In this document: one piece after another, positions 1 through 64,000 of the stretch | Layout of the letters: every line of letters begins with the position of its first letter | How positions within the stretch are numbered: position 1 is the stretch's first letter | NCBI GenBank assembly: GCA_024998565.1 | Contig: JACOEM010000010.1 | Span: 1-64,000, forward strand | Reading direction: 5' to 3' | DNA length: 64,000 bases | Origin: Nitrospira sp. | GTDB lineage: Bacteria; Nitrospirota; Nitrospiria; Nitrospirales; Nitrospiraceae | Translations under genes and position numbers: made by a program | Notes under the pieces: generated by a model | What the model was told of the DNA's origin: nothing | The model's database searches: none | The model's input: the letters and a program-made list of their open reading frames with translations, nothing else

Positions 1-31
1 CTCGTGGGGGATTGGACTCTAAATCGCGGCG

Positions 32-499
32 CTACTCAAGACGGGGGTGACGTCGCCGCCACGCCAACACCCGGCGACTGGCCCAGTCGAGCACGGCGAA
101 CAGATACACGAAGCCCCGCGCCATCGGAATGTAGGTGATATCCGCCGCCCAGACGTGATTGGAACGACGGATCGTCAGATCGCGGAGGAGATACGGATAG
201 ATCGTGTGGGCCGGATGTCGGCGGCTGAAATGCGGCTTGCGATACAGGGCCTCCAGACCCATGTGTCGCATCAAGGTCGCCACATGTCGCCTTCCAATGG
301 CCTGGCCCGCTTGCCGCAAGAGATCGCGCAGCATGCGGGCGCCGGCAAACGGATACTGCAGATGCAGCTCGTCAATGCGGCGCATCAAGGCCAATTCCGC
401 TGCCAACACCGGTGTTGGTTGGTAGTACGCGGTGGACCGGGCCAGCTTCAGCAGCTGACATTGTCGAACGACTGACAGGGCGTGAGTTCGGTCGATCAT
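32..499 (-). pseudogene. IS3-family transposase OrfB, truncated
   Basis: The first about 145 residues match the N-terminal half of an IS3 integrase subunit: the HTH_21 region with YPFAGARMLRDLL and ATLMRHMGLEALY, then the start of the DDE catalytic domain with VWAADITYIP, which supplies the first catalytic aspartate, and FVYLFAVLDWASRRVLAW. After this the frame runs into unrelated residues and stops at 32. Normal OrfB is about 270-290 residues, so the second aspartate and the glutamate of the DDE triad are gone. It should be inactive. A short frameshift followed by more coding sequence beyond position 1 cannot be excluded. Confidence 0.8.
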
Positions 500-795
500 C
501 GCTTTGCGCTCAGCAAGCCCGCCTTGGTGAGAGCGCCTTCTAAAAAATCATTCTCCAGCGCCAGTTGGCCGATCTTCGCGTGAAGCGTTTTGAGATCCGG
601 CGTGTCCGCCGTCGGTGTAGTCCCGCCAAACGCTTCCGCCGCGCGCGCCAGCAATTGTTGCTTCCAGTCGGTGATCTGGGTGGGATGGACGCGAAATTGC
701 TCGGCTAGTTCAGTGAGCGTCTTGTCGCCTTTGAGCGCAGCCAAGGCCACTTGCGCCTTAAACGTCGCCCCGTGATTTCGTCTCGTTCGTTTCAT
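496..795 (-). CDS. IS3-family transposase OrfA (helix-turn-helix subunit)
   Basis: This is a small DNA-binding transposase subunit of 99 residues with the HTH_Tnp_1 pattern: a basic start (MKRTRRNHGATFKAQVALA) followed by LTELAEQFRVHPTQITDWKQQLL. A C-terminal leucine-rich stretch (KTLHAKIGQLALENDFLEGAL) is the coiled coil used for OrfA and OrfAB pairing. I chose the internal ATG because GAGGAGCGAGGCA precedes it and the family normally starts at this basic motif; the open frame extends further upstream to 852. The gene overlaps orfB by ATGA. It looks intact, but it would need a full OrfB to act. Confidence 0.85.
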   Translation of the reverse strand: MKRTRRNHGATFKAQVALAALKGDKTLTELAEQFRVHPTQITDWKQQLLARAAEAFGGTTPTADTPDLKTLHAKIGQLALENDFLEGALTKAGLLSAKR

Positions 796-852
796 TGCCT
801 CGCTCCTCTCGTCTACCACCGCTCGGTGGTGTGGGTGAAGCCAGGCTACCAC

Positions 853-1068
853 TTAGCACACTGTCCGAATTTCCGGGGCCCTCTCTCCACAAGAACAGCG
901 CACTTTCACGTAATCGAAAATGGTTGCATAATCACTGACGCCGACCAACGGCCGTGCATGCGTATCTAAAAGGATATAGCCGTATCCTTTTCGGTACACC
1001 GCTGAAAGGAACCCCATCAAAACCGAAGCTTTTTCCTGCAAGAGAATGGGGCGAAAAAGTGGCTGCAT
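853..1068 (-). pseudogene. Possible gene fragment cut by the IS element
   Basis: A 71-codon frame starts at an ATG and runs straight into the IS terminus; its last dozen residues are encoded by the IS end itself. The first about 58 residues (beginning MQPLFRPILLQEKAS and ending near IFDYVKVRC) match no family I recognise. It may be the start of a gene interrupted by the insertion, or chance. The plus-strand gene beyond it starts at 1158, so the two would be divergent. Confidence 0.25.
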
Positions 1069-1073
1069 TTTTG

Positions 1074-1091
1074 CACCTATAAAAATAGGTG
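1074..1091. promoter_or_regulatory. Inverted repeat upstream of the permease operon
   Basis: Perfect arms CACCTAT and ATAGGTG flank AAAA, in the AT-rich stretch between the IS-side fragment and the permease gene. It could be an operator for the island operon or a small terminator for leftward transcription. The sequence does not decide between these. Confidence 0.3.
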
Positions 1092-1157
1092 AACCCCAAC
1101 TAAGTATGGCCCCGGTCCTTGAATACTAACCTTAGCGCGGCTTTGGGAGGTCAGAAA

Positions 1158-2552
1158 TTGAAACATAGGGGCACTGCCGCGAGCGACCCTCATGCCGTCC
1201 TAGATCGATACGACCTCACAGTTCTAGCCTTGGGTTCAATAATCGGAGCCGGAATCTTTATTGTCATTGGAGACACCGCGGCAACTGCAGAGGGCCATCC
1301 TGGGGTTGGTCCAGGCGTTAGCATAGCTATATTACTTGCTGCAATGATTGCATTTCCCATTGCTCTTTGTTACGCGGAGCTATCGACTATATATCCACAC
1401 GCAGGAACTGCCTACACGTACACTAAGCATGCCATGGGAGATTTCCCTGCCTTCATGACAGGGTGGAGTCTCTACGCGCCATTCGGCATGATAGCTTTAG
1501 CTGTTGGCTGGGCCGACTATGTGAACAACCTGTTCTCCAGCTACGATATTCAGTTAAAAGAGCTCTTTCATGCCTCACTATCAGGCTCAAATTGGTTAGC
1601 TATCGCGATTGCTGTGCTGATGATAGCCCTGGCAAGCCGTGAACTGCGCTGGAGTCGACGTCTTGCAACTGTTTTATTGAGTGTCAATGTCGCCATTGCC
1701 TTCGGTTTCATTTCATTGGCGTTTCAACACGTGAACCCATCCAATTGGTGGCCTGTATTGCCATCAGAATATTCACCATTCCAACACGTCAACCTTGTAC
1801 TTGCGGCCACCGCAACTCTATTTTATGCCTTTACCGGCTTTGAAACAGCAGCGGCAATGGCTCAAGATTCGATTGCGCCACAAAAAGATATTCCATACGC
1901 AATCAAAAATGCTCTTATCATCGCGACACTGATGTATTTGCTAGTGGGCTTGGGCTTGACAGGCATGTTGCGTTCCGACGAGATCGAATTGGGTGCGTCC
2001 CTTTCGAAAGCAGTTACTCTAATCGGGCAGCCATGGGCCGCGCAGTGTATTGGAATTGGCATAGTGTCAGCTTTCTCATGCGTATTGCTGACTACGCTAT
2101 TGAGGCAAAGTCGTTTGGGATATGCCATGGCTAACGAATGCTCTGATAATTCGCCCAATGAGAAACCTGCCGTGTCTTTGGCTGTCACAACCTACGTGAC
2201 AGGGATTGTTTTATTAGCATTTCTTATACTCGGGTTTTCCACCCGTGAGGCCGTAGAAATATATTGTCTCTCAGTGTTGTTTGGGTACTGCATCGTATGC
2301 CTTGATCTCATCGCTCTGAGAATCCAGAAGCCTACATTGCATCGCCCTTTCCTTGTGCCATTTGGAAAGCTTGTTGGAACAACAGGGATTTCAGCCTGCC
2401 TTATCTTAATGATCCAGCTGCCCTTAAAGGCATGGGTTTGGTTTTTGGCGTGGATGGCTGCCGGATTCTTGACATTCTGCATAAGAGTTCGAGTGCAGGC
2501 GATGCAAACATTGGAAAGTGGTTCCCCAATGGAACACTCACAAAGGAGTTAA
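1158..2552 (+). CDS. APC-family amino-acid permease
   Basis: This is an inner-membrane amino-acid transporter of 464 residues, the usual length for the APC superfamily. The first membrane segment carries the diagnostic GSIIGAGIF, followed by CYAELSTIYPHAGTAYTY and a central FYAFTGFETAAAMAQD motif. I see about 12 hydrophobic segments. The substrate is not readable; the layout resembles cationic and neutral amino-acid permeases. I prefer the TTG at 1158 because GGGAGG sits seven bases before it; a TTG at 1119 lacks such a site. It is the first gene of a tight operon whose next start is one base after its stop. Base composition is clearly AT-richer than the region beyond 5,900, in keeping with acquisition by transfer. 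Confidence 0.88.
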   Translation: MKHRGTAASDPHAVLDRYDLTVLALGSIIGAGIFIVIGDTAATAEGHPGVGPGVSIAILLAAMIAFPIALCYAELSTIYPHAGTAYTYTKHAMGDFPAFMTGWSLYAPFGMIALAVGWADYVNNLFSSYDIQLKELFHASLSGSNWLAIAIAVLMIALASRELRWSRRLATVLLSVNVAIAFGFISLAFQHVNPSNWWPVLPSEYSPFQHVNLVLAATATLFYAFTGFETAAAMAQDSIAPQKDIPYAIKNALIIATLMYLLVGLGLTGMLRSDEIELGASLSKAVTLIGQPWAAQCIGIGIVSAFSCVLLTTLLRQSRLGYAMANECSDNSPNEKPAVSLAVTTYVTGIVLLAFLILGFSTREAVEIYCLSVLFGYCIVCLDLIALRIQKPTLHRPFLVPFGKLVGTTGISACLILMIQLPLKAWVWFLAWMAAGFLTFCIRVRVQAMQTLESGSPMEHSQRS

Positions 2553-2553
2553 A

Positions 2554-4188
2554 ATGGTAAGGGTGTTCGTTAGTGGAACATATCGTGACCTGGTTGAATA
2601 CAGAGAGGCCATACTTAAGCATCTAGATAGAATGAGTGACTATCACAAGATCTCTATGGAAATTATGGGCACTAGTGATAGAAACGCGGTCGATAAATCA
2701 ATCTCTGACTTAAAGAACTGCCAAGTCTATCTCGGAATCATTGGACACCGGTATGGGACAATACTTCCGGACTATGATGGGAAATCAATTACGGAGCTCG
2801 AGTATGAAACAGCCTATAACCTTCACAGGATGGACCCTCAAAAAATACGTATTTTGATTTATCTGGCCGACGAGAAAATTCTCCTGCCGGTCAAGTTGCG
2901 GGAGGATGATAGCAAATTCCAAAAAGTATCAGACTTTAGGTTGTTGCTTCAGACTCGGCATACTCCCCAGCTGTTTGACTCAGTATTGGACCTAGTCTCA
3001 AAAGTTTCAACGGACCTTCCCAAAGTATTCACGGACGCAAGTTTACGCCCGTCAATGGAATATACCGTATTCGGGGTATCAGAATTGGGCAGAGTATATG
3101 AGGAGATTGATTCAACCACACAAGAACGTATCAATAAGGTTGAGAACTTTTTGCTTTTTACTGCTGAAACATTTGGCTCGCTTTTTAATCTCGTCCAAAA
3201 TTATGCCTCTCACCCTTTCTTTAAGGCCGTCAGAGAAAAACTGTCGTCTGTCATCCCAGGTTTGTCGTTGAATCCAGAGCATGGAGTTTTAAAACGAGCA
3301 AATGTCAGACACGTGATACTTCGGACTGAGACTCTACTTCCCATCCTCTTGGAACTCACCCCACAACTTCTTCAGAAGGTAGGCGTCAATGCGGGCTCCA
3401 CTGCAGCAGGGGACCTCATCAATCAGACGTTGAGACCCAAGAAGTATGTTCCAGCATCTCCACAGGTATTTATTGCGCTGTGGGACTTTTGGGATAGGAC
3501 GGGTGGCTGGGGAGAAATGTGTCTTGTCGAAGACGTGCCATCATCATGGAAGATCAAAATTACAAATAGCTTTTTGACCCTTGAGAATGATTTAGAAAAG
3601 ACTCACAAACTATGTCATTTCTGGTGCGGGTATATTGAAGGATTCCTTTCCCAGTCATTGCCACTTTTGGCCGACTTGATCGCTGAGTTAGAACCATCGC
3701 AGGCAAATAAAGTTGCCCTGCCAGCATATTGGGAAGTAAGTGAGGTTAAACATCTTAATGAGAGTACATCCACCGAAGATTTTTTCACTGTCTCCTTTAA
3801 GAAAAGAAGATTCTCAGTTTCTCTTGAGGAGGTTATAGCGGCCAAAAGTATGATGGACCACAGCTTCTTTGACTTGGCAGTAGGGCATTGTGTGGGGGCC
3901 CTGCTTCACTCCAAACAAGATTTTGGTGATGATGGTAGATGGATACAGAAGATTTCAGCTATGGACGTGGACATTAGAATACGCAACATCTTGCTAAGAG
4001 AGCAAACTGCTGATTCTGTTGCTGCCAGCCAAGCCATTAGAGGAATTCTTCGCCCACTTACGTTGGATAAAGTAAGTATTTTATTCCATCAAACCAATTA
4101 CATTATCCAGCAACTTGTTCAGGGAGATGAAAGGTGTGAAGATAAAAAGCCTGGAGGAGTTGCAGCGAACGCTCTTGCCGCATTCTAA
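2554..4188 (+). CDS. DUF4062 protein with V4R-like C-terminal domain
   Basis: The N-terminal about 115 residues are a DUF4062 domain: VRVFVSGTYRDLVEYREAI, then NCQVYLGIIGHRYG and KSITELEYETAY, which form the conserved core. DUF4062 often heads large signalling or conflict proteins with NTPase or repeat domains, but no such NTPase follows here. Residues about 260-405 instead resemble a V4R (4-vinyl-reductase-like) small-molecule-binding domain: a helical lead-in, GGWGEMCLVE, KITNSF, then CHFWCGYIEGFL, and a closing FFTVSF strand. The last 130 residues are helical and unassigned. No signal peptide or membrane segment is seen, so it should be cytoplasmic. The ATG is preceded by AAGGAGTTAAA and lies one base after the permease stop. 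The DUF4062 call is firm; the V4R call is by pattern only. Confidence 0.75.
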   Translation: MVRVFVSGTYRDLVEYREAILKHLDRMSDYHKISMEIMGTSDRNAVDKSISDLKNCQVYLGIIGHRYGTILPDYDGKSITELEYETAYNLHRMDPQKIRILIYLADEKILLPVKLREDDSKFQKVSDFRLLLQTRHTPQLFDSVLDLVSKVSTDLPKVFTDASLRPSMEYTVFGVSELGRVYEEIDSTTQERINKVENFLLFTAETFGSLFNLVQNYASHPFFKAVREKLSSVIPGLSLNPEHGVLKRANVRHVILRTETLLPILLELTPQLLQKVGVNAGSTAAGDLINQTLRPKKYVPASPQVFIALWDFWDRTGGWGEMCLVEDVPSSWKIKITNSFLTLENDLEKTHKLCHFWCGYIEGFLSQSLPLLADLIAELEPSQANKVALPAYWEVSEVKHLNESTSTEDFFTVSFKKRRFSVSLEEVIAAKSMMDHSFFDLAVGHCVGALLHSKQDFGDDGRWIQKISAMDVDIRIRNILLREQTADSVAASQAIRGILRPLTLDKVSILFHQTNYIIQQLVQGDERCEDKKPGGVAANALAAF

Positions 4189-5266
4189 AGTGCTACTACT
4201 TTACAGTGGTGGCCTGGATGGCAGTTTCCTTTTGTGGTGGCTTTCTAAGCAATCTATAGGGAAGCTATTCGCTCTAACAATTGACCTTGGCGGTGATCTA
4301 GACCTTTCCGTTGTTAGAGAGATTTGCTCAAATTTCGGTGCAGAATCGCTCGTGATCGACAAACGTGAGGAGTTTGTCGCTGAATATGTGGCGCCATCTA
4401 TACCAGCTCAGGGTTACTATCTGGGGGGTCATCCGATCTGTGCATCCTTAAGCAGGCCATTAATGGCAAAAGTTGCAGTGGAAGTTGCGTGCCGCGAAAA
4501 AATTGATGTGCTGTTGCATTCGTCAAATGTAACGCAAAATAGCCTTCGCCGATTCAATGGTGCATTAGAAAGTTTGCAGTTTGCAGGTGTTTTTGGCTCT
4601 CCTTTCGAGGAGAGTACTATAACGAGGGAAGAAAAGAGGAAATGCTTATTATGCAGCGGAGGATGGAAAGGGACAGATGCTCGCTTCAGTTCCGATACAA
4701 ATCTATGGGGAAGGGAATTTGAGAATGGAAGTCTAGATGATCCGGAGAACATAGATATTCCTGAAGAAATATTCTCCTGGACGCGGCAACCTAGGGCTAA
4801 GAGCAGTCGAAAGATAAGTCTTAAGTTTGAGCGAGGCCTCCCCTCCAGCTTAGATTCTGTGCCTATGGGTCTCTCTAAGATAATATCTCGATTGCAATTT
4901 GAGGTCGGAGCTTTTGGGATCGGACGTTATGTTGGATTGGAAGAGATCCAAAATGGTAGCAAGGTACAAGAGGTTCGTGAAATGCCCGCTGCTACGTTGC
5001 TTTATGACGCCTATCGCAGGTTAGAATCGGCTTCGGTACGATCAGAATGTGTTCGAGAGAAATTATGCTTGGAGCAGCTTTGGGTCAGAGAAGCTATTGA
5101 AGGAAGATGGTTTGGGTTGCTCCGAGAGTCGGCTCAAGAATTCATCAACCATGTTGCGGCCCGGGTGAATGGGACAATAGAATATGAGCTAGATTCGCAA
5201 GGGTTTAAGGTGCAATCACTTCGTAGTGAGATTCCGAGATACTTGCGTTCCAGGGGCGAGAGCTGA
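4136..5266 (+). CDS. Argininosuccinate-synthase-like PP-loop ligase
   Basis: This 376-residue protein follows argininosuccinate synthase along most of its length: the ATP-pyrophosphatase loop YSGGLDGS at about residues 23-30, SRPLMAKVAVEVA, SSDTNLWGREFE, and the C-terminal FGIGRYVGLEEIQNGSKVQE and TLLYDAYRRLE. The segment that in true ArgG reads roughly GKGNDQVRFE and binds aspartate and citrulline is changed to NVTQNSLRRFN, and a CLLCSGGW stretch is added. I infer an AMP-forming ligase acting on different substrates, not the arginine-pathway enzyme. Start GTG 4136 has GGGAG nine bases upstream; ATG 4127 is an alternative. It overlaps the DUF4062 gene by about 50 bases, so the two are probably co-translated. 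Confidence 0.72.
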   Translation: MKIKSLEELQRTLLPHSKVLLLYSGGLDGSFLLWWLSKQSIGKLFALTIDLGGDLDLSVVREICSNFGAESLVIDKREEFVAEYVAPSIPAQGYYLGGHPICASLSRPLMAKVAVEVACREKIDVLLHSSNVTQNSLRRFNGALESLQFAGVFGSPFEESTITREEKRKCLLCSGGWKGTDARFSSDTNLWGREFENGSLDDPENIDIPEEIFSWTRQPRAKSSRKISLKFERGLPSSLDSVPMGLSKIISRLQFEVGAFGIGRYVGLEEIQNGSKVQEVREMPAATLLYDAYRRLESASVRSECVREKLCLEQLWVREAIEGRWFGLLRESAQEFINHVAARVNGTIEYELDSQGFKVQSLRSEIPRYLRSRGES

Positions 5267-5534
5267 GACAGAAGGATGTAAGGATTTGATTGATTCCGCG
5301 AGCCAAGCTCAGCGTTCTCAACAGCATAAGCATGGGAAGCATAATGATGGAAACTGTCTCAGCGAAGGGGTTCACCCCATATGCGTGTGCTAAATTTGTG
5401 CTAAAAAGTTTTGAAAAGGACTCCATTCAGTAGAAATCGTGGAATCGATGGAAGCGACCTAACATCTTGATTCGTCGATAAAACCGGGGAAACCTTCGCG
5501 AGATCAAGCCGCTATAGAAATACTACTTAACGAA
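5267..5534. other. Island end, non-coding, with short direct repeats
   Basis: This 268-bp stretch runs between the last island gene and the tRNA fragment. I see no convincing gene. It contains GTGCTAAA twice, at 5387-5394 and 5398-5405, 11 bases apart and so on one face of the helix. Such repeats beside a tRNA junction can be integrase arm-binding sites, but no integrase gene is in view. Confidence 0.4.
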
Positions 5535-5579
5535 CTTTTAAGGCGAGGGTCCTGGGTTCGAATCCCAGCCGACTCACCA
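5535..5579 (+). repeat. 3' half of tRNA-Lys(UUU), putative attachment site
   Basis: The sequence begins exactly with a seven-base anticodon loop CTTTTAA (anticodon TTT). It continues with the 3' anticodon-stem strand GGCGA, a five-base variable loop GGGTC, a perfect T arm (CTGGG, TTCGAAT, CCCAG at 5552-5568), the acceptor strand CCGACTC, discriminator A and CCA. Bases upstream (ACGAA) do not pair with GGCGA, and no D arm or 5' acceptor strand is present, so it is not a working tRNA. A fragment running from anticodon loop to 3' end is the common core left when an element integrates into a tRNA gene. The intact tRNA-Lys should lie left of this window. Confidence 0.85.
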
Positions 5580-5923
5580 TACAAATTCGGCATTCCTGTA
5601 ATCCCCGCTAGTGCTCCTGAATTCATTAGCCCGCTGCTTTTTCTCCGGCGTGAGTTCCGCTGATTCGGCAGTCCATCTTTGCGTTCGCCGTTTCACCTGG
5701 GGTGCTCGCTGTCTGTCGCACATTCAGTCATCCACTTGGCCGCGTGCGTTTTAGGGTTGAGGATGCTCCGGCAGACGTGCAAGATGTCGATTCACGTTCT
5801 TATAGTTTGCTCTGCCCGGTCACTCTCAGTACCGATCCTCAGAGACATCACAACCATGGTGCTCCCAACGTGGGTATCACATTGCGTGGCCAGTGGCGGC
5901 CGCGCACACGAAAGGAATGACAC
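5580..5923. other. Intergenic stretch, no supported gene
   Basis: This 344-bp stretch lies between the tRNA fragment and the lipoprotein gene. Short overlapping frames exist on both strands, but none has a ribosome-binding site plus recognisable sequence. A promoter for the following gene presumably lies here; I could not pick one out. Confidence 0.5.
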
Positions 5924-6292
5924 GTGATGACGAGACGACTTTCGAAGCAATGGCAGGTCCGGGGCTGGACTTGTGCAGTGCTGTTGGCGGCGACGTTCAC
6001 CACCGGCTGCATGCATCATCCAGGCGGCATCGCGCCTTCGACCAAGCCGCTGGCTCCTGGCGGATATGCCGAACTGGGCAAGGTGCGCGGGCAGGATTGT
6101 GTCTATCACCTGCTGGGCCTCATTCCGGTGACGGGTGGCAATGAGATGAGAAATGCGGTCGAGGATGCGCTTCGCACGAAACCCTTGGCGGATGCGCTGG
6201 TCGAAGTCACGGTCGACGGCTATTTCCAGTATTTCATTTTGTTCTCGCGAGCCTGCACGCAGGTGTACGGCACGGCCGTCGAAACAAAATAG
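5924..6292 (+). CDS. Small lipoprotein, TRL-like
   Basis: This 122-residue protein has a basic start, a hydrophobic core and a lipobox ending TTGC, with the lipidated cysteine at residue 29. The mature part reads LGLIPVTGGNEMRNAVEDAL and ends with a short beta-rich segment. This resembles small TRL-like lipoproteins, but the match is weak and I do not assign a function. GTG 5924 has AAAGGA seven bases upstream; the ATG three bases later is equally possible. The next gene, ada, starts about 100 bases downstream, so the two may share a transcript. Confidence 0.6.
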   Translation: MMTRRLSKQWQVRGWTCAVLLAATFTTGCMHHPGGIAPSTKPLAPGGYAELGKVRGQDCVYHLLGLIPVTGGNEMRNAVEDALRTKPLADALVEVTVDGYFQYFILFSRACTQVYGTAVETK

Positions 6293-6395
6293 GCGGAGCC
6301 GGGCTCTTCTCGAATTCGACAGCAGGATTCGGAGTGTTGCGCGGGTTCTTGCCTGTTACCCTGTAGGGACTCATGCCAAGGTGAACGGAGTGCCT

Positions 6396-7490
6396 ATGAC
6401 CTCCTCGGCCTCGACTTCGCGACGGATCAACCGGACCATCAGGCAGGACTCGCGTTGGGCGGCCATCCTGACCCGCGATCCTGCCGCGGACGGCACCTTC
6501 TACTATTCCGTCAAGACGACCGGGGTGTATTGCCGTCCTTCCTGTGCGGCGCGTCAGCCTCTGCGGGAGAATGTCCGGTTTCACGCGACCCGCGCGGATG
6601 CCGAACAGGCCGGGTTCCGTCCGTGCAAGCGTTGCCGGCCTGATCAGCCCTCGTCGCTTGATCGGCAAGCGGGATTGGTGGTCGCCATCTGCCGGTATAT
6701 TGAGCAGGCCGGGCACCTGCCGTCTCTCGACGAGTTGGCGCAACGCGCGAGGATGAGTCCGTCCCATTTTCGTCGGGTCTTTACCTCCGTCACGGGCCTG
6801 ACACCGCGGGGATATGCCGCTGCACACCGCGCAACACGGGTACGGTTTGAATTAGCGCATGATCGTCCGGTGACGGAGGCGCTCTATGAGGCCGGGTTCA
6901 ATTCTTCCGGGCGCTTCTACGAAACGTCGAATGCCCTTCTGGGTATGACCCCGTCACGCTACCGGGCCGGGGGTGCACAGACCGAGATCCGGTTTGCGGT
7001 GGGACAGTGTTCATTGGGGGCGATTCTGGTGGCTCAAAGTGAGCGCGGGGTCTGCGCCATTCTCCTGGGCGAGGATCCGGATGCGTTGACGCGGGATCTT
7101 CAGGACCGGTTCCCCCGGGCGAACCTCATCGGTGGGGATGCCGCATTTGAGGGCCTGGTCTCAACCGTGGTCGGCTTCGTGGAAGCTCCGGGGCGAGGGT
7201 TGAACCTTCCGCTCGATATCCGGGGCACGGCGTTCCAGCAGCTAGTGTGGCAGGCCTTGCAGCGGATTCCCGCGGGCTCGACGGCGACGTATGCCGAGAT
7301 CGCGACTCGCATCGGTTCGCCCAAGTCCATGCGAGCGGTCGGGCGGGCTTGCGGGGCGAATCCATTGGCGGTCGCCATTCCCTGTCATCGAGTCGTGCGC
7401 AACGATGGTGGCCTCTCGGGCTATCGCTGGGGTGTGGAGCGCAAACGGATGTTGCTTGAACGTGAGTCGAGTGTGGCCCGTGAAGCGTAA
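6396..7490 (+). CDS. ada: Ada: bifunctional DNA alkyl-repair protein and regulator
   Basis: This 364-residue protein has the full Ada layout. The N-terminal domain has the zinc and methyl-phosphotriester cysteines C46, C50, C77 and C80 (YCRPSC and CKRC). An AraC-type helix-turn-helix follows (LDELAQRARMSPSHFRRVF and EAGFNSSGRFYE). The C-terminal O6-methylguanine-DNA methyltransferase has the PCHRVV active site with C330. The protein removes methyl groups from DNA and, when methylated on its N-terminal cysteine, should activate alkylation-response genes, probably including its own. The start at 6396 is chosen for the ACGGAG five bases upstream; the open frame extends to 6153 but overlaps the lipoprotein gene. 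The stop codon lies within the start of a GTGAAACGT-type repeat. Confidence 0.95.
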   Translation: MTSSASTSRRINRTIRQDSRWAAILTRDPAADGTFYYSVKTTGVYCRPSCAARQPLRENVRFHATRADAEQAGFRPCKRCRPDQPSSLDRQAGLVVAICRYIEQAGHLPSLDELAQRARMSPSHFRRVFTSVTGLTPRGYAAAHRATRVRFELAHDRPVTEALYEAGFNSSGRFYETSNALLGMTPSRYRAGGAQTEIRFAVGQCSLGAILVAQSERGVCAILLGEDPDALTRDLQDRFPRANLIGGDAAFEGLVSTVVGFVEAPGRGLNLPLDIRGTAFQQLVWQALQRIPAGSTATYAEIATRIGSPKSMRAVGRACGANPLAVAIPCHRVVRNDGGLSGYRWGVERKRMLLERESSVAREA

Positions 7491-7551
7491 AACGTGAAAG
7501 GTGAAACGTGAAACGTACCTCTGCGGACGAGAGAGCAGCGACGTTTCACGA
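7479..7551. repeat. GTGAAACGT-word repeat cluster
   Basis: Directly after ada the sequence carries repeated variants of GTGAAACGT and GTGAAAGGT (7479-7516), then an inverted copy ACGTTTCACGAACG at 7540. A longer cluster of the same words on both strands occurs at 28810-28899. I read this as a dispersed intergenic repeat family; I recall similar repeats in Nitrospira genomes. The remaining bases to 7804 show nothing else I can support. Confidence 0.6.
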
Positions 7552-7804
7552 ACGACGGATCGTGCGAACAGCCTCTTTGTGCCCGCAATGTCATCTCCAC
7601 AGAATGATGGTGCTTTTGCACCGCCGGTGGTGGGCTTCCACCACCCGCGTTCATCGATCCCCGGATGCCTGGTCATCCATCCATGGTGAACCAGGCGATT
7701 TGGCGTGACCTTATGAGGCCTGCGCTGCAGGCGTTCTCCTTGCATTCCTTTCACGATTGAATGGTGTAGAGGAAACCCGCTGCGAAGGGCGAGGGGAGGT
7801 CACC

Positions 7805-8245
7805 ATGGGAATGGCATGGCCGTTCGGATTGGTTGCAGACGAGAAGGTCTGTCTGGGGCGGGTACTGGTGGTGGACGATGAGGATTCCATTCGCAGCCTG
7901 CTCCGCATGACGCTGGCACAGGCGGGATACGACGTCGAGGAGGCGGAGGACGGTGGGAGGGCGGTCGAGGTCTTGAACAGTGGCGACAATCCGTTGATGG
8001 TCGATGTCATCATTTGCGATATCCGGATGCCGCGTATCAACGGGGTCGAGGCCATTACCTATTTCCGCGCTCAATACCCCTCCCTCCCGGTCATCGTGTT
8101 GACGGGGTACCACGATGAGCAGCTGGCCAGTTCGCTGCGCAAACAGGGTGTGGTGGAGTGTTTGGAGAAACCGGCGGATCGGGAGCAGATTCTCACGTCT
8201 GTGGCGCAGGCGATTGCCGGGCGACGGATCAGTTTTTATCCGTGA
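7805..8245 (+). CDS. Single-domain response regulator (CheY-like)
   Basis: This 146-residue receiver has the expected landmarks: RVLVVDDEDSIRSLL for the acidic pocket, the phospho-acceptor aspartate in IICDIRMPRINGVEA, the switch threonine in VIVLTGY and the lysine in CLEKPA. No output domain follows, so it must act by protein contact, as CheY or a phosphorelay intermediate does. No kinase is adjacent. I start at ATG 7805 because GGGGAGG lies six bases before it; the frame extends to 7757 without a better site. Confidence 0.88.
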   Translation: MGMAWPFGLVADEKVCLGRVLVVDDEDSIRSLLRMTLAQAGYDVEEAEDGGRAVEVLNSGDNPLMVDVIICDIRMPRINGVEAITYFRAQYPSLPVIVLTGYHDEQLASSLRKQGVVECLEKPADREQILTSVAQAIAGRRISFYP

Positions 8246-8390
8246 GCAGCGGTCGGGCGAAGGGGGGAACGGCTCCGTCGCGTGTCGCCGGGTCTGTCCG
8301 GTTCACGTCCTTCCTGTTTGATTTTCCACCGGCAGCTTCTTAGAATCCTCCGAGTTCACACACATCGCTTGATCAGGAGGACCAGCATCC

Positions 8391-9059
8391 ATGTGTCACT
8401 TCATCGTCCGATCGATTCCCCGCGTCCCGCTCCGCTACCTCGTGGCTCCAAGCCTGGTCGGCCTGCTGCTCATCGGTCTGGCCCCGTCTCCCCTCAACGC
8501 CGCCCGCGGGGGCGGCAAGACCGAGGTGTTGCCGGTGCAAAAAGCCGCGCCGGCGGCGGTGATCATTGAGGGGCTCGGCAATGAAGCGGAGTTGCGACGT
8601 CAGATGCGCGCCAAGAACGGGGTGGCTGAACTCGGGGCTTCGACCGCCCAAGTGATGTTTTCGCAAGCGCCGACGGGCACGTTTGGATTCATCGTGCCGA
8701 AGCTCTTAGGCCTGGCCTTAGTGACGCAGAGCCCGGATCTCGCCGTCGCTCGCGTGGCGCCCGCGGAAAATGCCTACGAGATTCACAAGCTTGCCGATGG
8801 GAGTGGAATGTTGGTGGGATTCATGGGCTCGGAATTGATGACCCAGGTGGCGCCGAGCCAACGCCCGAAGAATGTCCGTATCGCGCTCTATTCCAATCCG
8901 TCGGAAAAGGCGCCGCATATCGTGGCTGTGCCGATGGTCAAGCTGGTGGCGGACCGGATGCCGATCCGGCTCGATGTGAAGAACCCGAATGGTCCGGTCT
9001 TGATGGATATGGACCTGCAGGGCAGTTCGACGCGCGCATCGACCCAGGGTGGGCAGTAG
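8391..9059 (+). CDS. Exported protein of unknown function
   Basis: This 222-residue protein opens with a signal peptide: a basic start, then hydrophobic VGLLLIGLAPSPLNAA ending near residue 38. The mature part has alternating strands and ends in a Gln/Ser/Thr-rich tail. I recognise no family. AGGAGG precedes the ATG. It is convergent with the next gene, and a strong hairpin at 9076-9105 separates the two. It is probably periplasmic or envelope-located. Confidence 0.65.
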   Translation: MCHFIVRSIPRVPLRYLVAPSLVGLLLIGLAPSPLNAARGGGKTEVLPVQKAAPAAVIIEGLGNEAELRRQMRAKNGVAELGASTAQVMFSQAPTGTFGFIVPKLLGLALVTQSPDLAVARVAPAENAYEIHKLADGSGMLVGFMGSELMTQVAPSQRPKNVRIALYSNPSEKAPHIVAVPMVKLVADRMPIRLDVKNPNGPVLMDMDLQGSSTRASTQGGQ

Positions 9060-9075
9060 GCAGGGAGGCTATTGG

Positions 9076-9105
9076 CGGGGAGGCGATATCGTGGCCGCCT
9101 CCCCG
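9076..9105. terminator. Bidirectional terminator hairpin between convergent genes
   Basis: Perfect 10-bp arms CGGGGAGGCG and CGCCTCCCCG enclose a 10-base loop. TTTT follows a few bases downstream on the plus strand (9111-9114). The hairpin sits between two convergent genes and could serve both. Confidence 0.65.
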
Positions 9106-9133
9106 ATCGCTTTTCTCGCGACGCACCCCGGTC

Positions 9134-9472
9134 CTACTCTCCCACCTTCACGGTAATGCTATCCGTCGCGGTTCCGGCGTCCTTATGATCGTGGTCGGCG
9201 ATCTTGACCGTGATCGTATGTTCCCCCTTGGCCACGCTGGTAAAGGTACCTTTAAAGCCCTTCTGGTACGTGCCGTCGAGGTAGACGTGCGCGTGATTGC
9301 CCGCCGGCGCGTTCAGAATTTCATATTTGATGTCGAAGGTGTCTGAGACCGTCTCGCCATTGCGCGGGGAGAGAATATTGATGGTGGTCGTATTTTCAGC
9401 GGCACACCAGGAACTCAGGGCGAGGGTGGCGCCGATGGTCAGTGTACAGGCGGAGAGAAACACACGCGTCAT
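9134..9472 (-). CDS. Small periplasmic Ig-like protein
   Basis: This 112-residue protein has a clear signal peptide (VFLSACTLTIGATLALSSWCA). The mature 85 residues form an all-beta, Ig-like pattern: INILSPRNGETVSDTFDIKYEI, NHAHVYLDG, and GEHTITVKIADHDHKDAG. Folds of this type are common in small periplasmic proteins; the His/Asp-rich DHDHKD loop could bind metal, which is speculation. GGAGGTTTCC precedes the start. It is downstream of, and on the same strand as, the MOSC gene, 11 bases after its coding end, but has its own ribosome-binding site. Confidence 0.65.
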   Translation of the reverse strand: MTRVFLSACTLTIGATLALSSWCAAENTTTINILSPRNGETVSDTFDIKYEILNAPAGNHAHVYLDGTYQKGFKGTFTSVAKGEHTITVKIADHDHKDAGTATDSITVKVGE

Positions 9473-9482
9473 GGAAACCTCC

Positions 9483-10217
9483 TCAGAATGATGATGACGA
9501 AGAATGGGTAGCGCCGAATCGTCGATGCTGCGGGTCAGGCCCCGCCTGGCTGTGGCACCGTTGCCGCAAGGTGTGCTGCCAGCTTGCGGAGAGCAATGGG
9601 CAGAGGCTCAAGCGTTCGGCTGCGGCCAGGTTGTTCCGTTCATGGTGCATGATCCGATTGGCGGTCGCGATGGTCCATTCAGGGCAGGGGCGTTCCATGA
9701 GCTGCAGCCGCCCACCCGGTTCGACCATGCCCTCCTGGATCACTCGGACATACCAGCCTGTGAAGCCGGTGCGTTCCATTTGTACCGCCAGATCTGTGAT
9801 CTGCCAGCGACGGGCGAGTTTCCAGCAGGGCTGTCTGGGTTGCGAAATCTGCACGACGGCCGCGCCGACGGAGAAGACATCGCCGATGCAGACATCGGCT
9901 TCCGTGAGCCCCTCCAGCGTGAAGTTTTCGCCGAATGCACCGCCGGTAAGTCGATGAGAGGTCAGGATGCCGCGCCAATACATCCAGTGTTCCGACGGAT
10001 AGGTACAGACCGCCTTATCGACGCCTCCATGATGGACGAGATCCGCCTGTCCATCTCCTGCCAGATTGTGCGATCCGAGCCAGATCGGGTCCGGGATAGA
10101 GCGCTTGAACATCCCGGTCGTCCAAGGCTTTGAGTCCGGATCGTCCGCACAGTCGCTGTGCTCACTGGACGGGAGCCCCACCTGGATCGATCGTATGAGC
10201 CCGGTCGTCCTCTGCAC
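9483..10217 (-). CDS. MOSC-domain protein (YiiM-like)
   Basis: The protein is 244 residues. The MOSC core is seen in AGDGQADLVHHGGVDKAV, AFGENFTLEGLTEADVCIGD, and the conserved cysteine of ISQPRQPCWKL, which in this family binds the molybdenum cofactor or its sulfur. The closest layout is YiiM, a Moco protein that detoxifies N-hydroxylated bases. I prefer GTG 10217, with GAAGGG eight bases upstream, over the TTG at 10271. The last 40 residues are Ser/His-rich and look non-conserved, so the true C terminus may be unusual. A LysR-type gene is divergent, 130 bases away, and may control it. Confidence 0.85.
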   Translation of the reverse strand: MQRTTGLIRSIQVGLPSSEHSDCADDPDSKPWTTGMFKRSIPDPIWLGSHNLAGDGQADLVHHGGVDKAVCTYPSEHWMYWRGILTSHRLTGGAFGENFTLEGLTEADVCIGDVFSVGAAVVQISQPRQPCWKLARRWQITDLAVQMERTGFTGWYVRVIQEGMVEPGGRLQLMERPCPEWTIATANRIMHHERNNLAAAERLSLCPLLSASWQHTLRQRCHSQAGPDPQHRRFGATHSSSSSF

Positions 10218-10349
10218 GTGTTCGTCCCTTCGTTCTCTAAATGGATCTGCCGCACCGCTCGCCTGATTCAACCTAGTGCCTGGCCGGAGGAGCCGTCAAA
10301 GCGTTTGTTCTGATTAGTATCATCACTTCCATTTATGATAAAACGCGGC

Positions 10350-11246
10350 ATGGAATTTCGCCATCTCCGGTATTTTCTCGCCGTGGCCGATGCACTGCAT
10401 TTCACCAAGGCCGCCGAAGGGTTGCCGGTTTCTCAGCCGGCGTTGTCGGCGCAAATCAAGCAGTTGGAGCAGGAAGTAGGGGTGCCGCTGTTCGATCGCG
10501 TGGGGCGATCGGTTCAATTGACGCGAGCCGGGTCGATTTTCCGCGAGCATGCCCGGCGGGCCTTGCGGGAGATGGAACTGGCGCAAGTGGCGATTGCCGA
10601 GGAAGAGGGGCTGCAGCGGGGGACCCTCACGGTCGGCGTCGTCCAAACCGTGAATGCCTATTTAATTCCCGAGATCGTCGGCCGCTTCTCGACCCTGCAT
10701 CCGCTGGTGTCGCTCAAGCTCGACGAACTGTCCGGTCCGGACATCGAGGCCGGCGTCAAGAGCGGGTCGCTGGAAGTCGGCATCGGGTTCGTGCCGGTGG
10801 TGTCGGATCGCATCGAGAGCCAGCCGCTGTTTGAAGAAGACTTTGTGCTGATCGCCTCCCCCAGGCACCGGTTTGCCCGGCGTCGGTACCTGTCCCTGTC
10901 GGCCCTGACGAAGGAGTCGTTGATTCTTCTGCCGAATATGTTCTGTACGCGCCGCTTGTTGGATGCGAGCTTTGAGCAGGCAGGCGTTCAGCCGAAGATT
11001 ATCGTGGAAATGAATTCCATCGAGGGGATTCTGGCGACCGTGCGCAGGAGCAACCTCGCCACGGTCTTGCCCCGCTTATCTCTCGGCCTGGCGCGTAACC
11101 AGACGCTTCGGGCCATTGCGCTGAAGAATCCCACCCCTCGTCGAGGTATCGGACTCTTATGGAAAAAGGGCGGCTACAGGAGCGGAGCGGCCAAGGCGCT
11201 GACCGATCAGGTGCGAGCCGTTGTGGCTGAACATTGGCGTTCGTGA
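10350..11246 (+). CDS. LysR-family transcriptional regulator (CynR-like)
   Basis: The 298-residue length is standard for the family. An N-terminal winged helix-turn-helix (MEFRHLRYFLAVADALHFTKAA, QPALSAQIKQLEQEVG, LFDRVGRSVQLT) is followed by a periplasmic-binding-protein-like effector domain (LTVGVVQTVNAYLIPEIVGRF). Such proteins bind a small co-inducer and usually regulate a divergent gene; here that is the MOSC gene. ATG 10350 is chosen because family members begin at this motif. ATG 10335 is also possible; neither has a strong ribosome-binding site. Confidence 0.88.
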   Translation: MEFRHLRYFLAVADALHFTKAAEGLPVSQPALSAQIKQLEQEVGVPLFDRVGRSVQLTRAGSIFREHARRALREMELAQVAIAEEEGLQRGTLTVGVVQTVNAYLIPEIVGRFSTLHPLVSLKLDELSGPDIEAGVKSGSLEVGIGFVPVVSDRIESQPLFEEDFVLIASPRHRFARRRYLSLSALTKESLILLPNMFCTRRLLDASFEQAGVQPKIIVEMNSIEGILATVRRSNLATVLPRLSLGLARNQTLRAIALKNPTPRRGIGLLWKKGGYRSGAAKALTDQVRAVVAEHWRS

Positions 11247-11594
11247 GTGCGTTCGCCGGACCCTCTGACTCGCTGCTTTGTCATCGTCGGCGGGGCGTCG
11301 GCTTCAGGCTGCCTGAAATCAGCCTCCCGGTACGGACCGCTTATCACCGGTTCATGTGCGTGGACGTGTCGCCTCCGGGTCTTGCCGGCAGGGGCGTCGA
11401 GGCGCAATATCTGTGGTCCCGCGGTCAGATAGGGTATGATAGCAGGGGGAGATTGGGCGGGGTGAAACGTCTCACATGAGAAGAGCTCATGTCCGTACGC
11501 GACGATGGAACGATGATGTGGCTGTTCGCGAGCGGAGGCGGTGACAAGTGACGCAGCAGGGGCAGGTGACCAAGGGACGGAAGGAATAGCGGCG
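11247..11594. promoter_or_regulatory. Leader region of the RND operon with two palindromes
   Basis: Two perfect palindromes are visible. TTCAGGC-T-GCCTGAA at 11303-11317 is just past the LysR stop and may be a hairpin or operator. ACATGAG-AAGAG-CTCATGT at 11474-11492 lies 100 bp before the pump start and has the size of a TetR- or MarR-type operator. A TATGAT box at about 11436 could be a -10 element. No regulator gene is next to the operon other than the LysR gene. Confidence 0.35.
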
Positions 11595-12833
11595 ATGGCT
11601 GAATCCGTGCAATTTGCAACCCTGTTGAAGCGATGGATGATCGGGCTGTGTGCGGCCTGCCTGCTGGCGGTGGGGGTCTATGTATTGATGACCCGATCCG
11701 GTGAAGCCCAGCCCCGCCAGGCGGAAAAGCGGCCCGCCATGGGGGCGCGGAGCACGCCGGTCGTGGCGGTGGCAGCCAAAACCAGCGAAATGAACATTTA
11801 CCTGAACGGTCTGGGTTCGGTGATCCCGATGAACACCGTCACGGTGAAGAGCCGGGTGGACGGCCAGTTGATGCGGGTGCTCTTCAAGGAAGGGCAGCTC
11901 GTGCATAGCGGCGAATTGCTGGCGCAGATCGATCCGCGGCCGTTCGAGGTGCAGCTGATTCAAGCCGAGGGGCAAATGGCGCGCGATCAGGCGCAAATGA
12001 AAAACGCGCAGCTGGATCTGGAGCGGTACCGGGATCTCTACAAACAAAACTTCATTCCCAAGCAGCAGCTCGACACGCAGGAAGCGCTGGTGCGGCAGTA
12101 CGAGGGCATCGTCAAGGCCGATCAGGGACAGATCGACAATGCCAAGCTGCAGTTGACCTATTCCAGCATCACCGCGCCGATCAACGGGCGGGTGGGGTTG
12201 CGCCTGGTGGATGCCGGCAATATCGTCCATGCCAACGATCCCAACGGGTTGTTGGTGATTACGCAATTGCAGCCTATCACGGTCGTGTTCGCCCTGGCGG
12301 AGGACCATTTGCCGGCTGTTTTCGAGCGGCTCAAGGCCGGGAAGCAACTGGTCGTGGAGGCTTTCGACCGGGAGCAAAAGCGGAAGTTGGCCACGGGGAC
12401 GCTGCTCACCGTCGATAATCAGATCGACCCGACGACCGGCACCGTCCGCCTGAAAGCGGTGTTTCCAAACGATGACAGCTCGCTGTTTCCCAATCAGTTT
12501 GTGAATGCCCGGTTGCTCCTCGATATCAAACAGGGCGTCACGGTGGTGCCGTCCGCCGCCGTTCAGCGCGGGCCGAAGGGCACGTTCGTCTATGTGGTGA
12601 ACGAGGCGGAGCAAACGGTCAGCGTGCGAGCCGTGACGGTGGGTGTCGCGCAGGGAGAAGAAGCCGCCATCGACACGGGTCTCGCCTCGGGTGAGGTGGT
12701 GGTCGTGGACGGGACCGAAAAGTTGCGCGAGGGCAGCAAGGTCGAGCTGCGTCCGGCAGCCGGAGCGGTCCCGGCCAGTCAGGAGGCGCCGGCGCCTGGC
12801 GGTGAGGGGCGCACACGAGGGAAGCGGACGTGA
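11595..12833 (+). CDS. mdtA: RND efflux adaptor subunit, MdtA-like
   Basis: This periplasmic membrane-fusion protein of 412 residues links an inner-membrane RND pump to an outer-membrane channel. An N-terminal membrane anchor ([15 protein letters not shown]) is followed by the biotinyl-lipoyl half motif ([23 protein letters not shown]), an alpha-hairpin, the second half motif ([20 protein letters not shown]) and beta-barrel domains. ATG 11595 has AAGGA nine bases upstream; a GTG at 11541 is less well placed. The stop overlaps the next start by four bases (GTGA), giving a translationally coupled three-gene operon. Confidence 0.92.
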
Positions 12834-15800
12834 ACCCGTCGCGGCTGTTCATCGTCCGGCCTGTGGCGACGGTCCTGACGATGATCGCCATTCTCCTGGC
12901 CGGGGCGCTGGCCTACCGCCAGCTGCCTGTCTCCGCCCTTCCGCAAGTCGATTACCCGACCATTCAGGTGATGACGTTTTATCCCGGCGCCGGACCGGAT
13001 GTCATGACCTCGTCGATCACCGCGCCGCTGGAACGGCAGTTCGGGCAAATGCCCGGGCTGAACCAGATGACCTCCACGAGCTCAGGCGGCAGTTCGGTCG
13101 TCACCCTGCAATTCAGCCTCGATATCGATCTGGATGTGGCCGAGCAGGAAGTCCAGGCGGCGATGAATGCGGCGGCCACGTTTCTGCCGCGCGATCTGCC
13201 GGCTCCTCCGGTCTATAGCAAGGTCAATCCGGCCGACGCGCCGATTCTCACCCTGGCCTTGACCTCGGCCACGCTGCCCCTGCCCCAAGTGCGTGATTTC
13301 GCGGAAACCCGGTTCGCGCAAAAGATTTCACAGTTGTCCGGCGTCGGTCTGGTCAGCATCAGCGGCGGGCAGCGGCCCGCCGTGCGCATCCAGGCCAATC
13401 CCCGCGCCTTGGCTGCCTATGGATTGACGTTGGAGGATCTGCGAACCGTCGTGGCCGCCGCGAACGTCAATCAGGCCAAAGGCGGATTCGACGGACCCCG
13501 GCGCGCGTCCATCATCAACGCCACCGACCAATTGTTTGCCGGCAAGGATTACAAAGCGTTGATCGTCGCCTATCGCAACGGGGCGCCGGTTCGGCTCTCG
13601 GAGGTCGCCGAGGTGATCGACGATGTCGAGAATACCAAGCAGGCGGCATGGATGAATGAGACGCCGGCCGTGATCGTCAACATCCAGCGCCAGCCGGGGA
13701 CGAATGTCATCGAAGTCGTCGATCGGGTCAAGCGACTGTTGCCGCAATTGCAGGGGACCTTGCCATCTTCGGTGCAGGTCTCGGTGCTGACCGACCGCAC
13801 CACCTCGATCCGCGCGACCGTTCGCGATGTGCAGTTCGAACTAGTGCTCGCGGTGGCGCTCGTCATCCTGGTGATCTTCCTGTTTCTGCGGACGTTACCC
13901 GCCACGGTGATTCCGGCGGTGGCGGTGCCCTTGTCGCTCATCGGCACATTCGGTCTCATGTACCTGATGGGCTTCAGTTTGAATAACCTGACGTTAATGG
14001 CGCTGACGATCTCAACCGGTTTCGTGGTGGACGATGCCATCGTGATGATCGAGAACATCGCACGGTACATCGAACAGGGGGAGTCGCCGTTTCAGGCGGC
14101 GCTCAAAGGATCGAAGCAGATCGCCTTTACCATCCTGTCGCTGACGGTGTCTCTGATCGCCGTGCTCATTCCCTTGCTGTTCATGGGCGATGTGGTCGGG
14201 CGGCTGTTTCGCGAATTTGCCGTCACGCTGAGCATCACCATCCTCATCTCCGCGATCGTGTCGCTGACCCTGACGCCGATGATGTGCGCCCGGCTGTTGC
14301 GCGAGCGGCGGGCCGAACAGCCTGGCCGGTTCTCGCAGGCGTCGCAACGGATGTTGGATCGTATCATTGCGGGGTACGGGCGAAGTTTGCAGTGGGTACT
14401 CCGTCGTCAGCGCGCCACGTTGGTCGTGACGGGAGGCACCCTGGGGCTCACCCTGCTGCTCTTCCTGCTCATTCCCAAGGGCTTCTTTCCACTTCAGGAC
14501 ACCGGTGTCATTCTGGGGATCACGGAAGGCCCGCAAGCGGTTTCTTTCGGCACCATGGGAGAGCGGCAACAGGCGTTGGCGCGTGTGATTCTCGAAGAGC
14601 CGGCCGTCGAAAGCCTGTCCTCCTTCATCGGGGTCGATGGGACGAACACCACCCTCAACAGCGGACGGATGTATATCAATCTGAAGCCTTTGGGGGAACG
14701 GATGGCGGGGGCGGGCGAGATCATCCGGCGGATCGAAGCACGCGTGGCGGAGGTGGATGGGATCACCCTGCACATGCAGCCGGTGCAGGATCTCACCGTG
14801 GAAGATCGCGTCAGCCGCACCCAGTTTCAATATACGTTGGAAGACGCCGATCCTGAGGAGCTGAATCGCTGGGCGCCGAAACTGCTGGAGAGCCTGCAGG
14901 TGCGGCCGGAGCTGCGGGATGTCAGCAGCGATCAACTGAATCAGGGGCTGGCGTCGCTGGTGGAGATCGACCGCAATACCGCCTCGCGCATGGGCATCAC
15001 GCCGCAACTCATCACCGACACGCTCTACGATGCTTTCGGGCAGCGGCAGGTCTCCACCATGTTCACGCAACTGAACCAGTACCGCGTCATTCTGGAAGTG
15101 ATGCCGGAATTTCAGAAAGGGCCGGAGGCGCTGCAACAGTTGGAAGTGCGCGGGAGCGGCGGGTCGGTGCCGTTGAATGTCTTCACGAGAGTGACCGAAA
15201 CGACGGTGCCGCTAGTCATCAGCCGGCAGGGCCAGTTTCCAGCCGTGACGATCTCCTTCAACCTTGCGCCGGGAGGGTCCCTCGGTGAAGCGGTGACAGC
15301 GATCCGGCAGGTGACGCATGAGCTCGGCCTGCCCCCGAGCATCCGCGGGAGTTTCCAGGGCGCCGCGCAAGCCTTTCAAAGCTCCTTGGAACATGAACCC
15401 CTGCTGATCCTGGCCGCCCTGATCACCGTCTATATCGTGCTCGGGATTTTGTATGAGAGTTACATCCATCCCCTCACGATCCTGTCTACGTTGCCCTCTG
15501 CGGGGGTCGGCGCGCTGCTGGCCCTGATGTTGTTCCGCATGGAGTTCAGCATCATCGCGCTGATCGGGATCATTCTCCTGATCGGCATCGTGAAGAAGAA
15601 TGCCATCATGATGATCGATTTCGCCTTGGAGGCGGAACGCAACGAGGGCAAGCCGCCGGAGCAGGCTATCTATGAAGCCGGACTCCTGCGTTTTCGCCCG
15701 ATCATGATGACGACCATGGCGGCGCTCTTCGGGGCCTTGCCCCTGGCGATGGGCTCGGGGGTCGGATCGGAGTTGCGGCAACCACTCGGAATTGCCATCG

Positions 15801-15943
15801 TCGGTGGATTGGTGGTGAGCCAGTTGCTGACTCTCTACACGACCCCGGTTGTCTATCTTGCCCTGGATCGGGTGGCCGCTCGGTTCCGGCGCGACCCTGG
15901 GCAGGTGCCGGTAACCGGGGCGGTTCCGGTAGGTCAGCGATGA
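12830..15943 (+). CDS. mdtB: RND efflux permease, MdtB-like
   Basis: This proton-driven inner-membrane pump of 1,037 residues has the full HAE1-family length. It opens with [22 protein letters not shown] and the typical [16 protein letters not shown]. The proton-relay aspartate pair is in [18 protein letters not shown] second membrane half contains [32 protein letters not shown] and the [20 protein letters not shown] segment. It starts at a GTG overlapping the adaptor stop and ends overlapping the next permease. MdtB and MdtC work as a B2C heterotrimer in E. coli. The substrate here is unknown. Confidence 0.93.
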
Positions 15944-18900
15944 ACCTGTCTGCGCCCTTTGTGCGACGGCCGGTCGCCACGACGTTGCTCACCATCGGTG
16001 CGACGCTGGTGGGCATCGTCGCATTTCAATTCCTGCCTGTAGCCTCTCTCCCGCAAGTCGAATTTCCCACGATCAATGTGTCGGCCTCGCTGCCGGGGGC
16101 GAGCCCCGAGACGATGGCCTCGTCCGTTGCCGCTCCGTTGGAGCGCCAGTTCACCCGTATCGCGGGCGTGACGGAGATGACCTCTTCCAGCACGATCGGC
16201 GGAACCAATGTCACGCTGCAATTCGAGCTGAGCCGCGATATCGACGGGGCAGCGCGGGACGTGCAAGCGGCCATCAATGCGGCGCGCGCCGATCTGCCGT
16301 CGAATCTGCCGACCGTTCCACGGTACAGCAAGGTGAATCCGGCCGACGGCCCCATTCTCATCCTCGCCTTGACGTCCGAGCTCGTGAGTCGCGGGCAGAT
16401 GTACGATGCCGCCTCCAGCATCCTGCAGCAGAAACTGTCGCAGGTCGAAGGCGTCGGGCAGGTCGCCGTGGGAGGCGGGTCCCTGCCGGCGATCCGGGTG
16501 GATCTCAATCCGACCGCCTTGAATAAGTATGGGATCGGACTGGGTGAGGTGCGTCAGGTCCTGACCAGTACGAACGTAAATCGGCCGAAGGGGCAACTGA
16601 CAAGCGACGACCGCACCTGGGAAATCCGCACCAACGACCAACTTCAGCAGGCGGAGGAGTATCTGCCGTTGATCGTGGCCTATCGAAACGGGCGGGCGGT
16701 GCAGCTGTCCGATGTAGCCTCGGTGGAAATGTCCGTCGAAGATCTCCGGACCATGGGGGTGGCCAACGGCACCCCGGCGGTGCTGGTGATTATTTATCGC
16801 CAAGCGGGCGCCAACATCATCGAAACGGTGGATCGGCTGCGTGCGCAACTTCCTCAATTGGAGGCCTCGCTGCCGGGGAGTATGTCGCTGTCGATCGTCA
16901 TGGACCGTACGCCCGTCATCCGCGCCTCGCTGCACGACGTCGAGCGTACCATGGCCATTTCCGTCGGACTGGTCATTCTGGTGGTGTTCGTGTTTCTCCG
17001 GAATCTGCGCGCCACCTTGATTCCGGCGGTGGCGGTTCCCGTGTCTCTGATCTCCACGTTTGGCGTGATGTACCTGTTCGGGTATAGCCTCGACAATCTT
17101 TCCCTCATGGCGCTCACGATCGCCACCGGCTTTGTGGTGGATGATGCGATCGTGGTGCTCGAAAACATCACGCGCTACCGGGAGCAGGGGTTGTCGCCGG
17201 TGGACGCGGCGCTCCGCGGCGCGAAGGAGATCGCGTTTACGGTTGTGTCGATGACCCTCTCGCTGGTGGCGGTGTTCATCCCGATCTTCTTGATGGGCGG
17301 CATGCTCGGCCGGCTGTTTCGTGAATTTGCGGTGACGCTCTCGACCGCTATCCTGGTGTCGTTGCTGGTGTCGCTTACGACCATCCCGATGCTCTGCGCG
17401 CGGGTGTTGAAGTCAGAACCGGCAGAGTCCCATGGCTGGTGGTATCGCGTCAGTGAGCGGGGGTTCGGTCTGTTGTCCGGCGGCTATGCGACCAGCCTGG
17501 CCTGGGTCCTCCGCCATCCGCGCACGATGTTGGTGGTGACGTTGGGGACCATGGCGCTCACGGTCTATTTGTATATCCTCGTGCCGAAAGGATTTTTCCC
17601 TCAGCAGGACACAGGGCGACTCTTTGGAAACATTCAGGCCGCACAGGATATCTCGTTTCAGGCGATGCGTCAGAAATTGACTGACGTGGTGGACATCATC
17701 AAGAGCGATCCCGCCGTCGCCAGCATCACCGGCTTTACCGGAGGCGGCAGCCATGCCGGCACCACCAATACAGGACGCATGTTCATCGCGCTCAAGCCTC
17801 TGGAAGAGCGAGGGATCAGTTCTGATGAAGTGATCGTCCGGTTGCGCCCCAAGCTGGCGAAGGTGCCGGGAGCGCCGACCTATCTGCAGGCGATTCAGGA
17901 TTTGCGTATCGGCGGTCGGGCGAGCAGCGCACAATATCAATATACCCTGCAGAGTGTGGATCTGGCCGAACTCAACACCTGGGCTCCGAAGGTCGAGGCC
18001 AAGTTGCGGACTGTCCCGGAGATCGTGGATGTGAACAGCGATCAGCAGGACCGGGGGCAGCAATCGTTGGTGGTCTTCGACCGGGTCACGGCCTCACGGC
18101 TGGGCTTAAGTCCTCAATTGATCGACGACACGCTCTACGATGCCTTTGGCCAGCGGCAGGTCTCAATCATGTATACGCCGCTCAATCAGTACCATGTCGT
18201 GATGGAGGTGGCGCCGCAATATTGGCAGAACCCCTCGGCGTTGCATGATATTTACGTCCGCTCGCCGAACGGCGGGCAAGTGCCGTTGAGTGCCGTGACG
18301 CGATATGAGCCGGCCAACACGATCCTCTCGGTGAATCACCAGGGGCAGTTTCCCGCCGTGACGTTGTCGTTCAACATGGCGCCGGGCGCATCCCTCGGGC
18401 AGGCTGTGCTCGCCGTCGATCAGGCGATGCATGACATCGGCCTGCCCGCGACGGTGCGCGGTACCTTTCAAGGTACGGCGAAGGCCTTTCAGTCGTCGGT
18501 CGAAAATCAGCCCTGGCTGATCCTGGCGGCGTTGGTCACGGTGTATATCGTGCTGGGCATTCTCTACGAGAGTTACATCCACCCGATCACGATTCTCTCG
18601 ACGCTGCCTTCAGCCGGCGTCGGCGCGTTGCTGGCCCTGCTGCTGTTCAAGACGGAACTGAGCATGATCGCGTTGATCGGGATCATGTTGCTGATCGGCA
18701 TCGTGAAAAAGAACGCCATCATGATGATCGACTTTGCGTTACACAGCGAACGGATGGCGGAAGGGAAGACTCCGCAGGAAGCGATCTACGAAGCCTGCCT
18801 GCTGCGGTTCCGTCCGATCATGATGACGACCGCCGCAGCTCTGCTGGGCGCACTTCCTCTGGCCGTGGGTATGGGGGTCGGATCGGAGTTGCGGCGTCCG

Positions 18901-19041
18901 CTCGGCATTGCGATCGTCGGCGGCCTGCTCGTGAGTCAGATGCTGACTCTCTATACGACTCCCGTCGTCTACCTCTTCCTCGATCGCCTGAGGCTTCGAT
19001 GGGTACGAGCCCGGGCGGCTGCTCTGCACCCTGCCGCATAA
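15940..19041 (+). CDS. mdtC: RND efflux permease, MdtC-like
   Basis: This second HAE1 permease of 1,033 residues resembles its neighbour along its length: [35 protein letters not shown], the DD pair in [17 protein letters not shown], and [32 protein letters not shown]. The pair probably arose by tandem duplication and forms a mixed trimer. The ATG overlaps the preceding stop by four bases. No outer-membrane channel gene lies in the operon, so a TolC-like partner must come from elsewhere. Transcription leads towards the sigma-factor gene 190 bp further on. Confidence 0.93.
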
Positions 19042-19231
19042 CGGGCCGCTAACCGCTCTCATCCGGCTCCATCCTCACAATTACTTTCTTGCCTGCAATA
19101 TCCGGAATCCGATCATTCTCTTTTCGCCCGCGAGACCCTAGGCTGCTCCCTCAGAAGTCACAAGATCCCGGCATGGTTGGCAGCGGATGTGTGCACGACC
19201 GCCGCGCCGTCTGGCCCAGAGCAACGATGAC

Positions 19232-19753
19232 ATGAGCGCCTCACCCTCGATCGATCTGGAACGGTTGTTTCACGAGCATCAGCGCGATCTCCTGGCCATG
19301 CTTCGGCGCATGGTGGGATGCCAGGAAACCGCGGCCGATCTGGCTCAGGAAGCGTATATTCGTCTCGCCGATGTTCCCACATCGCAGATCATTGCGTCCC
19401 CACGCGCATTCCTGTTTCGGACTGCCACGAATCTCGCGTTGGACCATTTCAGGAAACAGAAATTCCGCGGCCAGCGGCACACGTCACTGGAAGAGGCCGA
19501 ACAGGTTCCCACCGGCACACGACCGGTCGATGCCCAGGCGCATGACAGGCAATTGGTCGCGACGCTTGAGAAGGCGCTCTCCTCCCTCCCGGACCGCACC
19601 CGGGCTATCTTTGCCATGCGGCGGGTGTACGGGTATTCCTACCAGGAAATTGCGGCGCAATTGGGGATGTCTGAACGCGCCGTCGAAAAGCAGCTCGTCA
19701 AAGCGATGACCTGCTGTCAGGAAGCGCTTCGTTCCAAAGATCTGCAGGCCTGA
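19232..19753 (+). CDS. ECF sigma factor, FecI-like
   Basis: This 173-residue sigma-70 family protein has region 2 (FHEHQRDLLAMLRRMVG, ETAADLAQEAYIRLAD, AFLFRTATNLALDHFRKQK) and region 4 (LPDRTRAIFAMRRVYGYSYQEIAAQLGMSERAVEKQLVKAM). This is the iron-starvation FecI class, normally held by a FecR-type protein and released when a TonB receptor is occupied. The two following genes are exactly such partners. ATG 19232 is selected by family length; its ribosome-binding site is weak, and the frame extends to 19187. Confidence 0.9.
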   Translation: MSASPSIDLERLFHEHQRDLLAMLRRMVGCQETAADLAQEAYIRLADVPTSQIIASPRAFLFRTATNLALDHFRKQKFRGQRHTSLEEAEQVPTGTRPVDAQAHDRQLVATLEKALSSLPDRTRAIFAMRRVYGYSYQEIAAQLGMSERAVEKQLVKAMTCCQEALRSKDLQA

Positions 19754-19856
19754 TGGGGGTGAGGGGGAAAAGAGCGAGCTGACACGTCGGACATATGAGA
19801 CTATAGTGCGTCGATCGCTCGCATGTTCCCGGTTTGCCGAGCCGCCATGGGCCACC

Positions 19857-20855
19857 ATGTCACCTGAAGACCATCGTTCGCCGGGGCCGTCCGTGCCCCA
19901 ACCGTCTGATTCGCAACTGATGAAGGAAGCGACTGCCTGGTTTATGCGTCAGGCGGCCGACGATTTTTCCGGCGCCGAGCGCCGCCGGTTGGATGCGTGG
20001 CGCGCGCAAAGTCCGGCGCACGCGCGCGCCTACCACCAGGTTCAGATGCTGTGGGATGCACCGGAATTGCAACAGGCCGCGGTCCGGAATGTGGCCGGTG
20101 ATACGATCGATGCGTTACGTCGGCAGGCGCATCATTCTTGGCGCAGGGGACGCATGGCGGCTGCAGCCGTCTTCTTGCTCGTCGGCATGGCTCTCTGGAG
20201 CGATGCGGTATTGATCTGGCTCACATCCGACTATTCAACGGGAATCGGAGAACAGCGGGTCGTGACCCTTCCGGATCGATCGGTCGTGATCTTAAATACG
20301 GACAGCTCAATCGCGGTGCGGTATGAGTCCGGTCGTCGGCACGTGGAATTGTTGCGGGGAGAGGCGTCCTTTGCCGTTCAACCCGATCCGGAACGGCCGT
20401 TTACGGTTGAGAGCCGCGGAATCGCCACGACGGCCGTCGGCACCCAATTTTTGGTCAAGGATCGCAAGACAGACGTACAAGTCACCGTGTTGAGCGGTTC
20501 GGTCCTGGTGACCGACGGGAAGAGACGATCGGATCAGGCCGTTCGTTTGGCTGCCGGCGACCAGGTGTCCGTCGGGCCGCAAGGCGCAGGCGGGGTCGAT
20601 CGCGTGGATACGGCTGCCGTTGCCGCATGGATGCAGGGTCGTCTGGTGTTCGTCCGCACTCCCCTGGCTGATGTCGTTCACGATCTGGCGCGCTACCATC
20701 GCGGGTACATCGTCATCTGGAATCCCGCCCTGCAATCGCTCCCGATCACCGGGATCTATAATCTGTCCGATCCTTCTCATGTCTTCACCACTCTGGCGGA
20801 CACGCTGCCCATTCGTATGGTTCGGCTCACGGACCATCTGATCGTCATTCGCTAG
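19857..20855 (+). CDS. FecR-family anti-sigma regulator
   Basis: The 332-residue protein has the FecR arrangement. A cytoplasmic DUF4880 segment (EATAWFMRQAADDFSGAERRRLDAWRAQSPAHARAY) binds the sigma factor. One membrane span follows (AAAAVFLLVGMALWSDAVLIWL), then a periplasmic FecR domain (VTLPDRSVVILNTDSSIAVRYE, LRGEASFAV, VGTQFLV, VLSGSVLV) and a C-terminal STN-like part. It should sense the TonB receptor and control the adjacent sigma factor. GTG 19806 is an alternative start; neither has a good ribosome-binding site. Its TAG stop opens the dispersed repeat that follows. Confidence 0.9.
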   Translation: MSPEDHRSPGPSVPQPSDSQLMKEATAWFMRQAADDFSGAERRRLDAWRAQSPAHARAYHQVQMLWDAPELQQAAVRNVAGDTIDALRRQAHHSWRRGRMAAAAVFLLVGMALWSDAVLIWLTSDYSTGIGEQRVVTLPDRSVVILNTDSSIAVRYESGRRHVELLRGEASFAVQPDPERPFTVESRGIATTAVGTQFLVKDRKTDVQVTVLSGSVLVTDGKRRSDQAVRLAAGDQVSVGPQGAGGVDRVDTAAVAAWMQGRLVFVRTPLADVVHDLARYHRGYIVIWNPALQSLPITGIYNLSDPSHVFTTLADTLPIRMVRLTDHLIVIR

Positions 20856-20966
20856 CCGGCTGTTGCCAAAGGCCGCCGGCGCCGTTCTCGCGTTGCTCAC
20901 TCCTTCGACCTACCGGAACAGTTCGCCTCAGTCGTTCGCTCGCTGCGGCCTTGCCGGACGGCCTCA
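20853..20966. repeat. Dispersed intergenic repeat copy, starting at a stop codon
   Basis: The stop codon of the FecR gene begins TAGCCGGCTGTTGCC, close to the end sequence TAACAGGCTCTTG at 41552 and to the terminal repeats of the element at 34354-34616. AAAGGCCGCCGGCGCCGTTCTCGC and then GCGGCCTTGCCGGACGGCC follow, both found in near-identical form in the 34354 copy. I interpret it as a copy of one intergenic repeat family. The remainder to 21138 shows no gene or riboswitch I recognise. Confidence 0.55.
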
Positions 20967-21138
20967 ACACACTGCTTGCGTCCCGTTCTGATTTTCCATC
21001 CCTGCAGCGAATAAATCCGTTTCCCTTTTCATTCTGCCGGGGGGATTTTCTCTTTGTCATACGTCCAGGCACAGGGAGAACACCACGATCGAGGAAACGG
21101 ACTCCCCAATCCTTGATAGTCCACCGATGGAGGTTTGA

Positions 21139-23637
21139 ATGCGGAACAGTGCCTGCTGCCGACGCCGGTCTATGCTCGCATGGAATCGATGGCGTGACGT
21201 CCTTTTCACCATGAATCTGCGGATCCTGCTCCTTCTCATCATGTTGGTATTCACTTCCGCGGGTGTCGATCACGCATCCGCGCAGGGCGAAGGTACGAAT
21301 GCCGGCGCGGAGCCCAGACCGAAAATCCACTATCAGATTTCTCCGCAGCCCTTGAACAGGGCGTTGCGAGACTTTGCGTTGACTTCCGGGTTGCAAGTCA
21401 GCTTTCCGGACGATATGGCACTCGGACACACGTCGGCCGAGGTGGCTGGGTCCTATACGCCCGAAGAGGCTCTGTCGGAATTGCTGGCAGGCAGCGGACT
21501 CTCGTTCCGGTTTACCAGCGTCGATACGGTGACGTTGGAGCGGGCACAGCCCTCCGGCATGTCCCAGGCACCGGCAGGAGAAGATCGCCATGCTGCCCCT
21601 GCGTCGGGTCACACCAGATCGGCGACATCCTCATCCAGCGTCAAGCCCGTGGTCGTCCCGGAAATCGTGGTCAAAGATGTGCATGAACGGAACGAGCCGG
21701 ACCAGGAACTGGTGAAGGACATCGCCGGAACGGTGAATGTTGTGACACGCGAAGAAATCCAGCGAGCCAGACCCAAAAACGCGGACGAAATGTTGCGACG
21801 GGTTCCCGGTGTCAACGTCTTGGATGAATATGGCCAGGGGTTACGACCGAACATTGGAATACGGGGCATGGATCCCCGGCGCAGCAAAAATATTCTGCTG
21901 ATGTTGGACGATATCCCCATCCAACCGGCCCTCTTTGGAGATGCGTCGACGTACTACATGGTGCCGATCGAACGCATCGATCATATCGAGGTGATTAAGG
22001 GCGGAGCTACGGTCCTCTATTCGCCGAATACTCAGGGCGGCCTGATTAACTTCATTCAGAAGCGGATTCCCACGACGCCGACCTTCTCCACCACGAATAC
22101 GTTCGGCAGTTTCAACCTGTTTCAATCGGACACGCAGTACGGCGGTTACTTCGGAAATTTCGGGGCGCAGCTCGGATATGTCCGGCGCCAATCGGACGGC
22201 TTCAGAGACCGCAGCAAATCACAGTTGGACGATTTCACGATGCGATTCGAAGCCAATCCGGATGACAGAACCCGCATTACGACCAACATCTCCTGGTATG
22301 ACGAAACGACGCAGACACCGGGAAGTCTCACGCCGACGCAATATCGAAACGACCGCACGCTGGCGGGGAAGCCGCAGGATGAATTCAAAGGACAGCGGGG
22401 AGCAATAGACGTGACGGCAAGTCGGGAGATCGACGCCCACAATACGGCTAAGATCATCGTGTACGGCAACGTGTTCGAACGGAATTGGTATATCCAGGAT
22501 CAAGCCGCGAATGGCACGCTGCTTTCCAGCAGTACGAATTTTTTGCGCAAGTTCAATGTCTTCGGCGTGATGCCGCAGCATCAGTTCAAATTCTCACTGT
22601 TTGGATTGGATCAAAAAATCACGTCCGGCGTTCGGTACCACGCGGAGCGGCTCACCGACATCACCGGGATCGGCACAGCCGGTTCGAAGATCAGCCGTAC
22701 GACTAATAATGCCGATCTGGAGTCGGTAGCCTATGCGGCCTATACGGAGACCGCCATCCGGTTGACCGAAGCCCTCACCATTTCCCCCGGCATCCGGTGG
22801 GAGCAGGTCAATCAAAGCCGCGAGACGATGAATGCCGTTCCGCCTGTGGGTGGGAATTTCAAGAGCTACAAGACGACTCAGGGGCTGATCTACGGGACGG
22901 GGGTGAAGTACCAACTCACTCCGGACAGCCTGTTGTTCGGGCATGTGCACACCACATTCCGGCCGCCCACCTTCGCGAATGCGGTCGATCCGACGAGCGG
23001 AACCACACAAGACCTCTCGGCGGAACGCGCGTTGAGTTCGGATATCGGTGTCCGCTCGAATATCCTGCCCGGCGTGAGTGCGGAAGTCGCCCTGTTTCGA
23101 ACCGAATTCAGCAACCAGATCGTGCAGCAGGGCAGCCAGTTCGTCAACGCCGGCAAAACATTGATGGAAGGAGTCGAGAGTACCGTCAGTCTCGATTGGG
23201 GCGAGATCGTCCGCCCATTGCAAGGCTTCGTCACCAGGGGCAGCATCACGCTTTTGCGGCCGAAATCGCTGTTCGGATCGACAGACGGGAAAGACCTTCC
23301 CTATGCCCCGCGTATGACGTTCTACGGATTGGTGGGCTATTACCACCCGACCGGTGCTTCGATCGAGGCCGATGCCCTGTTCGTTGCCCAGCAATTCACC
23401 GATGGCGTAAATACGCAAACGGAAAATGCTCTCGGCACCACAGGCGCGATCCCGTCCTACACCATCTGGAACCTCAGGCTCAATTATGCGCCGCCCAAGG
23501 CTCGATGGGCGGTCTTCGCCGGCGTGCGCAACCTCAGCGACGAATCGTTTATCGCGCAACGAACGACCGGCAGTTTCATCGGCATTCAGCCCGGAGAAAT
23601 CCGGAACTTTTACGGCGGCGTGTCATGGCGATTCTAA
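21139..23637 (+). CDS. TonB-dependent outer-membrane receptor with STN domain
   Basis: The protein is 832 residues. A long signal sequence (basic start, then LRILLLLIMLVFTSAG) precedes an STN signalling domain (PLNRALRDFALTSGLQVSF, PEEALSELLAGSGL) at about 60-140, which contacts the FecR-type protein. The plug follows (DIAGTVNVVTREEIQRARP, LRRVPGVNVLDE, GIRGMDPRRSKNILLMLDDIP, VIKGGATVLYSPNTQGGLINF), then a 22-strand barrel ending in WRF. It resembles FecA-type ferric-chelate receptors, but the ligand cannot be read. ATG 21139 has GGAGG five bases upstream; an ATG at 21211 is closer to the hydrophobic core. Confidence 0.92.
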   Translation: MRNSACCRRRSMLAWNRWRDVLFTMNLRILLLLIMLVFTSAGVDHASAQGEGTNAGAEPRPKIHYQISPQPLNRALRDFALTSGLQVSFPDDMALGHTSAEVAGSYTPEEALSELLAGSGLSFRFTSVDTVTLERAQPSGMSQAPAGEDRHAAPASGHTRSATSSSSVKPVVVPEIVVKDVHERNEPDQELVKDIAGTVNVVTREEIQRARPKNADEMLRRVPGVNVLDEYGQGLRPNIGIRGMDPRRSKNILLMLDDIPIQPALFGDASTYYMVPIERIDHIEVIKGGATVLYSPNTQGGLINFIQKRIPTTPTFSTTNTFGSFNLFQSDTQYGGYFGNFGAQLGYVRRQSDGFRDRSKSQLDDFTMRFEANPDDRTRITTNISWYDETTQTPGSLTPTQYRNDRTLAGKPQDEFKGQRGAIDVTASREIDAHNTAKIIVYGNVFERNWYIQDQAANGTLLSSSTNFLRKFNVFGVMPQHQFKFSLFGLDQKITSGVRYHAERLTDITGIGTAGSKISRTTNNADLESVAYAAYTETAIRLTEALTISPGIRWEQVNQSRETMNAVPPVGGNFKSYKTTQGLIYGTGVKYQLTPDSLLFGHVHTTFRPPTFANAVDPTSGTTQDLSAERALSSDIGVRSNILPGVSAEVALFRTEFSNQIVQQGSQFVNAGKTLMEGVESTVSLDWGEIVRPLQGFVTRGSITLLRPKSLFGSTDGKDLPYAPRMTFYGLVGYYHPTGASIEADALFVAQQFTDGVNTQTENALGTTGAIPSYTIWNLRLNYAPPKARWAVFAGVRNLSDESFIAQRTTGSFIGIQPGEIRNFYGGVSWRF

Positions 23638-23687
23638 CGAGTAGGGGCAGTGCCCTCCGGGGACTCTCTATATAAGGAGTGTTGACG

Positions 23688-24497
23688 ATGAACAGGAGAA
23701 GTTGTGCAGTCGGACTGTGGAGCGCGATGGTGCTGTCTGTTCTTGCGGGGCCTTCTTTGGCCGGGGCCCATTTCGTGTGGGTCGAGGCCGACGCCATCGC
23801 GCCGGCTGAAACCGGTCAGCCGCTCAAGATCTATTTCGGCGAATACAGCGAGTTTCTACGGGAGGAACGCGGTGGGCGTCTGGATTCGATCGACGGAGTC
23901 ACGCTACGTGTGCAGGACTCCAGGCAGGGTACGACTGAAGTGGCTCTGACCAAACAGGTCAATCACTTTGCCGGGGCGCTGCCGTCGTGTCTGCCCGGCC
24001 GGAATGCGGTGGTGGCGCAGCAGGCGCAGGCCCCGGTTCAGGATTTACGCAAACACGACATCGGCCTCGTCAAACCGATGTTTTATGCGCGGACCTATTT
24101 CATGTGCATGGAAGAGGGCCGTCTCAACGAGCATGAACGGGATCAGGCCGCGCCAATGGCCCTCGACATGATTCCCCTGACCAAGGGACTGAATCTGGCG
24201 ACCGGGCGAGTCAGCCATGTACCGGGCGGTGAAATCGTCGTCAAGGGCTTCTTCAAGGGGCAACCCCTTCCGAATACGACGATCTTGGTCCATGCGCCCA
24301 TCGGGTGGGACAAGGAATTAAAAACGGATGGGGAAGGAATTGTGGCCTTCACAGCGCTCTGGCCGGGACGGTATGTCCTGGAATTGATTCACGTCGAAAA
24401 AACGCCGGGTGAATTTCAGGGGAAGCCGTACGAGGCGCTTCGGCATCGGAGCACCTTGGCGATTCAGGTGCGGGCTGAGCGTTCAGGGGAGAAATAG
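23688..24497 (+). CDS. DUF4198-type periplasmic protein
   Basis: The 269-residue protein has a signal peptide (LWSAMVLSVLAGPSLAGAH) directly followed by HFVWVEAD, the N-terminal start typical of DUF4198 proteins, where an exposed histidine is often linked to nickel, cobalt or other metal uptake. A carboxypeptidase-regulatory-like beta domain closes the protein (GGEIVVKGFFKGQPLPNTTILVHAP and GRYVLELIHVE). AAGGAG lies nine bases before the ATG. Position directly after a TonB receptor and before a PepSY protein suggests a role in metal handling in the periplasm. Confidence 0.8.
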   Translation: MNRRSCAVGLWSAMVLSVLAGPSLAGAHFVWVEADAIAPAETGQPLKIYFGEYSEFLREERGGRLDSIDGVTLRVQDSRQGTTEVALTKQVNHFAGALPSCLPGRNAVVAQQAQAPVQDLRKHDIGLVKPMFYARTYFMCMEEGRLNEHERDQAAPMALDMIPLTKGLNLATGRVSHVPGGEIVVKGFFKGQPLPNTTILVHAPIGWDKELKTDGEGIVAFTALWPGRYVLELIHVEKTPGEFQGKPYEALRHRSTLAIQVRAERSGEK

Positions 24498-25301
24498 ATG
24501 GGCCGCGGGGCGGCTGAGCGGATCGTCAGGCGGGCGCATCGATGGCTCGGCATAGGGGCGCTTGGTTTTCTCCTGTTGTCCGTCGTGACGGGACTGCTCT
24601 GGGCGGATGCGAAGTTTCTCTATTGGGATGAGCACTATAAGGAAAAGGTGCGACCGCTCACGGGGCCGCCGGTGGATTCCGCGACACTGCCGCTCGACCG
24701 GGCGCTGGTCCTGGCGAAAGAGGCGGTGGGAGGTCGCGCGCTGGTCGAGCAGGCCACGTTGCGCACCGACTTTGGCCGGCTTTTCTATGATGTGAAGCTC
24801 CGGGGGCAAGGCGGCTCGACGACTGTGCTGTTGGATGCCCTGAGCGGCGAGCGCCTGTCTCCGATTACGGAGGACCTGGCTCCGGCCATTGCCATGCAAT
24901 ACGTGCGTCCACCGGCCGCCGTTACGGGCGTGGAAATGGAACGGTACACGCCCAGGAAGAAAAAGCGCGCCTACGATGCCGTGCGTGTCCGGTTCGATGA
25001 TGCTGAGGCCACGGAGATTGTGCTGGACCGGCAGACCGGTGAAATCCTTGAGGATGAGGGCCGTTGGCGGAAAGTGCATTTTGCCGTGATGCAATTGCAC
25101 CAGCTGAATTTTTTCGGCTTCGAGAAAACCCTGCTCAATATTCCCGGGGTGCCGATCCTGCTGATGAGTCTGTCCGGGCTGTTCTTGTGGGGATTCCATC
25201 GTGCCAGGGCCAGGCGGGCCAGGCAGGCGGCTGTCGCTGGCCTGGCGGCCGCGGTGCCGTCACGATTGCCGGCGACATCCGAGGAAACCACGCGCGCCTG
25301 A
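24498..25301 (+). CDS. PepSY-associated membrane protein
   Basis: The 267-residue protein has an N-terminal membrane helix (WLGIGALGFLLLSVVTGLLWADAKFL) with the RRAHRWLG start typical of the PepSY_TM group, a periplasmic part with two PepSY-like repeats (LDRALVLAKEAVGG; EIVLDRQTGEILEDEGRW) and a C-terminal helix (LNIPGVPILLMSLSGLFLWGFH). Such proteins accompany TonB receptors and are thought to help reduce or release imported ferric chelates. The start codon directly abuts the stop of the DUF4198 gene, so they are one transcription unit. Confidence 0.82.
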   Translation: MGRGAAERIVRRAHRWLGIGALGFLLLSVVTGLLWADAKFLYWDEHYKEKVRPLTGPPVDSATLPLDRALVLAKEAVGGRALVEQATLRTDFGRLFYDVKLRGQGGSTTVLLDALSGERLSPITEDLAPAIAMQYVRPPAAVTGVEMERYTPRKKKRAYDAVRVRFDDAEATEIVLDRQTGEILEDEGRWRKVHFAVMQLHQLNFFGFEKTLLNIPGVPILLMSLSGLFLWGFHRARARRARQAAVAGLAAAVPSRLPATSEETTRA

Positions 25302-25376
25302 CAGGGTTGGCGCCGGAGCGAGGTGCTGTGGCGTTTTCTTTCGCCCGTTGTTTACAATGTCACGCAGGAGGCCGGC

Positions 25377-27410
25377 GTGACGATTCGCACCATCAAAGGC
25401 CGCATTGTGCTCGCCATCGTGCTGGTGGGCTGTATCCCGCTGGTGATCGGCCTGGTGCTGGCGTCGATGTCCGGCATGCGCTCCCTCCGTGATGTGATCG
25501 GCGGAAATTTTCAGGCAATTGCCGAACAGGCCGCCGACCGTTTGACCATGCTCGTTCAGGGTGAAGTCCAGGGAGTGCGGTTGCTCGCCTCAGCCCCCTT
25601 GCGGGTTCGCCAGCCGGTCGAGGCCGCCAACCTGTCGTACAAAGGCGAGTGGGCCGATACGCAGCGGCTGATTCAGGAACGCGCGGGGGAGTGGGAGAAG
25701 GGGCATGACAGCGCCGCCGGCCTGCTGAATTCTGAATTGTCCCGCTTCCTGCTGGAGACCAAAGTCCGCGACGGCGACAAGATGGTGGGGCTGTTGATCA
25801 CCGACCGCTATGGGGCGCTGGTCGCAGCCAGCTCGGAACCGGACCATTATTTCCTGAGCCAGGAACCCTGGTGGGAGGCCTTGCAGGCCGGAGGCCTGGA
25901 CCGGGTCTACGTCAGCGGGTTGATCCCCGGACAGGAAGGATCCTTTCGCTCGCCGGAAGAAACCATCGATATCGCGGTCCCCATCCTGGACGACCATCAG
26001 CATGCAGTCATCGGCGCCATCAAGGCGTCCTACCGGTTCGATTCCCTCTTCGCGATGATCAAAGAGATCCGCATCGGGCAGACCGGCCATGCCATGTTGT
26101 TCGATGCCGCGGGTCAGCCGCTCGTCTGTCCTATCCTTCCCCGACGTGCGCATCGGATTCCCAGTCAATTGATGGCCATGATCGTCTCGTCGAATCCCGG
26201 CTGGGGCATTGCCGAGGACGACGGCCATGGTGCGACCGATACGGTGGTGGGGTATGCGCCCGTGACGGGGCTGAGCCTGCCGGATAACTCCTGGCACGTC
26301 TTCGTGCGGCAGCAACCGGAGGAAACCTATGCGCCGATTCGCGACCAGCTGCGGAACCTCGCGTTGATCGGTGTGGTCATGTTGTGTCTGCTCTGGGCCA
26401 TGGGGCGGTATGTGGCGGCACGGATCGCCCGCCCGATCCAGGTGTTGAAATCGGGTGTGGAAGCCATCAGCCAGGGCACGTACGATGGTCCGCTCGACAT
26501 CAAGACAGGAGATGAGTTCGAGGAACTCGCCGTGGCCGTGCACCGGATGGCGGACCGGCTGCAATCCTCGCGAACCGAACTGGAATCGCTGAACGCGGAG
26601 CTGGTGCATCGGGTGGAGGAGAAGACGGCGGAAATTACCCGCCAGATGCGGAAACTGGAATTGTCCGAACGCCTCGCCACGCTGGGCAAAGTCGCCAGCG
26701 GGATCGCCCATGAGATCAATAATCCGCTCGGCATCATTTTGAACCGGATTGAATGCATGGAGGCCGATGCGGCACAGACCGGCGTGCCGGAGGAGGTCGG
26801 ACGGGATCTGGTGACGATCCGCACGCAGGCGGAACGGATCTCCCGGGTTACGCGCAGCATTCTCACCTTCTCCCGCGGGACCGTCTCGATGTTGAAGCCC
26901 CTGGATCTCAATTGCGTGGCGCGCACCTGTGTCGCCATGGCCGGTGAGCGGGTTGCTGCGCTGGCAGTCCGGATTGACGCGCAAGTGGCGCCCGAGTTAT
27001 CACCGGTGATGGGCGATCGCGATCGCCTGGAAACGGTCCTGCTCAATCTGATCAACAATGCCATCGATGCAGTCATCGGCTCAGACAGTCAAGGGATCAT
27101 CACGGTGAGCACTGCGCGGGTGCCGATCGACGGAGACGAGTGGGTGCGAATCAGCGTGTCCGATAACGGGCCCGGTGTGCCGACCGAGATCCTCGATCGC
27201 ATCTTCGATCCGTTCTTTACCACCAAACCGGCCGGCCAAGGGACCGGGCTGGGCCTGTTTCTGAGTTATGGAATTGTCTCGGACCATCGTGGCCGCATTG
27301 AGGTGCGGAACCACGCCGTCGGCGCCGTCTTCGATGTGTATCTGCCTGCGGTGGCATTCGGGAACCGGGTTCATGAGGGAACATCATGGGGATTGCAGGA
27401 AAAATCCTGA
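25377..27410 (+). CDS. Sensor histidine kinase with periplasmic dCache domain
   Basis: The 677-residue protein has a first membrane span ([20 protein letters not shown]), a periplasmic sensor of about 300 residues with the double-Cache pattern ([60 protein letters not shown]), a second span, HAMP ([17 protein letters not shown]), a coiled coil, the phospho-acceptor histidine in [11 protein letters not shown], and the ATPase N, G1 and G2 boxes ([21 protein letters not shown]). GTG 25377 has AGGAGG five bases upstream and is preferred to GTG 25323. Its end overlaps the regulator gene by 25 bases. It is the evident partner of that regulator. Confidence 0.92.
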
Positions 27411-28807
27411 TCGTCGATGACGAACAGGATGCGCTGGAGAATTGCCGCCGGATACTGAGTCGTGTGCCGTATGACTGTCTGACCGAATGTGATCCCGCCC
27501 GTGCGCTCGATGTGATCCAGCGCGAGCGGCCCGGCCTGATCCTCACGGATTTGCGTATGCCCGATCTCGACGGGATTGAGGTCCTGGCGGCAGCCAAACG
27601 GTTCGATCCCTCGGTGCAGGTGGTACTGTTGACGGCCCATGCAACGGTTCAGACTGCGGTCACGTCGATGCGGTATGGCGCCTTCGATTACATTACCAAG
27701 CCGTTTACGAGCGCGGACCTGGTGTCGGTTGCCCGTCGCGCGTTCGGAGAGGATGGGGCGGGGCCTGTCGCCGCGGCCGTCGGTGCGCCCGAGCTTCTGG
27801 ACCCCCCTGAGCAGGCGCGTTCCGGGAAGCGTCCCGGCTTGTCACGAGTTATCGGCGAGAGTTCCGCCATGCACTCGGTGTTCAATCTGATTGAAAAGGT
27901 CGCGCCGACGCATTCCAATGTGCTGGTCTATGGAGAAAGCGGAACAGGAAAAGAGCTCGTGGCGCGTGCCATTCACGATGCCAGCCTGCGAGCGGAACGT
28001 CCCTTCATTCCGGTGGATTGCGTGTCTCTTCCTGATACGCTGCTGGAGTCCGAACTATTCGGCCATGAGAAGGGGGCGTTTACCGGCGCCCATGTCTCGA
28101 AGCCCGGCCTCTTCGAAGTGGCGGCCGGTGGGACGGTGTTCCTCGATGAAGTCAGCGGCATGAGCCAGACCCTGCAGTCGCGTCTGTTGCGGGTGTTGCA
28201 GGAACGGCAGATGCGACGGGTGGGGGGCATTCGGTTTCTGGAGGTGGATGTGCGGGTGATTGCGGCATCCAACCAGGATCTTGAATCGGCCTGCCGCCGG
28301 GGTGAGTTCCGCGAAGATCTCTATTACCGGCTGAACGTCATCCCTATTGTGTTGCCGCCCTTGCGGACTCGCGAGGGGGATATTCTCCTCCTGGCGCGGG
28401 AGTTCCTGCGGCGGTTCATGAAACAGCAGCGGCTGGGCCTGGCGTTTGTGCCGGAGTTGGACTCCTCGGCGTCGGATCTGTTGTGCGGGTACTCCTGGCC
28501 GGGGAATGTACGTGAGCTGCAAAACGTCATTGAGCGCGCCGCAGTGCTGGCCGACGGGCCGGTCATTACGAGTGCGCATTTGCCCGACCGTTTGCGGGAG
28601 TGCGGGGGCGAGGAAGCAGCCTCCGCCGAAGCCGGCTCCTTCAAACATGCCAAGCAGGCAGCCGTGACGAACTTTGAGCGCAGCTTTTTGATCGATCTCC
28701 TCAAGCGTCACGACGGCCACATGGGACGTGCGGCACGGGAATCCGGCGTCGATCGGAAGACGATCGAACGGATGGTGAAGAAACACGGCCTGCGCGAACT
28801 GTTCTAG
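27386..28807 (+). CDS. NtrC-family sigma-54-dependent response regulator
   Basis: This 473-residue protein has three domains. The receiver has the phospho-acceptor aspartate in LILTDLRMPDLDG and KPFTSAD. The AAA+ domain has Walker A GESGTGKE, the sigma-54-contacting loop KGAFTGAH, Walker B GGTVFLDE and the arginine finger region. The Fis-type helix-turn-helix is near the C terminus (GHMGRAARESGVDRKTIERMVKKHG). It activates sigma-54 promoters from upstream sites when phosphorylated. Two matching palindromes and a sigma-54 promoter lie immediately downstream in front of the giant oxidase, its likely target. It is translationally coupled to the kinase. Confidence 0.94.
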   Translation: MGIAGKILIVDDEQDALENCRRILSRVPYDCLTECDPARALDVIQRERPGLILTDLRMPDLDGIEVLAAAKRFDPSVQVVLLTAHATVQTAVTSMRYGAFDYITKPFTSADLVSVARRAFGEDGAGPVAAAVGAPELLDPPEQARSGKRPGLSRVIGESSAMHSVFNLIEKVAPTHSNVLVYGESGTGKELVARAIHDASLRAERPFIPVDCVSLPDTLLESELFGHEKGAFTGAHVSKPGLFEVAAGGTVFLDEVSGMSQTLQSRLLRVLQERQMRRVGGIRFLEVDVRVIAASNQDLESACRRGEFREDLYYRLNVIPIVLPPLRTREGDILLLAREFLRRFMKQQRLGLAFVPELDSSASDLLCGYSWPGNVRELQNVIERAAVLADGPVITSAHLPDRLRECGGEEAASAEAGSFKHAKQAAVTNFERSFLIDLLKRHDGHMGRAARESGVDRKTIERMVKKHGLRELF

Positions 28808-28809
28808 CA

Positions 28810-28899
28810 GGCGTGAAAGGTAAAACGTAAGACGCGAGGCGTGCCCCTTCAGACCTTTCACGTCTTACTCTTTCGTCTTTCGTTTCACGTTTTACCCTT
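28810..28899. repeat. GTGAAAGGT/ACGTTTCAC dispersed repeat cluster
   Basis: Words such as GTGAAAGGT, AAAACGTAAGACG, ACCTTTCACGTCTTAC and GTTTCACGTTTTACCC appear on both strands within 90 bp. The cluster starts next to the stop codon of the regulator gene. It is of the same family as 7479-7551. Complementary words could pair as RNA hairpins and may act as a terminator. Confidence 0.6.
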
Positions 28900-28974
28900 C
28901 GTTCACCGTTTCCAGCCACGCCGTCACCGTGTCCGTTCACGGTGCGGCTGATCACCCTTCATCCACTCTCACCG

Positions 28975-28994
28975 ATGGGGCGTTGATGTCCCAT
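28975..28994. promoter_or_regulatory. Distal putative activator-binding palindrome (UAS1)
   Basis: The left arm ATGGGGCG is identical to the arm of the second site; the right arm TGTCCCAT matches the inverted repeat at six of eight positions, with a four-base centre TTGA. Geometry is the same as at 29066-29085. It lies about 198 bp before the predicted sigma-54 start point, a usual distance for an NtrC-type enhancer. Confidence 0.6.
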
Positions 28995-29065
28995 TGAGAC
29001 AAACTTTTCTGACACGTCACATTCGCTTCTAAATTCAATCTCTTTTCGTTCCACACGCATTTTCG

Positions 29066-29085
29066 ATGGGGCGCCTACGCCCCAT
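29066..29085. promoter_or_regulatory. Proximal putative activator-binding palindrome (UAS2)
   Basis: Perfect 8-bp arms ATGGGGCG and CGCCCCAT enclose CCTA. Its centre is 91 bp from the centre of the distal site and about 107 bp before the predicted sigma-54 start point. The NtrC-type regulator encoded just upstream is the obvious candidate binder. Confidence 0.65.
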
Positions 29086-29155
29086 TCGTGAAAGCGATTG
29101 GCCCTTCGTCTTCTGAAATTACCAAGCAAAGTGCGGTTTTCTTACGCTGATCATC

Positions 29156-29172
29156 TTGGAACGGGAGTTGCT
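29156..29172 (+). promoter_or_regulatory. Sigma-54 (-24/-12) promoter of the multicopper oxidase
   Basis: TTGGAACGGGAGTTGCT matches the sigma-54 consensus YTGGCACGRNNNTTGCW at all fixed positions but one (A for C at position 5). The invariant GG is at 29158-29159 and GC at 29170-29171, with the required ten bases between. Transcription should start near 29183, leaving a leader of about 180 bases before the oxidase start codon. Confidence 0.72.
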
Positions 29173-29362
29173 CTAGAGATGGCCGTCTTTATACGTGCAG
29201 TGGGGGACGCGCCATCGTGGCAATGATCGCGAGCTAGGAAGTGGAAGACGATGGACCGGCCTCCGGAGTTTTCCACTCCATGAGGTGCAGGTCCCCATGG
29301 ACCTGCACCGCTCGCGGCAGTCTCGTGGTGCGGTGTTTATGGTTTCAAGAGGAGGTAGGTCA

Positions 29363-32300
29363 ATGAGATCGGTACGAAGCGGGCCTAAGAAGTACAGTCA
29401 GCGAAGGTCCCGGGCAGCCTGGAAGTATGTGCTGGGGGCGATGCTCCCGACGGTCTGCATCGGGGCATTCCACGTCGCGTCGGCGGAGCCGACCGACCTG
29501 CATGCCGCGGCGCACAACCAGCCGGCTTGGGCAGAGCAGCTCAAGGGGCAGACCATCGTCGAGGATGCCAAGGAAGGGCATGTCGAGCGGACGGCCATGA
29601 TGGAGCGGCAACACCAGCGCATCATGGAGAAGATCAATGAGCAGATGGTGCATGACGCCGAGGTGCAGCGGACCGGCGGGCAGTACAACAACATCAACAT
29701 GATGCACCAGTACGGCGCGGGAAATCAGGATCTCCTTCTGATGTCCAATCCCTCCGCCGAGCCTGTGTCGATGGGCGGCGGGCGCTGCCCGGCCAATGCA
29801 CCGGTGCGCACGTACGATGTCTCCGCGATCAACGTCGAGATCACGCTGAATATGTGGCTCGATTTTTATCCCGGCTATATGTACGTGCTGACGGAGAATA
29901 TCGACAAGGTGCGCGCGGAAGAGACGAAGAATAAAGACGCGCGCGACGTGGAAGGGTACAACCCGGGCGCAGTGATGAACGGGTTGCAGAATCAATGGAT
30001 TCAGCCCCTCGTCCTTCGCGGCAACCAGGGCGATTGCGTCAAGCTCACGCTTCGCAATCAGCTCGAGGGCACGGAAGAGGTCAGTCTCAACATTCACGGC
30101 TCCAGCATGGTGATGGCGGCCACGGGCCAGCCGGCTAGCACCACCAATCCGGACAGCATTGCCGGACCGGGAAAGGCCGTGGACATGGAATGGTACATTC
30201 CGCCCACGCAGCAGGAGGGTAGCCGCCAGTTCCATTCGTACAGCAACGACCGCGAATTGACCGTGATGGGCCTCTTCGGGTCGTTCGTGATCGAACCGAA
30301 GGGCTCGGAGTATCTTGAGCCGTTGGGAACCGGAGATCCTCAGCCCACCAAGAGCGGCTGGCAGGCGATCATCAAGAACGGAGCCGGTCCTGACTTCCGT
30401 GAGTTCGTGCTGTTCTACCACGAAGTCGGCGATGAAGCCTTCCGCCCGTTGAATAAGAAGGGCGACTTCATTCCGCAGCGCGATCCGTTGACCGACGTCT
30501 ATCGCCCGGTGGCCCGCGCGTTGAACTACCGCAGCGAGCCGTTCGGCGTGGACAACATGCAAACGCAGCATGAATATTTCGGCTTCGAAGATGAGTCGAT
30601 GGCCTACAGCGCCTATACGTTCGGCGATCCGGCCACGACCATTCCGCGCAGCTATCTCGGTGACCCGGCCAAGTTCCGGCTGGTGCACGGAGGCTCGGAA
30701 GTGTTCCATTCACATCATCCGCACGGAGGTTCGATCCGTTGGCCGCGCAGCCCGCGGGCGATCGATGAAATGCCGCTCTGGCATACGGCGAAGAACGGCC
30801 CGGTGAAGTACCCGGTGATCCGGACGAAGTCCGATCGCGTCGACGTGGAAGTGATCGGTCCGTCTGAGACCATGGATCTCGAAACGGAGTGCGGATCCGG
30901 ACTCTGCCAACAGTTGGCCGGAGACTTCCTGTTCCATTGCCACGTGGCCCATCACTACATCGCGGGGATGTGGGGCTACTGGCGCGTGTACAACACCATT
31001 CAGCAGGGTGCGAACCACAACGATGTGATGCCGGATCTGTTGGAGTTGCCGGACCGCAAGGGCCGGATCAAGGTGGGTATCACGTCCGACGAGTTGATCG
31101 GCAAGACGGTCGATTGGTTCGGCAAGCAATTCACGATTATCGAGAAGGGCAAAACCGATTGGAAGGCGAGCCCGGCTCTGGTGACCCTGAAAGACTGGGT
31201 GGAGATGCAGTTCCCGCCACAGGGCTTGCCTGGTCACAAGAAAGACGAGCGTGAGCAGACCAGGTCCTACGATGCCAGCGTGTTGAACTGGGGCTGGCAG
31301 GGCAATCGCGCCATGACCGAGCCGGAGAACACGGTGCCGAATCCGCGCTATCAGTCGGCGCATCCGAACGAGCGGCTGCCGATCGTGTTCGAGCCGTTGA
31401 CCGGCAAGGTCTCCTGGCCGCATTTGAAGCCGCATTTCGGTCGCCGGGTGCCGTTCTCCAAAGGCCACAATCCTTCTCCGTGGCTGGAGATGATCCATCT
31501 GGAAGAGGACGGGTTGCCGAGTTCCTATCCGGCCAAGCCGGGAGAGAACGGGCGCTGGAGCCTCTGTCCGGAAAATGCCGGTTCGAAGAAATACAACGTG
31601 CACTTCATCCGCACGCCGATGATGTTGGCCGATAAGCAGGGCAACACGCCGGCGATTATGGATGAAGGCGGGATGATCTATGTCCTGCACGAAGAAGAAG
31701 CCGCCATTCGGAAGAACAACGACCTGAAGTTCCCGTTGGTCGTGCGGTCGAACATCTATGATTGCGTCGATTGGATGTTGACCAGCGAATGGGACGACGA
31801 TGACTACTCGAATTTTCATGCATCGAAGGTCAATACCCATTGGCATTTCCTGCAGTTCGACAATCAGTCGTCGGACGGTGTGATCACCGGCTTCTCGAAC
31901 GAACAGTCGGTGCGCCCGTTCACCATGTTGGAGAAGAAAACGGACAAGGGATTGCCCTTGCCCTTGAATACCACGTTCACGAAGGCGGGCAAAAAGGGCG
32001 ATCGTGTCATCACCCTCAAGAACGCCGCCCAGTATCATCCTGGCATTGAGATCCTGATCGGCGCGGATAACGTCGGTGGGAATGAAGTCGGGCGGATCCA
32101 GTCGATTAAGGGCAACGAGATCACGCTCGTGCGGCCGTTGAAGAACGATCATCCGGTGAAGGATATCGTCACGGTCGAGTTCGTTCGGCAGCGGTTCTGG
32201 GTCGATTCCGATGTGGGCACCGTGTTCTGGCACGACCATGCGTTGGGCCGGATTACCTGGGGTCACGGCGGATTCGGCACCATGATCGTCGAGCCGGTCG

Positions 32301-34246
32301 GTTCGACGTATCACAATCCGAAGACCGGAGCGCCGATCCGGAGCGGTCCGTTGGCGGACATCCGCACTGCGGAGCCTGTGGGCTACGGGGTGAACGGCAG
32401 CTTCCGTGAGTTGCTCGTGCAGTTGAACGATAGTGTGCCGCACACGATCAATATCGTGACGGCCGGTAATCCTCCTGGACAGCCGGTCGAGGTGGCGCTG
32501 GAAGCGGGGAAGACGATTTCCTTCCCGATTCCCGACCATATCAAGATGACGCCGATGCCGTTCCTGAACGGCGGAACGCATACGACGGGCGGCAGCCTGA
32601 ACTTCCGGGCGGAGCCGATCTCCGGCCGTATGGCGGCCAATCCGGATATGTCGAAACTCTTCAGCAGCGCCGTGCACGGCGATCCGTACACGCCGATGGT
32701 ACGTGCGTACCTGGGCGATACGGTCGTCTTCCGGTTGTTGCAGACCATGACCAACGAAAGCATGGTCTGGACGCTGTCCGGACATACCTATCTGACTGAG
32801 CGGTATGCCGGCGACGCGAACCGGAAGAACTCGATCCATGTCGGCATTGCCGAGCGGTACGACCTGGTGGTGCCGCAGGCCGGCGGACCGAGACTGCAAG
32901 CGGGCGACTACATCCACTTCAACGGACGTTCGTCCAAGTTCTCGGAAGGTGCCTGGGGGATCTTGCGCGTCCTCGATAAGGACGTGGCGGATCTGCAGAA
33001 GTTGCCGGCCGGCTACAGTGGCCGGAACGAAATTCCCAAGGCTCCGGCGGTGTGTCCTGCCGAGGCGCCGGTGAAAAACTTCAACGTCGTGGCGATCGAT
33101 TTCCCGTCCATGAAGTTGAATCCGAAAGCACCGGATGCCATCGAGGTCGATTTCGAACGCACCATCCAGATGGTCAATCCCGATGCCAAGATCTACACCT
33201 TGGAGGAGGATGTGTCGGCCGTGGCGTCCGGTGCGCAACCGATGCCGTTGACGTTGCGGGCGAATGTCGGCGACTGTCTTAAAATTAGGTTGACCAACAA
33301 GATGAAGCAGGGTCGGGCGTCCTTCTCGGCGCTGGGCCTGGCGTTCGATCCGAAGGATTCGCTGGGTGCGAACGTCGGCAACAATCCGGGCGAGCAAACG
33401 GTCGCGCCGGGTGAGAGCCGCGTCTACACCTACTATGCCGATCCGTTCCTCGGGGAGACTGCGTCCCTGGTGTGGGATTGGGGTAATGTCATGACCAATC
33501 CGCGCAACGGCCTGTTCGGCGGTATCGTCATCGGCCCGAAGGGGGCGACGTATCGCGATCCGAAGACCGGTGCGGATATTTCCCTGAAGAACAGCTGGGT
33601 CGCCGATGTCATTGTGGATCGGTCGATTCAGGGCTACGAGAATCGCCAGAACTATCGCGATGTGGCCCTGTTCTTCCAGGACGAAGACAACATCATCGGG
33701 ACGAGCTTCATGCCCTACGTGCAGAACACGGCGGGCTTGACGGCTGTCAACTACCGCTCGGAACCGTATAAGTTCCGGGAGTCAAACGGTTGCACGTTGG
33801 GCAAGGTCTTCCAGCCTTGCTCGGTGGATAAGCCGGAGAGCATTGCCACGCCGCTCATCGAAGCGCATGCGGGAGATCCCGTGCGTATCCATGTGTTCGG
33901 TGCGAGCAATGAGCAGAACGGCATGTTCAGCGTCGAAAAGCATGAGTGGCCGATCGAACCGTTCATGCGCGGCGCCGACCAGATTAGCGTCGTTGAGTTC
34001 TCCGCCTCGGAGAGCCTCGATGCCTTCATCCCGGCAGCCGGCGGAAGCTTCCGCCTCCCGGGTGATTACGTCTGGAGCAATCAGCGGTTGCCCTATGCCC
34101 AATCCGGGCAGTGGGGATTGATGAAGGTGTTGCCGCATGACGATCAACGGATCCTCCCGTTGAGTCAGCAGGCGCCTTCCATCAAGCGGGCGGACGTCGA
34201 GTCTGGAACACCCACTGTCTCCAGAATGTCGAATCCGCTCCGGTAA
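29363..34246 (+). CDS. Giant secreted multicopper oxidase (MofA/MnxG-like)
   Basis: The protein is 1,627 residues with a Sec signal (KYVLGAMLPTVCIGAFHVASAE) and several cupredoxin domains. All four copper motifs are present: HSHHPH at 449 (HxxHxH), HCHVAHHYIAGM at 525-536 (HCHx3Hx4M, including type-1 ligands), HWH at 826 and HDH at 957. The order is unusual, because common laccases have the two HxH motifs first. Size and motif style point to the very large bacterial oxidases of the MofA or MnxG type associated with manganese(II) oxidation, but iron, copper or another substrate is possible. Later cupredoxin-like repeats (from about residue 1230) appear to lack copper ligands. AGAGGAGGT precedes the chosen ATG. 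It is driven by the sigma-54 promoter upstream and ends in a strong hairpin. Confidence 0.88.
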   Translation: MRSVRSGPKKYSQRRSRAAWKYVLGAMLPTVCIGAFHVASAEPTDLHAAAHNQPAWAEQLKGQTIVEDAKEGHVERTAMMERQHQRIMEKINEQMVHDAEVQRTGGQYNNINMMHQYGAGNQDLLLMSNPSAEPVSMGGGRCPANAPVRTYDVSAINVEITLNMWLDFYPGYMYVLTENIDKVRAEETKNKDARDVEGYNPGAVMNGLQNQWIQPLVLRGNQGDCVKLTLRNQLEGTEEVSLNIHGSSMVMAATGQPASTTNPDSIAGPGKAVDMEWYIPPTQQEGSRQFHSYSNDRELTVMGLFGSFVIEPKGSEYLEPLGTGDPQPTKSGWQAIIKNGAGPDFREFVLFYHEVGDEAFRPLNKKGDFIPQRDPLTDVYRPVARALNYRSEPFGVDNMQTQHEYFGFEDESMAYSAYTFGDPATTIPRSYLGDPAKFRLVHGGSEVFHSHHPHGGSIRWPRSPRAIDEMPLWHTAKNGPVKYPVIRTKSDRVDVEVIGPSETMDLETECGSGLCQQLAGDFLFHCHVAHHYIAGMWGYWRVYNTIQQGANHNDVMPDLLELPDRKGRIKVGITSDELIGKTVDWFGKQFTIIEKGKTDWKASPALVTLKDWVEMQFPPQGLPGHKKDEREQTRSYDASVLNWGWQGNRAMTEPENTVPNPRYQSAHPNERLPIVFEPLTGKVSWPHLKPHFGRRVPFSKGHNPSPWLEMIHLEEDGLPSSYPAKPGENGRWSLCPENAGSKKYNVHFIRTPMMLADKQGNTPAIMDEGGMIYVLHEEEAAIRKNNDLKFPLVVRSNIYDCVDWMLTSEWDDDDYSNFHASKVNTHWHFLQFDNQSSDGVITGFSNEQSVRPFTMLEKKTDKGLPLPLNTTFTKAGKKGDRVITLKNAAQYHPGIEILIGADNVGGNEVGRIQSIKGNEITLVRPLKNDHPVKDIVTVEFVRQRFWVDSDVGTVFWHDHALGRITWGHGGFGTMIVEPVGSTYHNPKTGAPIRSGPLADIRTAEPVGYGVNGSFRELLVQLNDSVPHTINIVTAGNPPGQPVEVALEAGKTISFPIPDHIKMTPMPFLNGGTHTTGGSLNFRAEPISGRMAANPDMSKLFSSAVHGDPYTPMVRAYLGDTVVFRLLQTMTNESMVWTLSGHTYLTERYAGDANRKNSIHVGIAERYDLVVPQAGGPRLQAGDYIHFNGRSSKFSEGAWGILRVLDKDVADLQKLPAGYSGRNEIPKAPAVCPAEAPVKNFNVVAIDFPSMKLNPKAPDAIEVDFERTIQMVNPDAKIYTLEEDVSAVASGAQPMPLTLRANVGDCLKIRLTNKMKQGRASFSALGLAFDPKDSLGANVGNNPGEQTVAPGESRVYTYYADPFLGETASLVWDWGNVMTNPRNGLFGGIVIGPKGATYRDPKTGADISLKNSWVADVIVDRSIQGYENRQNYRDVALFFQDEDNIIGTSFMPYVQNTAGLTAVNYRSEPYKFRESNGCTLGKVFQPCSVDKPESIATPLIEAHAGDPVRIHVFGASNEQNGMFSVEKHEWPIEPFMRGADQISVVEFSASESLDAFIPAAGGSFRLPGDYVWSNQRLPYAQSGQWGLMKVLPHDDQRILPLSQQAPSIKRADVESGTPTVSRMSNPLR

Positions 34247-34313
34247 AGGTGAGGGCGGCGCAGCCCTGTATACGTGCCGCCACAAGGGTGCAGTGCCGGT
34301 CCTAATCACCAAG

Positions 34314-34347
34314 ACTGCGGGAGAGCACATAGGTGCTCTCCCGCAGT
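34314..34347 (+). terminator. Strong hairpin after the multicopper oxidase
   Basis: Perfect 15-bp arms, beginning ACTGCGGGAGAGCAC, enclose ATAG. The stem is 67 bp past the oxidase stop. A short T-rich stretch (TTGCGTTT) follows, so it is probably an intrinsic terminator or a transcript-stabilising hairpin. Confidence 0.75.
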
Positions 34348-34353
34348 TGCGTT

Positions 34354-34616
34354 TAGCAGGATGCGGAAAAAGTCCGGCAGCGGCGTTCTCGCAAGACACT
34401 GCCGCCTCACCGTCTCGGCGGCGTTCACAAACGTGACGCGCTTTACTCAGCGCGTCGTGAACCTCAGCGGCTCACCGTACGACGCGAGTACGATTCGCCC
34501 CTTCGCTTGGTGCGGCCTTGCTGGGCGGCCTTTCCTACGGGTGAGTGTGATACCGACAGGGCATATCAGTCGATCGTACGCATTGCGCATCAATCGAGCC
34601 ATTTCGCAGCCTGTTA
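34354..34616. mobile_element. MITE-like 263-bp repeat with terminal inverted repeats
   Basis: The ends TAGCAGGATGCG (34354-34365) and CGCAGCCTGTTA (34605-34616) are inverted copies at 10 of 12 positions. Inside are GGCAGCGGCGTTCTCGC near the left end and GCGGCCTTGCTGGGCGGCC (34513-34531), both echoed at 20853-20966; the left end is echoed at 41552. There is no coding capacity. It fits a non-autonomous miniature element or a REP-like repeat. Confidence 0.55.
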
Positions 34617-34699
34617 GGGGCTGGGCGCGCTCGAATCTGCTCTCGGTATGTCCTTGCTTTTCCCGGCACAGGTGAGACAAGCAGCCAGGGCGCAAGCTG

Positions 34700-35461
34700 T
34701 CACTGCTTGCGCTTGTGTGAGACCAATTCCTGCAGCGTTTTGAGGTCCAAGGCGCCCGGTACGAGATCGTTGCCGACGATGAACGCCGGTGTGCCGCTGA
34801 TGCCGAGGGTTTTGGCGAGCGCGCGGTTGCGATCGATGATCGGTTGCCATTCCGGTCGGGTCATGTCCTGATCCAGTCGATTCACGTCCAGCCCGGTCTC
34901 AGTTGCGATGCGGAAGAGTTGCTCTTTGGTGAGATCGTCTTTCGCGGCCAGCAGAGCTTCATGAAATGCCCGGTGTTTGCCCTGCAGGTTCGAGGCGAGT
35001 GCCGCCTTGGCCGCCCATTCTGATGGCTCCCCAAGAATCGGAAAGTCTTTGTACACAACCCGCACTCGGGCGTCGCTCTGCTGCAGTTGGGTCAGGGCCG
35101 ATGCTGCTTTTTTACAATAGCCGCAGCGATAGTCGAAGAACTCGACCACGGTCACGTCGCCGGCCGGATTTCCACTGACCGGGCTAGCCGGGTCGTTGAG
35201 CAGCTCTTGCTGATGTGTCGCGAGGGCGGCCCTCTGCCGTTCTTGTTCCTCTGCCGCCCGTTTGTTTTCCAACGACTGCAACGATTGCTCGATGACTTCC
35301 GGATGGCTCCGAATATACTGCTCGATCATCTGCTCAAGGGCCTGCCTGCTGAGCGGCTCGCCGGTCGGTCCGGCTGCCGGAACTTCGAGAGGCAAGAGGA
35401 GGGTACAAGCGGTGAGTGCGAAGCCGAGGGAAAGGAGAAGTCGGTCGCTGCCCAGGTTCAT
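34700..35461 (-). CDS. DsbA-family thiol-disulfide protein (Com1-like)
   Basis: The 253-residue protein has a signal peptide (LLLSLGFALTACTLLLPL), an alpha-helical N-terminal extension of about 70 residues (ALEQMIEQYIRSHPEVIEQSLQSLENKRAAEEQE), then a thioredoxin fold of the DsbA class with active site CGYC at 113-116 and the cis-proline loop GISGTPAFIVGN. It should oxidise or isomerise disulfides in the periplasm. The alternative reading, a lipoprotein with cysteine 19, is possible because the segment TACT resembles a weak lipobox. GGAGG precedes the chosen ATG. Confidence 0.9.
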   Translation of the reverse strand: MNLGSDRLLLSLGFALTACTLLLPLEVPAAGPTGEPLSRQALEQMIEQYIRSHPEVIEQSLQSLENKRAAEEQERQRAALATHQQELLNDPASPVSGNPAGDVTVVEFFDYRCGYCKKAASALTQLQQSDARVRVVYKDFPILGEPSEWAAKAALASNLQGKHRAFHEALLAAKDDLTKEQLFRIATETGLDVNRLDQDMTRPEWQPIIDRNRALAKTLGISGTPAFIVGNDLVPGALDLKTLQELVSHKRKQ

Positions 35462-35610
35462 TCTGCCTCCGTTTAGGATGAGGGTGAAAGGGTGTCGCTC
35501 GATGCGAGAACGCGCGGCATTATACAAGAATCTGCTGTCTGAGAAACTGATGGCGCGCGCAGGGAGATTCTTGAACGTCGTAAGGCGGGAGGCGCAGTGG
35601 TTGATTCCGG

Positions 35611-35904
35611 TCAGTTGGCCGGGTCGACGGGCAGTTTCGTGATCTTGATCAGCCGGTTCTTTTGATCCAGTTCAAAGCTCACATGGTCGCCAATGGTGAG
35701 GCCCTGGAGAAGACGGCGGTTGATGACCGGGAGGGCTTGTGATTCCCCGGATGGCATTCGAATGGTGAGCGTCAGGGTGTCCTGATCGATCGAGAGAATC
35801 GTACCGCCCAGGAGGGCGACCTCTATCGTGGGACCGGCGGCGAAACCGGAGATGACCGGCGAACTGAGCAGTAGCATGAGTATGGCCGGGATGTGCGGGC
35901 CCAT
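35611..35904 (-). CDS. Small exported protein, OB/SH3-like strand pattern
   Basis: The 97-residue protein has a hydrophobic signal (AILMLLLSSPVISGFAAG) and a mature domain of about 70 residues with alternating strands (TILSIDQDTLTLTIRMPSG, GLTIGDHVSFELD). The pattern recalls small beta-barrel proteins of the DUF5666 kind, but I do not claim the family. ATG 35904 is chosen because the signal peptide starts there; the frame extends upstream to 35985. It lies downstream of the acetate kinase promoter region on the opposite strand. Confidence 0.5.
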   Translation of the reverse strand: MGPHIPAILMLLLSSPVISGFAAGPTIEVALLGGTILSIDQDTLTLTIRMPSGESQALPVINRRLLQGLTIGDHVSFELDQKNRLIKITKLPVDPAN

Positions 35905-36062
35905 AACCCATGATAGCCGATGCCGATCCCTGCCCGGAACTAGCACTCTTCCCTGGCTTGCACGGGCAGAGGACCTACAACGCAAGCAAATGGCGCTTTG
36001 GATTTTACGGTTGCGCTGAACTCATGCTCGCTCTATCTTGAGGCGTAGGGGAAAAACCAAGC

Positions 36063-37274
36063 ATGTCTGAAGCCGGAAACGGGCTACCCGCCATACTCAC
36101 CCTTAACGCCGGATCCTCCAGTGTGAAGTGGGCCTTGTTTCGTATTGGAGCAGAGCCGGTTCGGACGGCAGCGGGACAGATCGAGCGGATCGGGCTTCCG
36201 GATGGCATCGTCACCGTCACTGATGTTGCAACCGGACAACTCGAGCGGCGTTCCGTTCCTGTGCCGAACCACGCGGCTTCCGTCCAGGTGCTTCTCGATC
36301 AACTCGCGCAGAGCGGGAAGGGATTGTCCGTTCAAGCCATCGGTCATCGAGTCGTGCACGGAGGCAGTCGTTACGCAGACCCGCAGGTGGTCTCCGCTGA
36401 GGTGATGGAGGAGTTACGGCGGCTGAGTCCCTACGATCCGGAACATCTTCCGGCCGAAATCACCTTCATCGAGGCATTCGGCACCGAATATCCGCAGGCG
36501 CCGCAAGTGGCCTGCTTTGATACCGGGTTCCATCAACATCTGCCGCCGGTGGCGCGTCTCCTGGCCATCCCCCGTCGCTATGAAACACTGGGCATCAGAC
36601 GGTACGGGTTTCATGGCCTCTCGTATGCGTTTCTGATGGAGGAATTGGAACGGATGGCGGGCCGTGACGCCGCGCGCGGTAAGGTGATTCTCGCCCATCT
36701 GGGAAACGGGGCCAGTCTGGCGGCGGTGCGGGACGGCGTCAGTATCGATACGAGCATGGGCTTTACTCCGGCTTCCGGTCTGCCGATGAGCACCAGGTCC
36801 GGCGATGTGGACCCGGGACTGATTTCCTACCTAGCCAGGACCGAAGGCATGACGCCGGAGCAGTTTCACCACATGGTCAATGCGCAGTCCGGCCTCTTGG
36901 GTCTGTCGGAAACCAGCCCGGACCTGCGTGACCTGCTGGCGCAGGAAGGGCACGATCCGCGCGCCGCCGAGGCGGTGGCGGTGTTTTGTTACCAGGGCAA
37001 GAAGTGGATCGGGGCCTATGCGGCAGCGCTGGGCGGGGTGGAACAGTTGGTCTTCAGCGGCGGCATCGGTGAACATGCGGCGGTCGTGCGGGCGCGTATG
37101 TGCGAGGGCCTGGAGTTTCTCGGCATCCATCTGGATCGAGAGCAGAACGAGGCCAATGCCGCCGTGATTTCCAGCCCGGCAAGTCGCGTGACCGTGCGGG
37201 TGATCCGTACCGACGAAGAACGTCAGATTGCGCAATCGGTCTGCCGGTTATTGGCATTGAACGAAGTTTGTTGA
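36063..37274 (+). CDS. ackA: Acetate kinase
   Basis: This cytoplasmic enzyme of 403 residues converts acetyl phosphate and ADP to acetate and ATP, or the reverse. Signatures are ILTLNAGSSSVKWALF at the N terminus, YRRYGFHGLS-type RRYGFHGLSYAF, VILAHLGNGASLAAV and the C-terminal FSGGIGEHAAVVR. The length matches the family. AGGGG precedes the ATG. The phosphoketolase that makes acetyl phosphate follows after 73 bp on the same strand, so the two form a pathway: sugar phosphate to acetyl phosphate to acetate plus ATP. Confidence 0.96.
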   Translation: MSEAGNGLPAILTLNAGSSSVKWALFRIGAEPVRTAAGQIERIGLPDGIVTVTDVATGQLERRSVPVPNHAASVQVLLDQLAQSGKGLSVQAIGHRVVHGGSRYADPQVVSAEVMEELRRLSPYDPEHLPAEITFIEAFGTEYPQAPQVACFDTGFHQHLPPVARLLAIPRRYETLGIRRYGFHGLSYAFLMEELERMAGRDAARGKVILAHLGNGASLAAVRDGVSIDTSMGFTPASGLPMSTRSGDVDPGLISYLARTEGMTPEQFHHMVNAQSGLLGLSETSPDLRDLLAQEGHDPRAAEAVAVFCYQGKKWIGAYAAALGGVEQLVFSGGIGEHAAVVRARMCEGLEFLGIHLDREQNEANAAVISSPASRVTVRVIRTDEERQIAQSVCRLLALNEVC

Positions 37275-37347
37275 CGATGCAGGACGGTCGTCCACGCCTG
37301 TCGTGGGCGATTGATGACCGACAGTCAAAACTGGAGAGAGGGAGCCT

Positions 37348-39723
37348 ATGAATCAGACGACGCAGGCGAATCAACCGCTCAGCCCGGAGACAGTGCAACG
37401 GATTGATGCCTACTGGCGGGCGGCGAATTACCTTTCCGTCGGACAGATATATTTGTACGACAATCCCCTGCTGAAACAGCCGTTGAAGCGGGAGCATATC
37501 AAGCCGCGCCTGCTCGGCCATTGGGGGACGACGCCGGGGCTGAATTTTATCTACGTCCATCTCAACCGCATCATCAAATCCCAGGATCTGCCCGTGCTGT
37601 ACATCGCGGGGCCCGGACATGGGGGGCCTGGCCTGGTTGCGAACGTGTACCTCGAAGGCACCTACAGCGAGGTCTATCCGAACATCTCGCAGGACGAAGC
37701 AGGCTTGCAGCGCCTGTTCAAACAGTTTTCTTTCCCCGGCGGTATTCCGAGCCATGTCGCGCCGGAAACGCCCGGTTCTATCCACGAAGGCGGTGAACTG
37801 GGCTATTCCCTAGCCCATGCCTATGGGGCGGCCTTCGACCACCCCGAATTGCTGGTGGCTTGTGTGATCGGAGACGGGGAAGCCGAAACCGGTCCGCTCG
37901 CGGGGAGTTGGCATGGGAATAAGTTTTTGAATCCCGTGCGGGACGGGGCGGTGCTGCCGATTCTGCATTTGAACGGGTACAAGATCGCCGGCCCGACCGT
38001 GCTGGCACGTATGCCGCCGGACGAGCTTGAATCTCTGCTGGTCGGGTATGGTCATCAGCCGTTTTTCATCGAAGGTGATGATCCTGCGACGATGCATCAG
38101 CTGATGGCGTCTACGCTGGACGAAATTGTCACGACGATCCGGGGCATTCAGCAGGAGGCCCGGTCCAAGGGATTTACCGGCCGTCCGCGCTGGCCCATGA
38201 TCGTCTTGCGTACCCCGAAGGGCTGGACCGGGCCGAAGGAAGTGGACGGCAAACCGACGGAGGGCACGTTCCGTTCCCATCAGGTGCCGATGGGCGAGAT
38301 GGACAAGCCCGGACATGTCGAGTTGCTGGAAGCATGGCTGAAGAGTTATCGGCCGGAGGAGTTGTTCGACGAAGCGGGGAAGTTAATGCCGGAGCTGGCC
38401 GAGCTGGCGCCGACCGGCGAGCGACGCATGGGGGCTATTGCTTGCGCGAACGGGGGCGGCCTTCTCCGCGATCTTCAAATGCCCGATTTCCGACAGTACG
38501 CGGTGCCGGTGGTGAAACCAGGCATCGAGGATGCCGAAGCGACCAGAGTGCAGGGATTGTTCCTGCGCGATGTCCTGAAGATGAATCCCCACAACTTTCG
38601 GCTGTTCGGGCCGGATGAGACGGCGTCGAACCGTTGGGGCGGAGTGTTTGAAGTAACCGATCGCTGCTCGACCGAGCAGATCCTCCCCACCGACGAACAT
38701 GTGGCGCACGACGGGCGTGTCATGGAGATCTTGAGCGAGCACCTGTGCCAGGGTTGGCTCGAAGGGTACCTGCTGACGGGACGGCATGGGTTTCTGAATT
38801 GTTATGAAGCGTTCATTCACATCGTCGATTCCATGTTCAATCAGCATGCGAAGTGGCTCAAGACCTCGCGCGAGATTCCCTGGCGGCGGCCGATCGCCTC
38901 ACTGAATTATCTGTTGACGTCGCATGTGTGGCGCCAGGACCACAATGGTTTCAGCCATCAGGATCCCGGCTTCATCGATCATGTGGTGAATAAGAATGCC
39001 CAGGTGATCCGTGTCTATCTGCCGCCCGATGCGAACACGCTCTTGTCGGTCACGGACCACTGTCTGCGCAGCCGCGATTATGTGAACGTGGTGGTGGCGG
39101 GAAAACAGCCGGCTCCGCAATGGCTGGATATGGACGCCGCCGTGCTGCACTGCACTGCCGGGATCGGGATTTGGGAATGGGCGAGCAACGACCGCGGCAG
39201 CGAGCCCGACGTCGTGATGGCCTGTTGCGGCGATGTGCCGACGATGGAGACGCTGGCGGCGGTGGAGATCCTGCGAATCGCCCAGCCCAATTTGAAGGTG
39301 CGTGTGGTCAATGTGGTCGATCTCATGAAGCTGCAGCCGGCGAGTGAACATCCGCACGGGATGTCCGACAAGGAATTCGATGCGTTGTTCACGACCGACA
39401 AACCGATCATCTTCGCCTTCCACGGGTATCCGTGGCTGATCCACCGGCTCACCTACCGACGGACCAACCATGACAACCTGCATGTGCGGGGCTACAAAGA
39501 AGAAGGTACGACGACCACACCGTTCGACATGGTTGTGCTGAACGATCTGGACCGGTTCCACCTGGTCTCCGATGTGGTGGACCGTGTGCCGCAGCTCGGG
39601 GCGCGTGCCGCCTATCTCAAGCAGGAGATGCGCGACAAACGCATGTTGCACAAGCAGTACATCGAGACCTATGGAACCGATATGCCGGAGATCAGAAACT
39701 GGAAGTGGAGCGGGAAGCGGTAG
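37348..39723 (+). CDS. xfp: Xylulose-5-P/fructose-6-P phosphoketolase
   Basis: This thiamine-diphosphate enzyme of 791 residues splits xylulose 5-phosphate (or fructose 6-phosphate) with phosphate into acetyl phosphate and an aldose phosphate. Family signatures include [18 protein letters not shown], the cofactor-binding [19 protein letters not shown], and the C-terminal [12 protein letters not shown]. The length is normal for bacterial phosphoketolases. GAGAGAGGGAG precedes the ATG. It sits between acetate kinase and a HAD hydrolase that starts three bases after its stop, in one operon. Confidence 0.96.
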
Positions 39724-39726
39724 GAC

Positions 39727-40410
39727 ATGGCTCCTCCTACTGTCGTCGTGCTGTTCGATGTCGACAATACGTTGCTGGACAACGATCGGATCACGGCCGA
39801 CCTCACGCAGTATTTGGACCGGGAAGTGGGCCCGGCGCACGAGCGGGCATATTGGCGCATCTTCGACGAGTTGCGTGAAGAGTTGGGGTACGCGGACTAT
39901 CTCGGGGCGTTGCAGCGGTATCGCCTGGCCTATCCGCACGACTCGCACCTCCTGGCGGTGTCGCATTTTCTGGTGAATTATCCGTTTGCCGACCGGCTGT
40001 TTCCGCAGGCGTTGGACGTCCTGCGGCACGCCAGGCAATGGGGCCGGACGGTGATCCTCACCGACGGCGACGCGGTCTTTCAGCCGCGCAAGATCGAACA
40101 ATCGGGCATCCTGTCCGTCGTCGAAGACCAGGTGCTCGTCTATGTGCATAAGGAACAGGAGCTGGAGGACGTCAGGCAGCGTTACCCTGCCGACCACTAT
40201 GTGCTGATCGACGACAAGCTACGCATCCTGAGCGCGGTGAAAGCCCAGTGGGGGGCGCGTGTCACCACGGTGTTTCCGCGTCAGGGGCACTATGCCAATG
40301 ATCCTGATGCGCTGCGGACATTTCCGTCGCCCGATCTCAGCATCGACTGCATCGGCGATCTGTTGACGATCGATCAGTCGCGACTCTTCCCCGCCGCAGG
40401 CCATCGGTGA
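39727..40410 (+). CDS. HAD-superfamily hydrolase
   Basis: The 227-residue protein has the HAD motifs: motif I VVLFDVDNTLLDND with the nucleophile and acid-base aspartates, motif II TVILTDGD, the lysine near KIEQSGI, and the acidic motif YVLIDDKLRILS. A helical cap lies between motifs I and II. It is probably a small-molecule phosphatase. Starting three bases after the phosphoketolase stop, it could hydrolyse a sugar phosphate or a damaged intermediate from that pathway; this is inferred from position only. Confidence 0.85.
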   Translation: MAPPTVVVLFDVDNTLLDNDRITADLTQYLDREVGPAHERAYWRIFDELREELGYADYLGALQRYRLAYPHDSHLLAVSHFLVNYPFADRLFPQALDVLRHARQWGRTVILTDGDAVFQPRKIEQSGILSVVEDQVLVYVHKEQELEDVRQRYPADHYVLIDDKLRILSAVKAQWGARVTTVFPRQGHYANDPDALRTFPSPDLSIDCIGDLLTIDQSRLFPAAGHR

Positions 40411-40492
40411 TGCCGGCGCGTGGCTCCAGGATTGACAATGCCAGGGTCTGGTCGTAGCCTACACACTCCACCTCCAAGAGGGCAGGTCATCG

Positions 40493-41554
40493 ATGACGCC
40501 CAAGAAACCTGACACATCGATCTGGTCCACTTCCCTCGATCGTCGCCAGCTGTTGAAAGGGCTCGGCGTGGCGGGATCGGTCATGGCGCTTGGCGGGCCC
40601 GGTCGCTTGGCTGAGCTACTGGCCGCAGACACTCCTTCCTCGGGCACCTCGACGGGCGACATCCCGCGCCGCCCCTTAGGAAAAACCGGCGTCCAGGTCT
40701 CGGCGCTCTGTTTCGGCGGAGCCCATTGGGGCCGACTCAAGGACGAATCCGAGGCCTTCCGCATCATCCACGAGGCCATCGACGCAGGCGTCAATTTTCT
40801 CGACAACGCTTGGGAGTATCACGGCGGGCGATCGGAAGAACTCATGGGCAAGGCGTTGCAGGGAAAGCGGCAACAGGTTGTGCTCATGACCAAGGTCTGC
40901 TCGCACGGTCGCGATAAGAAGGTGGCTCTGCAGCAACTCGACGAGTCATTGCGACGCTTGAAGACCGACTACCTGGATCTCTGGCAGATTCACGAAGTCG
41001 TCTATGAAGACGATCCCGATCGTCACTTCGCGCCGAACGGGGCCACTGAGGCTCTGCTCGAAGCCAAACAGCAGGGGAAGGTGCGATTCATCGGCTTCAC
41101 CGGCCACAAACATCCGCAGATCCATCTCAAAATGTTGGCACACGACTTTCCGTTCGATACCTGCCAGATGCCATTGAATGTCTTTGACGGCACCTATCGG
41201 AGTTTTGAGCGAGAGGTACTGCCGGTTCTGAACCAACGCGGGATCGCGGCCCTGGGCATGAAGAGCCTGACAGGGAATGCAGAGCCGATCAAACAGGGGA
41301 TCGTGACACCGGAGGAAGCGATCCGGTATGTATTGAGCTTGCCGATTGCTTCGCTCGTGAGCGGCATCGATTCGCCGCAGGTCCTCAAGCAAAACCTCGA
41401 CATCGCGCGCCGCTTCACGCCTATGACCGTAGCCGAGATGGATGGCTTGCGCACCAGAGTCGCACAGTACGCTATGGATGGCCGATACGAACTCTTCAAA
41501 TCCACCAACCGCTACGACGGCGGTATCGGCCGCGCCCAGCACGGGATTTCCTAA
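40493..41554 (+). CDS. Aldo/keto reductase with Tat-type leader
   Basis: The 353-residue protein starts with LDRRQLLKGLGVAGSVMALGG, which resembles a twin-arginine signal, followed by an aldo/keto reductase barrel: RRPLGKTGVQVSALCFGGAHWG, GVNFLDNAWEY with the catalytic Asp and Tyr, VLMTKVC with the lysine, and YLDLWQIHEV with the histidine. Such leaders occur on a minority of these NADPH enzymes and would put it in the periplasm with its cofactor bound before export. AAGAGGGCAGGTC precedes the ATG. Its TAA stop is also the first three bases of a dispersed repeat. Confidence 0.86.
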   Translation: MTPKKPDTSIWSTSLDRRQLLKGLGVAGSVMALGGPGRLAELLAADTPSSGTSTGDIPRRPLGKTGVQVSALCFGGAHWGRLKDESEAFRIIHEAIDAGVNFLDNAWEYHGGRSEELMGKALQGKRQQVVLMTKVCSHGRDKKVALQQLDESLRRLKTDYLDLWQIHEVVYEDDPDRHFAPNGATEALLEAKQQGKVRFIGFTGHKHPQIHLKMLAHDFPFDTCQMPLNVFDGTYRSFEREVLPVLNQRGIAALGMKSLTGNAEPIKQGIVTPEEAIRYVLSLPIASLVSGIDSPQVLKQNLDIARRFTPMTVAEMDGLRTRVAQYAMDGRYELFKSTNRYDGGIGRAQHGIS

Positions 41555-41650
41555 CAGGCTCTTGATAAAGGCCCGACCGCGGCGTTCCCGGTCGCGCGTC
41601 TCTCTGGGCCCTGCTCACACACTTCTTCGTTTGCACCGCGTTGGTGGACC
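41552..41650. repeat. Dispersed intergenic repeat copy at the reductase stop codon
   Basis: TAACAGGCTCTTGATAAAGG is followed by CCGCGGCGTTCCCGGTCGC, matching the left part of the copies at 20853 and 34354. Its first three bases are the TAA stop of the preceding gene. The right end is not clear. Confidence 0.5.
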
Positions 41651-41682
41651 GCAGATCTCGAAACACGTAACCCGTTGGCCTC

Positions 41683-43197
41683 TCATCGCCATTCGACCGC
41701 CCCGAAGCCTGAGTTGCCGAGCAGGACATACATCAGACTGACGGCGCCGATCGTCTGGTTGCGATAGTCCACGCTCGGGTAGTGAGCATCCCGGTGAGAG
41801 ACCGTATATCGAAGCGCGACGCCGTGCCGGTCGAAGACGCGAAGGGTGAGCGCAGATTCTACGCGGATGATGTTTTCCTGCCCGTGCCGTTCCGGCGACA
41901 GAAAATTACTGACATAGTATTCCCGCCCCGTCACGTCGAACATCAGGCGGTTGGCATAGATCAACCGGAGTGCCACCAAGGCCTGTGGGGTCGTTCCATA
42001 GTGGTAATCCCGTTCCTCCGTGCGCTGGATGCTGCCGGCCGCGCCATAGCCGGCACCGCCCAGCAGGGTGCCTTGGAGTGCGATGTCATCAGACAGCCAC
42101 GACTGCCAGACGGTTCCCAGGGAGAGAGCGGTGCTGGACACCCGGAACACCTGGGGCGAGACATAGTCGTAACTGCCGAAGAGTCCCCAGATACCTCGCG
42201 TCGTATCGCCGGCCGCGTAGGTCTTACCCAGCAGGAGTCCTCGGGTGGTGATGGTTTCCAGCGTAGTGGCCGTGGCGGCAGAGACATGAAAATCGAAATA
42301 GTCGAACGGACGGGTGTACCCATAACCGGATTTGCCTGGAAGTCCGTATGTAAACGTGAGCTCACCGACCGCGCCATGTTCGTTGACGTTTGAGGAGACA
42401 TTGCGACTGCTCGATGTCAGCGTGCCACCAGCTTCGAGCCGCAGGAAGGTGGCCGGCCGGTGGCTGGGATACAGGCTGTCGAAGCGGTTGCCGAATACGA
42501 GGCGGTTGAATCCGGTGGGCGGCGAAATGATAGCCGCGCCCAGTTCGCGCCAGAACCCAGGCGGGCCATCGCCGGTCTCAAGCAACAGATTGGCCATCCT
42601 GAACAGCGGTTCACCCAGGAACGCGCCGCCGATGGGCGTCGTGATCATGTCGTTGATCGAAGGAGAGGTCCGTTCGCCGCCGATCTCCCAGAGGAAACTC
42701 CCGGCGACGCTATAGAGCGACGATTCCCAGAAGCTGAGCCCTGCGGATCGGGCCAGACCGAAATACACGCTGCCGCCATAGGGATGCAGGAACTGGTTGA
42801 CTGAGAACTGATCGTTGTCGAACACCCATTTTGAATCTGTCAGGTGTTCACGAATGGTCGTGCCGGTGGTCCGGTACACGTCCTTCGGCTCGGTGAAATG
42901 CCGATCGTACTGGTTCAGCAGTAACAAATAGGTGAATACTTCAGCGGCCGGAATCAGATAGCTGCGCCCTCGCCCGCTCTCCCAATCCAACGATCCGGAC
43001 CGGTCTTCGGGCAGGGTTGAAGGTTCCAGGGTTTCAGCACGATGGTTCACGGGCCCGATCAGGCCAGGCTCGCTGCCCTGCCCGGCCTCATGTGCGCCCG
43101 AACTTTGTGCCAGGCCCGCACTCGACAGAAGCGACAGGCAAGCACAGGCAAGGAAGGGCAGAGTGAACCACAGGCTGTGCGAACGCCAACGAAGCAT
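41683..43197 (-). CDS. DUF3943 outer-membrane-associated protein
   Basis: The 504-residue protein has a signal peptide (LPFLACACLSLLSSAGLAQS). The DUF3943 core is clear: NQFLHPYGGSVYFGLARSAGLSFWES, SFLWEIGGERTSPSINDMITTPIGGAFLGE. The rest alternates amphipathic strands with aromatic ends and probably forms an outer-membrane barrel. The family has no defined function that I know of. It is convergent with the reductase gene. Confidence 0.82.
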   Translation of the reverse strand: MLRWRSHSLWFTLPFLACACLSLLSSAGLAQSSGAHEAGQGSEPGLIGPVNHRAETLEPSTLPEDRSGSLDWESGRGRSYLIPAAEVFTYLLLLNQYDRHFTEPKDVYRTTGTTIREHLTDSKWVFDNDQFSVNQFLHPYGGSVYFGLARSAGLSFWESSLYSVAGSFLWEIGGERTSPSINDMITTPIGGAFLGEPLFRMANLLLETGDGPPGFWRELGAAIISPPTGFNRLVFGNRFDSLYPSHRPATFLRLEAGGTLTSSSRNVSSNVNEHGAVGELTFTYGLPGKSGYGYTRPFDYFDFHVSAATATTLETITTRGLLLGKTYAAGDTTRGIWGLFGSYDYVSPQVFRVSSTALSLGTVWQSWLSDDIALQGTLLGGAGYGAAGSIQRTEERDYHYGTTPQALVALRLIYANRLMFDVTGREYYVSNFLSPERHGQENIIRVESALTLRVFDRHGVALRYTVSHRDAHYPSVDYRNQTIGAVSLMYVLLGNSGFGAVEWR

Positions 43198-43316
43198 GCT
43201 GCGTCATATGCCTTCCCTTATGAGTTGAGCGCAGGGGCCATCGCCTGGGTACTCGGAGGAACCCTAGTCGAGGCTCAACTGACCTGTTTCAGGTGGGGGC
43301 CGTCCGGCCTTCGCGA

Positions 43317-44597
43317 TCAGCGGCCTCGACCGCCGCTGCTGCTGCGAGACTGTCCGCTGCTGCCATGTCCGGAAGGGCCTCCCAGAGGCCGGCTGATCGA
43401 CGGGGTTTGCTGCGTGATGGAGGGAGCGGTGGGGATGTTCGAAGGGCTGGGGCGCCAGAAATGGGACGGGTGCAACTGGTAGGGCTGCGGCTGCGGTGCA
43501 GACTGGTGCATCACTGGTGGAATGGAGCGCGGTGTGGGAATGGTCACGATGTCTCCCACTTTGGCCGGTTGGCCCTGCTGGTTGAGCAACGGGGGGGCGT
43601 GACGACTCTGCATCGATGGTGATGGCACGAGCAACGAGCGGCGCAGCGTGGGATTAAAGGCGTGAGCCGGGGCCGGTACGAGCGCGCCGTTTTGCGCCGC
43701 AATGGTCTGTTGTGCCTGCGCGAGGTGGCGATGCCGGGGAGAGAGGCGCTGTGCCTGGAGTAGGAAGCCGTTGATCCCAGGTCCTGCGATCCAGGGATAG
43801 GAATAGAAGCCGAGTGTTGGGTATGCCCAGCTGGTCCAGGCCTGTGAGACAAGGGCATTGGCCTGCAGGTCGTTCAGCATGTCGTCGCGTTGGCGGCTGA
43901 GTTGCTGGACCTCCTCCGCCGATGGGGCGGCGGCGAGGGCGCGGTTGGTGGCATCGAGCTGTTCCTGTAGTCGGTCGGTTTCGGCACGGAGGACCGTCAG
44001 CTCCCGCATGGCGCTGTCGTTTTCCCGCAAGGCCGCAATGGCCTGTGCGACTTCATGCGGGTCGATCTCTGCCGTCAACTTAGCGCGGATCACGATACTC
44101 TCGTTCTCGACCCTGGTCGTGATGGTTTCCTCCAACACCTTGACGATGCCTGCCGTGTAACTCCGGATGTCATCACGTGTGAGGTTCATGTCGCGCATTT
44201 CCGTGACACGTTCCAGATACGTGGCCACCTGTTCGAGCGCGTCTCTCTTGGCGGCTTCGACCGCCAGACGCGCGCCATCCGTGCGGGTGTCGTGATCGCC
44301 CAAGCGATATTCGCCGCTGGCTGTGACGATGCGGGAATCGGCGGAGCGCGTTGCTGATTGGGCAACCGCACGAGGCGGAGCAGAGGAAACGGCCGGAGGC
44401 GCGTCGAACTCCTGTGAGGTCAGCCTGTTTCGATATTGTTCAGGGATGGACTCGAGTTGGTTCGTGAAGGTTTGAACACCGGCCTCGTCGGTGTAGGTGT
44501 AAATCGAGGCCCGGCTGTCCGGTGCGGTAATGACGTGGGTGGAGACCCCGAGAAGAAAGAGAACCGACAGTGTCAGCCCGCTGCGGGAGAGTGACAT
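43317..44597 (-). CDS. DUF4124 protein with FlgT/LPP20-like domain and Ser/Gly-rich tail
   Basis: The 426-residue exported protein (LTLSVLFLLGVSTHVITAP) has three parts. A DUF4124 motif near the N terminus reads IYTYTDEAGVQTFTNQLESIP. A middle domain at about 90-180 (ASGEYRLGDHDTRTDGARLAVEAAKRDALEQVATYLER) resembles the FlgT N-terminal or LPP20 fold. A coiled coil follows (ELTVLRAETDRLQEQLDATN), then a Pro/Gln-rich and finally Ser/Gly/Arg-rich tail. ATG 44597 has GGGGGA upstream and fits the signal peptide better than 44657. It is probably envelope-associated; function unknown. Confidence 0.65.
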   Translation of the reverse strand: MSLSRSGLTLSVLFLLGVSTHVITAPDSRASIYTYTDEAGVQTFTNQLESIPEQYRNRLTSQEFDAPPAVSSAPPRAVAQSATRSADSRIVTASGEYRLGDHDTRTDGARLAVEAAKRDALEQVATYLERVTEMRDMNLTRDDIRSYTAGIVKVLEETITTRVENESIVIRAKLTAEIDPHEVAQAIAALRENDSAMRELTVLRAETDRLQEQLDATNRALAAAPSAEEVQQLSRQRDDMLNDLQANALVSQAWTSWAYPTLGFYSYPWIAGPGINGFLLQAQRLSPRHRHLAQAQQTIAAQNGALVPAPAHAFNPTLRRSLLVPSPSMQSRHAPPLLNQQGQPAKVGDIVTIPTPRSIPPVMHQSAPQPQPYQLHPSHFWRPSPSNIPTAPSITQQTPSISRPLGGPSGHGSSGQSRSSSGGRGR

Positions 44598-44802
44598 GGT
44601 GATCCCCCGTCTGGTTACAAATGCAGGATAACACAGCATCAGATCGGGATTCTGCACGGAGGGGCTTAGATATGTTGGGGGCAGGAGGGGAGGGTTTTGT
44701 CGTCCCGCCTTAGTTCGCGACTCCAGCTTAGTTCTCAGAGCCCCGCATCATCTCCCTATTTCCTAGCGGACATTCCAAAACACGATAGGATGGCAGCAGC
44801 CT

Positions 44803-45471
44803 ATGCTGCTCGTGAGACGAATCGCTTCCGCGCTGTTGGGACTCGTTCCCCTCATGCTCATCGGGGCGGGGGTGGTATCGGTCCTGAGGGAGGTTCAGGC
44901 TCATGATCCGTCGATGTACTCGATACAAGGCGAGAAACATCTTGCCGACGCATGCATGTTCGCTGGTGCGGGCTGCATCGGACTGTTCGGCTGTTATCGA
45001 CTGTGGCGGGCTAATGCGAGCGGGAAGTGGGTTCTCGTGCCGGTGGCGGTGAGTATCTTTGCTGTGGTCTTTCCAAATATAGAGCGCTGGCCACATGGAA
45101 CACCGGTGGGGCGTGCGTCATTCAGCGTGTTGCAAAGGTTGAGCGCGGTCTCCGGTTCAGCGACTCAACTCGCCCGGGAGCGGGGGGAATTTGTCTGTGA
45201 TAGATCTGCAACGCTCTCCGCCTCGTCTCTGTTTGCTCGACAAGGTCAGGCGCTTCCCTATGTGATCCATTGTGTGTCCGATGCGACCGGTCCGGTGCTC
45301 GGTACGCCTCCCGAACGACCCGGCACCCTCGTCTTCGCCGTCAGCCCGGATCGGCAGCAGGCCTGGTTCACCGCTACGGTGTTGACTCACAGCACCGACC
45401 GGCAGGCAACCTGGTTGACGCGACAAGGCCAGCCTTTCGTCATTGCCGCACAGTTACAATCCAAATCCTAG
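44803..45471 (+). CDS. Membrane protein of unknown function
   Basis: The 222-residue protein has two or three membrane segments in its first 90 residues (ALLGLVPLMLIGAGVVSVL; ACMFAGAGCIGLFGCYRLW; WVLVPVAVSIFAVVF) and a hydrophilic C-terminal domain of about 120 residues with two cysteines (EFVCDRSATL and YVIHCVSD) that could form a disulfide in the periplasm. I recognise no family. No clear ribosome-binding site precedes the ATG. Confidence 0.5.
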   Translation: MLLVRRIASALLGLVPLMLIGAGVVSVLREVQAHDPSMYSIQGEKHLADACMFAGAGCIGLFGCYRLWRANASGKWVLVPVAVSIFAVVFPNIERWPHGTPVGRASFSVLQRLSAVSGSATQLARERGEFVCDRSATLSASSLFARQGQALPYVIHCVSDATGPVLGTPPERPGTLVFAVSPDRQQAWFTATVLTHSTDRQATWLTRQGQPFVIAAQLQSKS

Positions 45472-45607
45472 CTCAACGTATGTGGCTGGTTTGCCTTCGT
45501 TGAACCAAGGTCTCGGTGCTCCGCTCTTCGCTCCGGTGAAGGCTGTCGCAGGAATACTGGTGAAAGCGATTTGAGAACTGCCGCGGAGGCCGGGGTTCCC
45601 GCATCGC

Positions 45608-46450
45608 TTAGAATTGAAGGCCTACTGAGACCAGTGCGAAGTTGTACCAGCCGAAGGCATAGCGGTCGTTATCTACTCCGCCTTCGAACACACGGTACCC
45701 TGCGGACATGAACCAGTGATCGGTGATGTCGTACCGAATTTTCACTGCCGCGTCGATGGCACGACCTTGAGTGCTGACGAGACCATCGAAGTCCAGGAGC
45801 GCCGTCCAGCGAGGGGCGATGTCGTATTCCAGGCTGCTGCTCAGCAGGGGCACGAACCCCACATTGCTGTCGGAGGCGAGCACGCCCTGCTGGCGGAGTT
45901 CCACCCGCGCATCGCGAATAAAGGCGGTGGCGCCGATGCGCCAGCGCCAGCGTTCAGATTCGTGGAGAAGGTATCGATAGGTGAGGCGGTAGGAATCGAA
46001 CTTGTACTCGGAGTCTATCGGGCTACCGGGGGTAAAGGTGCTGCCTGCGAAGCGAACCGGCTGTCCAAACGTCCCGGTCCTGGAAAATCCGAGCGGGGCG
46101 TACACGAAGCGGAGTGAATGCCGATGGTTCATGTTCCAGGTCAACTCGACGCGGCGCTGTGCTTCCGGACCATTGCCTTGGATCTCGGTGAGCGCGAACC
46201 TCGTCCCGGCGCTGCTGTCGGGAATCTGAATCTGATTGCGCGATTGCCAGACCGCCCCGGTTTCGAACTCCAGGGAGAAGGGATGCTCAGGAGGCGCGGC
46301 GTCTGCGACGGAGGACAGAGCGCTGAACATCGTGGCTATGACACAGAATAGGACGAGGATCGATGCTCGGTCGGCAGAGCGTCTGTTCAAGCTGTGCGGG
46401 AAGTCATTCGTGAGCACGTGCGACTGCTTCCCGTTAGTGAGCACTGTCAT
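45608..46450 (-). CDS. Outer-membrane beta-barrel protein
   Basis: The 280-residue protein has an internal signal-like segment (ASILVLFCVIATMFSALSSVADA). About ten amphipathic strands follow (FSLEFETGAVWQSRNQIQIP; SYRLTYRYLLHESERWRWRIGATAFIRDARVEL), with the C terminus ending in phenylalanine, the usual signal for barrel insertion. Size suggests a small 10-12-strand barrel; no function is evident. Its start overlaps the end of the GNAT gene by 17 bases, so it is probably co-transcribed with it. Confidence 0.68.
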   Translation of the reverse strand: MTVLTNGKQSHVLTNDFPHSLNRRSADRASILVLFCVIATMFSALSSVADAAPPEHPFSLEFETGAVWQSRNQIQIPDSSAGTRFALTEIQGNGPEAQRRVELTWNMNHRHSLRFVYAPLGFSRTGTFGQPVRFAGSTFTPGSPIDSEYKFDSYRLTYRYLLHESERWRWRIGATAFIRDARVELRQQGVLASDSNVGFVPLLSSSLEYDIAPRWTALLDFDGLVSTQGRAIDAAVKIRYDITDHWFMSAGYRVFEGGVDNDRYAFGWYNFALVSVGLQF

Positions 46451-46988
46451 TCAGAAATTCCTCTCTCAACATCCCATAGATCTCCACATCCACAAATTGG
46501 CCGAAGCGGATGTAATGCTCGCGCATGCGGCCTTCGTAGGTCATCCCGACTTTTCGTAAGACACGTCCCGAGGCCGGGTTGTTGTGAAAGTGCGGGGCGT
46601 AGATGCGATGGAGTGACAGGCGGGTGAAGCCGTAGTCGAGCACCGCCCGAACCGCTTCGGTGCAGTAGCCCTGGTTCCAGTAGTGGGTGCCGAGCCAGTA
46701 ACTCAGGCGGGCCAGTTGGTGCTCGCGGGCGATTTCCATCCCGATTGAACCGATGAGTTGTTCCTCTTCAATGAGGACGATGGCAAATGTGATGGCGTTG
46801 CCCGCGGCGAAACTCTCCTGTTGCTGAGCGATCCATTGCGCGGCCGCTTCGAGGTCATAGGGGTGGGGGAGCAACGTGCCTGCGGCGACTTCCTTCACCC
46901 CTGCCAGGCGGTGCACGGTATCGGCATCGGAGGCCTGGAATTGTCGGAGAATCAGCCGTTCAGTACGGAGTGTCGGACAGACATCCAT
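46434..46988 (-). CDS. GNAT-family acetyltransferase (RimJ-like)
   Basis: The 184-residue protein has the RimJ/RimL-type GNAT layout: LRTERLILRQFQASDADTVHRLAG at the start, IAREHQLARLSYWLGTHYWNQGYCTEAVRAVLDYGF containing the acetyl-CoA-binding turn, and LHRIYAPHFHNNPASGRVLRKVGMTYEGRMREH near the end. It transfers acetyl groups to an amine, perhaps the N terminus of a ribosomal protein, or to a small substrate. GTG 47000 is an alternative start. Confidence 0.88.
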   Translation of the reverse strand: MDVCPTLRTERLILRQFQASDADTVHRLAGVKEVAAGTLLPHPYDLEAAAQWIAQQQESFAAGNAITFAIVLIEEEQLIGSIGMEIAREHQLARLSYWLGTHYWNQGYCTEAVRAVLDYGFTRLSLHRIYAPHFHNNPASGRVLRKVGMTYEGRMREHYIRFGQFVDVEIYGMLREEFLNDSAH

Positions 46989-47185
46989 CACGCTGATCAC
47001 AGCATAGTGGCTAGCCTAAAACAACTACCGCGTCCGGCATCGACCGTGATGCACGTCATAAAAGCCTGTCAATTGACAGCGCCTCTGCACCCGGCCAGAA
47101 TCCTGATTGTCGGAACAGGCAAAAGAAATGCTTCGGTCTTGCTTCCGGAATATCGACAGGTCGAAACGGAGGAAGGCAGGTGGTC

Positions 47186-47674
47186 ATGACGGCGTTCAAT
47201 CCAGTCGCTGCGCTGCGCTCTCCGCGGGAGACGTTGGATGGGTACATCATCCTCCCGCGGTTAATCGACAAGGTGCGCGCGCAGGCACGAGGCGAGCTTC
47301 CGGCGGCGTACCAGAGGAATCTGCTGCATCGCGGGGGCACGCTCGACGGGCGCTTCCTTGCCTTTACCGGGTTGGAAGGGGAGGCCTTACGGGCGGTCAT
47401 TCTCTCCTGCGAGACGGATGAGCCGGTGGCGCAATGGGTTGCGCAATATGCGACACGACATTCCGTCGAAGAGAAACAGCGGTGGGCTGCCGAAGTTGAG
47501 GGCTATCGGCCGGCTGGCCGTGTCCTGCTCTATCTGCAATCGACCGTGCCTGAACTGGCCGCCAACATCGACTGTGCCCTCGTGAGCCTGCTCGATCTCA
47601 TCGATATGGACGAAGGCCGGCTTGCGATCCCCGCACGGGGTGGCGCTGCGGATGTTGAGGAAAAAGGCGCCTGA
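47186..47674 (+). CDS. DUF5069 protein
   Basis: The 162-residue cytoplasmic protein has the DUF5069 opening (LRSPRETLDGYIILPRLIDKVRAQARGELP) and helical body (LAFTGLEGEALRAVILSCETDEPVAQWV). The family has no established role. GTG 47180 is an alternative start. The next gene starts 58 bases on and may be in the same operon. Confidence 0.75.
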   Translation: MTAFNPVAALRSPRETLDGYIILPRLIDKVRAQARGELPAAYQRNLLHRGGTLDGRFLAFTGLEGEALRAVILSCETDEPVAQWVAQYATRHSVEEKQRWAAEVEGYRPAGRVLLYLQSTVPELAANIDCALVSLLDLIDMDEGRLAIPARGGAADVEEKGA

Positions 47675-47732
47675 GTGGTACGCCCCTCGAGGCGATGATT
47701 TCGGTCCCGAACAGATGAGAGGGGAAATTGCG

Positions 47733-48287
47733 GTGGCTCAACGGTACAAGGAACTTTCAAAGACCCATATCGAATTCATCACCACACAGAAGCTGTTTTT
47801 TGTCGGGACAGCCACGGCGGAGAGCTGGGTGAATGTGTCGCCGAAAGGCATGGACTCGTTTCGGGTACTCGGCCCCGCTCGCGTGGCATGGCTCAACGTC
47901 ACCGGGAGCGGTAACGAATCCTCGGCCCATGTACAGCATGACCCGCGTATGACGATCATGTTCTGCGCTTTCGAGGGTCAGCCGCTGATCCTGCGGCTCT
48001 ATGGCAGGGCGAAGGTGGTACACAGGGGCGACTCCGAGTGGCAGGAGTTTCTTGGCCTGTTCCCGCCGCTACCCGGTGCCCGTCAGATTTTCGACGTGAC
48101 TCTCGACCTCGTGCAAACGTCCTGCGGAATGGCGGTGCCCTATTTGTCGTACCTCGGCGACCGGGAATTGCTCAGCGCCTGGGCCGAGAAGAAAGGCGAG
48201 GAGGGATTGAGGCGGTACCGGGAAGAAAAAAATCAGCTGAGCCTGGACGGTATTCCTACTCACATTGTCGTCAAAGAGGGGCACTGA
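47733..48287 (+). CDS. Pyridoxamine 5'-phosphate oxidase-family protein
   Basis: The 184-residue protein has the flavin-binding split-barrel pattern: HIEFITTQKLFFVGTATAE, WVNVSPKGMDSFRVL, RVAWLNVTGSGNESSAHV and MTIMFCAFEGQPLILRLYG. Most likely it binds FMN or F420-like cofactors; true vitamin B6 activity is not implied. I chose GTG 47733 because GAGGGG is nine bases upstream and the product begins AQRYKELSKTHIEFI; the open frame extends far upstream over DUF5069. Confidence 0.85.
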   Translation: MAQRYKELSKTHIEFITTQKLFFVGTATAESWVNVSPKGMDSFRVLGPARVAWLNVTGSGNESSAHVQHDPRMTIMFCAFEGQPLILRLYGRAKVVHRGDSEWQEFLGLFPPLPGARQIFDVTLDLVQTSCGMAVPYLSYLGDRELLSAWAEKKGEEGLRRYREEKNQLSLDGIPTHIVVKEGH

Positions 48288-48411
48288 TCCCTTCTCGATC
48301 CGCAGCATACGCCTCCGCCAGGAACGCTCCCCCGTACATTTTTCTCCCGTTTCTTGACGTGTTTCCGATTCGCGAGTAGGGTTTCGTTGGCCTTCTACGT
48401 AAGTGAAAACA

Positions 48412-48618
48412 ATGGATGTTGCGCAGGTCTTGATCGCCATTGTCGGTCTGGGAGCGGCTGTGACGACGTATTGTCTGATGCGGTTCCCCCATATGCGCCG
48501 CGAACGCTTCAGGCACTACGGGGCGTTTTCCATTGCGCTGTCGGTTCTCGGTGCACTGGCGGTCTTGCTGTTCTGCCTGGCCCTGCTCATCCTGCAGAAT
48601 GCCTGGCGAGTCGGATAA
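48412..48618 (+). CDS. Small two-helix membrane protein
   Basis: The 68-residue frame has two hydrophobic segments (VLIAIVGLGAAVTTYCLM and IALSVLGALAVLLFCLALLIL) joined by a basic Arg/His-rich loop. No ribosome-binding site stands out before ATG 48412 or the GTG at 48403. It is plausible as a small inner-membrane protein, but unproven. Confidence 0.4.
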   Translation: MDVAQVLIAIVGLGAAVTTYCLMRFPHMRRERFRHYGAFSIALSVLGALAVLLFCLALLILQNAWRVG

Positions 48619-49080
48619 AGCGAGGGACCATTATGCCGCTCATTCTCGGAACGATCGCAGATCGGTCTGTTCGAATGTGAAGCATTGTCGCAGCGGCGCG
48701 ACAGTTTCGTGCGCAGGATCATGAAAATCCCACGATGCGAGCAACTCTTTGCCGGCCAAGGGTTGATCTGGCCGGGTCGCTCTGCTACGAATACTAAAGT
48801 GCGGCATCTGACAGGAAGTTCGTCGTTCTTCCCCAACTGAGCGTCCTTTCCTTACGCCGAGCCCATCAGCGGGTTCGAATCGTTCCATTACAATCGACCG
48901 TTCCCTGCGCGGCTGTGCGAGACGCGTGGCGGACTATTATCTGCGGGACGTTGAAACATTATGGGCCTTGTCAGAACCGGTCATTCGCTTCAGTTGCTGC
49001 CACGGCGTGAAGCTAAGGCACAGGCGGATTGCCTTGAGTTCCCCAGGTTGTCCTTCAAGCCGCCCCCTCACCCGGTCAGG
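48619..49080. other. Intergenic stretch before the large membrane protein
   Basis: A weak hairpin, TGTCGC-AGCGGC-GCGACA, follows the small membrane gene near 48687 and ends in GTTT; it might be a terminator. The rest shows no gene that I can support. The frame of the next gene is open from 48961, so its start may lie in here. Confidence 0.35.
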
Positions 49081-52000
49081 ATGGACCGGACGGATTGGGT
49101 GTTTGCCGGGTTGCTCGCACTGTCCGTGGCGATCCTGTGCCTGCTGATCGCGCGATCCATGCCCTCGTTCCTGTTCCAGTCGATGGATTTCTGGTTCGAG
49201 GCCGACACGCTGCGCGAAATCTCGAACATGAGCCGAGTGCACGACGACCACTATCGGACGTCCGTGCATCCGCTGTTTTCGTTGATCACCTTCATCCCGG
49301 TCTATATTGCAAAGCATGCGTTGACCACCAGCCCGCTTCGCGCGGTGTTGCTCATCAGCGGCGTGGTGGGCGGCCTGTGGGCCGGGACGTTGTACCTGTT
49401 GTTTCGCCTACTGGGCTGCCGGAGATTGGATGCCTCCGTCTTCACGCTGCTCGGGCTCTGCAGTGCCTCGGCCCTGTTCTGGCTTCCGGTGCCCAATTCC
49501 TATTCCTGGGGCTCGCTCTCGATCATGCTGGCCCTCGTCCTGCTTTTGTTCGCCGAGCAGCGGACGTTCGGAGCGACGGCGTATGTGATCGCGAGCGCTT
49601 TGACGCTCAGCTTTACCGTGACGAACTGGATGGCCGGTCTGCTGGTGACGCTGGTTCGATGGCCCTGGAAGCAGGCGATGCAACTCTCCGTCAATGCGTT
49701 GTGTGTGGTGGTCCTGCTGTGGGGCGTGCAGAAGGTCATCTTTCCCACGGCCGAATTTTTTATCGGCCATCGCGAAGAGGTGGAGTTCATCAATCATCCC
49801 CAATCCGGGGGAGCCGCCAACGTCCTATCATCCCTGGTCTTCCACACGATGGTCGCCCCGGACGTCCGGTTCATGAAAGACGATGCCTACACTCAGGCGA
49901 GATCCGATTCGTTTCGCCTGTCCGAACGTCTGTCGTTTCAATTTTCACGCCCGGGATCGGCCGGTCCGCTGGGGCTGCTGGCCGTCGGACTCTGGTCGGC
50001 CTTGCTGTTGAATGGACTCTGGCGGCTGGTCACCCTCGATCACCATCTTCGATTCCGCCTCGTCTTGGCCGGCCTGCTTGGGTTTGAGACTCTGCTGCAC
50101 CTTCTCTACGGAGAAGAAACCTTCGTCTACAGCCTGAACTTTCTTCCGCTCCTCCTCGCCGTTGCCGCCTTGGGGGCCATCGGTCCAGGTCGCCGGGTCG
50201 TTGTTCCCCTGGCCGCGTTGCTCGCGCTCTGTGCCGGGCTGAACAACTGGCAGCAGTTTCAGGAGGCCACGCGTTCGGCGACGCAGTTCACGCCGCAGCG
50301 TGAGCTCATGACGACGATGATGCAGCAGGATCCGGATCGACCCTGGCCTCGCTCGGTGGGACATGTGCCGCTGGCGCTGCCCGGAACTCCCGAGGGCGGC
50401 ACGGCCTATCACGAGCCGGGCGGGGATTTCAGTCCGCATGTTCCGAGTTTCGGCGTCTCAATCTGGCTCTGCGATGCCAACGGGCTTCCGGTCATCACCA
50501 GCCAGACGGTGCCGCTCAGCGATATCCAGCAACGGTTCGCGCCCTCTGCGAATCCGAACATTCCGGCCATCGTCACGAAGACACCCTATTATCAGGCGAC
50601 CTGGTCGCGTCTGGATGCCACGCATTGGGAACTGCGGTTCAAAAATTATACGAACCATGTTCCCGCGATTCTCATTCGCAGCGTGGGCCCGGCCGGCGGA
50701 CCCGTGACCGCGTTGGATTGGGACGGGGCGCAGATCGGGATCAACCATCGTTGGACCGTGAACGCGACGCCTGCTCCCGGAGCGATTACCTTGGGGGATG
50801 AGAATACGCCCGATTGGATGACCGCGCAGTCAGCGGCCAGGTCCTGGAGCGGTGAGTCGGGATGGGGCTATGCGCGAATGAAGTTTGCGTCGGCCTCAAC
50901 GGGCAAGGACGACGAAGTTCGTGTGGTGCTTGCCGATTTGCAGCCGCCCTTCGAAATCCAGACTCACTACACACATCCCGCGAAGCGGGCTCGTCTCGCG
51001 CTTCCCGAGCCGCGCCTGCAGGCCTCGATGGATGCGCAAATTACGCATCTCATGATGAGTCTCGTGGACGATGAAACCAGGCCGGGCGATCCTACGTTTT
51101 ACTACCGCTCCTGGCATCGGCAGGGTGCATACATTACGGCTGCGCTCGCGCGGGCCGGCGATCCTCACGTCAGCCGGGTCCTGTCGCAATTTTTAGCCTC
51201 GCATGATTTTGCCGGTGGCTCCGGCCCCGAAGCCGATGCCCCCGGGCTGGCCATCTGGGCGTTGGCCGAGTCGGCTGCGTATATCGCCGACCCGGTCCAC
51301 GATCAGTGGCTCTGGCCGCATATCCTCCGGAAAGCCCAGCGGATCGAAGGCATGTTGACGGCCCGGGCGCCGCTTGTAGAATCCTTCTGGATACCCTCGC
51401 CCCACGACTTCAATCACAGTCGGCAGACCAGGACGGCGCTGTTGGCCCAACCGGCGCGTGATGGCCTGATCGTCGGCCGCGTCGGAGAGGATTGGCCGCT
51501 CTTTTATGTGAATGCGGTGAGTTATCGCGGGTTGCTCGCCGCCGCCGACTTCGCCGAACGACTGGGGAAACGGCAACAGGCGGCTCGTTGGCGACAGCAT
51601 GCCCATGGGTTGGAGGAGAGTTGGCAGCGCCAGTTTCCAAACGGGTCGCCGGATAGTGTCACGTCCCTCGTCAGTTTGCGTGCATTGGCCGGGTCTTCCA
51701 TCCGCCGCACCCAGTTGGGACAACCGATGACGACGTATCGTTCCCCTGCGCTGTCCCCGACGACGGCAACCCAATTGACTCAGGCACATCGGGCGTTGCG
51801 GCTTGGACGACCGGAAGCAGTCTGGGCGACGCTTCATCAGCTCTGGAGTCACCAGGCCTCGCCGGGCCTGTATACCTGGGATGCGCCGCGGCCGACGCAG
51901 GATGAAGTGGCGGATGGCTGGCAATATGCGCGGGGCTGGCACAATGAAACCGCCGTCTCGCCGGACTATGAAACGGCGGCGTTGCTGCTGTTATTGCAAC

Positions 52001-52254
52001 AGGACATGCTGGCCTATCTCGATGACGCGGCGGCGGAGCCCACGGTGGTGCTTGGCGCCGGCATTACTCCGGCCTGGCTTTCACAACCGATGGCGGTGTC
52101 CAATCTCGCCCTTCCCGGCGGCTCCATCACGTGGCAATGGGACGGACAGAAGATGCGGGTGACACTCCGTGGCCCCGCGCGGAAGATTCAATTGGGTTCG
52201 GCATTTCCGCCCGGCACCGAACTCGCCGTCGTGCAGAAGTCGCTGCGCCCGTGA
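49081..52254 (+). CDS. GT-C-like membrane protein with helical glycosidase-like C-terminal domain
   Basis: The protein is 1,057 residues from ATG 49081 (1,097 from ATG 48961; neither has a good ribosome-binding site). The first about 420 residues contain ten or more membrane helices, an early periplasmic loop with acidic residues (FWFEADTLREISNMSRVHDDHY) and LLFRLLGCRRLDASVFTLLG, resembling GT-C (lipid-sugar-dependent) glycosyltransferases. A beta-rich linker follows. The C-terminal about 370 residues are helical with aromatic clusters (TFYYRSWHRQGAYITAALARAG; ADGWQYARGWHNETAVSPDYETAALLLLL), recalling six-hairpin glycoside hydrolase folds. No family is certain. I infer a role in building or trimming an envelope glycan. 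Confidence 0.6.
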   Translation: MDRTDWVFAGLLALSVAILCLLIARSMPSFLFQSMDFWFEADTLREISNMSRVHDDHYRTSVHPLFSLITFIPVYIAKHALTTSPLRAVLLISGVVGGLWAGTLYLLFRLLGCRRLDASVFTLLGLCSASALFWLPVPNSYSWGSLSIMLALVLLLFAEQRTFGATAYVIASALTLSFTVTNWMAGLLVTLVRWPWKQAMQLSVNALCVVVLLWGVQKVIFPTAEFFIGHREEVEFINHPQSGGAANVLSSLVFHTMVAPDVRFMKDDAYTQARSDSFRLSERLSFQFSRPGSAGPLGLLAVGLWSALLLNGLWRLVTLDHHLRFRLVLAGLLGFETLLHLLYGEETFVYSLNFLPLLLAVAALGAIGPGRRVVVPLAALLALCAGLNNWQQFQEATRSATQFTPQRELMTTMMQQDPDRPWPRSVGHVPLALPGTPEGGTAYHEPGGDFSPHVPSFGVSIWLCDANGLPVITSQTVPLSDIQQRFAPSANPNIPAIVTKTPYYQATWSRLDATHWELRFKNYTNHVPAILIRSVGPAGGPVTALDWDGAQIGINHRWTVNATPAPGAITLGDENTPDWMTAQSAARSWSGESGWGYARMKFASASTGKDDEVRVVLADLQPPFEIQTHYTHPAKRARLALPEPRLQASMDAQITHLMMSLVDDETRPGDPTFYYRSWHRQGAYITAALARAGDPHVSRVLSQFLASHDFAGGSGPEADAPGLAIWALAESAAYIADPVHDQWLWPHILRKAQRIEGMLTARAPLVESFWIPSPHDFNHSRQTRTALLAQPARDGLIVGRVGEDWPLFYVNAVSYRGLLAAADFAERLGKRQQAARWRQHAHGLEESWQRQFPNGSPDSVTSLVSLRALAGSSIRRTQLGQPMTTYRSPALSPTTATQLTQAHRALRLGRPEAVWATLHQLWSHQASPGLYTWDAPRPTQDEVADGWQYARGWHNETAVSPDYETAALLLLLQQDMLAYLDDAAAEPTVVLGAGITPAWLSQPMAVSNLALPGGSITWQWDGQKMRVTLRGPARKIQLGSAFPPGTELAVVQKSLRP

Positions 52255-52289
52255 TTCGGTCGTCTGCCATTCAGGTGAGCCCTCTGCGT

Positions 52290-54062
52290 TCAGAATCCCC
52301 GTCCGCCGCCGCCGCCGAACCCACCGCCCGACGATCCGCCCCTGCTGAATCCCGACCCGCCTGAACTGCGCGGGGCCGACGTCATGGTGGTGCCGGTGCG
52401 CGCGGCCATGTCGCCCATGCGGTTGGTGAAGCCGCTGGTGTTGAACCTCGCCATCTCGGCTCCCTGGTACCAGGCCGGCGAAGTCGTCACGATGGATTCG
52501 AAAGCCCGAGCCCAATTCTTCTCCACCCCGAGCGCCATCGCATAGGGAAGAAATTTTTCAAACAGCTCCGGGGTCTTGATGACTCGATCGAAACGGTCGG
52601 CTTCCACGCGGGTGAGAAACTCTTCGAATCCCAAGACGCCTTCCAGTGCCCTGCTGCCTTGCAGCGTGCGCGCCGGCATGATGCGGCCGAACCCAACCAC
52701 GATCAGGCCCGACAGGATGCCGGCCCAGACGAACGTCATGGGCGCCATGCCCCATCGGTCGGCGAGTGCGGAGAGGGCGAAGGTCAAGAGCATCCCCAGC
52801 ACGATTCCGCCGACCAGATACCCCTGCTTCACCCGATCGGGCCGCTGCGCATAGTACTTCCGTCGTAGGAGCGACTCGAAGATGGCGTCCTGAATGGGGG
52901 GCAGGGATCTGTAGAAGCGGTTTTCGAGCGAGCTCAGCGAGACGTCATCGGTCGTGCTGTCTTTGAACAGGGCTTCCAGCAGGAGCCGCTCGTAGGTTGG
53001 TAAGGTGGTCCACTCCTGGGCGGGTTTGGTGCGATGAAATCGATAGTCGGTACTCGACCAGAGGCCGAACAAGTGCTCGGCCTTCTGTTCGGCAATTCGA
53101 AGGTATCCTCGCACGGCGAGATCGACCACGGTGGCGGTGAGATCGCGAGTATCGGGACTATTGTCCACGAGCGTGCCGGCTTCGGCCGGGGTCAGTCGAT
53201 CCGGTGGTTCGTAGAGTACTGTGATGGGCCGGAGTCGCGGGTCTCTTCCTCGCGTGGCCCACAGGCGATACATGGCGATGAAGACGAGCAGGGGAATCCC
53301 CAATGCCCAGTTGCTCACGAGGAACGTGTGTGTCTGATCCAACGCGGTCGGAGCGGCGACGATGCCCTTGTCCCAGCCGACGACGGCGGTGAGACCTTCG
53401 CGAAAGCCGAGGGCGCGTGTCATGGTCATCTCCACGCCGGCTCCGACGATCTCAACCGTCGCCGCGGCCTCGCGCGCGCCATAGGCTCCCGTGAAGGCTT
53501 GGGCACGGATGCCCGTTGTCTGCGGCGGCAGGATGATGCGCGCGGAGGCCTGTTCGATGGGCACGTCCCATTCGTCGCCGGTGACGTTCCAATAGAGTTC
53601 GTCGTGATCCTCGAAAAATTTCAGCCCGTTTCTCACGCGATACTTCAAGACGAACGTGCGGGTGGCATCGGTCGCGCCGGGAATCCAGATCTTCAAATTC
53701 CGGTAGTGCCGCTCCCGGCTGCTTTCGAATGTGAGGGGAGTGCCCTGTTCGTCCGTGACGGTGACTCGATCCAGCAGGAGGCTGTAATTGAAGCCTTGCG
53801 GGGTTCGATATTCGACGGGAATCAGCCGCTCGATTCCGTTCCATGCCCCTTCGAAGCGGGGGCTGACGGTCTCGGTGACCAGCAGGTCGCCGCCGGACAG
53901 GACTTGGAGCTCAACGTCGAACCGGCTGAGCACAAATGAACGGGCTGCCGCAGGGAGGAGTTGGCTGAAGGTGAGGAGGCAGAGCAGGGGGACGATGAGC
54001 AGGCGCGGCGCAAGCCTTGGACTTCGCCCGGCGCTCACATGTGGACCTGCGGGTCGGCCCAC
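52290..54062 (-). CDS. DUF2207 membrane protein with Gly-rich tail
   Basis: The 590-residue protein has a signal peptide (LLIVPLLCLLTFSQLLPAAA), a periplasmic DUF2207 domain (FDVELQVLSGGDLLVTETVSPRFEGAWNGIERLIPVEY and KYRVRNGLKFFEDHDELYWNVTG), membrane segments near residues 255 and 465, and a cytoplasmic region between and after them. The C terminus is glycine- and serine-rich, ending GGGGRGF, typical of this family. GTG 54062 is the first start after the LemA stop, with AAGGTG upstream. DUF2207 and LemA genes occur together in many bacteria; their joint function is not settled. Confidence 0.85.
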   Translation of the reverse strand: MGRPAGPHVSAGRSPRLAPRLLIVPLLCLLTFSQLLPAAARSFVLSRFDVELQVLSGGDLLVTETVSPRFEGAWNGIERLIPVEYRTPQGFNYSLLLDRVTVTDEQGTPLTFESSRERHYRNLKIWIPGATDATRTFVLKYRVRNGLKFFEDHDELYWNVTGDEWDVPIEQASARIILPPQTTGIRAQAFTGAYGAREAAATVEIVGAGVEMTMTRALGFREGLTAVVGWDKGIVAAPTALDQTHTFLVSNWALGIPLLVFIAMYRLWATRGRDPRLRPITVLYEPPDRLTPAEAGTLVDNSPDTRDLTATVVDLAVRGYLRIAEQKAEHLFGLWSSTDYRFHRTKPAQEWTTLPTYERLLLEALFKDSTTDDVSLSSLENRFYRSLPPIQDAIFESLLRRKYYAQRPDRVKQGYLVGGIVLGMLLTFALSALADRWGMAPMTFVWAGILSGLIVVGFGRIMPARTLQGSRALEGVLGFEEFLTRVEADRFDRVIKTPELFEKFLPYAMALGVEKNWARAFESIVTTSPAWYQGAEMARFNTSGFTNRMGDMAARTGTTMTSAPRSSGGSGFSRGGSSGGGFGGGGGRGF

Positions 54063-54063
54063 G

Positions 54064-54612
54064 CTAGAACTGCACCTTGGGTGGCTCACGCTGGACGGTG
54101 TCCGTGAGTTCGAAGAACTGGCGGCCGACGAAATTGAACCAGCCGGCGATGAAGTTGGTGGGAATCTCCTGGGTCTTCGCATTGTAATCGCGGACCACGG
54201 CATTGTAGTAGCGCCGGGCATGTTGCACGGCGTCTTCGATCTGGTTGAGGCTGCCCTGGAGTTGGTTGAAGGCTTCCACCGCCCGCAATTGGGGATAGGC
54301 TTCGGCGAGGGCGAACAGTGATTTCAGCGATTGGCTCAGTTGGTTTTCCGCCGCGCCTTTGGCCTCCGGTCCTTGTGCCGACATCGCTTTCGCCCGGGCG
54401 TTGATCACGGCTTCCAGGGCTCCCTTTTCATGCGCGGCATAGGCCTTGACGGTCTCCACGAGGTTGGGGATTAGATCGTAGCGGCGCTTGAGCTGGACGT
54501 CGATATCGGCCCAGGCGCTGTCGCAGGCCGCTCGGAGGCGGACGAGCGAGTTATACATGCCGATGACGATCATCACGAACAGCACCAGCGCGACGACGAC
54601 GATCCAGCCCAT
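54064..54612 (-). CDS. lemA: LemA family protein
   Basis: The 182-residue protein has one N-terminal membrane helix (WIVVVALVLFVMIVIGMYN) and the LemA helical body: LRAACDSAWADIDVQLKRRYDLIPNLVETVKAYAAHEKG, AYPQLRAVEAFNQLQ, and the closing FNFVGRQFFELTD. The chain faces outwards or inwards depending on the family member; its biochemical role is unknown. AAGGAG lies seven bases before the ATG; the longer open frame to 55155 has no better start. It is the first gene of a two-gene operon with DUF2207, spaced by one base. Confidence 0.92.
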   Translation of the reverse strand: MGWIVVVALVLFVMIVIGMYNSLVRLRAACDSAWADIDVQLKRRYDLIPNLVETVKAYAAHEKGALEAVINARAKAMSAQGPEAKGAAENQLSQSLKSLFALAEAYPQLRAVEAFNQLQGSLNQIEDAVQHARRYYNAVVRDYNAKTQEIPTNFIAGWFNFVGRQFFELTDTVQREPPKVQF

Positions 54613-54877
54613 CGGTGTCTCCTTGCGGATTTGGGTGAAGGTACGTATGGAGCCTGATGATAGCCCGACCTTCAAGATCTGTAAAGCTGCCGCGGTTTCC
54701 TCGCCTCGCCATAGACGAGGCACGTCGAGGTTCTTGCGCTTCACGCAGGTCTGCGGGCCGGGTCGGCCGCGCGTGACTTTCTCCGGAACCCCGGCTATCC
54801 TCCCCGCGGCATGAACTGCTTCGGGGCAATGGTCTTCGATCCTGTGGTCGGGATGTGGGCGATTCAAGGAGGTATCT

Positions 54878-55207
54878 ATGCTGCGTCGTGAAAAACGAGT
54901 CAGGTCGGGTAGGATTGTGCTGCTCCTCTGTTTACTGGGCGGGTCTTTCGGCACGCTCCCTGCCGTGTTGGCTGAGGAGACGGCAGTGGAACTCAATAGT
55001 CCGGAGGTCCTACGGCAGGTTCTCGAACAGCAGATGGGCAAACGGGTGAAGATCAAGTTGCTCTCCGGGCAGGATCTCGATGGGAAGGTGGCCAGGGTCG
55101 GAACGCAGGCGGTGGTGCTCAGCGAGCTGGGCGGAATGGAATTCTTCGATGCCACTCTGCGGCTCGACCAAGTGGCCGCTGTGGTCGCGAAGACTCGGTC
55201 GAAATAG
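54878..55207 (+). CDS. Small exported Sm-like protein
   Basis: The 109-residue protein has a signal peptide (IVLLLCLLGGSFGTLPAVLA) and a mature domain of about 65 residues: LRQVLEQQMGKRVKIKLLSGQDLDGKVARVGTQAVVLSEL. The strand order and the GxDLxGKV pattern recall Sm or LSm-like folds, but an exported RNA-binding protein would be odd, so the likeness may be structural only. AAGGAGGTATCT precedes the ATG. It is divergent from lemA. Confidence 0.6.
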   Translation: MLRREKRVRSGRIVLLLCLLGGSFGTLPAVLAEETAVELNSPEVLRQVLEQQMGKRVKIKLLSGQDLDGKVARVGTQAVVLSELGGMEFFDATLRLDQVAAVVAKTRSK

Positions 55208-55318
55208 CGCCCTGCTATCTGCTTCCGGTTTTCCGACAGCCTGGGAATCGGGCTTCACCAGGTGAGCCCTCCATTCTCCAGTTGCGTCCGGACATCCAGA
55301 CTCTCCATACTATTCTCC

Positions 55319-57919
55319 ATGCGAGACACCCTTCCGACCGAACTCGAAACGAGTGCCGGCGATCCGCGCAAGGCCCTCCTGCAGGTTGCCGAGGCGATTT
55401 CTCTGCACAGGGATCTCCCGGCCCTGTTTCGAGACCTCGCACAACGGCTGCCCGCTGTCGCCCCGTTCGATTTCATCGGCCTGGTGCTGCACGATCCGGC
55501 GAAGCAGGTCATGAAGGTGCATGTGCTTGAAACGGTTGAGGCGCGGGGGGTAACGAACCGACTGGACGGCATGGAAATCCCGATGGAGGAGTCCGCCAGC
55601 GGCTGGGTCTGGTCGCATCAGCAGCCGTTGATGATCCCGTCGCTGGCCGATGAAACGCGGTACAAACCCGGGCTCGGCGCGCTCCGGAGCATCGGCGTGC
55701 AATCGCTCTGCTTCTGTCCCCTCACCACGGCGATGCGGCGGCTCGGCGCGATCGGATTCGGCAGTCTGAGAACCTCCGCGTTCGGTGATGCCGATGTGGA
55801 GTTTCTCAATCAGGTCGCCAAACTGGTCGCCGTCGCCGTGGACAATGTGCTGCATCACCAGGCTTTGAGCGATGAGCGCGATCGGCTGCAACTGCTGCTG
55901 GACGTGACAGAATCGATCGCCTCCCATCGTGACCTCACCCGACTGCTTGAGGACTTGGCCGGACGATTGCCCCAACTCGTGCCGTTCGATTTCATCAACG
56001 CGGTGCTCCATGATCCCGCGACAGACAAGATGCGCTTGTGGCTGCTGGTGACCTCGGAGCCCTCGACCATTCGCCCCGGGCTCGAGACTCCCATCGAGGA
56101 ATCGCCCGGCGGCTTGGTGTGGAAAACCCAGCAACCGCTGACGGTCCATGACGTTGCGCAGGAAGATCGCTTTCCCGGGTTGATGACGCTGTTTCGCGAG
56201 AACGGGGTACGGGCGTTTTGTGTCGTCCCGCTCACAACGGCGCATCGCCGGCTCGGAGCCATGGGGTTCGGCAGTCTCCAGCCGCGAGTCTATGAGAAAC
56301 GTGAGATCGCGCTCATGCAGCAGGTGGCCAAGCAGGTGGCGGTGGCCCTGGACAATGCGCTTAACGGCGAAACGGCCTTAACCTATCAGGGGCAGTTGAC
56401 GCGGGAGCGCGATCGCCAGCGCCTGTTGCTCGAGGTCAACAATGCGGTGGTGTCCCACCTGGACCTGGATCAACTGTTTCCGGCGGTCAGCGCCTGTCTG
56501 CGCCGGGTGATTCAACACGATGGCTCCAGCCTGCTCCTCTGTAATGATGAGACGGGGCAATGGCGCATCCACGTTCTCGATTTTGAACGAAACGAAAGCT
56601 TCATCGAGGAAGGACGGATCGAAGAGAGCCCACGCTCCCCCTCGTGCCAAGCGATCACGACCGGCCAAGCGGCCGTCTTCAACGAAAACGAGCTCAGAGC
56701 CATGGCAGACTCGTCCCCCATGGCGCAGGAACTCCTGGACTTTGGCGCCAAGTCGTTTTGTTCCATACCGCTCTTGTCGCACAATCGCACGCTTGGAGCC
56801 TTGAACGTCTGCCGGCGCGGTGAGGGAGGGTTCAGCCCGGAGGACGTGCAGCTCCTGGCCCAGGTCGCGCAGCAAGTCGCGATTGCGGTGGAGAACGCGC
56901 TCGCGTTCCGGGAGATTGCCGCGCTCAAGGATAAGCTCGCCAAAGAGAAGGTCTATCTCCAGGAAGAAATTCAGACCGCGTACAACTTCGAGGAGATCGT
57001 CGGCGACAGTCGCGCCCTGAAGCAGGTGCTCAAACAGGTTCAGACCGTCGCGACCACCGGTTCTACCGTGCTGATACTCGGTGAAACGGGCAGCGGGAAG
57101 GAGTTGATCGCGAGGGCCTTGCACAGTCTCAGCGATCGACGGGAACGGACCTTCGTAAAACTCAATTGTGCCGCGATTCCCACCGGCCTGCTGGAGAGCG
57201 AACTGTTCGGGCATGAAAAGGGAGCCTTTACCGGGGCGATCGCAACGAAGATCGGGCGGTTTGAATTGGCCGACGGCGGAACCATCTTCCTGGACGAAGT
57301 GGGCGAGATCCCGTTGGAGCTTCAGGTCAAGCTGTTGCGGGTGTTGCAAGAGCAGGAGTTTGAGCGGTTGGGCAGCACCAGAACCATTCGTGTCAACGTC
57401 CGGGTGATCGCCGCAACCAATCGAGATCTTGGCCAGATGGTGGAAGAGCAGAAATTCCGCAGCGATCTCTACTATCGGCTGAAGGTGTTCCCGATCACGG
57501 TGCCGCCGCTTCGCGAACGGGCGGAAGATGTGCCTTTGCTGGTCCGGCACTTCGTGCAGAAGTTCGCCGCGCGCATGAAGCGGCGGATCGAAACCGTTCC
57601 GGCTGAGGCCATGAAAGCGCTTCAGGCCTATTCCTGGCCCGGCAATGTGCGGGAGCTGGAGAATTACATCGAACGGGCGGTGATCCTGTCCTCCGGTTCC
57701 GAGTTATTCGTCTCCACCGCGGAACTGAAACGCGCTGCCCCGGTGGGGAACGGATCGGCCACGACGCTGGAGGACGCCGAGCGCGAGCACATTCTCAAGG
57801 CGCTGAGAGAGACGAACTGGGTCATCGGCGGCGACGCCGGGGCTGCGGCTCGTTTGGGGATGAAGCGCACCACCCTCCAGTCTAAAATGCAGAAACTCGG
57901 CATCGCGCGCCCTCGGTAG
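55319..57919 (+). CDS. Sigma-54-dependent activator with three GAF domains
   Basis: The protein is 866 residues. Three GAF domains occupy about 30-185, 200-360 and 380-540; the first two are close copies (APFDFIGLVLHDP, VPFDFINAVLHDP; LCFCPLTTAMRRLGAIGFGSL, FCVVPLTTAHRRLGAMGFGSL). A coiled coil follows, then an AAA+ domain with Walker A GETGSGKE, sigma-54 loop KGAFTGAI and Walker B GGTIFLDE, and a C-terminal Fis-type helix-turn-helix (GDAGAAARLGMKRTTLQSKM). The layout is that of FhlA-type activators, which sense small ligands rather than phosphorylation. No target or sigma-54 promoter is obvious next door. GTG 55262 is an alternative start; neither site has a clear ribosome-binding site. Confidence 0.9.
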   Translation: MRDTLPTELETSAGDPRKALLQVAEAISLHRDLPALFRDLAQRLPAVAPFDFIGLVLHDPAKQVMKVHVLETVEARGVTNRLDGMEIPMEESASGWVWSHQQPLMIPSLADETRYKPGLGALRSIGVQSLCFCPLTTAMRRLGAIGFGSLRTSAFGDADVEFLNQVAKLVAVAVDNVLHHQALSDERDRLQLLLDVTESIASHRDLTRLLEDLAGRLPQLVPFDFINAVLHDPATDKMRLWLLVTSEPSTIRPGLETPIEESPGGLVWKTQQPLTVHDVAQEDRFPGLMTLFRENGVRAFCVVPLTTAHRRLGAMGFGSLQPRVYEKREIALMQQVAKQVAVALDNALNGETALTYQGQLTRERDRQRLLLEVNNAVVSHLDLDQLFPAVSACLRRVIQHDGSSLLLCNDETGQWRIHVLDFERNESFIEEGRIEESPRSPSCQAITTGQAAVFNENELRAMADSSPMAQELLDFGAKSFCSIPLLSHNRTLGALNVCRRGEGGFSPEDVQLLAQVAQQVAIAVENALAFREIAALKDKLAKEKVYLQEEIQTAYNFEEIVGDSRALKQVLKQVQTVATTGSTVLILGETGSGKELIARALHSLSDRRERTFVKLNCAAIPTGLLESELFGHEKGAFTGAIATKIGRFELADGGTIFLDEVGEIPLELQVKLLRVLQEQEFERLGSTRTIRVNVRVIAATNRDLGQMVEEQKFRSDLYYRLKVFPITVPPLRERAEDVPLLVRHFVQKFAARMKRRIETVPAEAMKALQAYSWPGNVRELENYIERAVILSSGSELFVSTAELKRAAPVGNGSATTLEDAEREHILKALRETNWVIGGDAGAAARLGMKRTTLQSKMQKLGIARPR

Positions 57920-58140
57920 CGCCGACCTTTCGACAGTTGCCGACATCTCGGCACTCATTCCGTCGGCACCGCATTCTCCTCATCTTCGACACCATCGCTC
58001 CTCACTGCGTAACGTCCCGTCCTGCAAGCAGTCTCTCTGCACGTCACGGATTCTCCATCGCTGGAACGATCTATGCTCTCTCCGACTGATATCCGAGCAT
58101 GACCGCAGTCTTCATTTCAATGCGATGAGAGGAGCGCCCC

Positions 58141-58431
58141 ATGTCATCCATAAAGAACCGTCGGTTCGTCTCCATGGCGACCGCCGCAACGTCGAGTCGG
58201 GCGAACTGCCGCCATGGACAGGCCGATCGAGTCGCGGGACCGGTTCGCACCGTGGTCGACGACAGCGGATCACTGGCAATCACCGCCTGGACCTGCGCCG
58301 CCTGCGGCGATGTGATTGAGGAACTCCATCTCCTCTCACGGGATGGAAAGACTCAGCCCTATCCCATTCGCCATGCCGTGGCGAGTCAGGCGGAAACCAG
58401 GCGACTTGCTGCCTTGCCGCACTGGAGATAA
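58141..58431 (+). CDS. Small protein with one CxxC motif
   Basis: This 96-residue frame has GAGAGGAGCGCCCC before its ATG. The central part reads LAITAWTCAACGDVIEELHLLS, a treble-clef-like CxxC knuckle with one extra cysteine earlier, possibly a zinc site. No family is recognised. The DedA gene follows 57 bases later on the same strand. Confidence 0.5.
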   Translation: MSSIKNRRFVSMATAATSSRANCRHGQADRVAGPVRTVVDDSGSLAITAWTCAACGDVIEELHLLSRDGKTQPYPIRHAVASQAETRRLAALPHWR

Positions 58432-58488
58432 CGGGTATGGTCATGACGAGAAGTACGGCTAGCGAGGCCGGGGGATTGGGGTGACGTG

Positions 58489-59445
58489 ATGGATTCCTTA
58501 ACGAACATGTTGGCTCAGCACGGAGCACTCGTCCTGTTCGCCGTTGTGTTTGCCGAACAGGTTGGACTGCCCTTCCCGGCGCTGCCGCTCCTGGTGGCGG
58601 GAGGCGTGTTGGTCGGTACCGGCCATCTGGCCTGGAGTGCTGCGCTCGGTGCGGCGATTCTTGCCACGCTGATGGCGGACGCGATCTGGTACCTGGCGGG
58701 ACAATGGCGCGGCCGTCCCGTCCTCAGTCTGCTCTGCCGCATCGCGTTGGAGCCGGATGCTTGCGTCCGGCGAACGGAGGACTTGTTCCTGCGGCACGGA
58801 CCGAAGTCGTTGATCGTGGCGAAATTCATTCCCGGGTTGAGTACGATCGCCCCTCCGCTCGCCGGCATCGTCGGGCTGAGTGTGCCCCTGTTCCTACTCT
58901 ATGACACGCTCGGGACGTTGTTATGGGCGGGATCGGGGATGGGGTTCGGCTTTGCGTTCAGCGGTCAGATTGAGCAGGCCTTCGCCTATTCGGAGCAGGT
59001 GATGCCTGCTTTGCTGCTCACAATGGTGTTTCTGCTGGCCGGTTTCGTTTCCCTCAAGGTCTGGCATCGGCACCGGCAGCTTCGGCGAGTCCCGCGCATG
59101 ACGGTAGCAGAGCTGGCGGAGAAGCTCACGGCGGCCGAACCGCCCGTGCTGATCGATGTCCGTCCGCGCGCGAGGGCGGAGGCGGAACCGGGCATTCCCA
59201 CGGCGGTGCTGATGTCGTTGGATGAATTAGCCCGGCGGTACCAGGAATTCCCGCGTCATCGCGACGTGGTCGTCTACTGTGGCTGTCCGGCGGACGTGGC
59301 CAGCGCTCAAGGTGCGCTCCTGTTGCAGAAGCAAGGGTTCACTCGTGTGTGGCCGCTGGCCGGGGGCATCGAGGCCTGGCGGGCAACCGTGACTCAGAAC
59401 GCAGTTACGGAGAGGGCTCTTGAACGTCAAACTGTTGCAGCCTGA
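58489..59445 (+). CDS. DedA-family membrane protein fused to a rhodanese domain
   Basis: The 318-residue protein has an N-terminal DedA (SNARE-associated) part of about 195 residues: FAEQVGLPFPALPLLVAGGVLVGTG and KFIPGLSTIAPPLAGIVGLSVPLFLLYD, now regarded as lipid-flipping or transporter-like. The C-terminal about 115 residues are a rhodanese (VLIDVRPRARAEAEPGIPTAVLMS; VVVYCGCPADVASAQGALLLQKQGFTRVWPLAGGIEAWR) with Cys264 at the expected persulfide position and a second Cys two residues on. The rhodanese faces the cytoplasm by my topology reading. GTG 58486 is an alternative start. Confidence 0.87.
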   Translation: MDSLTNMLAQHGALVLFAVVFAEQVGLPFPALPLLVAGGVLVGTGHLAWSAALGAAILATLMADAIWYLAGQWRGRPVLSLLCRIALEPDACVRRTEDLFLRHGPKSLIVAKFIPGLSTIAPPLAGIVGLSVPLFLLYDTLGTLLWAGSGMGFGFAFSGQIEQAFAYSEQVMPALLLTMVFLLAGFVSLKVWHRHRQLRRVPRMTVAELAEKLTAAEPPVLIDVRPRARAEAEPGIPTAVLMSLDELARRYQEFPRHRDVVVYCGCPADVASAQGALLLQKQGFTRVWPLAGGIEAWRATVTQNAVTERALERQTVAA

Positions 59446-59487
59446 CCGGTGGAATGACAGGCTGACAACAGGTTCAGGGAGGAGCAC

Positions 59488-60474
59488 ATGGAGTTGAAAA
59501 TACCGACTCCCGAACAGGCGTACTGGGGACTGCGTGCGATGAAAGCCGTGGCCCTGGCCGACGGCACGCTCGACGATTCCGAACGGCAGGTCATGGCAGC
59601 GGTCCAGCGGGTGTTCGGCACGCATCATCAGACGGAAGAACTGGAACCGATTACTCCGGAAGAGTTGGCCGTGGCGCTTCCCGATCCGCAAATCAGACGT
59701 CAGTTGGTCAACGGGCTGGTCGTGATGTCGCTGATCGATCGCGAGGTCACGCCGCAAGAGGCCGATCTCGTCGAACGGTTTGCTGCGGCCCTCCAGGTCA
59801 CGGCGCCGGAGGTCACGAATCTTCGTCATGTCGTCAAGCGAGAGTTGTTTCATTTGCGTCTCGACCTGGCCCGGCGTTTCTGGCTCAGGGAAAAGGTGGC
59901 TGAGATTTGGAAGCAGGAAGGACTGCGGGGGCTCGCAAAATTCGCGGCCGGCATGATCGGCAGGTATGAAGATGCGACCGTCGCAGCTCGGTACCAGGCC
60001 TTGGAGCAGTATCCGGCCGGGTCGTTGGGAAGGAGTTACTGGGAATATTGCCGGAAGAACGGCTTCGCGCTCCCGGGAGAGAAAGGGGGCGCCCCCGAAC
60101 CCATTCTGTTTCACGATTGTGCCCACATCTTGTCCGGCTACGGCACGGCGCCCGAGGAGGAAGTTCAAGTGGCCTGCTTCAGTGCAGGCTTTCAACGGCG
60201 TGATCCGTTCCTCTTCGTGTTTTTTGTGCTGCTCCAGTTCCACGTCGGTATCCGTATGACGCCGATTACTGCAGCCAGAATCGGGTTCTTCGATCCGGAG
60301 AAGGCCTTGATCGCCATGCGTCGCGGCGCGGCGATGAACGTGGACCTCAACCATGGCTGGGACTATTGGCCCGTGATGGGGGAGCAGGTGGAAGACCTTC
60401 GCCAGCGATACAACATTCTGCCGATCGAGGCATTTCGTACGGGGACTGAGAGTGAATCGGAACAGGTACGTTGA
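59488..60474 (+). CDS. TerB-like and Coq4-like fusion protein
   Basis: The 328-residue protein has an N-terminal helical domain, about residues 10-150, in TerB style (WGLRAMKAVALADGTLDDSERQVMAAVQRVFG; VNGLVVMSLIDREVTPQEADLVERFA). The second half matches Coq4: the metal motif HDxxHx11E is present exactly as H209-D210, H213 and E225 within FHDCAHILSGYGTAP, together with LFVFFVLLQFHVGIRMTP. Coq4 acts in ubiquinone-ring modification. GGGAGGAGCAC precedes the ATG. No quinone-pathway gene lies nearby. Confidence 0.82.
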   Translation: MELKIPTPEQAYWGLRAMKAVALADGTLDDSERQVMAAVQRVFGTHHQTEELEPITPEELAVALPDPQIRRQLVNGLVVMSLIDREVTPQEADLVERFAAALQVTAPEVTNLRHVVKRELFHLRLDLARRFWLREKVAEIWKQEGLRGLAKFAAGMIGRYEDATVAARYQALEQYPAGSLGRSYWEYCRKNGFALPGEKGGAPEPILFHDCAHILSGYGTAPEEEVQVACFSAGFQRRDPFLFVFFVLLQFHVGIRMTPITAARIGFFDPEKALIAMRRGAAMNVDLNHGWDYWPVMGEQVEDLRQRYNILPIEAFRTGTESESEQVR

Positions 60475-60754
60475 CATCGGACGACTCCTCAGTCGGCATG
60501 TCTGTAAGTCGTTGGACGCTGCCGTTATTTCGGCAGATGCCGAATGGCAGGCAGGCGGATTTCGTCATCCACCTCAGCCATGAGCGATGCACGGGCGGAC
60601 CAGAGCGTATTTTCTCCATTCGACTGCGCACTTAGATTGGAATGCGTCCGATAGCGAAGCAGGAACAGTCGTTGCTATTTGCAGAGGAACGAATTCTTGT
60701 GATGGAACGGGAGAGTCTCAGGTCCATCTGCAACCTGCCGGGAGGGCAACTGTC
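60475..60754. other. Intergenic stretch, no supported feature
   Basis: The 280 bp before the second efflux operon contain open frames continuous with the downstream gene but with poor starts. No palindrome or promoter stands out. Confidence 0.4.
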
Positions 60755-61879
60755 ATGAATCGTCGAAGTTGGATCGGGTCTTCGTTGCTGCTCCTGACCG
60801 TCGCTGCGGTCGGTGTGGGCCTGGCTGCGTGGAAGTACGGCAGCATCCAGGCGAATGCGGCGGCCTCGGCGAACCAGCCCGAACCGATGGAATCGGTATC
60901 GGTCTCCGTCGCCAGGGATGTCGAACATCATCAGACGGCCACTTCGATCGGCACCGTGTTGGCGCTGCGCTCGATCACGCTGCGGAACGAACTGGCCGGC
61001 ACCGTCAGCCAGGTCAAGTTTGTGCCCGGCCAGACGGTCGAGGCCGGGGCTGTGCTCGTGGCGCTCGATGTGTCGGTGGAAGAAGCGGACTTGCGAGCCC
61101 AACAGGCTCAGGCGGTCCTGGCGAAGACCGTGTTGGATCGTCGGCGGGCGTTGACGCAAGACCAAGCTGCGGCTCAGGAGGAAGTCGATCGGGCCCGCGC
61201 AGACTTGGATGTGACGTATGCCCAGATGGCGCGCACGAAGGCCCTGATCGCCCGCAAGACGATCCGTGCCCCGTTTCGCGCCCGTGTGGGACTGGCCGAC
61301 GTGCACCCCGGGCAGTATCTCAACGAAGGCACGCAACTGACCACGCTGCAGGGCATCGATGAAGCGGTCCATGTGGACTTTGCGGTTCCGCAGCATGTCG
61401 CGCTCGGATTGCGGCAAGGGGCTTCCGTCGAGGTGTTTACCGGTGATTCCTCCCCAGTGGCCGCCAGGATTGTGGCGATCGATGCCCGCATCGACCCCGC
61501 CACGCGCAACACCATGGTTCGTGCCAGGATCGAGCATTCCGCCGCCGTGCCCGCTCCCGGCGCCGCCGTGCGGATCAGGGTGCCGGTGGGAGTGCCGCGC
61601 CAGGCTGTGGCGGTTCCGGTGAATGCGTTGAAAAAGGGGCCGGGTGGCGATCAGGTGTTTGTCATCGAGCCGGACCGTGAGAATAAGCCGCGCGCGCATG
61701 TGCGCCAGGTCGAAAGCGGGGCGATGCTCGGCGACGATATCGTCATCTATAGCGGCCTGAACGCCGGCGAGCGGGTGGCCGCGTCGGGAGCGTTCAAGTT
61801 GCGCGACGGCGTGCTCGTCATCGCCGCCGGCGAGTCGGCGCGTACACCGGAACCGGATCACCTTCTCAGCCAACAGTAA
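60755..61879 (+). CDS. RND efflux adaptor subunit (second system)
   Basis: This 374-residue membrane-fusion protein has an N-terminal anchor (SSLLLLTVAAVGVGLAAWKYG) and lipoyl half motifs (LRNELAGTVSQVKFVPGQTVEAGAVLV and TIRAPFRARVGLADVHPGQYL). A short helical hairpin with many alanines and glutamines lies between them, followed by barrel domains. GGAGGG lies before ATG 60755. It is only distantly like the MdtA-type adaptor at 11595 and pairs with the permease that starts 17 bases after its stop. Confidence 0.9.
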   Translation: MNRRSWIGSSLLLLTVAAVGVGLAAWKYGSIQANAAASANQPEPMESVSVSVARDVEHHQTATSIGTVLALRSITLRNELAGTVSQVKFVPGQTVEAGAVLVALDVSVEEADLRAQQAQAVLAKTVLDRRRALTQDQAAAQEEVDRARADLDVTYAQMARTKALIARKTIRAPFRARVGLADVHPGQYLNEGTQLTTLQGIDEAVHVDFAVPQHVALGLRQGASVEVFTGDSSPVAARIVAIDARIDPATRNTMVRARIEHSAAVPAPGAAVRIRVPVGVPRQAVAVPVNALKKGPGGDQVFVIEPDRENKPRAHVRQVESGAMLGDDIVIYSGLNAGERVAASGAFKLRDGVLVIAAGESARTPEPDHLLSQQ

Positions 61880-61896
61880 GTCAGGGGAGCAGGCCC

Positions 61897-64000
61897 ATGC
61901 GTTCATTTACCGACATCTTCATCAAGCACCCCGTGCTGGCCGTGGTCGTGAACCTCGTGATCGTCCTCGTGGGCTGGCGGGCGCTGACGACGCTGCCGGT
62001 GCAACAGTATCCGAAGATCGAGAGCTCCTCGATCATCATCACGACGGTCTATTATGGAGCCGCGGCAGAGACGGTGCGGGGATTCCTCACCACGCCGATC
62101 GAGCGAGTCGTGTCGGCGATCAGCGGGGTGGATTATCTCGAATCCACCAGTCGCGCCGGCGTCAGCACCGTGACGGTGCATTTGAAGCTGAACCACAACA
62201 GCACGGCGGCACTCGCTGAAGTGACGGCGCGGTTGCAACAGGTCCGGTCGGAGCTGCCGGCTGAGGCGGAACCTCCGGCGGTGGAAGTGCAGCGTGCCGA
62301 CCGCCCCTATGCGTCGTTTTATCTCAGTTTCACGTCTCCGGAGCGGACCGTGCCGGCGCTGACGGATTGGCTGTTGCGAACCCTGCAGCCGCAACTGGCC
62401 ACCTTGACCGGGGTGCAACGCGTCACGATTGAAGGTGGACGGCAGATCGCTATGCGCGTGTGGATCGATCCCGATCGCCTTGCGGCCTACAACCTCTCTC
62501 CCGGCGATGTGCAGGCCGCGTTGCGGCGCAACAATTACCTGGCCGCCGTCGGCCGGACCAAGGGCAACCTCGTGCAGGTGAATCTGCTCGCGAATACGGA
62601 CCTGCGTTCCGTGAACGAGTTTCAGGAACTCATCGTGGCGGACCGTGGCGGCGCCATCGTGCGGCTCAGGGATGTGGCGCGAGTGGAAAAAGGCGCTGAA
62701 GAAGCGGAGATGGTGGCGAAGTACAACCGCCTGGAGGGGGTGTACCTCGGGGTCTGGCCGCTGGTCGGCTCCAACGAGATTGAAGTGGCCCACCGGTTGC
62801 GGGAAGAAATGGATCGTATACGGCCGACCCTGCCGAAAGATATCGACATGCAGTTGGTCTGGGACGGCACCATGTTCATGGAAAGCGCCTTGACGGAGAT
62901 TACCAAGACGCTGGGCGAAACGATTCTGATCGTGGCCACGGTGGTTTTCCTGTTCATGGGATCGATCAGGACCGCACTGGTCCCGCTGGTGGCTATGCCG
63001 GTGTCGCTGATCGGAGCCGCCATCTTCATGTATGCGTTCGGCTTCAGCCTGAATCTGTTGACGATTCTGGCGATCGTGTTGTCGGTGGGATTGGTGGTGG
63101 ACGATGCGATCGTTGTCGTGGAGAACGTCGAACGGCATGTGCGCGAAGGAAAGTCGCGGATTCAAGCGGCGTTGATCGGCTCGCGCGAATTGGTCGGGCC
63201 CATCATCGCCATGACCATTACCTTGGCCGCAGTCTATGCTCCGATCGGTTTTCAGGGAGGTCTGACCGGCTCGCTGTTTCTGGAGTTTGCCATCACCCTG
63301 GCCGCCGCAGTCGTGCTGTCCGGCGTCGTGGCGATCACGCTCTCGCCGGTCATGAGCTCGCGGTTCGTCCACCCGGAGGGGAAAGAGGGCAAGTTGACCC
63401 GTCTGGTCAACCGTGGATTCGATGCAACGCGGGCGGTCTACGGGCGGTTGCTCGACGGCGCGTTGGAGATGCGCTGGGCGATCGTCGTGGCCTCGTTGCT
63501 GATCATGGTTGCGGCCGTTCCGCTGTATCTCTTTTCACGGCAGGAATTGGCGCCTGTGGAGGACCAGAGTCATATCAGTCTCTTTCTGGAGGCGTCGCCG
63601 GACTCGACGGTGGCTGCTACGAACAGTGATTCCTTGAAGGTAGTCGAAGCGATCCGGGCGTTTCCGGAAGCCCGCTTCATGTGGTCGTTGACCTCGTCAT
63701 GGGGCGGCTTCGGCGGCCTGGTGGCCAAGGACTGGCGGGAACGGACGCGCTCGACCGAGCTGATGTACGGCGAAGTCTTCGGAGCCGTGTCGCAGATCCC
63801 CGGTCTGCGGGTGTTCCCGCGCCTTGATCCGCCATTGCCGACGCCCGGGCAATATGATGTGGAACTGATCCTGGCGAGTGAAGTGCCTGCCGAGCAGCTG
63901 TTGGAAATGACCGCCGCGGTCCTGGGTGCCGGTTGGCAGAGCGGCAAGTTCCTGTATGTCGACACCGACCTGAAGATTGATTTGCCTGAAGCGCGGGTCG
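61897..64000 (+). CDS. RND efflux permease, N-terminal two thirds (runs off window)
   Basis: The frame is open from ATG 61897 (GGGGAG eight bases upstream) to the end of the window, about 701 codons of an expected 1,020-1,050. It begins RSFTDIFIKHPVLAVVVNLVIVLVGW, has LTTLPVQQYPKIESSSIIITT, the proton-relay aspartates in [21 protein letters not shown], and PVMSSRF at the end of the first membrane half. It belongs to the HAE1 class, but a different branch from the MdtBC pair. The downstream part, including any outer-membrane factor, lies outside. Confidence 0.93.
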   Translation, partial: MRSFTDIFIKHPVLAVVVNLVIVLVGWRALTTLPVQQYPKIESSSIIITTVYYGAAAETVRGFLTTPIERVVSAISGVDYLESTSRAGVSTVTVHLKLNHNSTAALAEVTARLQQVRSELPAEAEPPAVEVQRADRPYASFYLSFTSPERTVPALTDWLLRTLQPQLATLTGVQRVTIEGGRQIAMRVWIDPDRLAAYNLSPGDVQAALRRNNYLAAVGRTKGNLVQVNLLANTDLRSVNEFQELIVADRGGAIVRLRDVARVEKGAEEAEMVAKYNRLEGVYLGVWPLVGSNEIEVAHRLREEMDRIRPTLPKDIDMQLVWDGTMFMESALTEITKTLGETILIVATVVFLFMGSIRTALVPLVAMPVSLIGAAIFMYAFGFSLNLLTILAIVLSVGLVVDDAIVVVENVERHVREGKSRIQAALIGSRELVGPIIAMTITLAAVYAPIGFQGGLTGSLFLEFAITLAAAVVLSGVVAITLSPVMSSRFVHPEGKEGKLTRLVNRGFDATRAVYGRLLDGALEMRWAIVVASLLIMVAAVPLYLFSRQELAPVEDQSHISLFLEASPDSTVAATNSDSLKVVEAIRAFPEARFMWSLTSSWGGFGGLVAKDWRERTRSTELMYGEVFGAVSQIPGLRVFPRLDPPLPTPGQYDVELILASEVPAEQLLEMTAAVLGAGWQSGKFLYVDTDLKIDLPEARV

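What the first reader, a model, noticed from the sequence alone, without database searches (positions are those of the whole stretch)
1158..5266. Three-gene island operon: permease, DUF4062-V4R protein and ArgG-like ligase
The three genes are AT-richer than the rest of the window and spaced by one base and an overlap of about 50 bases, so they were probably acquired and expressed as a unit. I know of no described system with this trio. A working model: the permease imports an amino acid, the PP-loop enzyme joins it to another molecule, and the DUF4062-V4R protein senses the product or a threat. Two uses seem possible: synthesis of a modified amino acid, or a defence or signalling module, since DUF4062 often appears in conflict proteins.
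Basis: partly seen in the sequence, partly recalled or inferred. Interest (0 to 1): 0.78.

Follow-up and report, generated by a model that had tools for sequence, protein, structure and literature searches.

The report
TIR-like NADase paired with nitrile-synthetase-like ligase
On a mobile defence island, a bacterium carries a gene pair, conserved in three phyla, that joins a predicted NAD-destroying immune protein with a small-molecule sensor to a relative of a nitrile-making enzyme, which suggests an undescribed anti-phage alarm system with an unknown amino-acid-like signal.

Summary
The three ORFs, their spacing and their low GC (46% against 61%) are confirmed, but the conserved unit is the last two genes, not the trio. 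Gene 2 combines DUF4062 (recently shown to be a TIR-like NADase in the anti-phage system Swarozyc; the catalytic Glu is kept) with a C-terminal domain whose predicted fold matches the V4R and MopR/DmpR phenol-sensor domains. Gene 3 passes the NCBIfam argG_rel cut-off. It is 37.5% identical to a crystallised ASS-like "nitrile synthetase" (PDB 9LEI) and shares its active-site replacements relative to ArgG. All six DUF4062-V4R proteins found (window, an Acidobacterium, four Frankiales) have this ligase directly downstream, overlapping, within 2 bp, or fused. The ligase's sister clade instead sits with amino-acid-type 2OG hydroxylases and exporters. The permease is not conserved with the pair. The operon is one end of an island in tRNA-Lys: 47-bp att repeat, integrase, contiguous empty site in a relative. 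The other contig's part carries type III R-M, a DrmD-like helicase, PDC-S02 and a caspase protein. Most likely it is a two-gene abortive-infection module: the ligase makes an amino-acid-derived ligand, the V4R domain senses it and the NADase fires. The signal step is inferred.

The parts
1..852 (-). IS3-type transposase genes (orfB cut by the contig end; orfA 496-852)
   Evidence: HTH_21 and rve / HTH_Tnp_1; the window starts at the contig start. IS copies probably broke the assembly inside the island.
1158..2552 (+). APC-superfamily amino acid permease (accessory; not conserved with the pair)
   Evidence: PF13520 2e-36; ~33% identical to core permeases of the relatives; best plasmid hits ~31%
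2554..4188 (+). DUF4062-V4R protein: TIR-like NADase domain plus small-molecule-sensor-like domain
   Evidence: PF13271; PDB profile match to KpSwz DUF4062 6e-11; models
2554..3048 (+). DUF4062/TIR-like domain, residues 1-165; E83 aligns with the catalytic E97 of KpSwz
3079..3807 (+). V4R / MopR-DmpR-like sensor domain, residues ~176-418
   Evidence: Z 11.6 to Bet3-Trs33 (2c0j), Z 11.6 to the MopR sensor (5kbi), Z 11.4 to DmpR (6iy8)
4136..5266 (+). ArgG-like ligase, family argG_rel, related to the ASS-like nitrile synthetase
   Evidence: NF038212 435.8 bits; profile match to 9LEI/9LEH 1e-109; 37.5% identity over 373 aa
5535..5581 (+). att repeat: copy of the tRNA-Lys 3' end, right edge of the island
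   Evidence: 47 bp identical to G000:C9:168752-168798; contiguous empty site in relative G1067

Best explanation
A two-gene abortive-infection module on a tRNA-Lys-integrated defence island. The ArgG-like enzyme adenylates a carboxylate (or amide) of an amino-acid-like substrate with its PP-loop and makes a small amino-acid-derived compound, possibly a nitrile or amide. The C-terminal V4R domain of the partner senses that compound, or is otherwise controlled by the ligase. The N-terminal TIR-like domain then oligomerises and destroys NAD+, stopping phage growth. Shown here: domain identities and predicted folds, kept catalytic residues, conserved adjacency in three phyla, and location in a mobile defence island. 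Inferred: NADase activity, defence phenotype, ligand identity and the order of events. The permease is probably an accessory or passenger gene, perhaps a substrate importer.
For: DUF4062 is an experimentally shown NADase with anti-phage activity (PMC13174449). The window domain matches KpSwz at 6e-11, and E83, invariant in four aligned homologues, aligns with position 84 of the deposited chain, which reads Ala as expected for the published E97A construct. The C-terminal part has the fold of phenol-sensor domains MopR, DmpR and PoxR, Z ~11 over ~150 residues. The ligase keeps the SGGLD ATP motif and has the active-site replacements shared with the nitrile synthetase; it is sister to the 2OG-dioxygenase-linked clade that contains 9LEI. 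Six of six DUF4062-V4R proteins have the ligase directly downstream, overlapping, within 2 bp, or fused. One of them (G317) was found with the V4R part alone, without using the ligase. N-terminal modules vary (metallophosphatase, HTH-like, none), typical of conflict proteins. Island: integrase, att repeat, empty site, R-M III, DrmD-like, PDC-S02, caspase; the same site in relative G094 holds patatin-SLOG, TIR-WD40 and TIR-NACHT proteins. Precedent: QueC-family enzymes, another nitrile-synthetase PP-loop family, serve type IV CBASS and qatABCD immunity (PMC13279940).
Against: No activity or phage test. No PADLOC model matches either gene. The system is rare (1 of 296 genomes of the window's phylum by argG_rel; 1 of 347 in the Acidobacterial group by V4R). 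The Frankiales loci do not look defence-rich (judged by eye). The models have mean pLDDT 62-71 and a shallow alignment. That the V4R domain binds the ligase's product is not tested. The join of contigs C9 and C10 is inferred from the repeat and the empty site; no single contig spans it.
Confidence: 0.55

Rival explanations
1. The ligase modifies its partner (or another protein) instead of making a diffusible signal: it activates a small carboxylate and conjugates it to the DUF4062-V4R protein, as QueC-like Cap9 and probably QatC do in type IV CBASS and qatABCD.
For: QueC-family enzymes, also nitrile synthetases by origin, are adapted for N-terminal protein modification in two defence systems; QatB and QatC are the minimal pair and form a complex (PMC13279940). 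Tight gene overlap suggests coupled translation.
Against: No shared N-terminal glycine motif or conserved tail in the partners (N termini differ because of added modules). The ligase is of the ASS family, not QueC.
Confidence: 0.15
2. A small biosynthetic operon: the ligase makes a nitrile-type or other modified amino acid (antimetabolite), the permease moves substrate or product, and the DUF4062-V4R protein is a regulator or self-resistance protein rather than an immune effector.
For: The sister clade of the ligase lies beside PF10014 2OG dioxygenases and, in most loci read, EamA exporters; the window adds an amino acid permease one base upstream.
Against: No hydroxylase or exporter was seen in any DUF4062-linked locus read; the permease is not conserved; the partner keeps the NADase Glu; the window copy sits in a defence island.
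Confidence: 0.18
3. The DUF4062-V4R protein is a stand-alone Swarozyc-like NADase that senses a phage protein with its C-terminal part; the ligase only keeps it silent or is a metabolic passenger.
For: KpSwz is a single-gene system triggered by the phage portal through its auxiliary domain (PMC13174449).
Against: The auxiliary domain differs: the paper describes an HTH/winged fold, here it is a V4R/phenol-sensor fold. The ligase is present in all six loci, which does not fit a passenger.
Confidence: 0.12

Closest known systems
Swarozyc (KpSwz), DUF4062 TIR-like NADase (PMC13174449; PDB 10wc, 11cq, 11cv)
   Same: N-terminal DUF4062 domain; sequence match 6e-11; catalytic Glu aligned
   Different: C-terminal V4R/phenol-sensor fold instead of the portal-binding HTH/winged auxiliary domain; an obligate-looking second gene, an ASS-like ligase
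ASS-like nitrile synthetase (PDB 9LEH, 9LEI; by title Zeng et al. 2025 ACS Catal., cited in PMC13060819)
   Same: 37.5% identity over 373 aa; same replacements relative to ArgG (QNSL.R.N, NLW.REFE, KV.EVRE.PAA)
   Different: Separate sister clade; clade-specific changes near the active site (G29, H99, A103, Q278); partner is DUF4062-V4R instead of a 2OG hydroxylase with an exporter
QueC-family modules of type IV CBASS and qatABCD (PMC13279940)
   Same: A PP-loop enzyme of nitrile-synthetase ancestry serving immunity together with a partner protein
   Different: QueC (PF06508) family and 7-deazaguanine chemistry; no DUF4062 partner
MopR/DmpR/PoxR phenol-sensor domains (XylR_N + V4R)
   Same: Predicted fold of the C-terminal part, Z ~11 over ~150 residues
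   Different: About 12% identity; drives an NADase domain rather than an AAA+ activator; no Pfam V4R match

Membership tests
DUF4062 TIR-like NADase | DUF4062 domain | tested here: met
   PF13271 74.5 bits, cut-off 24.7
DUF4062 TIR-like NADase | Catalytic Glu (KpSwz E97) | tested here: met
   E83 aligned to the E97A position of chain 10wc_A, invariant in 4 homologues
DUF4062 TIR-like NADase | NAD+ hydrolysis | not testable with these tools
   needs an enzyme assay
Swarozyc as described | Portal-binding HTH/winged auxiliary domain | tested here: inconclusive
   the sequence match to KpSwz stops near residue 180 and the C-terminal model matches V4R folds, but the model is of moderate confidence
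argininosuccinate synthase (ArgG) | Aspartate/citrulline-site residues of ArgG | tested here: not met
   GKGND to xTQNS, the Ser before Y(E)GG to Glu, Tyr of VYETP to Arg; the genome has a separate canonical ArgG. Which residues bind which substrate is from general knowledge
argG_rel (NF038212) | Score above the curated cut-off | tested here: met
   435.8 against 425 bits
ASS-like nitrile synthetase | Sequence relation to the solved enzyme and shared active-site signature | tested here: met
   profile match 1e-109, 37.5% identity, signature shared
ASS-like nitrile synthetase | Nitrile product | not testable with these tools
   clade-specific differences near the pocket; substrate unknown
V4R domain | V4R/Bet3 fold | tested here: met
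   Z 11.6 to 2c0j, 10.0 to the V4R protein MJ1460 (2oso); sequence profiles silent
V4R domain | Ligand binding | not testable with these tools
   needs binding assays

The most novel reading that the evidence does not exclude
A new class of signal-based immunity: an argininosuccinate-synthase-like nitrile synthetase makes an amino-acid nitrile (or related amide/adenylate product) as an alarm molecule, and a V4R sensor coupled to a TIR-like NADase reads it. The messenger would be amino-acid-derived and not a nucleotide.
Probability: 0.3. Interest if true: 0.92.

Novelty: new variant of a known kind. Interest (0 to 1): 0.72.

Why it matters
Signal-generating immune systems known to me use nucleotides or NAD-derived molecules. 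This pair suggests an amino-acid-type or nitrile-type ligand, or a ligase-made protein modification, controlling an NADase. It gives a testable role to the DUF4062-linked branch of argG_rel and to a V4R-type sensor in immunity, and it extends the use of nitrile-synthetase-type enzymes in defence beyond QueC.

Tried and rejected
Trio as a unit: rejected, since the permease is not found beside other pairs. Ordinary ArgG duplicate: rejected (canonical ArgG is elsewhere in the genome; signature residues differ). Phage or viral origin: no relative in viral contigs or phage records. Plasmid carriage of the V4R protein: no match. PADLOC: no model for the three genes. Pseudomonadota by the V4R part: nothing in 398 genomes, but without a positive control. 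Literature for DUF4062 with argininosuccinate synthase: no paper in the library; V4R, synthase and PP-loop do not occur in the Swarozyc preprint. The substrate of 9LEI could not be found in the open library. Nicotinamide-to-nitrile conversion was considered as ligase chemistry: no evidence, left aside. A conserved cysteine (zinc) motif as in MopR was not seen in the alignment (MopR zinc site from memory).

Full report
Observation. The three ORFs are real. The permease runs from TTG 1158 to 2552, the DUF4062 protein from ATG 2554 to 4188 and the ArgG-like protein from GTG 4136 to 5266, each with a plausible ribosome-binding site. Spacing is one base, then a 53-base overlap. GC is 0.460 against 0.608 +/- 0.011 for equal windows elsewhere. 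The window begins at a contig start within an IS3-type element.

The island. A 47-bp repeat at 5535-5581 equals the 3' end of an intact tRNA-Lys at C9:168721-168796. Next to that tRNA lies a tyrosine integrase, then an HTH_17 protein, RadC and an inovirus-like Zot protein. The GC of C9 falls towards its end, 26 kb further, to 0.45, and C9 ends in an IS-like sequence (judged by eye). In relative G1067 the sequences left of the tRNA and right of the window repeat lie in one contiguous 868-bp match to my 866-bp joined query, so C9:168799-194942 and window 1-5581 are most simply the two ends of one island of at least 31.7 kb. Its C9 part holds a DrmD-like helicase (715 bits), an AAA protein, a type III methylase (495 bits), a PDC-S02 DUF1016 protein (453 bits), a type III restriction enzyme (732 bits), an Ymh-type protein and a caspase-domain protein. 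In relative G094 the same site carries a 35-kb insert with patatin-SLOG, WD40-TIR and TIR-NACHT proteins. The site is a hotspot for defence cargo.

Gene 2. DUF4062 was reported in 2026 as a TIR-like NADase and anti-phage effector (Swarozyc; PMC13174449). The window protein matches KpSwz at 6e-11 and human TEP1 at 2e-4. Its E83, invariant in four homologues, falls on the position of the deposited KpSwz chain that reads Ala, as expected for the published E97A construct. This mapping is my reading of the alignment. The model (mean pLDDT 70.8) places residues 1-165 in the TIR/nucleoside-hydrolase fold, Z ~13. Residues ~176-418 have the V4R/Bet3 and MopR/DmpR/PoxR phenol-sensor fold, Z ~11 over 136-160 residues, although no Pfam profile finds it.

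Gene 3. It passes the argG_rel cut-off. Its closest solved relatives are 9LEI/9LEH, 'nitrile synthetase', at 1e-109 against 3e-57 for the best true ArgG; identity to 9LEI is 37.5%. The replacements relative to ArgG (GKGND to xTQNS; a Ser to Glu; VYETP to VREMP) are shared by the nitrile synthetase and all argG_rel members aligned except the more distant Streptomyces L038. The genome has a separate canonical ArgG. In a maximum-likelihood tree the DUF4062-linked ligases (support 91/93) are sister to the dioxygenase-linked clade (93/94) that holds 9LEI. That other clade lies beside PF10014 2OG dioxygenases and, in most loci, EamA exporters. Clade-specific differences (G29, C64, H99, A103, F140, I206, Q278) warn that the substrate may differ.

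The pair. Loci with the ligase directly downstream of a DUF4062-V4R gene: the window, an Acidobacterium (L003, 26-base overlap, with an N-terminal metallophosphatase), Protofrankia (L004, 4-base overlap), Frankia canadensis (L006, 4-base overlap), Ca. Frankia californiensis (L005, in-frame fusion lacking the second half of the V4R part) and another Frankiales genome (L045, 2-base gap). The last was found with the V4R part alone, so it is an independent test of adjacency. In 35 genomes of that order (4 hits), 347 of the Acidobacterial group (1 hit) and 394 of the Actinobacterial class (the same 4) the V4R part never occurred without the ligase. The pair is rare: argG_rel was seen in 1 of 296 genomes of the window's phylum.

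The permease. It is an APC transporter, ~33% identical to core permeases of relatives, and is absent beside the other pairs where flanks can be read. Accessory role only.

Mechanism. An NADase-type effector domain, a small-molecule-sensor-type domain and an enzyme that makes small amino-acid-derived products, in one translationally overlapping unit on a defence island, fit a signal synthase plus sensor-effector design. Inferred steps: that the enzyme's product is the ligand, what starts the enzyme, and that NAD+ loss aborts infection. The main rival is protein conjugation as for QueC-like proteins in type IV CBASS and qatABCD (PMC13279940).

Novelty. The effector domain and the ligase family are each known; the combination was not found in the open library. 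I rate it a new variant of a known kind, with a real chance that the signal chemistry is new.

Noticed in passing
L047:17447-18427 (G000 contig C9): Caspase-domain (Peptidase_C14) protein in the same island, flanked by two ORFs: 379 aa (16177-17316) and 202 aa (18784-19392), both without Pfam match; possibly another defence system.
   Followed up: partly
L046:16564-19188 (G000 contig C9): Zot-type protein with a 422-aa neighbour, resembling inovirus genes, close to the island integrase; the island may have used or absorbed a filamentous phage.
   Followed up: partly
tRNA-Lys site in G094, G055, G123, G1062, G1067: Integration hotspot: empty in G1067, a 35-kb defence insert in G094, a small integrase island in G055, several att copies over 81 kb in G123.
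   Followed up: partly
L005:4083-6425: In Ca. Frankia californiensis the DUF4062-V4R gene is shortened and fused in frame to the ligase (780 aa), lacking the second half of the V4R part; decay or a fusion form.
   Followed up: no
L038:5899-14967: Streptomyces plasmid gene cluster with a more distant argG_rel-like gene, TauD dioxygenase, AMP-binding and condensation-domain genes; may make an unknown modified amino acid product.
   Followed up: no
L036, L034, L039, L032: argG_rel + PF10014 dioxygenase operons, mostly with an EamA exporter, on plasmids of rhizobia, Vibrio and Burkholderia; probably hydroxylated nitrile-type amino acid pathways.
   Followed up: partly

Follow-up and report, generated by a model that had tools for sequence, protein, structure and literature searches.

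A displaced tRNA-Lys fragment marks the right end of an integrated island with an inovirus-like module and defence-rich cargo in Nitrospira

The window analysed here is the first 64 kb of contig C10 in a Nitrospira genome of 4.13 Mb and 19 contigs. At 5535..5579 on the plus strand it carries 45 bases that read CTTTTAAGGCGAGGGTCCTGGGTTCGAATCCCAGCCGACTCACCA and correspond to the 3′ part of tRNA-Lys(UUU), tRNA positions 32-76. All 45 bases are identical to those of the intact tRNA-Lys(UUU) gene at C9:168721-168796. The first base of the fragment is tRNA position 32, where the anticodon loop begins, and its last three bases are CCA. The 5′ half of the tRNA is absent at the fragment, because 27 of the 31 preceding bases differ from it, and ARAGORN found no complete tRNA in the 64-kb window. 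The G+C content changes from 0.46 (4501-5500) to 0.58 (5501-6500) and 0.62 (6001-7000) across the fragment. The first-pass annotation had described a tRNA end that begins at the anticodon loop and reaches CCA without a 5′ half, at a shift in base composition, and both parts of that description hold. A genome-wide pattern search allowing up to 3 mismatches returned two copies only, C10:5535-5579 and C9:168752-168796, both perfect and both in the plus orientation, whereas the reversed control pattern had 0 matches in the whole genome. The C9 copy is the 3′ part of the intact tRNA gene, which has the anticodon TTT at tRNA positions 34-36. The length and identity of the 45-base match exclude a chance match.

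The sequence to the left of the fragment, of lower G+C, lies on the island side. Positions 1..55 (minus strand) are the end of a multi-copy nested insertion sequence (IS) at which the assembly breaks. It is followed by an IS3-family element at 56..852 (minus strand), which consists of orfA (496-852) and the N-terminal half of orfB (about 56-499). Three cargo genes on the plus strand come next: an amino acid permease (1119..2552; PF13520, E=2e-36), a DUF4062 protein (2518..4188; PF13271, E=8e-21) and an argininosuccinate-synthase-like protein (4115..5266; PF00764, E=2e-24; PF20979, E=3e-29). To the right, the chromosomal flank at 5580..6292 (plus strand) contains a small lipoprotein-like gene (5924-6292) and is colinear with the flanks in the related genomes G021 and G023.

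It had been expected that an intact tRNA-Lys(UUU) with an adjoining integrase would lie to the left of the window. Both were found, and the 45 bases match exactly and in the same direction, but they lie on contig C9 rather than further left, since C10 begins with the window. The integrase gene (C9:168812-170020, minus strand) encodes a tyrosine recombinase of 402 aa (PF00589, E=1e-36; PHROG integrase, E=3e-74) with an HDMRHTF active-site motif. It is convergent with tRNA-Lys, and its stop codon lies 15 bp beyond the CCA of the tRNA. Its N-terminal arm-binding domain, PF12167, scored 19.3 bits, just under the Pfam cutoff of 22.

The two contigs appear to be joined through the nested IS. Its inverted terminal repeats lie at the end of C9, where they take up the last 53 bp, and at the start of C10. 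The sequences outside it are ...GACAACCGC on C9 and CCGCCACG... on C10, which represent a 4-bp target duplication, CCGC. The rest of orfB, its C-terminal part, lies at the end of C9, and removal of the nested IS together with one duplicate restores a continuous IS3 orfB frame (...RVLAWRLSNTLTTDFC...) across the junction. Since the target duplication matches and the orfB frame is restored, the order C9-IS-C10, and hence the placement of both ends in one replicon, has good though indirect support from the sequences. With 26.0 kb on C9, an IS taken as about 1.2 kb (an assumed length) and 5.5 kb in the window, the island would be about 33 kb long. A short run of N at about C9:190900 represents a small scaffold gap in the left part of the island.

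As the nested IS also has copies at C13, C3 and C2, more than one join is possible, and the fragment could end a different island, with C10 joined to another contig end (for instance C13) and the attR of the C9 island located elsewhere. We consider this very unlikely. Only the C9 flank (ACCGC) matches the C10 flank (CCGC) as a target duplication, only the C9 join restores the orfB frame, and the genome's single intact tRNA-Lys is matched by a single 3′ fragment. Contig C13, with a copy of this IS at its end, was rejected as the neighbour of C10 by the reading frame and by its flank at the IS, which reads ...GAATCTG and not CCGC. A reading that discards the island altogether, in which the fragment is a product of chance or a decayed pseudo-tRNA unrelated to any island, is given virtually no weight and was rejected: it is contradicted by the perfect match in the same orientation, the integrase, and the arm repeats and empty site described below. 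The fragment is thus very probably an ordinary attR, left by the site-specific integration of an island of about 33 kb. As a boundary mark such a fragment is textbook, and it fixes the right end of the island.

A 19-bp arm-type repeat, GTGCTAAATTTGTGCTAAA, lies at 5387..5405 (plus strand) in the window, 148 bp before the start of the core. Its partner in attL, in direct orientation, occupies C9:168856-168874 and follows the core start by 104 bp. The same motif with the same spacings is found at both ends of class-1 islands in other species. In G000, G004, G006, G011 and G016 both copies are present, at +104 and -148/149 from the core start, and other islands have the repeat at one of these two positions. 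In a search of 30 relatives, the repeat occurred in the same genus only and was largely paired at island ends; the reversed control pattern had 0 matches in the same 30 relatives. Among GTDB genomes, nearly all of its occurrences are in Nitrospira and other Nitrospirota. Read in the integrase frame, the repeat codes for FSTNLA close to the C-terminus. No integrase is encoded at the fragment end, so the conservation of the repeat there is at the DNA level. The paired repeats flanking the core are likely to be arm-binding sites. The island-side part of attR (5480..5534, plus strand) is also kept between islands. Its last 24 bases recur unchanged in front of the fragments in G006, G011 and G023, and a 34-bp piece of it is also present on C13 (91% match at C13:123059-123093). 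This part is a candidate, and probable, binding region for integrase or excisionase.

Contig C13 carries what looks like a second island end. The same arm repeat is located at C13:120166-120184, an apparent tRNA-Thr 3′ part that starts at the anticodon loop follows the arm repeat at about C13:119992-120036 (L009, about 14993-15037, minus strand), and a further partial repeat of the same kind is at C13:123173.

How would the fragment have come to its present position? In the proposed mechanism, the circular form of the element would carry its own copy of the tRNA-Lys 3′ part, and the C9 integrase would recombine this copy with the chromosomal tRNA-Lys gene by an exchange in or near the anticodon loop. 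Integration would then rebuild the tRNA at C9 from the host 5′ half and a 3′ half supplied by the island, and the host's own 3′ part would be displaced to the far end, to become window positions 5535-5579. The predicted attP of the circular form reads ...ACTACTTAACGAA-CTTTTAAGG...CCATATAAAGTC... We infer the exact crossover bases, the repeat bound by the integrase and present-day excision.

Comparison with relatives provided the empty site. In G021, which has no island, the intact tRNA directly abuts the right flank of the window (79.6% identity over 766 bp). The same flank is 90% identical in G023 (Ca. N. defluvii), where it follows a fragment that closes a 4.6-kb island, and 98% identical in G019, where it follows a fragment that closes a different island of 35 kb. 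The lack of an intact upstream tRNA-Lys with the same 3′ part and orientation, together with a fragment in relatives that lack an island, would have spoken against an integrated island; instead, the island-free relative has the whole tRNA before the same flank, and the relatives that bear a fragment have an island before it. Taken with the integrase and the arm repeats, the empty site supports the earlier proposal of a tRNA end displaced by a tyrosine-recombinase island that targets the anticodon loop. G001 had the look of an empty site and was not used as one; the sequence after its tRNA resembles the region beside a class-3 attachment site.

The use of this tRNA is widespread in the genus. 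Fragments of the tRNA-Lys 3′ part, read directly, are present in at least 17 of 28 same-genus genomes; they start nearly always at tRNA position 29-32, and several genomes carry two or more. In G004 and G012 the attachment region of a next element begins to the right of the fragment, and therefore successive elements are stacked there. G025 was left out as a clean case: a class-1-like right end lies inside its class-2 unit (L093/L094), as if elements were nested or had swapped ends. In G009 (Nitrospira sp. UBC2; L063, L044), one chromosome holds the intact tRNA-Lys and, 1.3 Mb away, a tRNA fragment with a class-1 attL arm after it, a separation that suggests rearrangement between attachment sites. 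The integrases of class 1, to which the present island belongs, and of class 2 use the same tRNA-Lys with different repeats and are only about 30% identical, and therefore integrase cassettes have been exchanged on a constant core. In G007, G020 and G025 (L043, L050, L054), the class-2 integrase frame runs antisense through the whole tRNA-Lys gene, so that its C-terminus would be encoded by the complement of the tRNA.

The constant core lies directly behind the integrase. The order in the island is integrase cassette, an inovirus-like module of about 5.9 kb transcribed towards the tRNA, and then the defence-rich cargo. The module encodes a Zot-type pI ATPase with one hydrophobic segment (PF05707, E=2e-28; PHROG 197, E=1.5e-49), a replication initiator (Rep_trans PF02486, E=3e-37; PF05144 below cutoff) and a 422-aa secreted or membrane protein of minor-coat type. 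It also encodes a protein of 70 aa within C9:171190-171438, with a signal peptide and one membrane helix, which was assigned as a pVIII-like coat protein by size and hydropathy, without a profile match. The mature part of this protein is identical in 20 of 22 loci, and the copies of its gene show 219 synonymous versus 23 non-synonymous differences to the G000 copy. These counts indicate strong purifying selection on the pVIII-like protein, as would be expected if a coat function were maintained.

The same module of about 5.9 kb, at 79-91% identity, is found beside tRNA-Ala, -Thr, -Glu, -Phe, -Gly and two -Arg genes in seven genomes (L193-L205). With tRNA-Lys, it adjoins eight kinds of tRNA gene, behind interchangeable integrases, and its start is always just behind the integrase cassette. 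At the tRNA-Gly(CCC) and tRNA-Arg loci (L198, L199, L201, L202, L203) the module is on the 5′ side of the tRNA, and attachment there may involve the 5′ part of the tRNA or another site. The source genome has three Zot copies, on C9, C4 and C14. In IMG/VR, no stand-alone viral contig with a close relative of the Zot protein was confirmed by a scan that reaches close relatives only.

Besides the three genes in the window, the cargo on C9 includes genes for a DrmD-like helicase, an AAA protein, type III restriction-modification, a DUF1016 nuclease-like protein and a caspase-domain protein. Genes for type IIG restriction enzymes, together with AbiU-like, Hma and phospholipase-effector genes, occur in other islands. 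The PADLOC matches represent resemblance, and the rules called no complete defence system. The module is likewise followed by 12-28 kb of lower-G+C cargo in five other complete tRNA-Lys islands, none of which has a tRNA fragment between the two. From tRNA to fragment, the unit of this genome spans about 33 kb and those of five other genomes 21-35 kb, as compared with about 5.9 kb for the module alone.

These dimensions raise the question of whether module and cargo form one unit. The fragment might bound only the outer of two neighbours, a small inovirus prophage next to the tRNA and a separate defence island behind it, if the boundary between them has been lost by decay. The usual size of inoviruses is 5-20 kb (Roux et al. 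2019, PMC6813254), tandem arrays are seen at tRNA-Lys, and the G+C of the module (0.58-0.60) differs from that of the cargo (0.49-0.56), all of which would suit two elements. However, no tRNA-Lys 3′ fragment separates module from cargo in G000, G004, G006, G007, G016, G019 or G020, the arm repeats are at the outer ends only, and G004 and G016, which represent two species, share the whole 29-kb unit, module and cargo together, with one substitution and with differing flanks. We therefore regard two separate elements as unlikely, and favour a single unit bounded by the tRNA and its fragment.

The same pair of genomes brackets the crossover. Identity between G004 and G016 ends inside the fragment, with differences at tRNA positions 59 and 69, and is followed by unrelated flanks; therefore the recipient site, and not the travelling element, contributed the outer part of the fragment. 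The exchange would accordingly lie between tRNA positions 32 and 58, a bracket that fits the anticodon loop and comes from one genome pair, of which G016 is a metagenome assembly that holds the island inside a 377-kb contig with its own flanks. After the shared island, the next elements are different in G016 (L066) and G004 (L061). Joint transfer of module and cargo was seen once, in this pair; that the core is what moves the cargo, we infer. It is possible, as a tentative reading, that the tRNA-Lys islands are oversized filamentous-phage proviruses, in which a functional inovirus core with interchangeable integrases would replicate, and perhaps package or mobilise, 12-28 kb of defence cargo between Nitrospira species.

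The tRNA-fragment signature itself is common, because Islander counts 2083 anticodon-centred islands and 3760 with 3′ fragments (PMC4383910). With the class A islands of that collection the present one shares an intact tRNA, a 3′ fragment downstream that runs in the same orientation to the tRNA end, a tyrosine integrase inside and a length within 2-200 kb; it also has an empty site, and the fragment comes from the same tRNA on the same replicon, as deduced from the IS junction. Nothing essential differs. What is unusual is the genus-wide density with which one tRNA is used, together with the repeated tandem fragments; for tandems, Islander gives 125 of two or more and 4 of three or more (PMC4383910).

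The likeness to inovirus proviruses (Inoviridae sensu lato) includes the Zot-type pI ATPase with a membrane segment, the rolling-circle-type replication initiator, the small pVIII-like protein and tyrosine-recombinase integration at a tRNA. In contrast, the units here have 21-35 kb, above the 5-20 kb range of inovirus genomes, and 12-28 kb of this is cargo that is not viral and consists mostly of defence genes. As in defence islands on integrative elements, genes for restriction-modification, DISARM-like helicase, Hma, AbiU-like proteins, phospholipase effectors and caspases are found between integrase and attR, whereas the constant backbone here is the inovirus-like module; no conjugation genes were noticed among the annotated proteins. 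The less usual feature is that an inovirus-like core and defence cargo are combined in units that exceed the size reported for inoviruses (PMC6813254). Literature searches of openly accessible journal papers, on Nitrospira with islands at tRNA-Lys, with inoviruses, with filamentous phages, or with integrases and prophages, found no description of these elements. The island family may be of more consequence than the boundary mark: Nitrospira are key nitrifiers, and one tRNA-Lys gene serves them as a genus-wide entry point for exchangeable phage-defence packages. If the inovirus-like core really moves the cargo, this would be a route for defence genes that is not usually assigned to filamentous phages.

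Follow-up and report, generated by a model that had tools for sequence, protein, structure and literature searches.

MnxG of Bacillus (PDB 9bxa, titled the H340A variant of MnxG; Priestia megaterium plasmid copy L021) consists of six cupredoxin domains, the second and third of which house the copper sites. Its ligand motifs come in the order HxxHxH, HCH, HxH and HDH, and it is preceded by small ORFs taken as MnxE/F. The six-domain fold is shared by ceruloplasmin and by Chlamydomonas Fox1. In Fox1 the trinuclear site also lies between domains 2 and 3, whereas in ceruloplasmin it lies in domains 1 and 6, and there are several type 1 (T1) coppers (PMC3600357). In every bacterial six-domain oxidase analysed in that paper, domains 2 and 3 are said to hold the trinuclear site and domain 2 alone the mononuclear one. 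For Nitrospira and Nitrospina, members of the family studied here have already been described as putative manganese or ROS-defence oxidases. In the passages that deal with the enzyme, PMC3578206 likens an oxidase of Nitrospina gracilis and N. defluvii to MnxG of Bacillus SG-1, places it in a cluster with NXR and a bd-like oxidase, and raises the idea of an Mn(III)-based ROS defence. According to PMC12070406, Nitrospira MAGs contain MnxG, which is suggested to play a part in filters; PMC11995701 detected such genes in almost every nitrifier MAG and states that their function awaits verification. The kind of enzyme is already known; the present analysis adds a class-wide count, a cupredoxin neighbourhood and the picture of a dedicated switch.

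We analysed a 64-kb stretch of a Nitrospira contig (the window), which belongs to a genome of 4.13 Mb in 19 contigs. An initial annotation had described a 1,627-residue multicopper oxidase here, and both its frame and its four copper motifs were confirmed. The 1,627 codons are open from the ATG at 29363-34246 (+), with a ribosome-binding site, AGGAGGT, close 5'. The program-called ORF has an earlier start, GTG 29195; the ATG and its ribosome-binding site are common to the orthologs. The sense frame is kept at 90–98% among genus relatives, and two antisense ORFs of 449 and 895 aa show no sign favouring coding. The protein had been proposed to be extracytoplasmic, in agreement with an N-terminal signal peptide through which it is predicted to be exported. 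Rfam and tRNA searches across the 64-kb window found nothing. The gene and its parts are:

29363..34246 (+), six-domain multicopper oxidase, copy type A, 1,627 aa
29363..29485 (+), predicted N-terminal export signal, residues 1–41, with hydrophobic core 22–36 and ASA/EP end; boundary set by eye
29777..31060 (+), repeat unit 1, domains 1–2, residues 139–566, with the putative T1 copper in domain 2 (hhalign)
30707..30724 (+), HSHHPH motif, residues 449–454, invariant in 86/86 copies
30935..30970 (+), HCHVAHHYIAGM motif, residues 525–536, T1 Cys/His/Met and trinuclear His
31550..33028 (+), repeat unit 2, domains 3–4, residues 730–1222 (hhalign)
31838..31846 (+), HWH motif, residues 826–828, aligned with MnxG HIH
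32231..32239 (+), HDH motif, residues 957–959, aligned with MnxG HDH
33044..34198 (+), repeat unit 3, domains 5–6, residues 1228–1612, without a copper-ligand set (hhalign, structure model)

The motifs follow one another as HxxHxH (449), HCHx3Hx4M (525), HxH (826) and HxH (957), at the positions and in the order first annotated. All 11 copper ligands are invariant across the 86 aligned family copies, so the motif set is not due to chance. The four motifs are also kept in 85/85 copies read from a named scan, which covered the best 80 of 495 confirmed relatives and leans to kin of its Manganitrophus-like first row. Past residue ~1000 there is no copper-ligand set, as had been noticed; domain 1 likewise carries no copper ligands, a point absent from the earlier account. 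That account had also regarded the motif order as unusual, a rearrangement relative to common laccases. This view has to be given up. The aligned MnxG has the same order, and since PMC3600357 presents siting in domains 2 and 3 as the class norm, the 'reverse' order is ordinary. A new motif rearrangement was accordingly rejected in favour of an order normal for bacterial six-domain oxidases and MnxG. From the MnxG alignment, the trinuclear ligands of the window oxidase are predicted to lie in domains 2 and 3, and T1 in domain 2 alone.

Three two-domain units of the protein align mutually (hhalign probability 99.8–99.9) and therefore make up six domains; Pfam matched Cu-oxidase_3 twice. AlphaFold models were obtained for residues 139–1232 (pLDDT 77.7, pTM 0.80) and 716–1616 (pLDDT 78.8, pTM 0.83). 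The best fold match of both was 9bxa (Z 22.9 over 740 residues and Z 23.3 over 677), followed by ceruloplasmin, with factor V/VIII alongside. We are all but certain that the protein is a six-domain multicopper oxidase with this architecture. Since the models have low confidence at the loops bearing the T1 and trinuclear ligands, convergence of the four motifs on one copper site is proposed by homology. Each repeat unit is also matched by one monomer of the Streptomyces two-domain laccases, such as SLAC (Z about 18–20). Two-domain laccases form their sites between three separate chains, whereas the window oxidase has three units on one chain and a single site set. Near-invariant cysteine pairs recur at the start of each unit (142/225, 735/801 and 1231/1305), which makes one disulfide in each of them likely.

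The best PDB sequence match of the window oxidase was MnxG 9bxa (E 1.6e-81), in line with the MnxG-like class assigned initially. A family profile of 60 rows matched the same chain at E 8e-122, with HWH826 and HDH957 aligned to HIH and HDH. The 9bxa chain has Ala where Priestia MnxG and the window oxidase have the T1 His because it is the H340A variant; a literature search found no text on the structure of this variant. A tree of 113 rows, built by a quick method and with long outgroup branches, placed the Nitrospirota and Nitrospinota rows in one clade (SH-aLRT 100). A Streptomyces copy was sister to this clade, MnxG joined Haladaptatus, and proteobacterial long forms also fell outside. The phylogeny with MnxG that the initial annotation had proposed sets the window family in a clade of its own.

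The same motif order and fold would be expected of a true MnxG ortholog acting in an MnxEFG-like complex. However, the best NCBIfam family, MnxG (NF041487), reached only 127.5 bits where its cut-off is 3100, and no MnxE/F match was found at E 1e-3 at the window or at 119 other loci, the queries being Priestia ORFs assigned to MnxE/F by position. Together with the separate clade, these results led us to reject orthology with MnxG, which we consider extremely improbable. The two proteins are only ~27% identical and measure 1,228 aa (MnxG) and 1,627 aa. Transfer of substrate from MnxG is weak because of this low identity, the lack of an MnxE/F match and the separate clade.

The window genome holds at least three full-length family copies: A (the window, contig C10), B (C11, 74%) and C (C6, 64%). 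The window copy is 98% identical to one in genome G023, which we identify as Ca. Nitrospira defluvii FP929003.1, with the C copies at matching positions. Two NxrA-like ORFs of 1,156 and 1,158 aa occur on contig C17, both scoring under the TIGR03479 cut-off. The N. defluvii copy and the NxrA-like genes agree with the Nitrospira-like host first suggested. The oxidase discussed in PMC3578206 is of the same family. The oxidase that PMC3578206 places in the NXR/bd-like cluster may be any of the three copies, whereas the window copy stands beside a kinase and a sigma-54 activator. NXR genes (C17) are absent from the contigs of all three oxidase copies (C10, C11 and C6), so the NXR-cluster link described in PMC3578206 is not reproduced in this assembly.

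A family match was present in 184 of 185 genomes of the class that are at least 90% complete, the one exception being 90% complete. In the phylum as a whole, a match was found in 92 of 245 genomes, comprising 88 class members and four weak matches outside the class. The named scan matched Ca. Manganitrophus GAC4, Troglogloeales, Nitrospina, Nitrospinaceae, N. moscoviensis, N. lenta and N. defluvii. GAC4 has three family members (two at L071, one at L073), ~51–57% identical to the window copy and two of the three with cupredoxins downstream. They probably include the two novel MCOs that PMC9040806 reports for every Manganitrophaceae genome. Type A itself is not genus-wide: for G019, whose genome is 100% complete, just two matches were listed, one B and one C, and per-genome copy numbers in the genus comparison are lower bounds among such matches.

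An enzyme found almost throughout the class could well have a housekeeping function, such as that proposed in PMC3578206 for Nitrospina and N. defluvii, in which an Mn(III)-producing oxidase would serve ROS defence; that paper describes organisms without SOD and catalase that carry an MnxG-like oxidase. We consider this role unlikely. We found no report of manganese activity for any family member, PMC11995701 regards the function as still to be verified, and type A's own sensor argues for a conditional rather than a constitutive role.

A small secreted cupredoxin-like gene lies on the same strand within 3 kb downstream of 84 of 104 oxidase genes, from Manganitrophus to Nitrospira, the 104 being those followed by 2 kb or more of sequence. 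The C-x2-H-x2-M loop is kept in 106 of 110 such cupredoxin-like proteins. Within 3.5 kb upstream, a sigma-54 response regulator was found for 25 of 91 oxidase genes, Manganitrophus included. In both the 104- and the 91-gene count, a genome may contribute several copies, and a few genomes are counted twice. The cupredoxins beside most relatives could be a protein electron partner in place of a metal. The family would then act as a cupredoxin-linked, O2-reducing oxidase, in which the secreted C-x2-H-x2-M blue-copper protein exchanges electrons with the T1 site and the enzyme forms part of a periplasmic electron network in nitrite and manganese oxidisers. The class-wide presence of the oxidase is consistent with such a role. 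However, no downstream cupredoxin was found at the window or at any of the six other genus type A loci (L030–L035), so that the window copy would have to be served by carriers encoded elsewhere, and the neighbourhood could mean copper supply rather than electron transfer. On balance we regard this role as rather unlikely. The other loci without a cupredoxin, among 20, are type A L036, the Manganitrophus-type L050 and L071, several Nitrospina and several others. At many C-type loci two FGE-sulfatase-domain proteins recur after the oxidase and its cupredoxin, as at L007:10564-12491. Downstream of the window oxidase, acetate kinase and phosphoketolase genes adjoin (36063-39723) and are kept in the genus loci examined.

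Genes for an ECF sigma factor, FecR, a TonB receptor, DUF4198 and PepSY lie just upstream in the window (19187-25301). They would suit a cuprous or ferrous oxidase that is tied to this cluster and confers metal tolerance, as CueO or ceruloplasmin do. Ceruloplasmin is also the next fold match after 9bxa, and the nearest relative seen outside Nitrospirota/Nitrospinota adjoins CopC. Against this, the TonB/FecIR/PepSY cluster is swapped for RND genes beside the G001 and G007 orthologs. It is therefore not a fixed partner of the oxidase and was rejected as such, and we hold a cuprous or ferrous oxidase of this kind to be improbable. As a set, the upstream genes resemble iron-siderophore uptake.

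A histidine kinase and an NtrC-type regulator lie directly before the oxidase, followed by candidate control elements:

25323..27410 (+), histidine kinase with dCache, HAMP, HisKA and HATPase domains
27386..28807 (+), sigma-54-dependent response regulator, NtrC type
28975..28994 (no strand), second dyad, ATGGG-N10-CCCAT, 91 bp upstream of the first dyad
29066..29085 (no strand), first dyad, ATGGGGCG-N4-CGCCCCAT, a possible binding site of the activator, 91 bp upstream of the -24 element
29157..29172 (+), candidate sigma-54 -24/-12 site, TGGAACGGGAGTTGCT, 206 bp before the ATG
29172..29362 (+), structured 5' leader with hairpin GGTGCAGG..CCTGCACC, its CCTCC facing the AGGAGG ribosome site

Orthologs have the kinase and regulator likewise in five of the six genus loci looked at; at L035 a PepSY gene lies directly before the oxidase. 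The candidate TGGAACGGGAGTTGCT is the sole site scoring at least 11/12 on either strand of the 64 kb. Genome-wide, the -24/-12 consensus was not enriched (34 matches, versus 40 in a reversed control) and therefore carries no weight by itself. Across the family, a site scoring at least 10 precedes 11 of 28 oxidase genes that have a regulator beside them and 11 of 86 that do not, and was found in 72 of 2,340 random windows. A -24/-12-like site and both dyads occur in similar register in all 15 genus genomes examined, out of 29 in the genus comparison (18 loci, some genomes twice), and an eight-genome alignment shows site and dyads conserved amid diverged surroundings. The exact dyad occurs once in the 4.13-Mb genome; with two mismatches allowed, it recurs at the second dyad copy and at only two other places. 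RpoN is present in the window genome. In G021 the site and dyads are kept, nearer the start and with the dyads closer to the site; no regulator orthologue was found in this genome, the best match being 45%. Altogether, these results suggest that the window copy is probably under sigma-54 control.

The leader (folded as 29172-29365) has an energy of -88.7 kcal/mol, far better than shuffles (z -4.35). Its motif GGACCGGCCTCC, unique in the genome, is kept together with the hairpin in seven of eight genus genomes and is absent in G021. Translational control through the oxidase leader is possible.

The best overall explanation of these data, to which we give an even chance, is an extracytoplasmic metal oxidase under an on-demand sigma-54 switch. 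The membrane-bound histidine kinase, whose dCache domain would be extracytoplasmic, would activate the neighbouring sigma-54 response regulator, which would bind the two dyads and drive the -24/-12 promoter of the oxidase gene. The electron donor would be a small molecule, from which the one T1 copper in domain 2 would take single electrons and pass them to a single trinuclear cluster, at the boundary of domains 2 and 3, for the reduction of O2 to water. The ORF, ligands, six-domain architecture, clade, neighbours and conserved promoter elements are established; copper loading, O2 reduction, substrate, sensor signal and regulator binding are all inferred. The likeliest donor would be a reduced periplasmic metal ion, with Mn(II) ranked ahead of Fe(II) or Cu(I). 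We give a metal ion as substrate an even chance, and Mn(II) as the main substrate is plausible but put forward only tentatively. Metal oxidation would serve protection and metal redox balance rather than growth.

Taken more broadly, the family may form a core periplasmic copper-oxidase system, with blue-copper partners, of nitrite- and manganese-oxidising Nitrospirota and Nitrospinota. The window copy would then be a metal oxidase induced through a sensor and sigma-54 switch of its own that serve this one target. We think it unlikely that this whole picture holds. If it did, Nitrospira could start to oxidise Mn(II) once it meets the metal, a behaviour suspected in sand filters for drinking water. 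Manganese oxidation by Nitrospira would have practical weight for nitrification and drinking-water filters, the setting considered in PMC12070406, and the candidate enzyme is near-universal in the class. The window copy's own apparent sensor and promoter elements offer a direct handle, as the inducing signal would point to the likely substrate.

Several copies elsewhere in the family depart from the common pattern. L048 (G021:C12:138446-143308), a C-type paralogue, has six in-frame TGA codons in its match, can be read only as two separate ORFs and is a decayed copy. L044 and L045 (G050 and G041) encode a long variant of ~1,710–1,770 aa belonging to family f3 of the order, with extra sequence near window residue 916. 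A contig labelled 'Poseidoniales archaeon' (L103) carries a Nitrospina-type copy and one labelled 'uncultured Nitrosospira' (L132) a Nitrospira B copy; both placements are likely binning or labelling errors. In several genomes oxidase paralogues lie in pairs ~10 kb apart or less (L059, L060, L061, L050 and L143).
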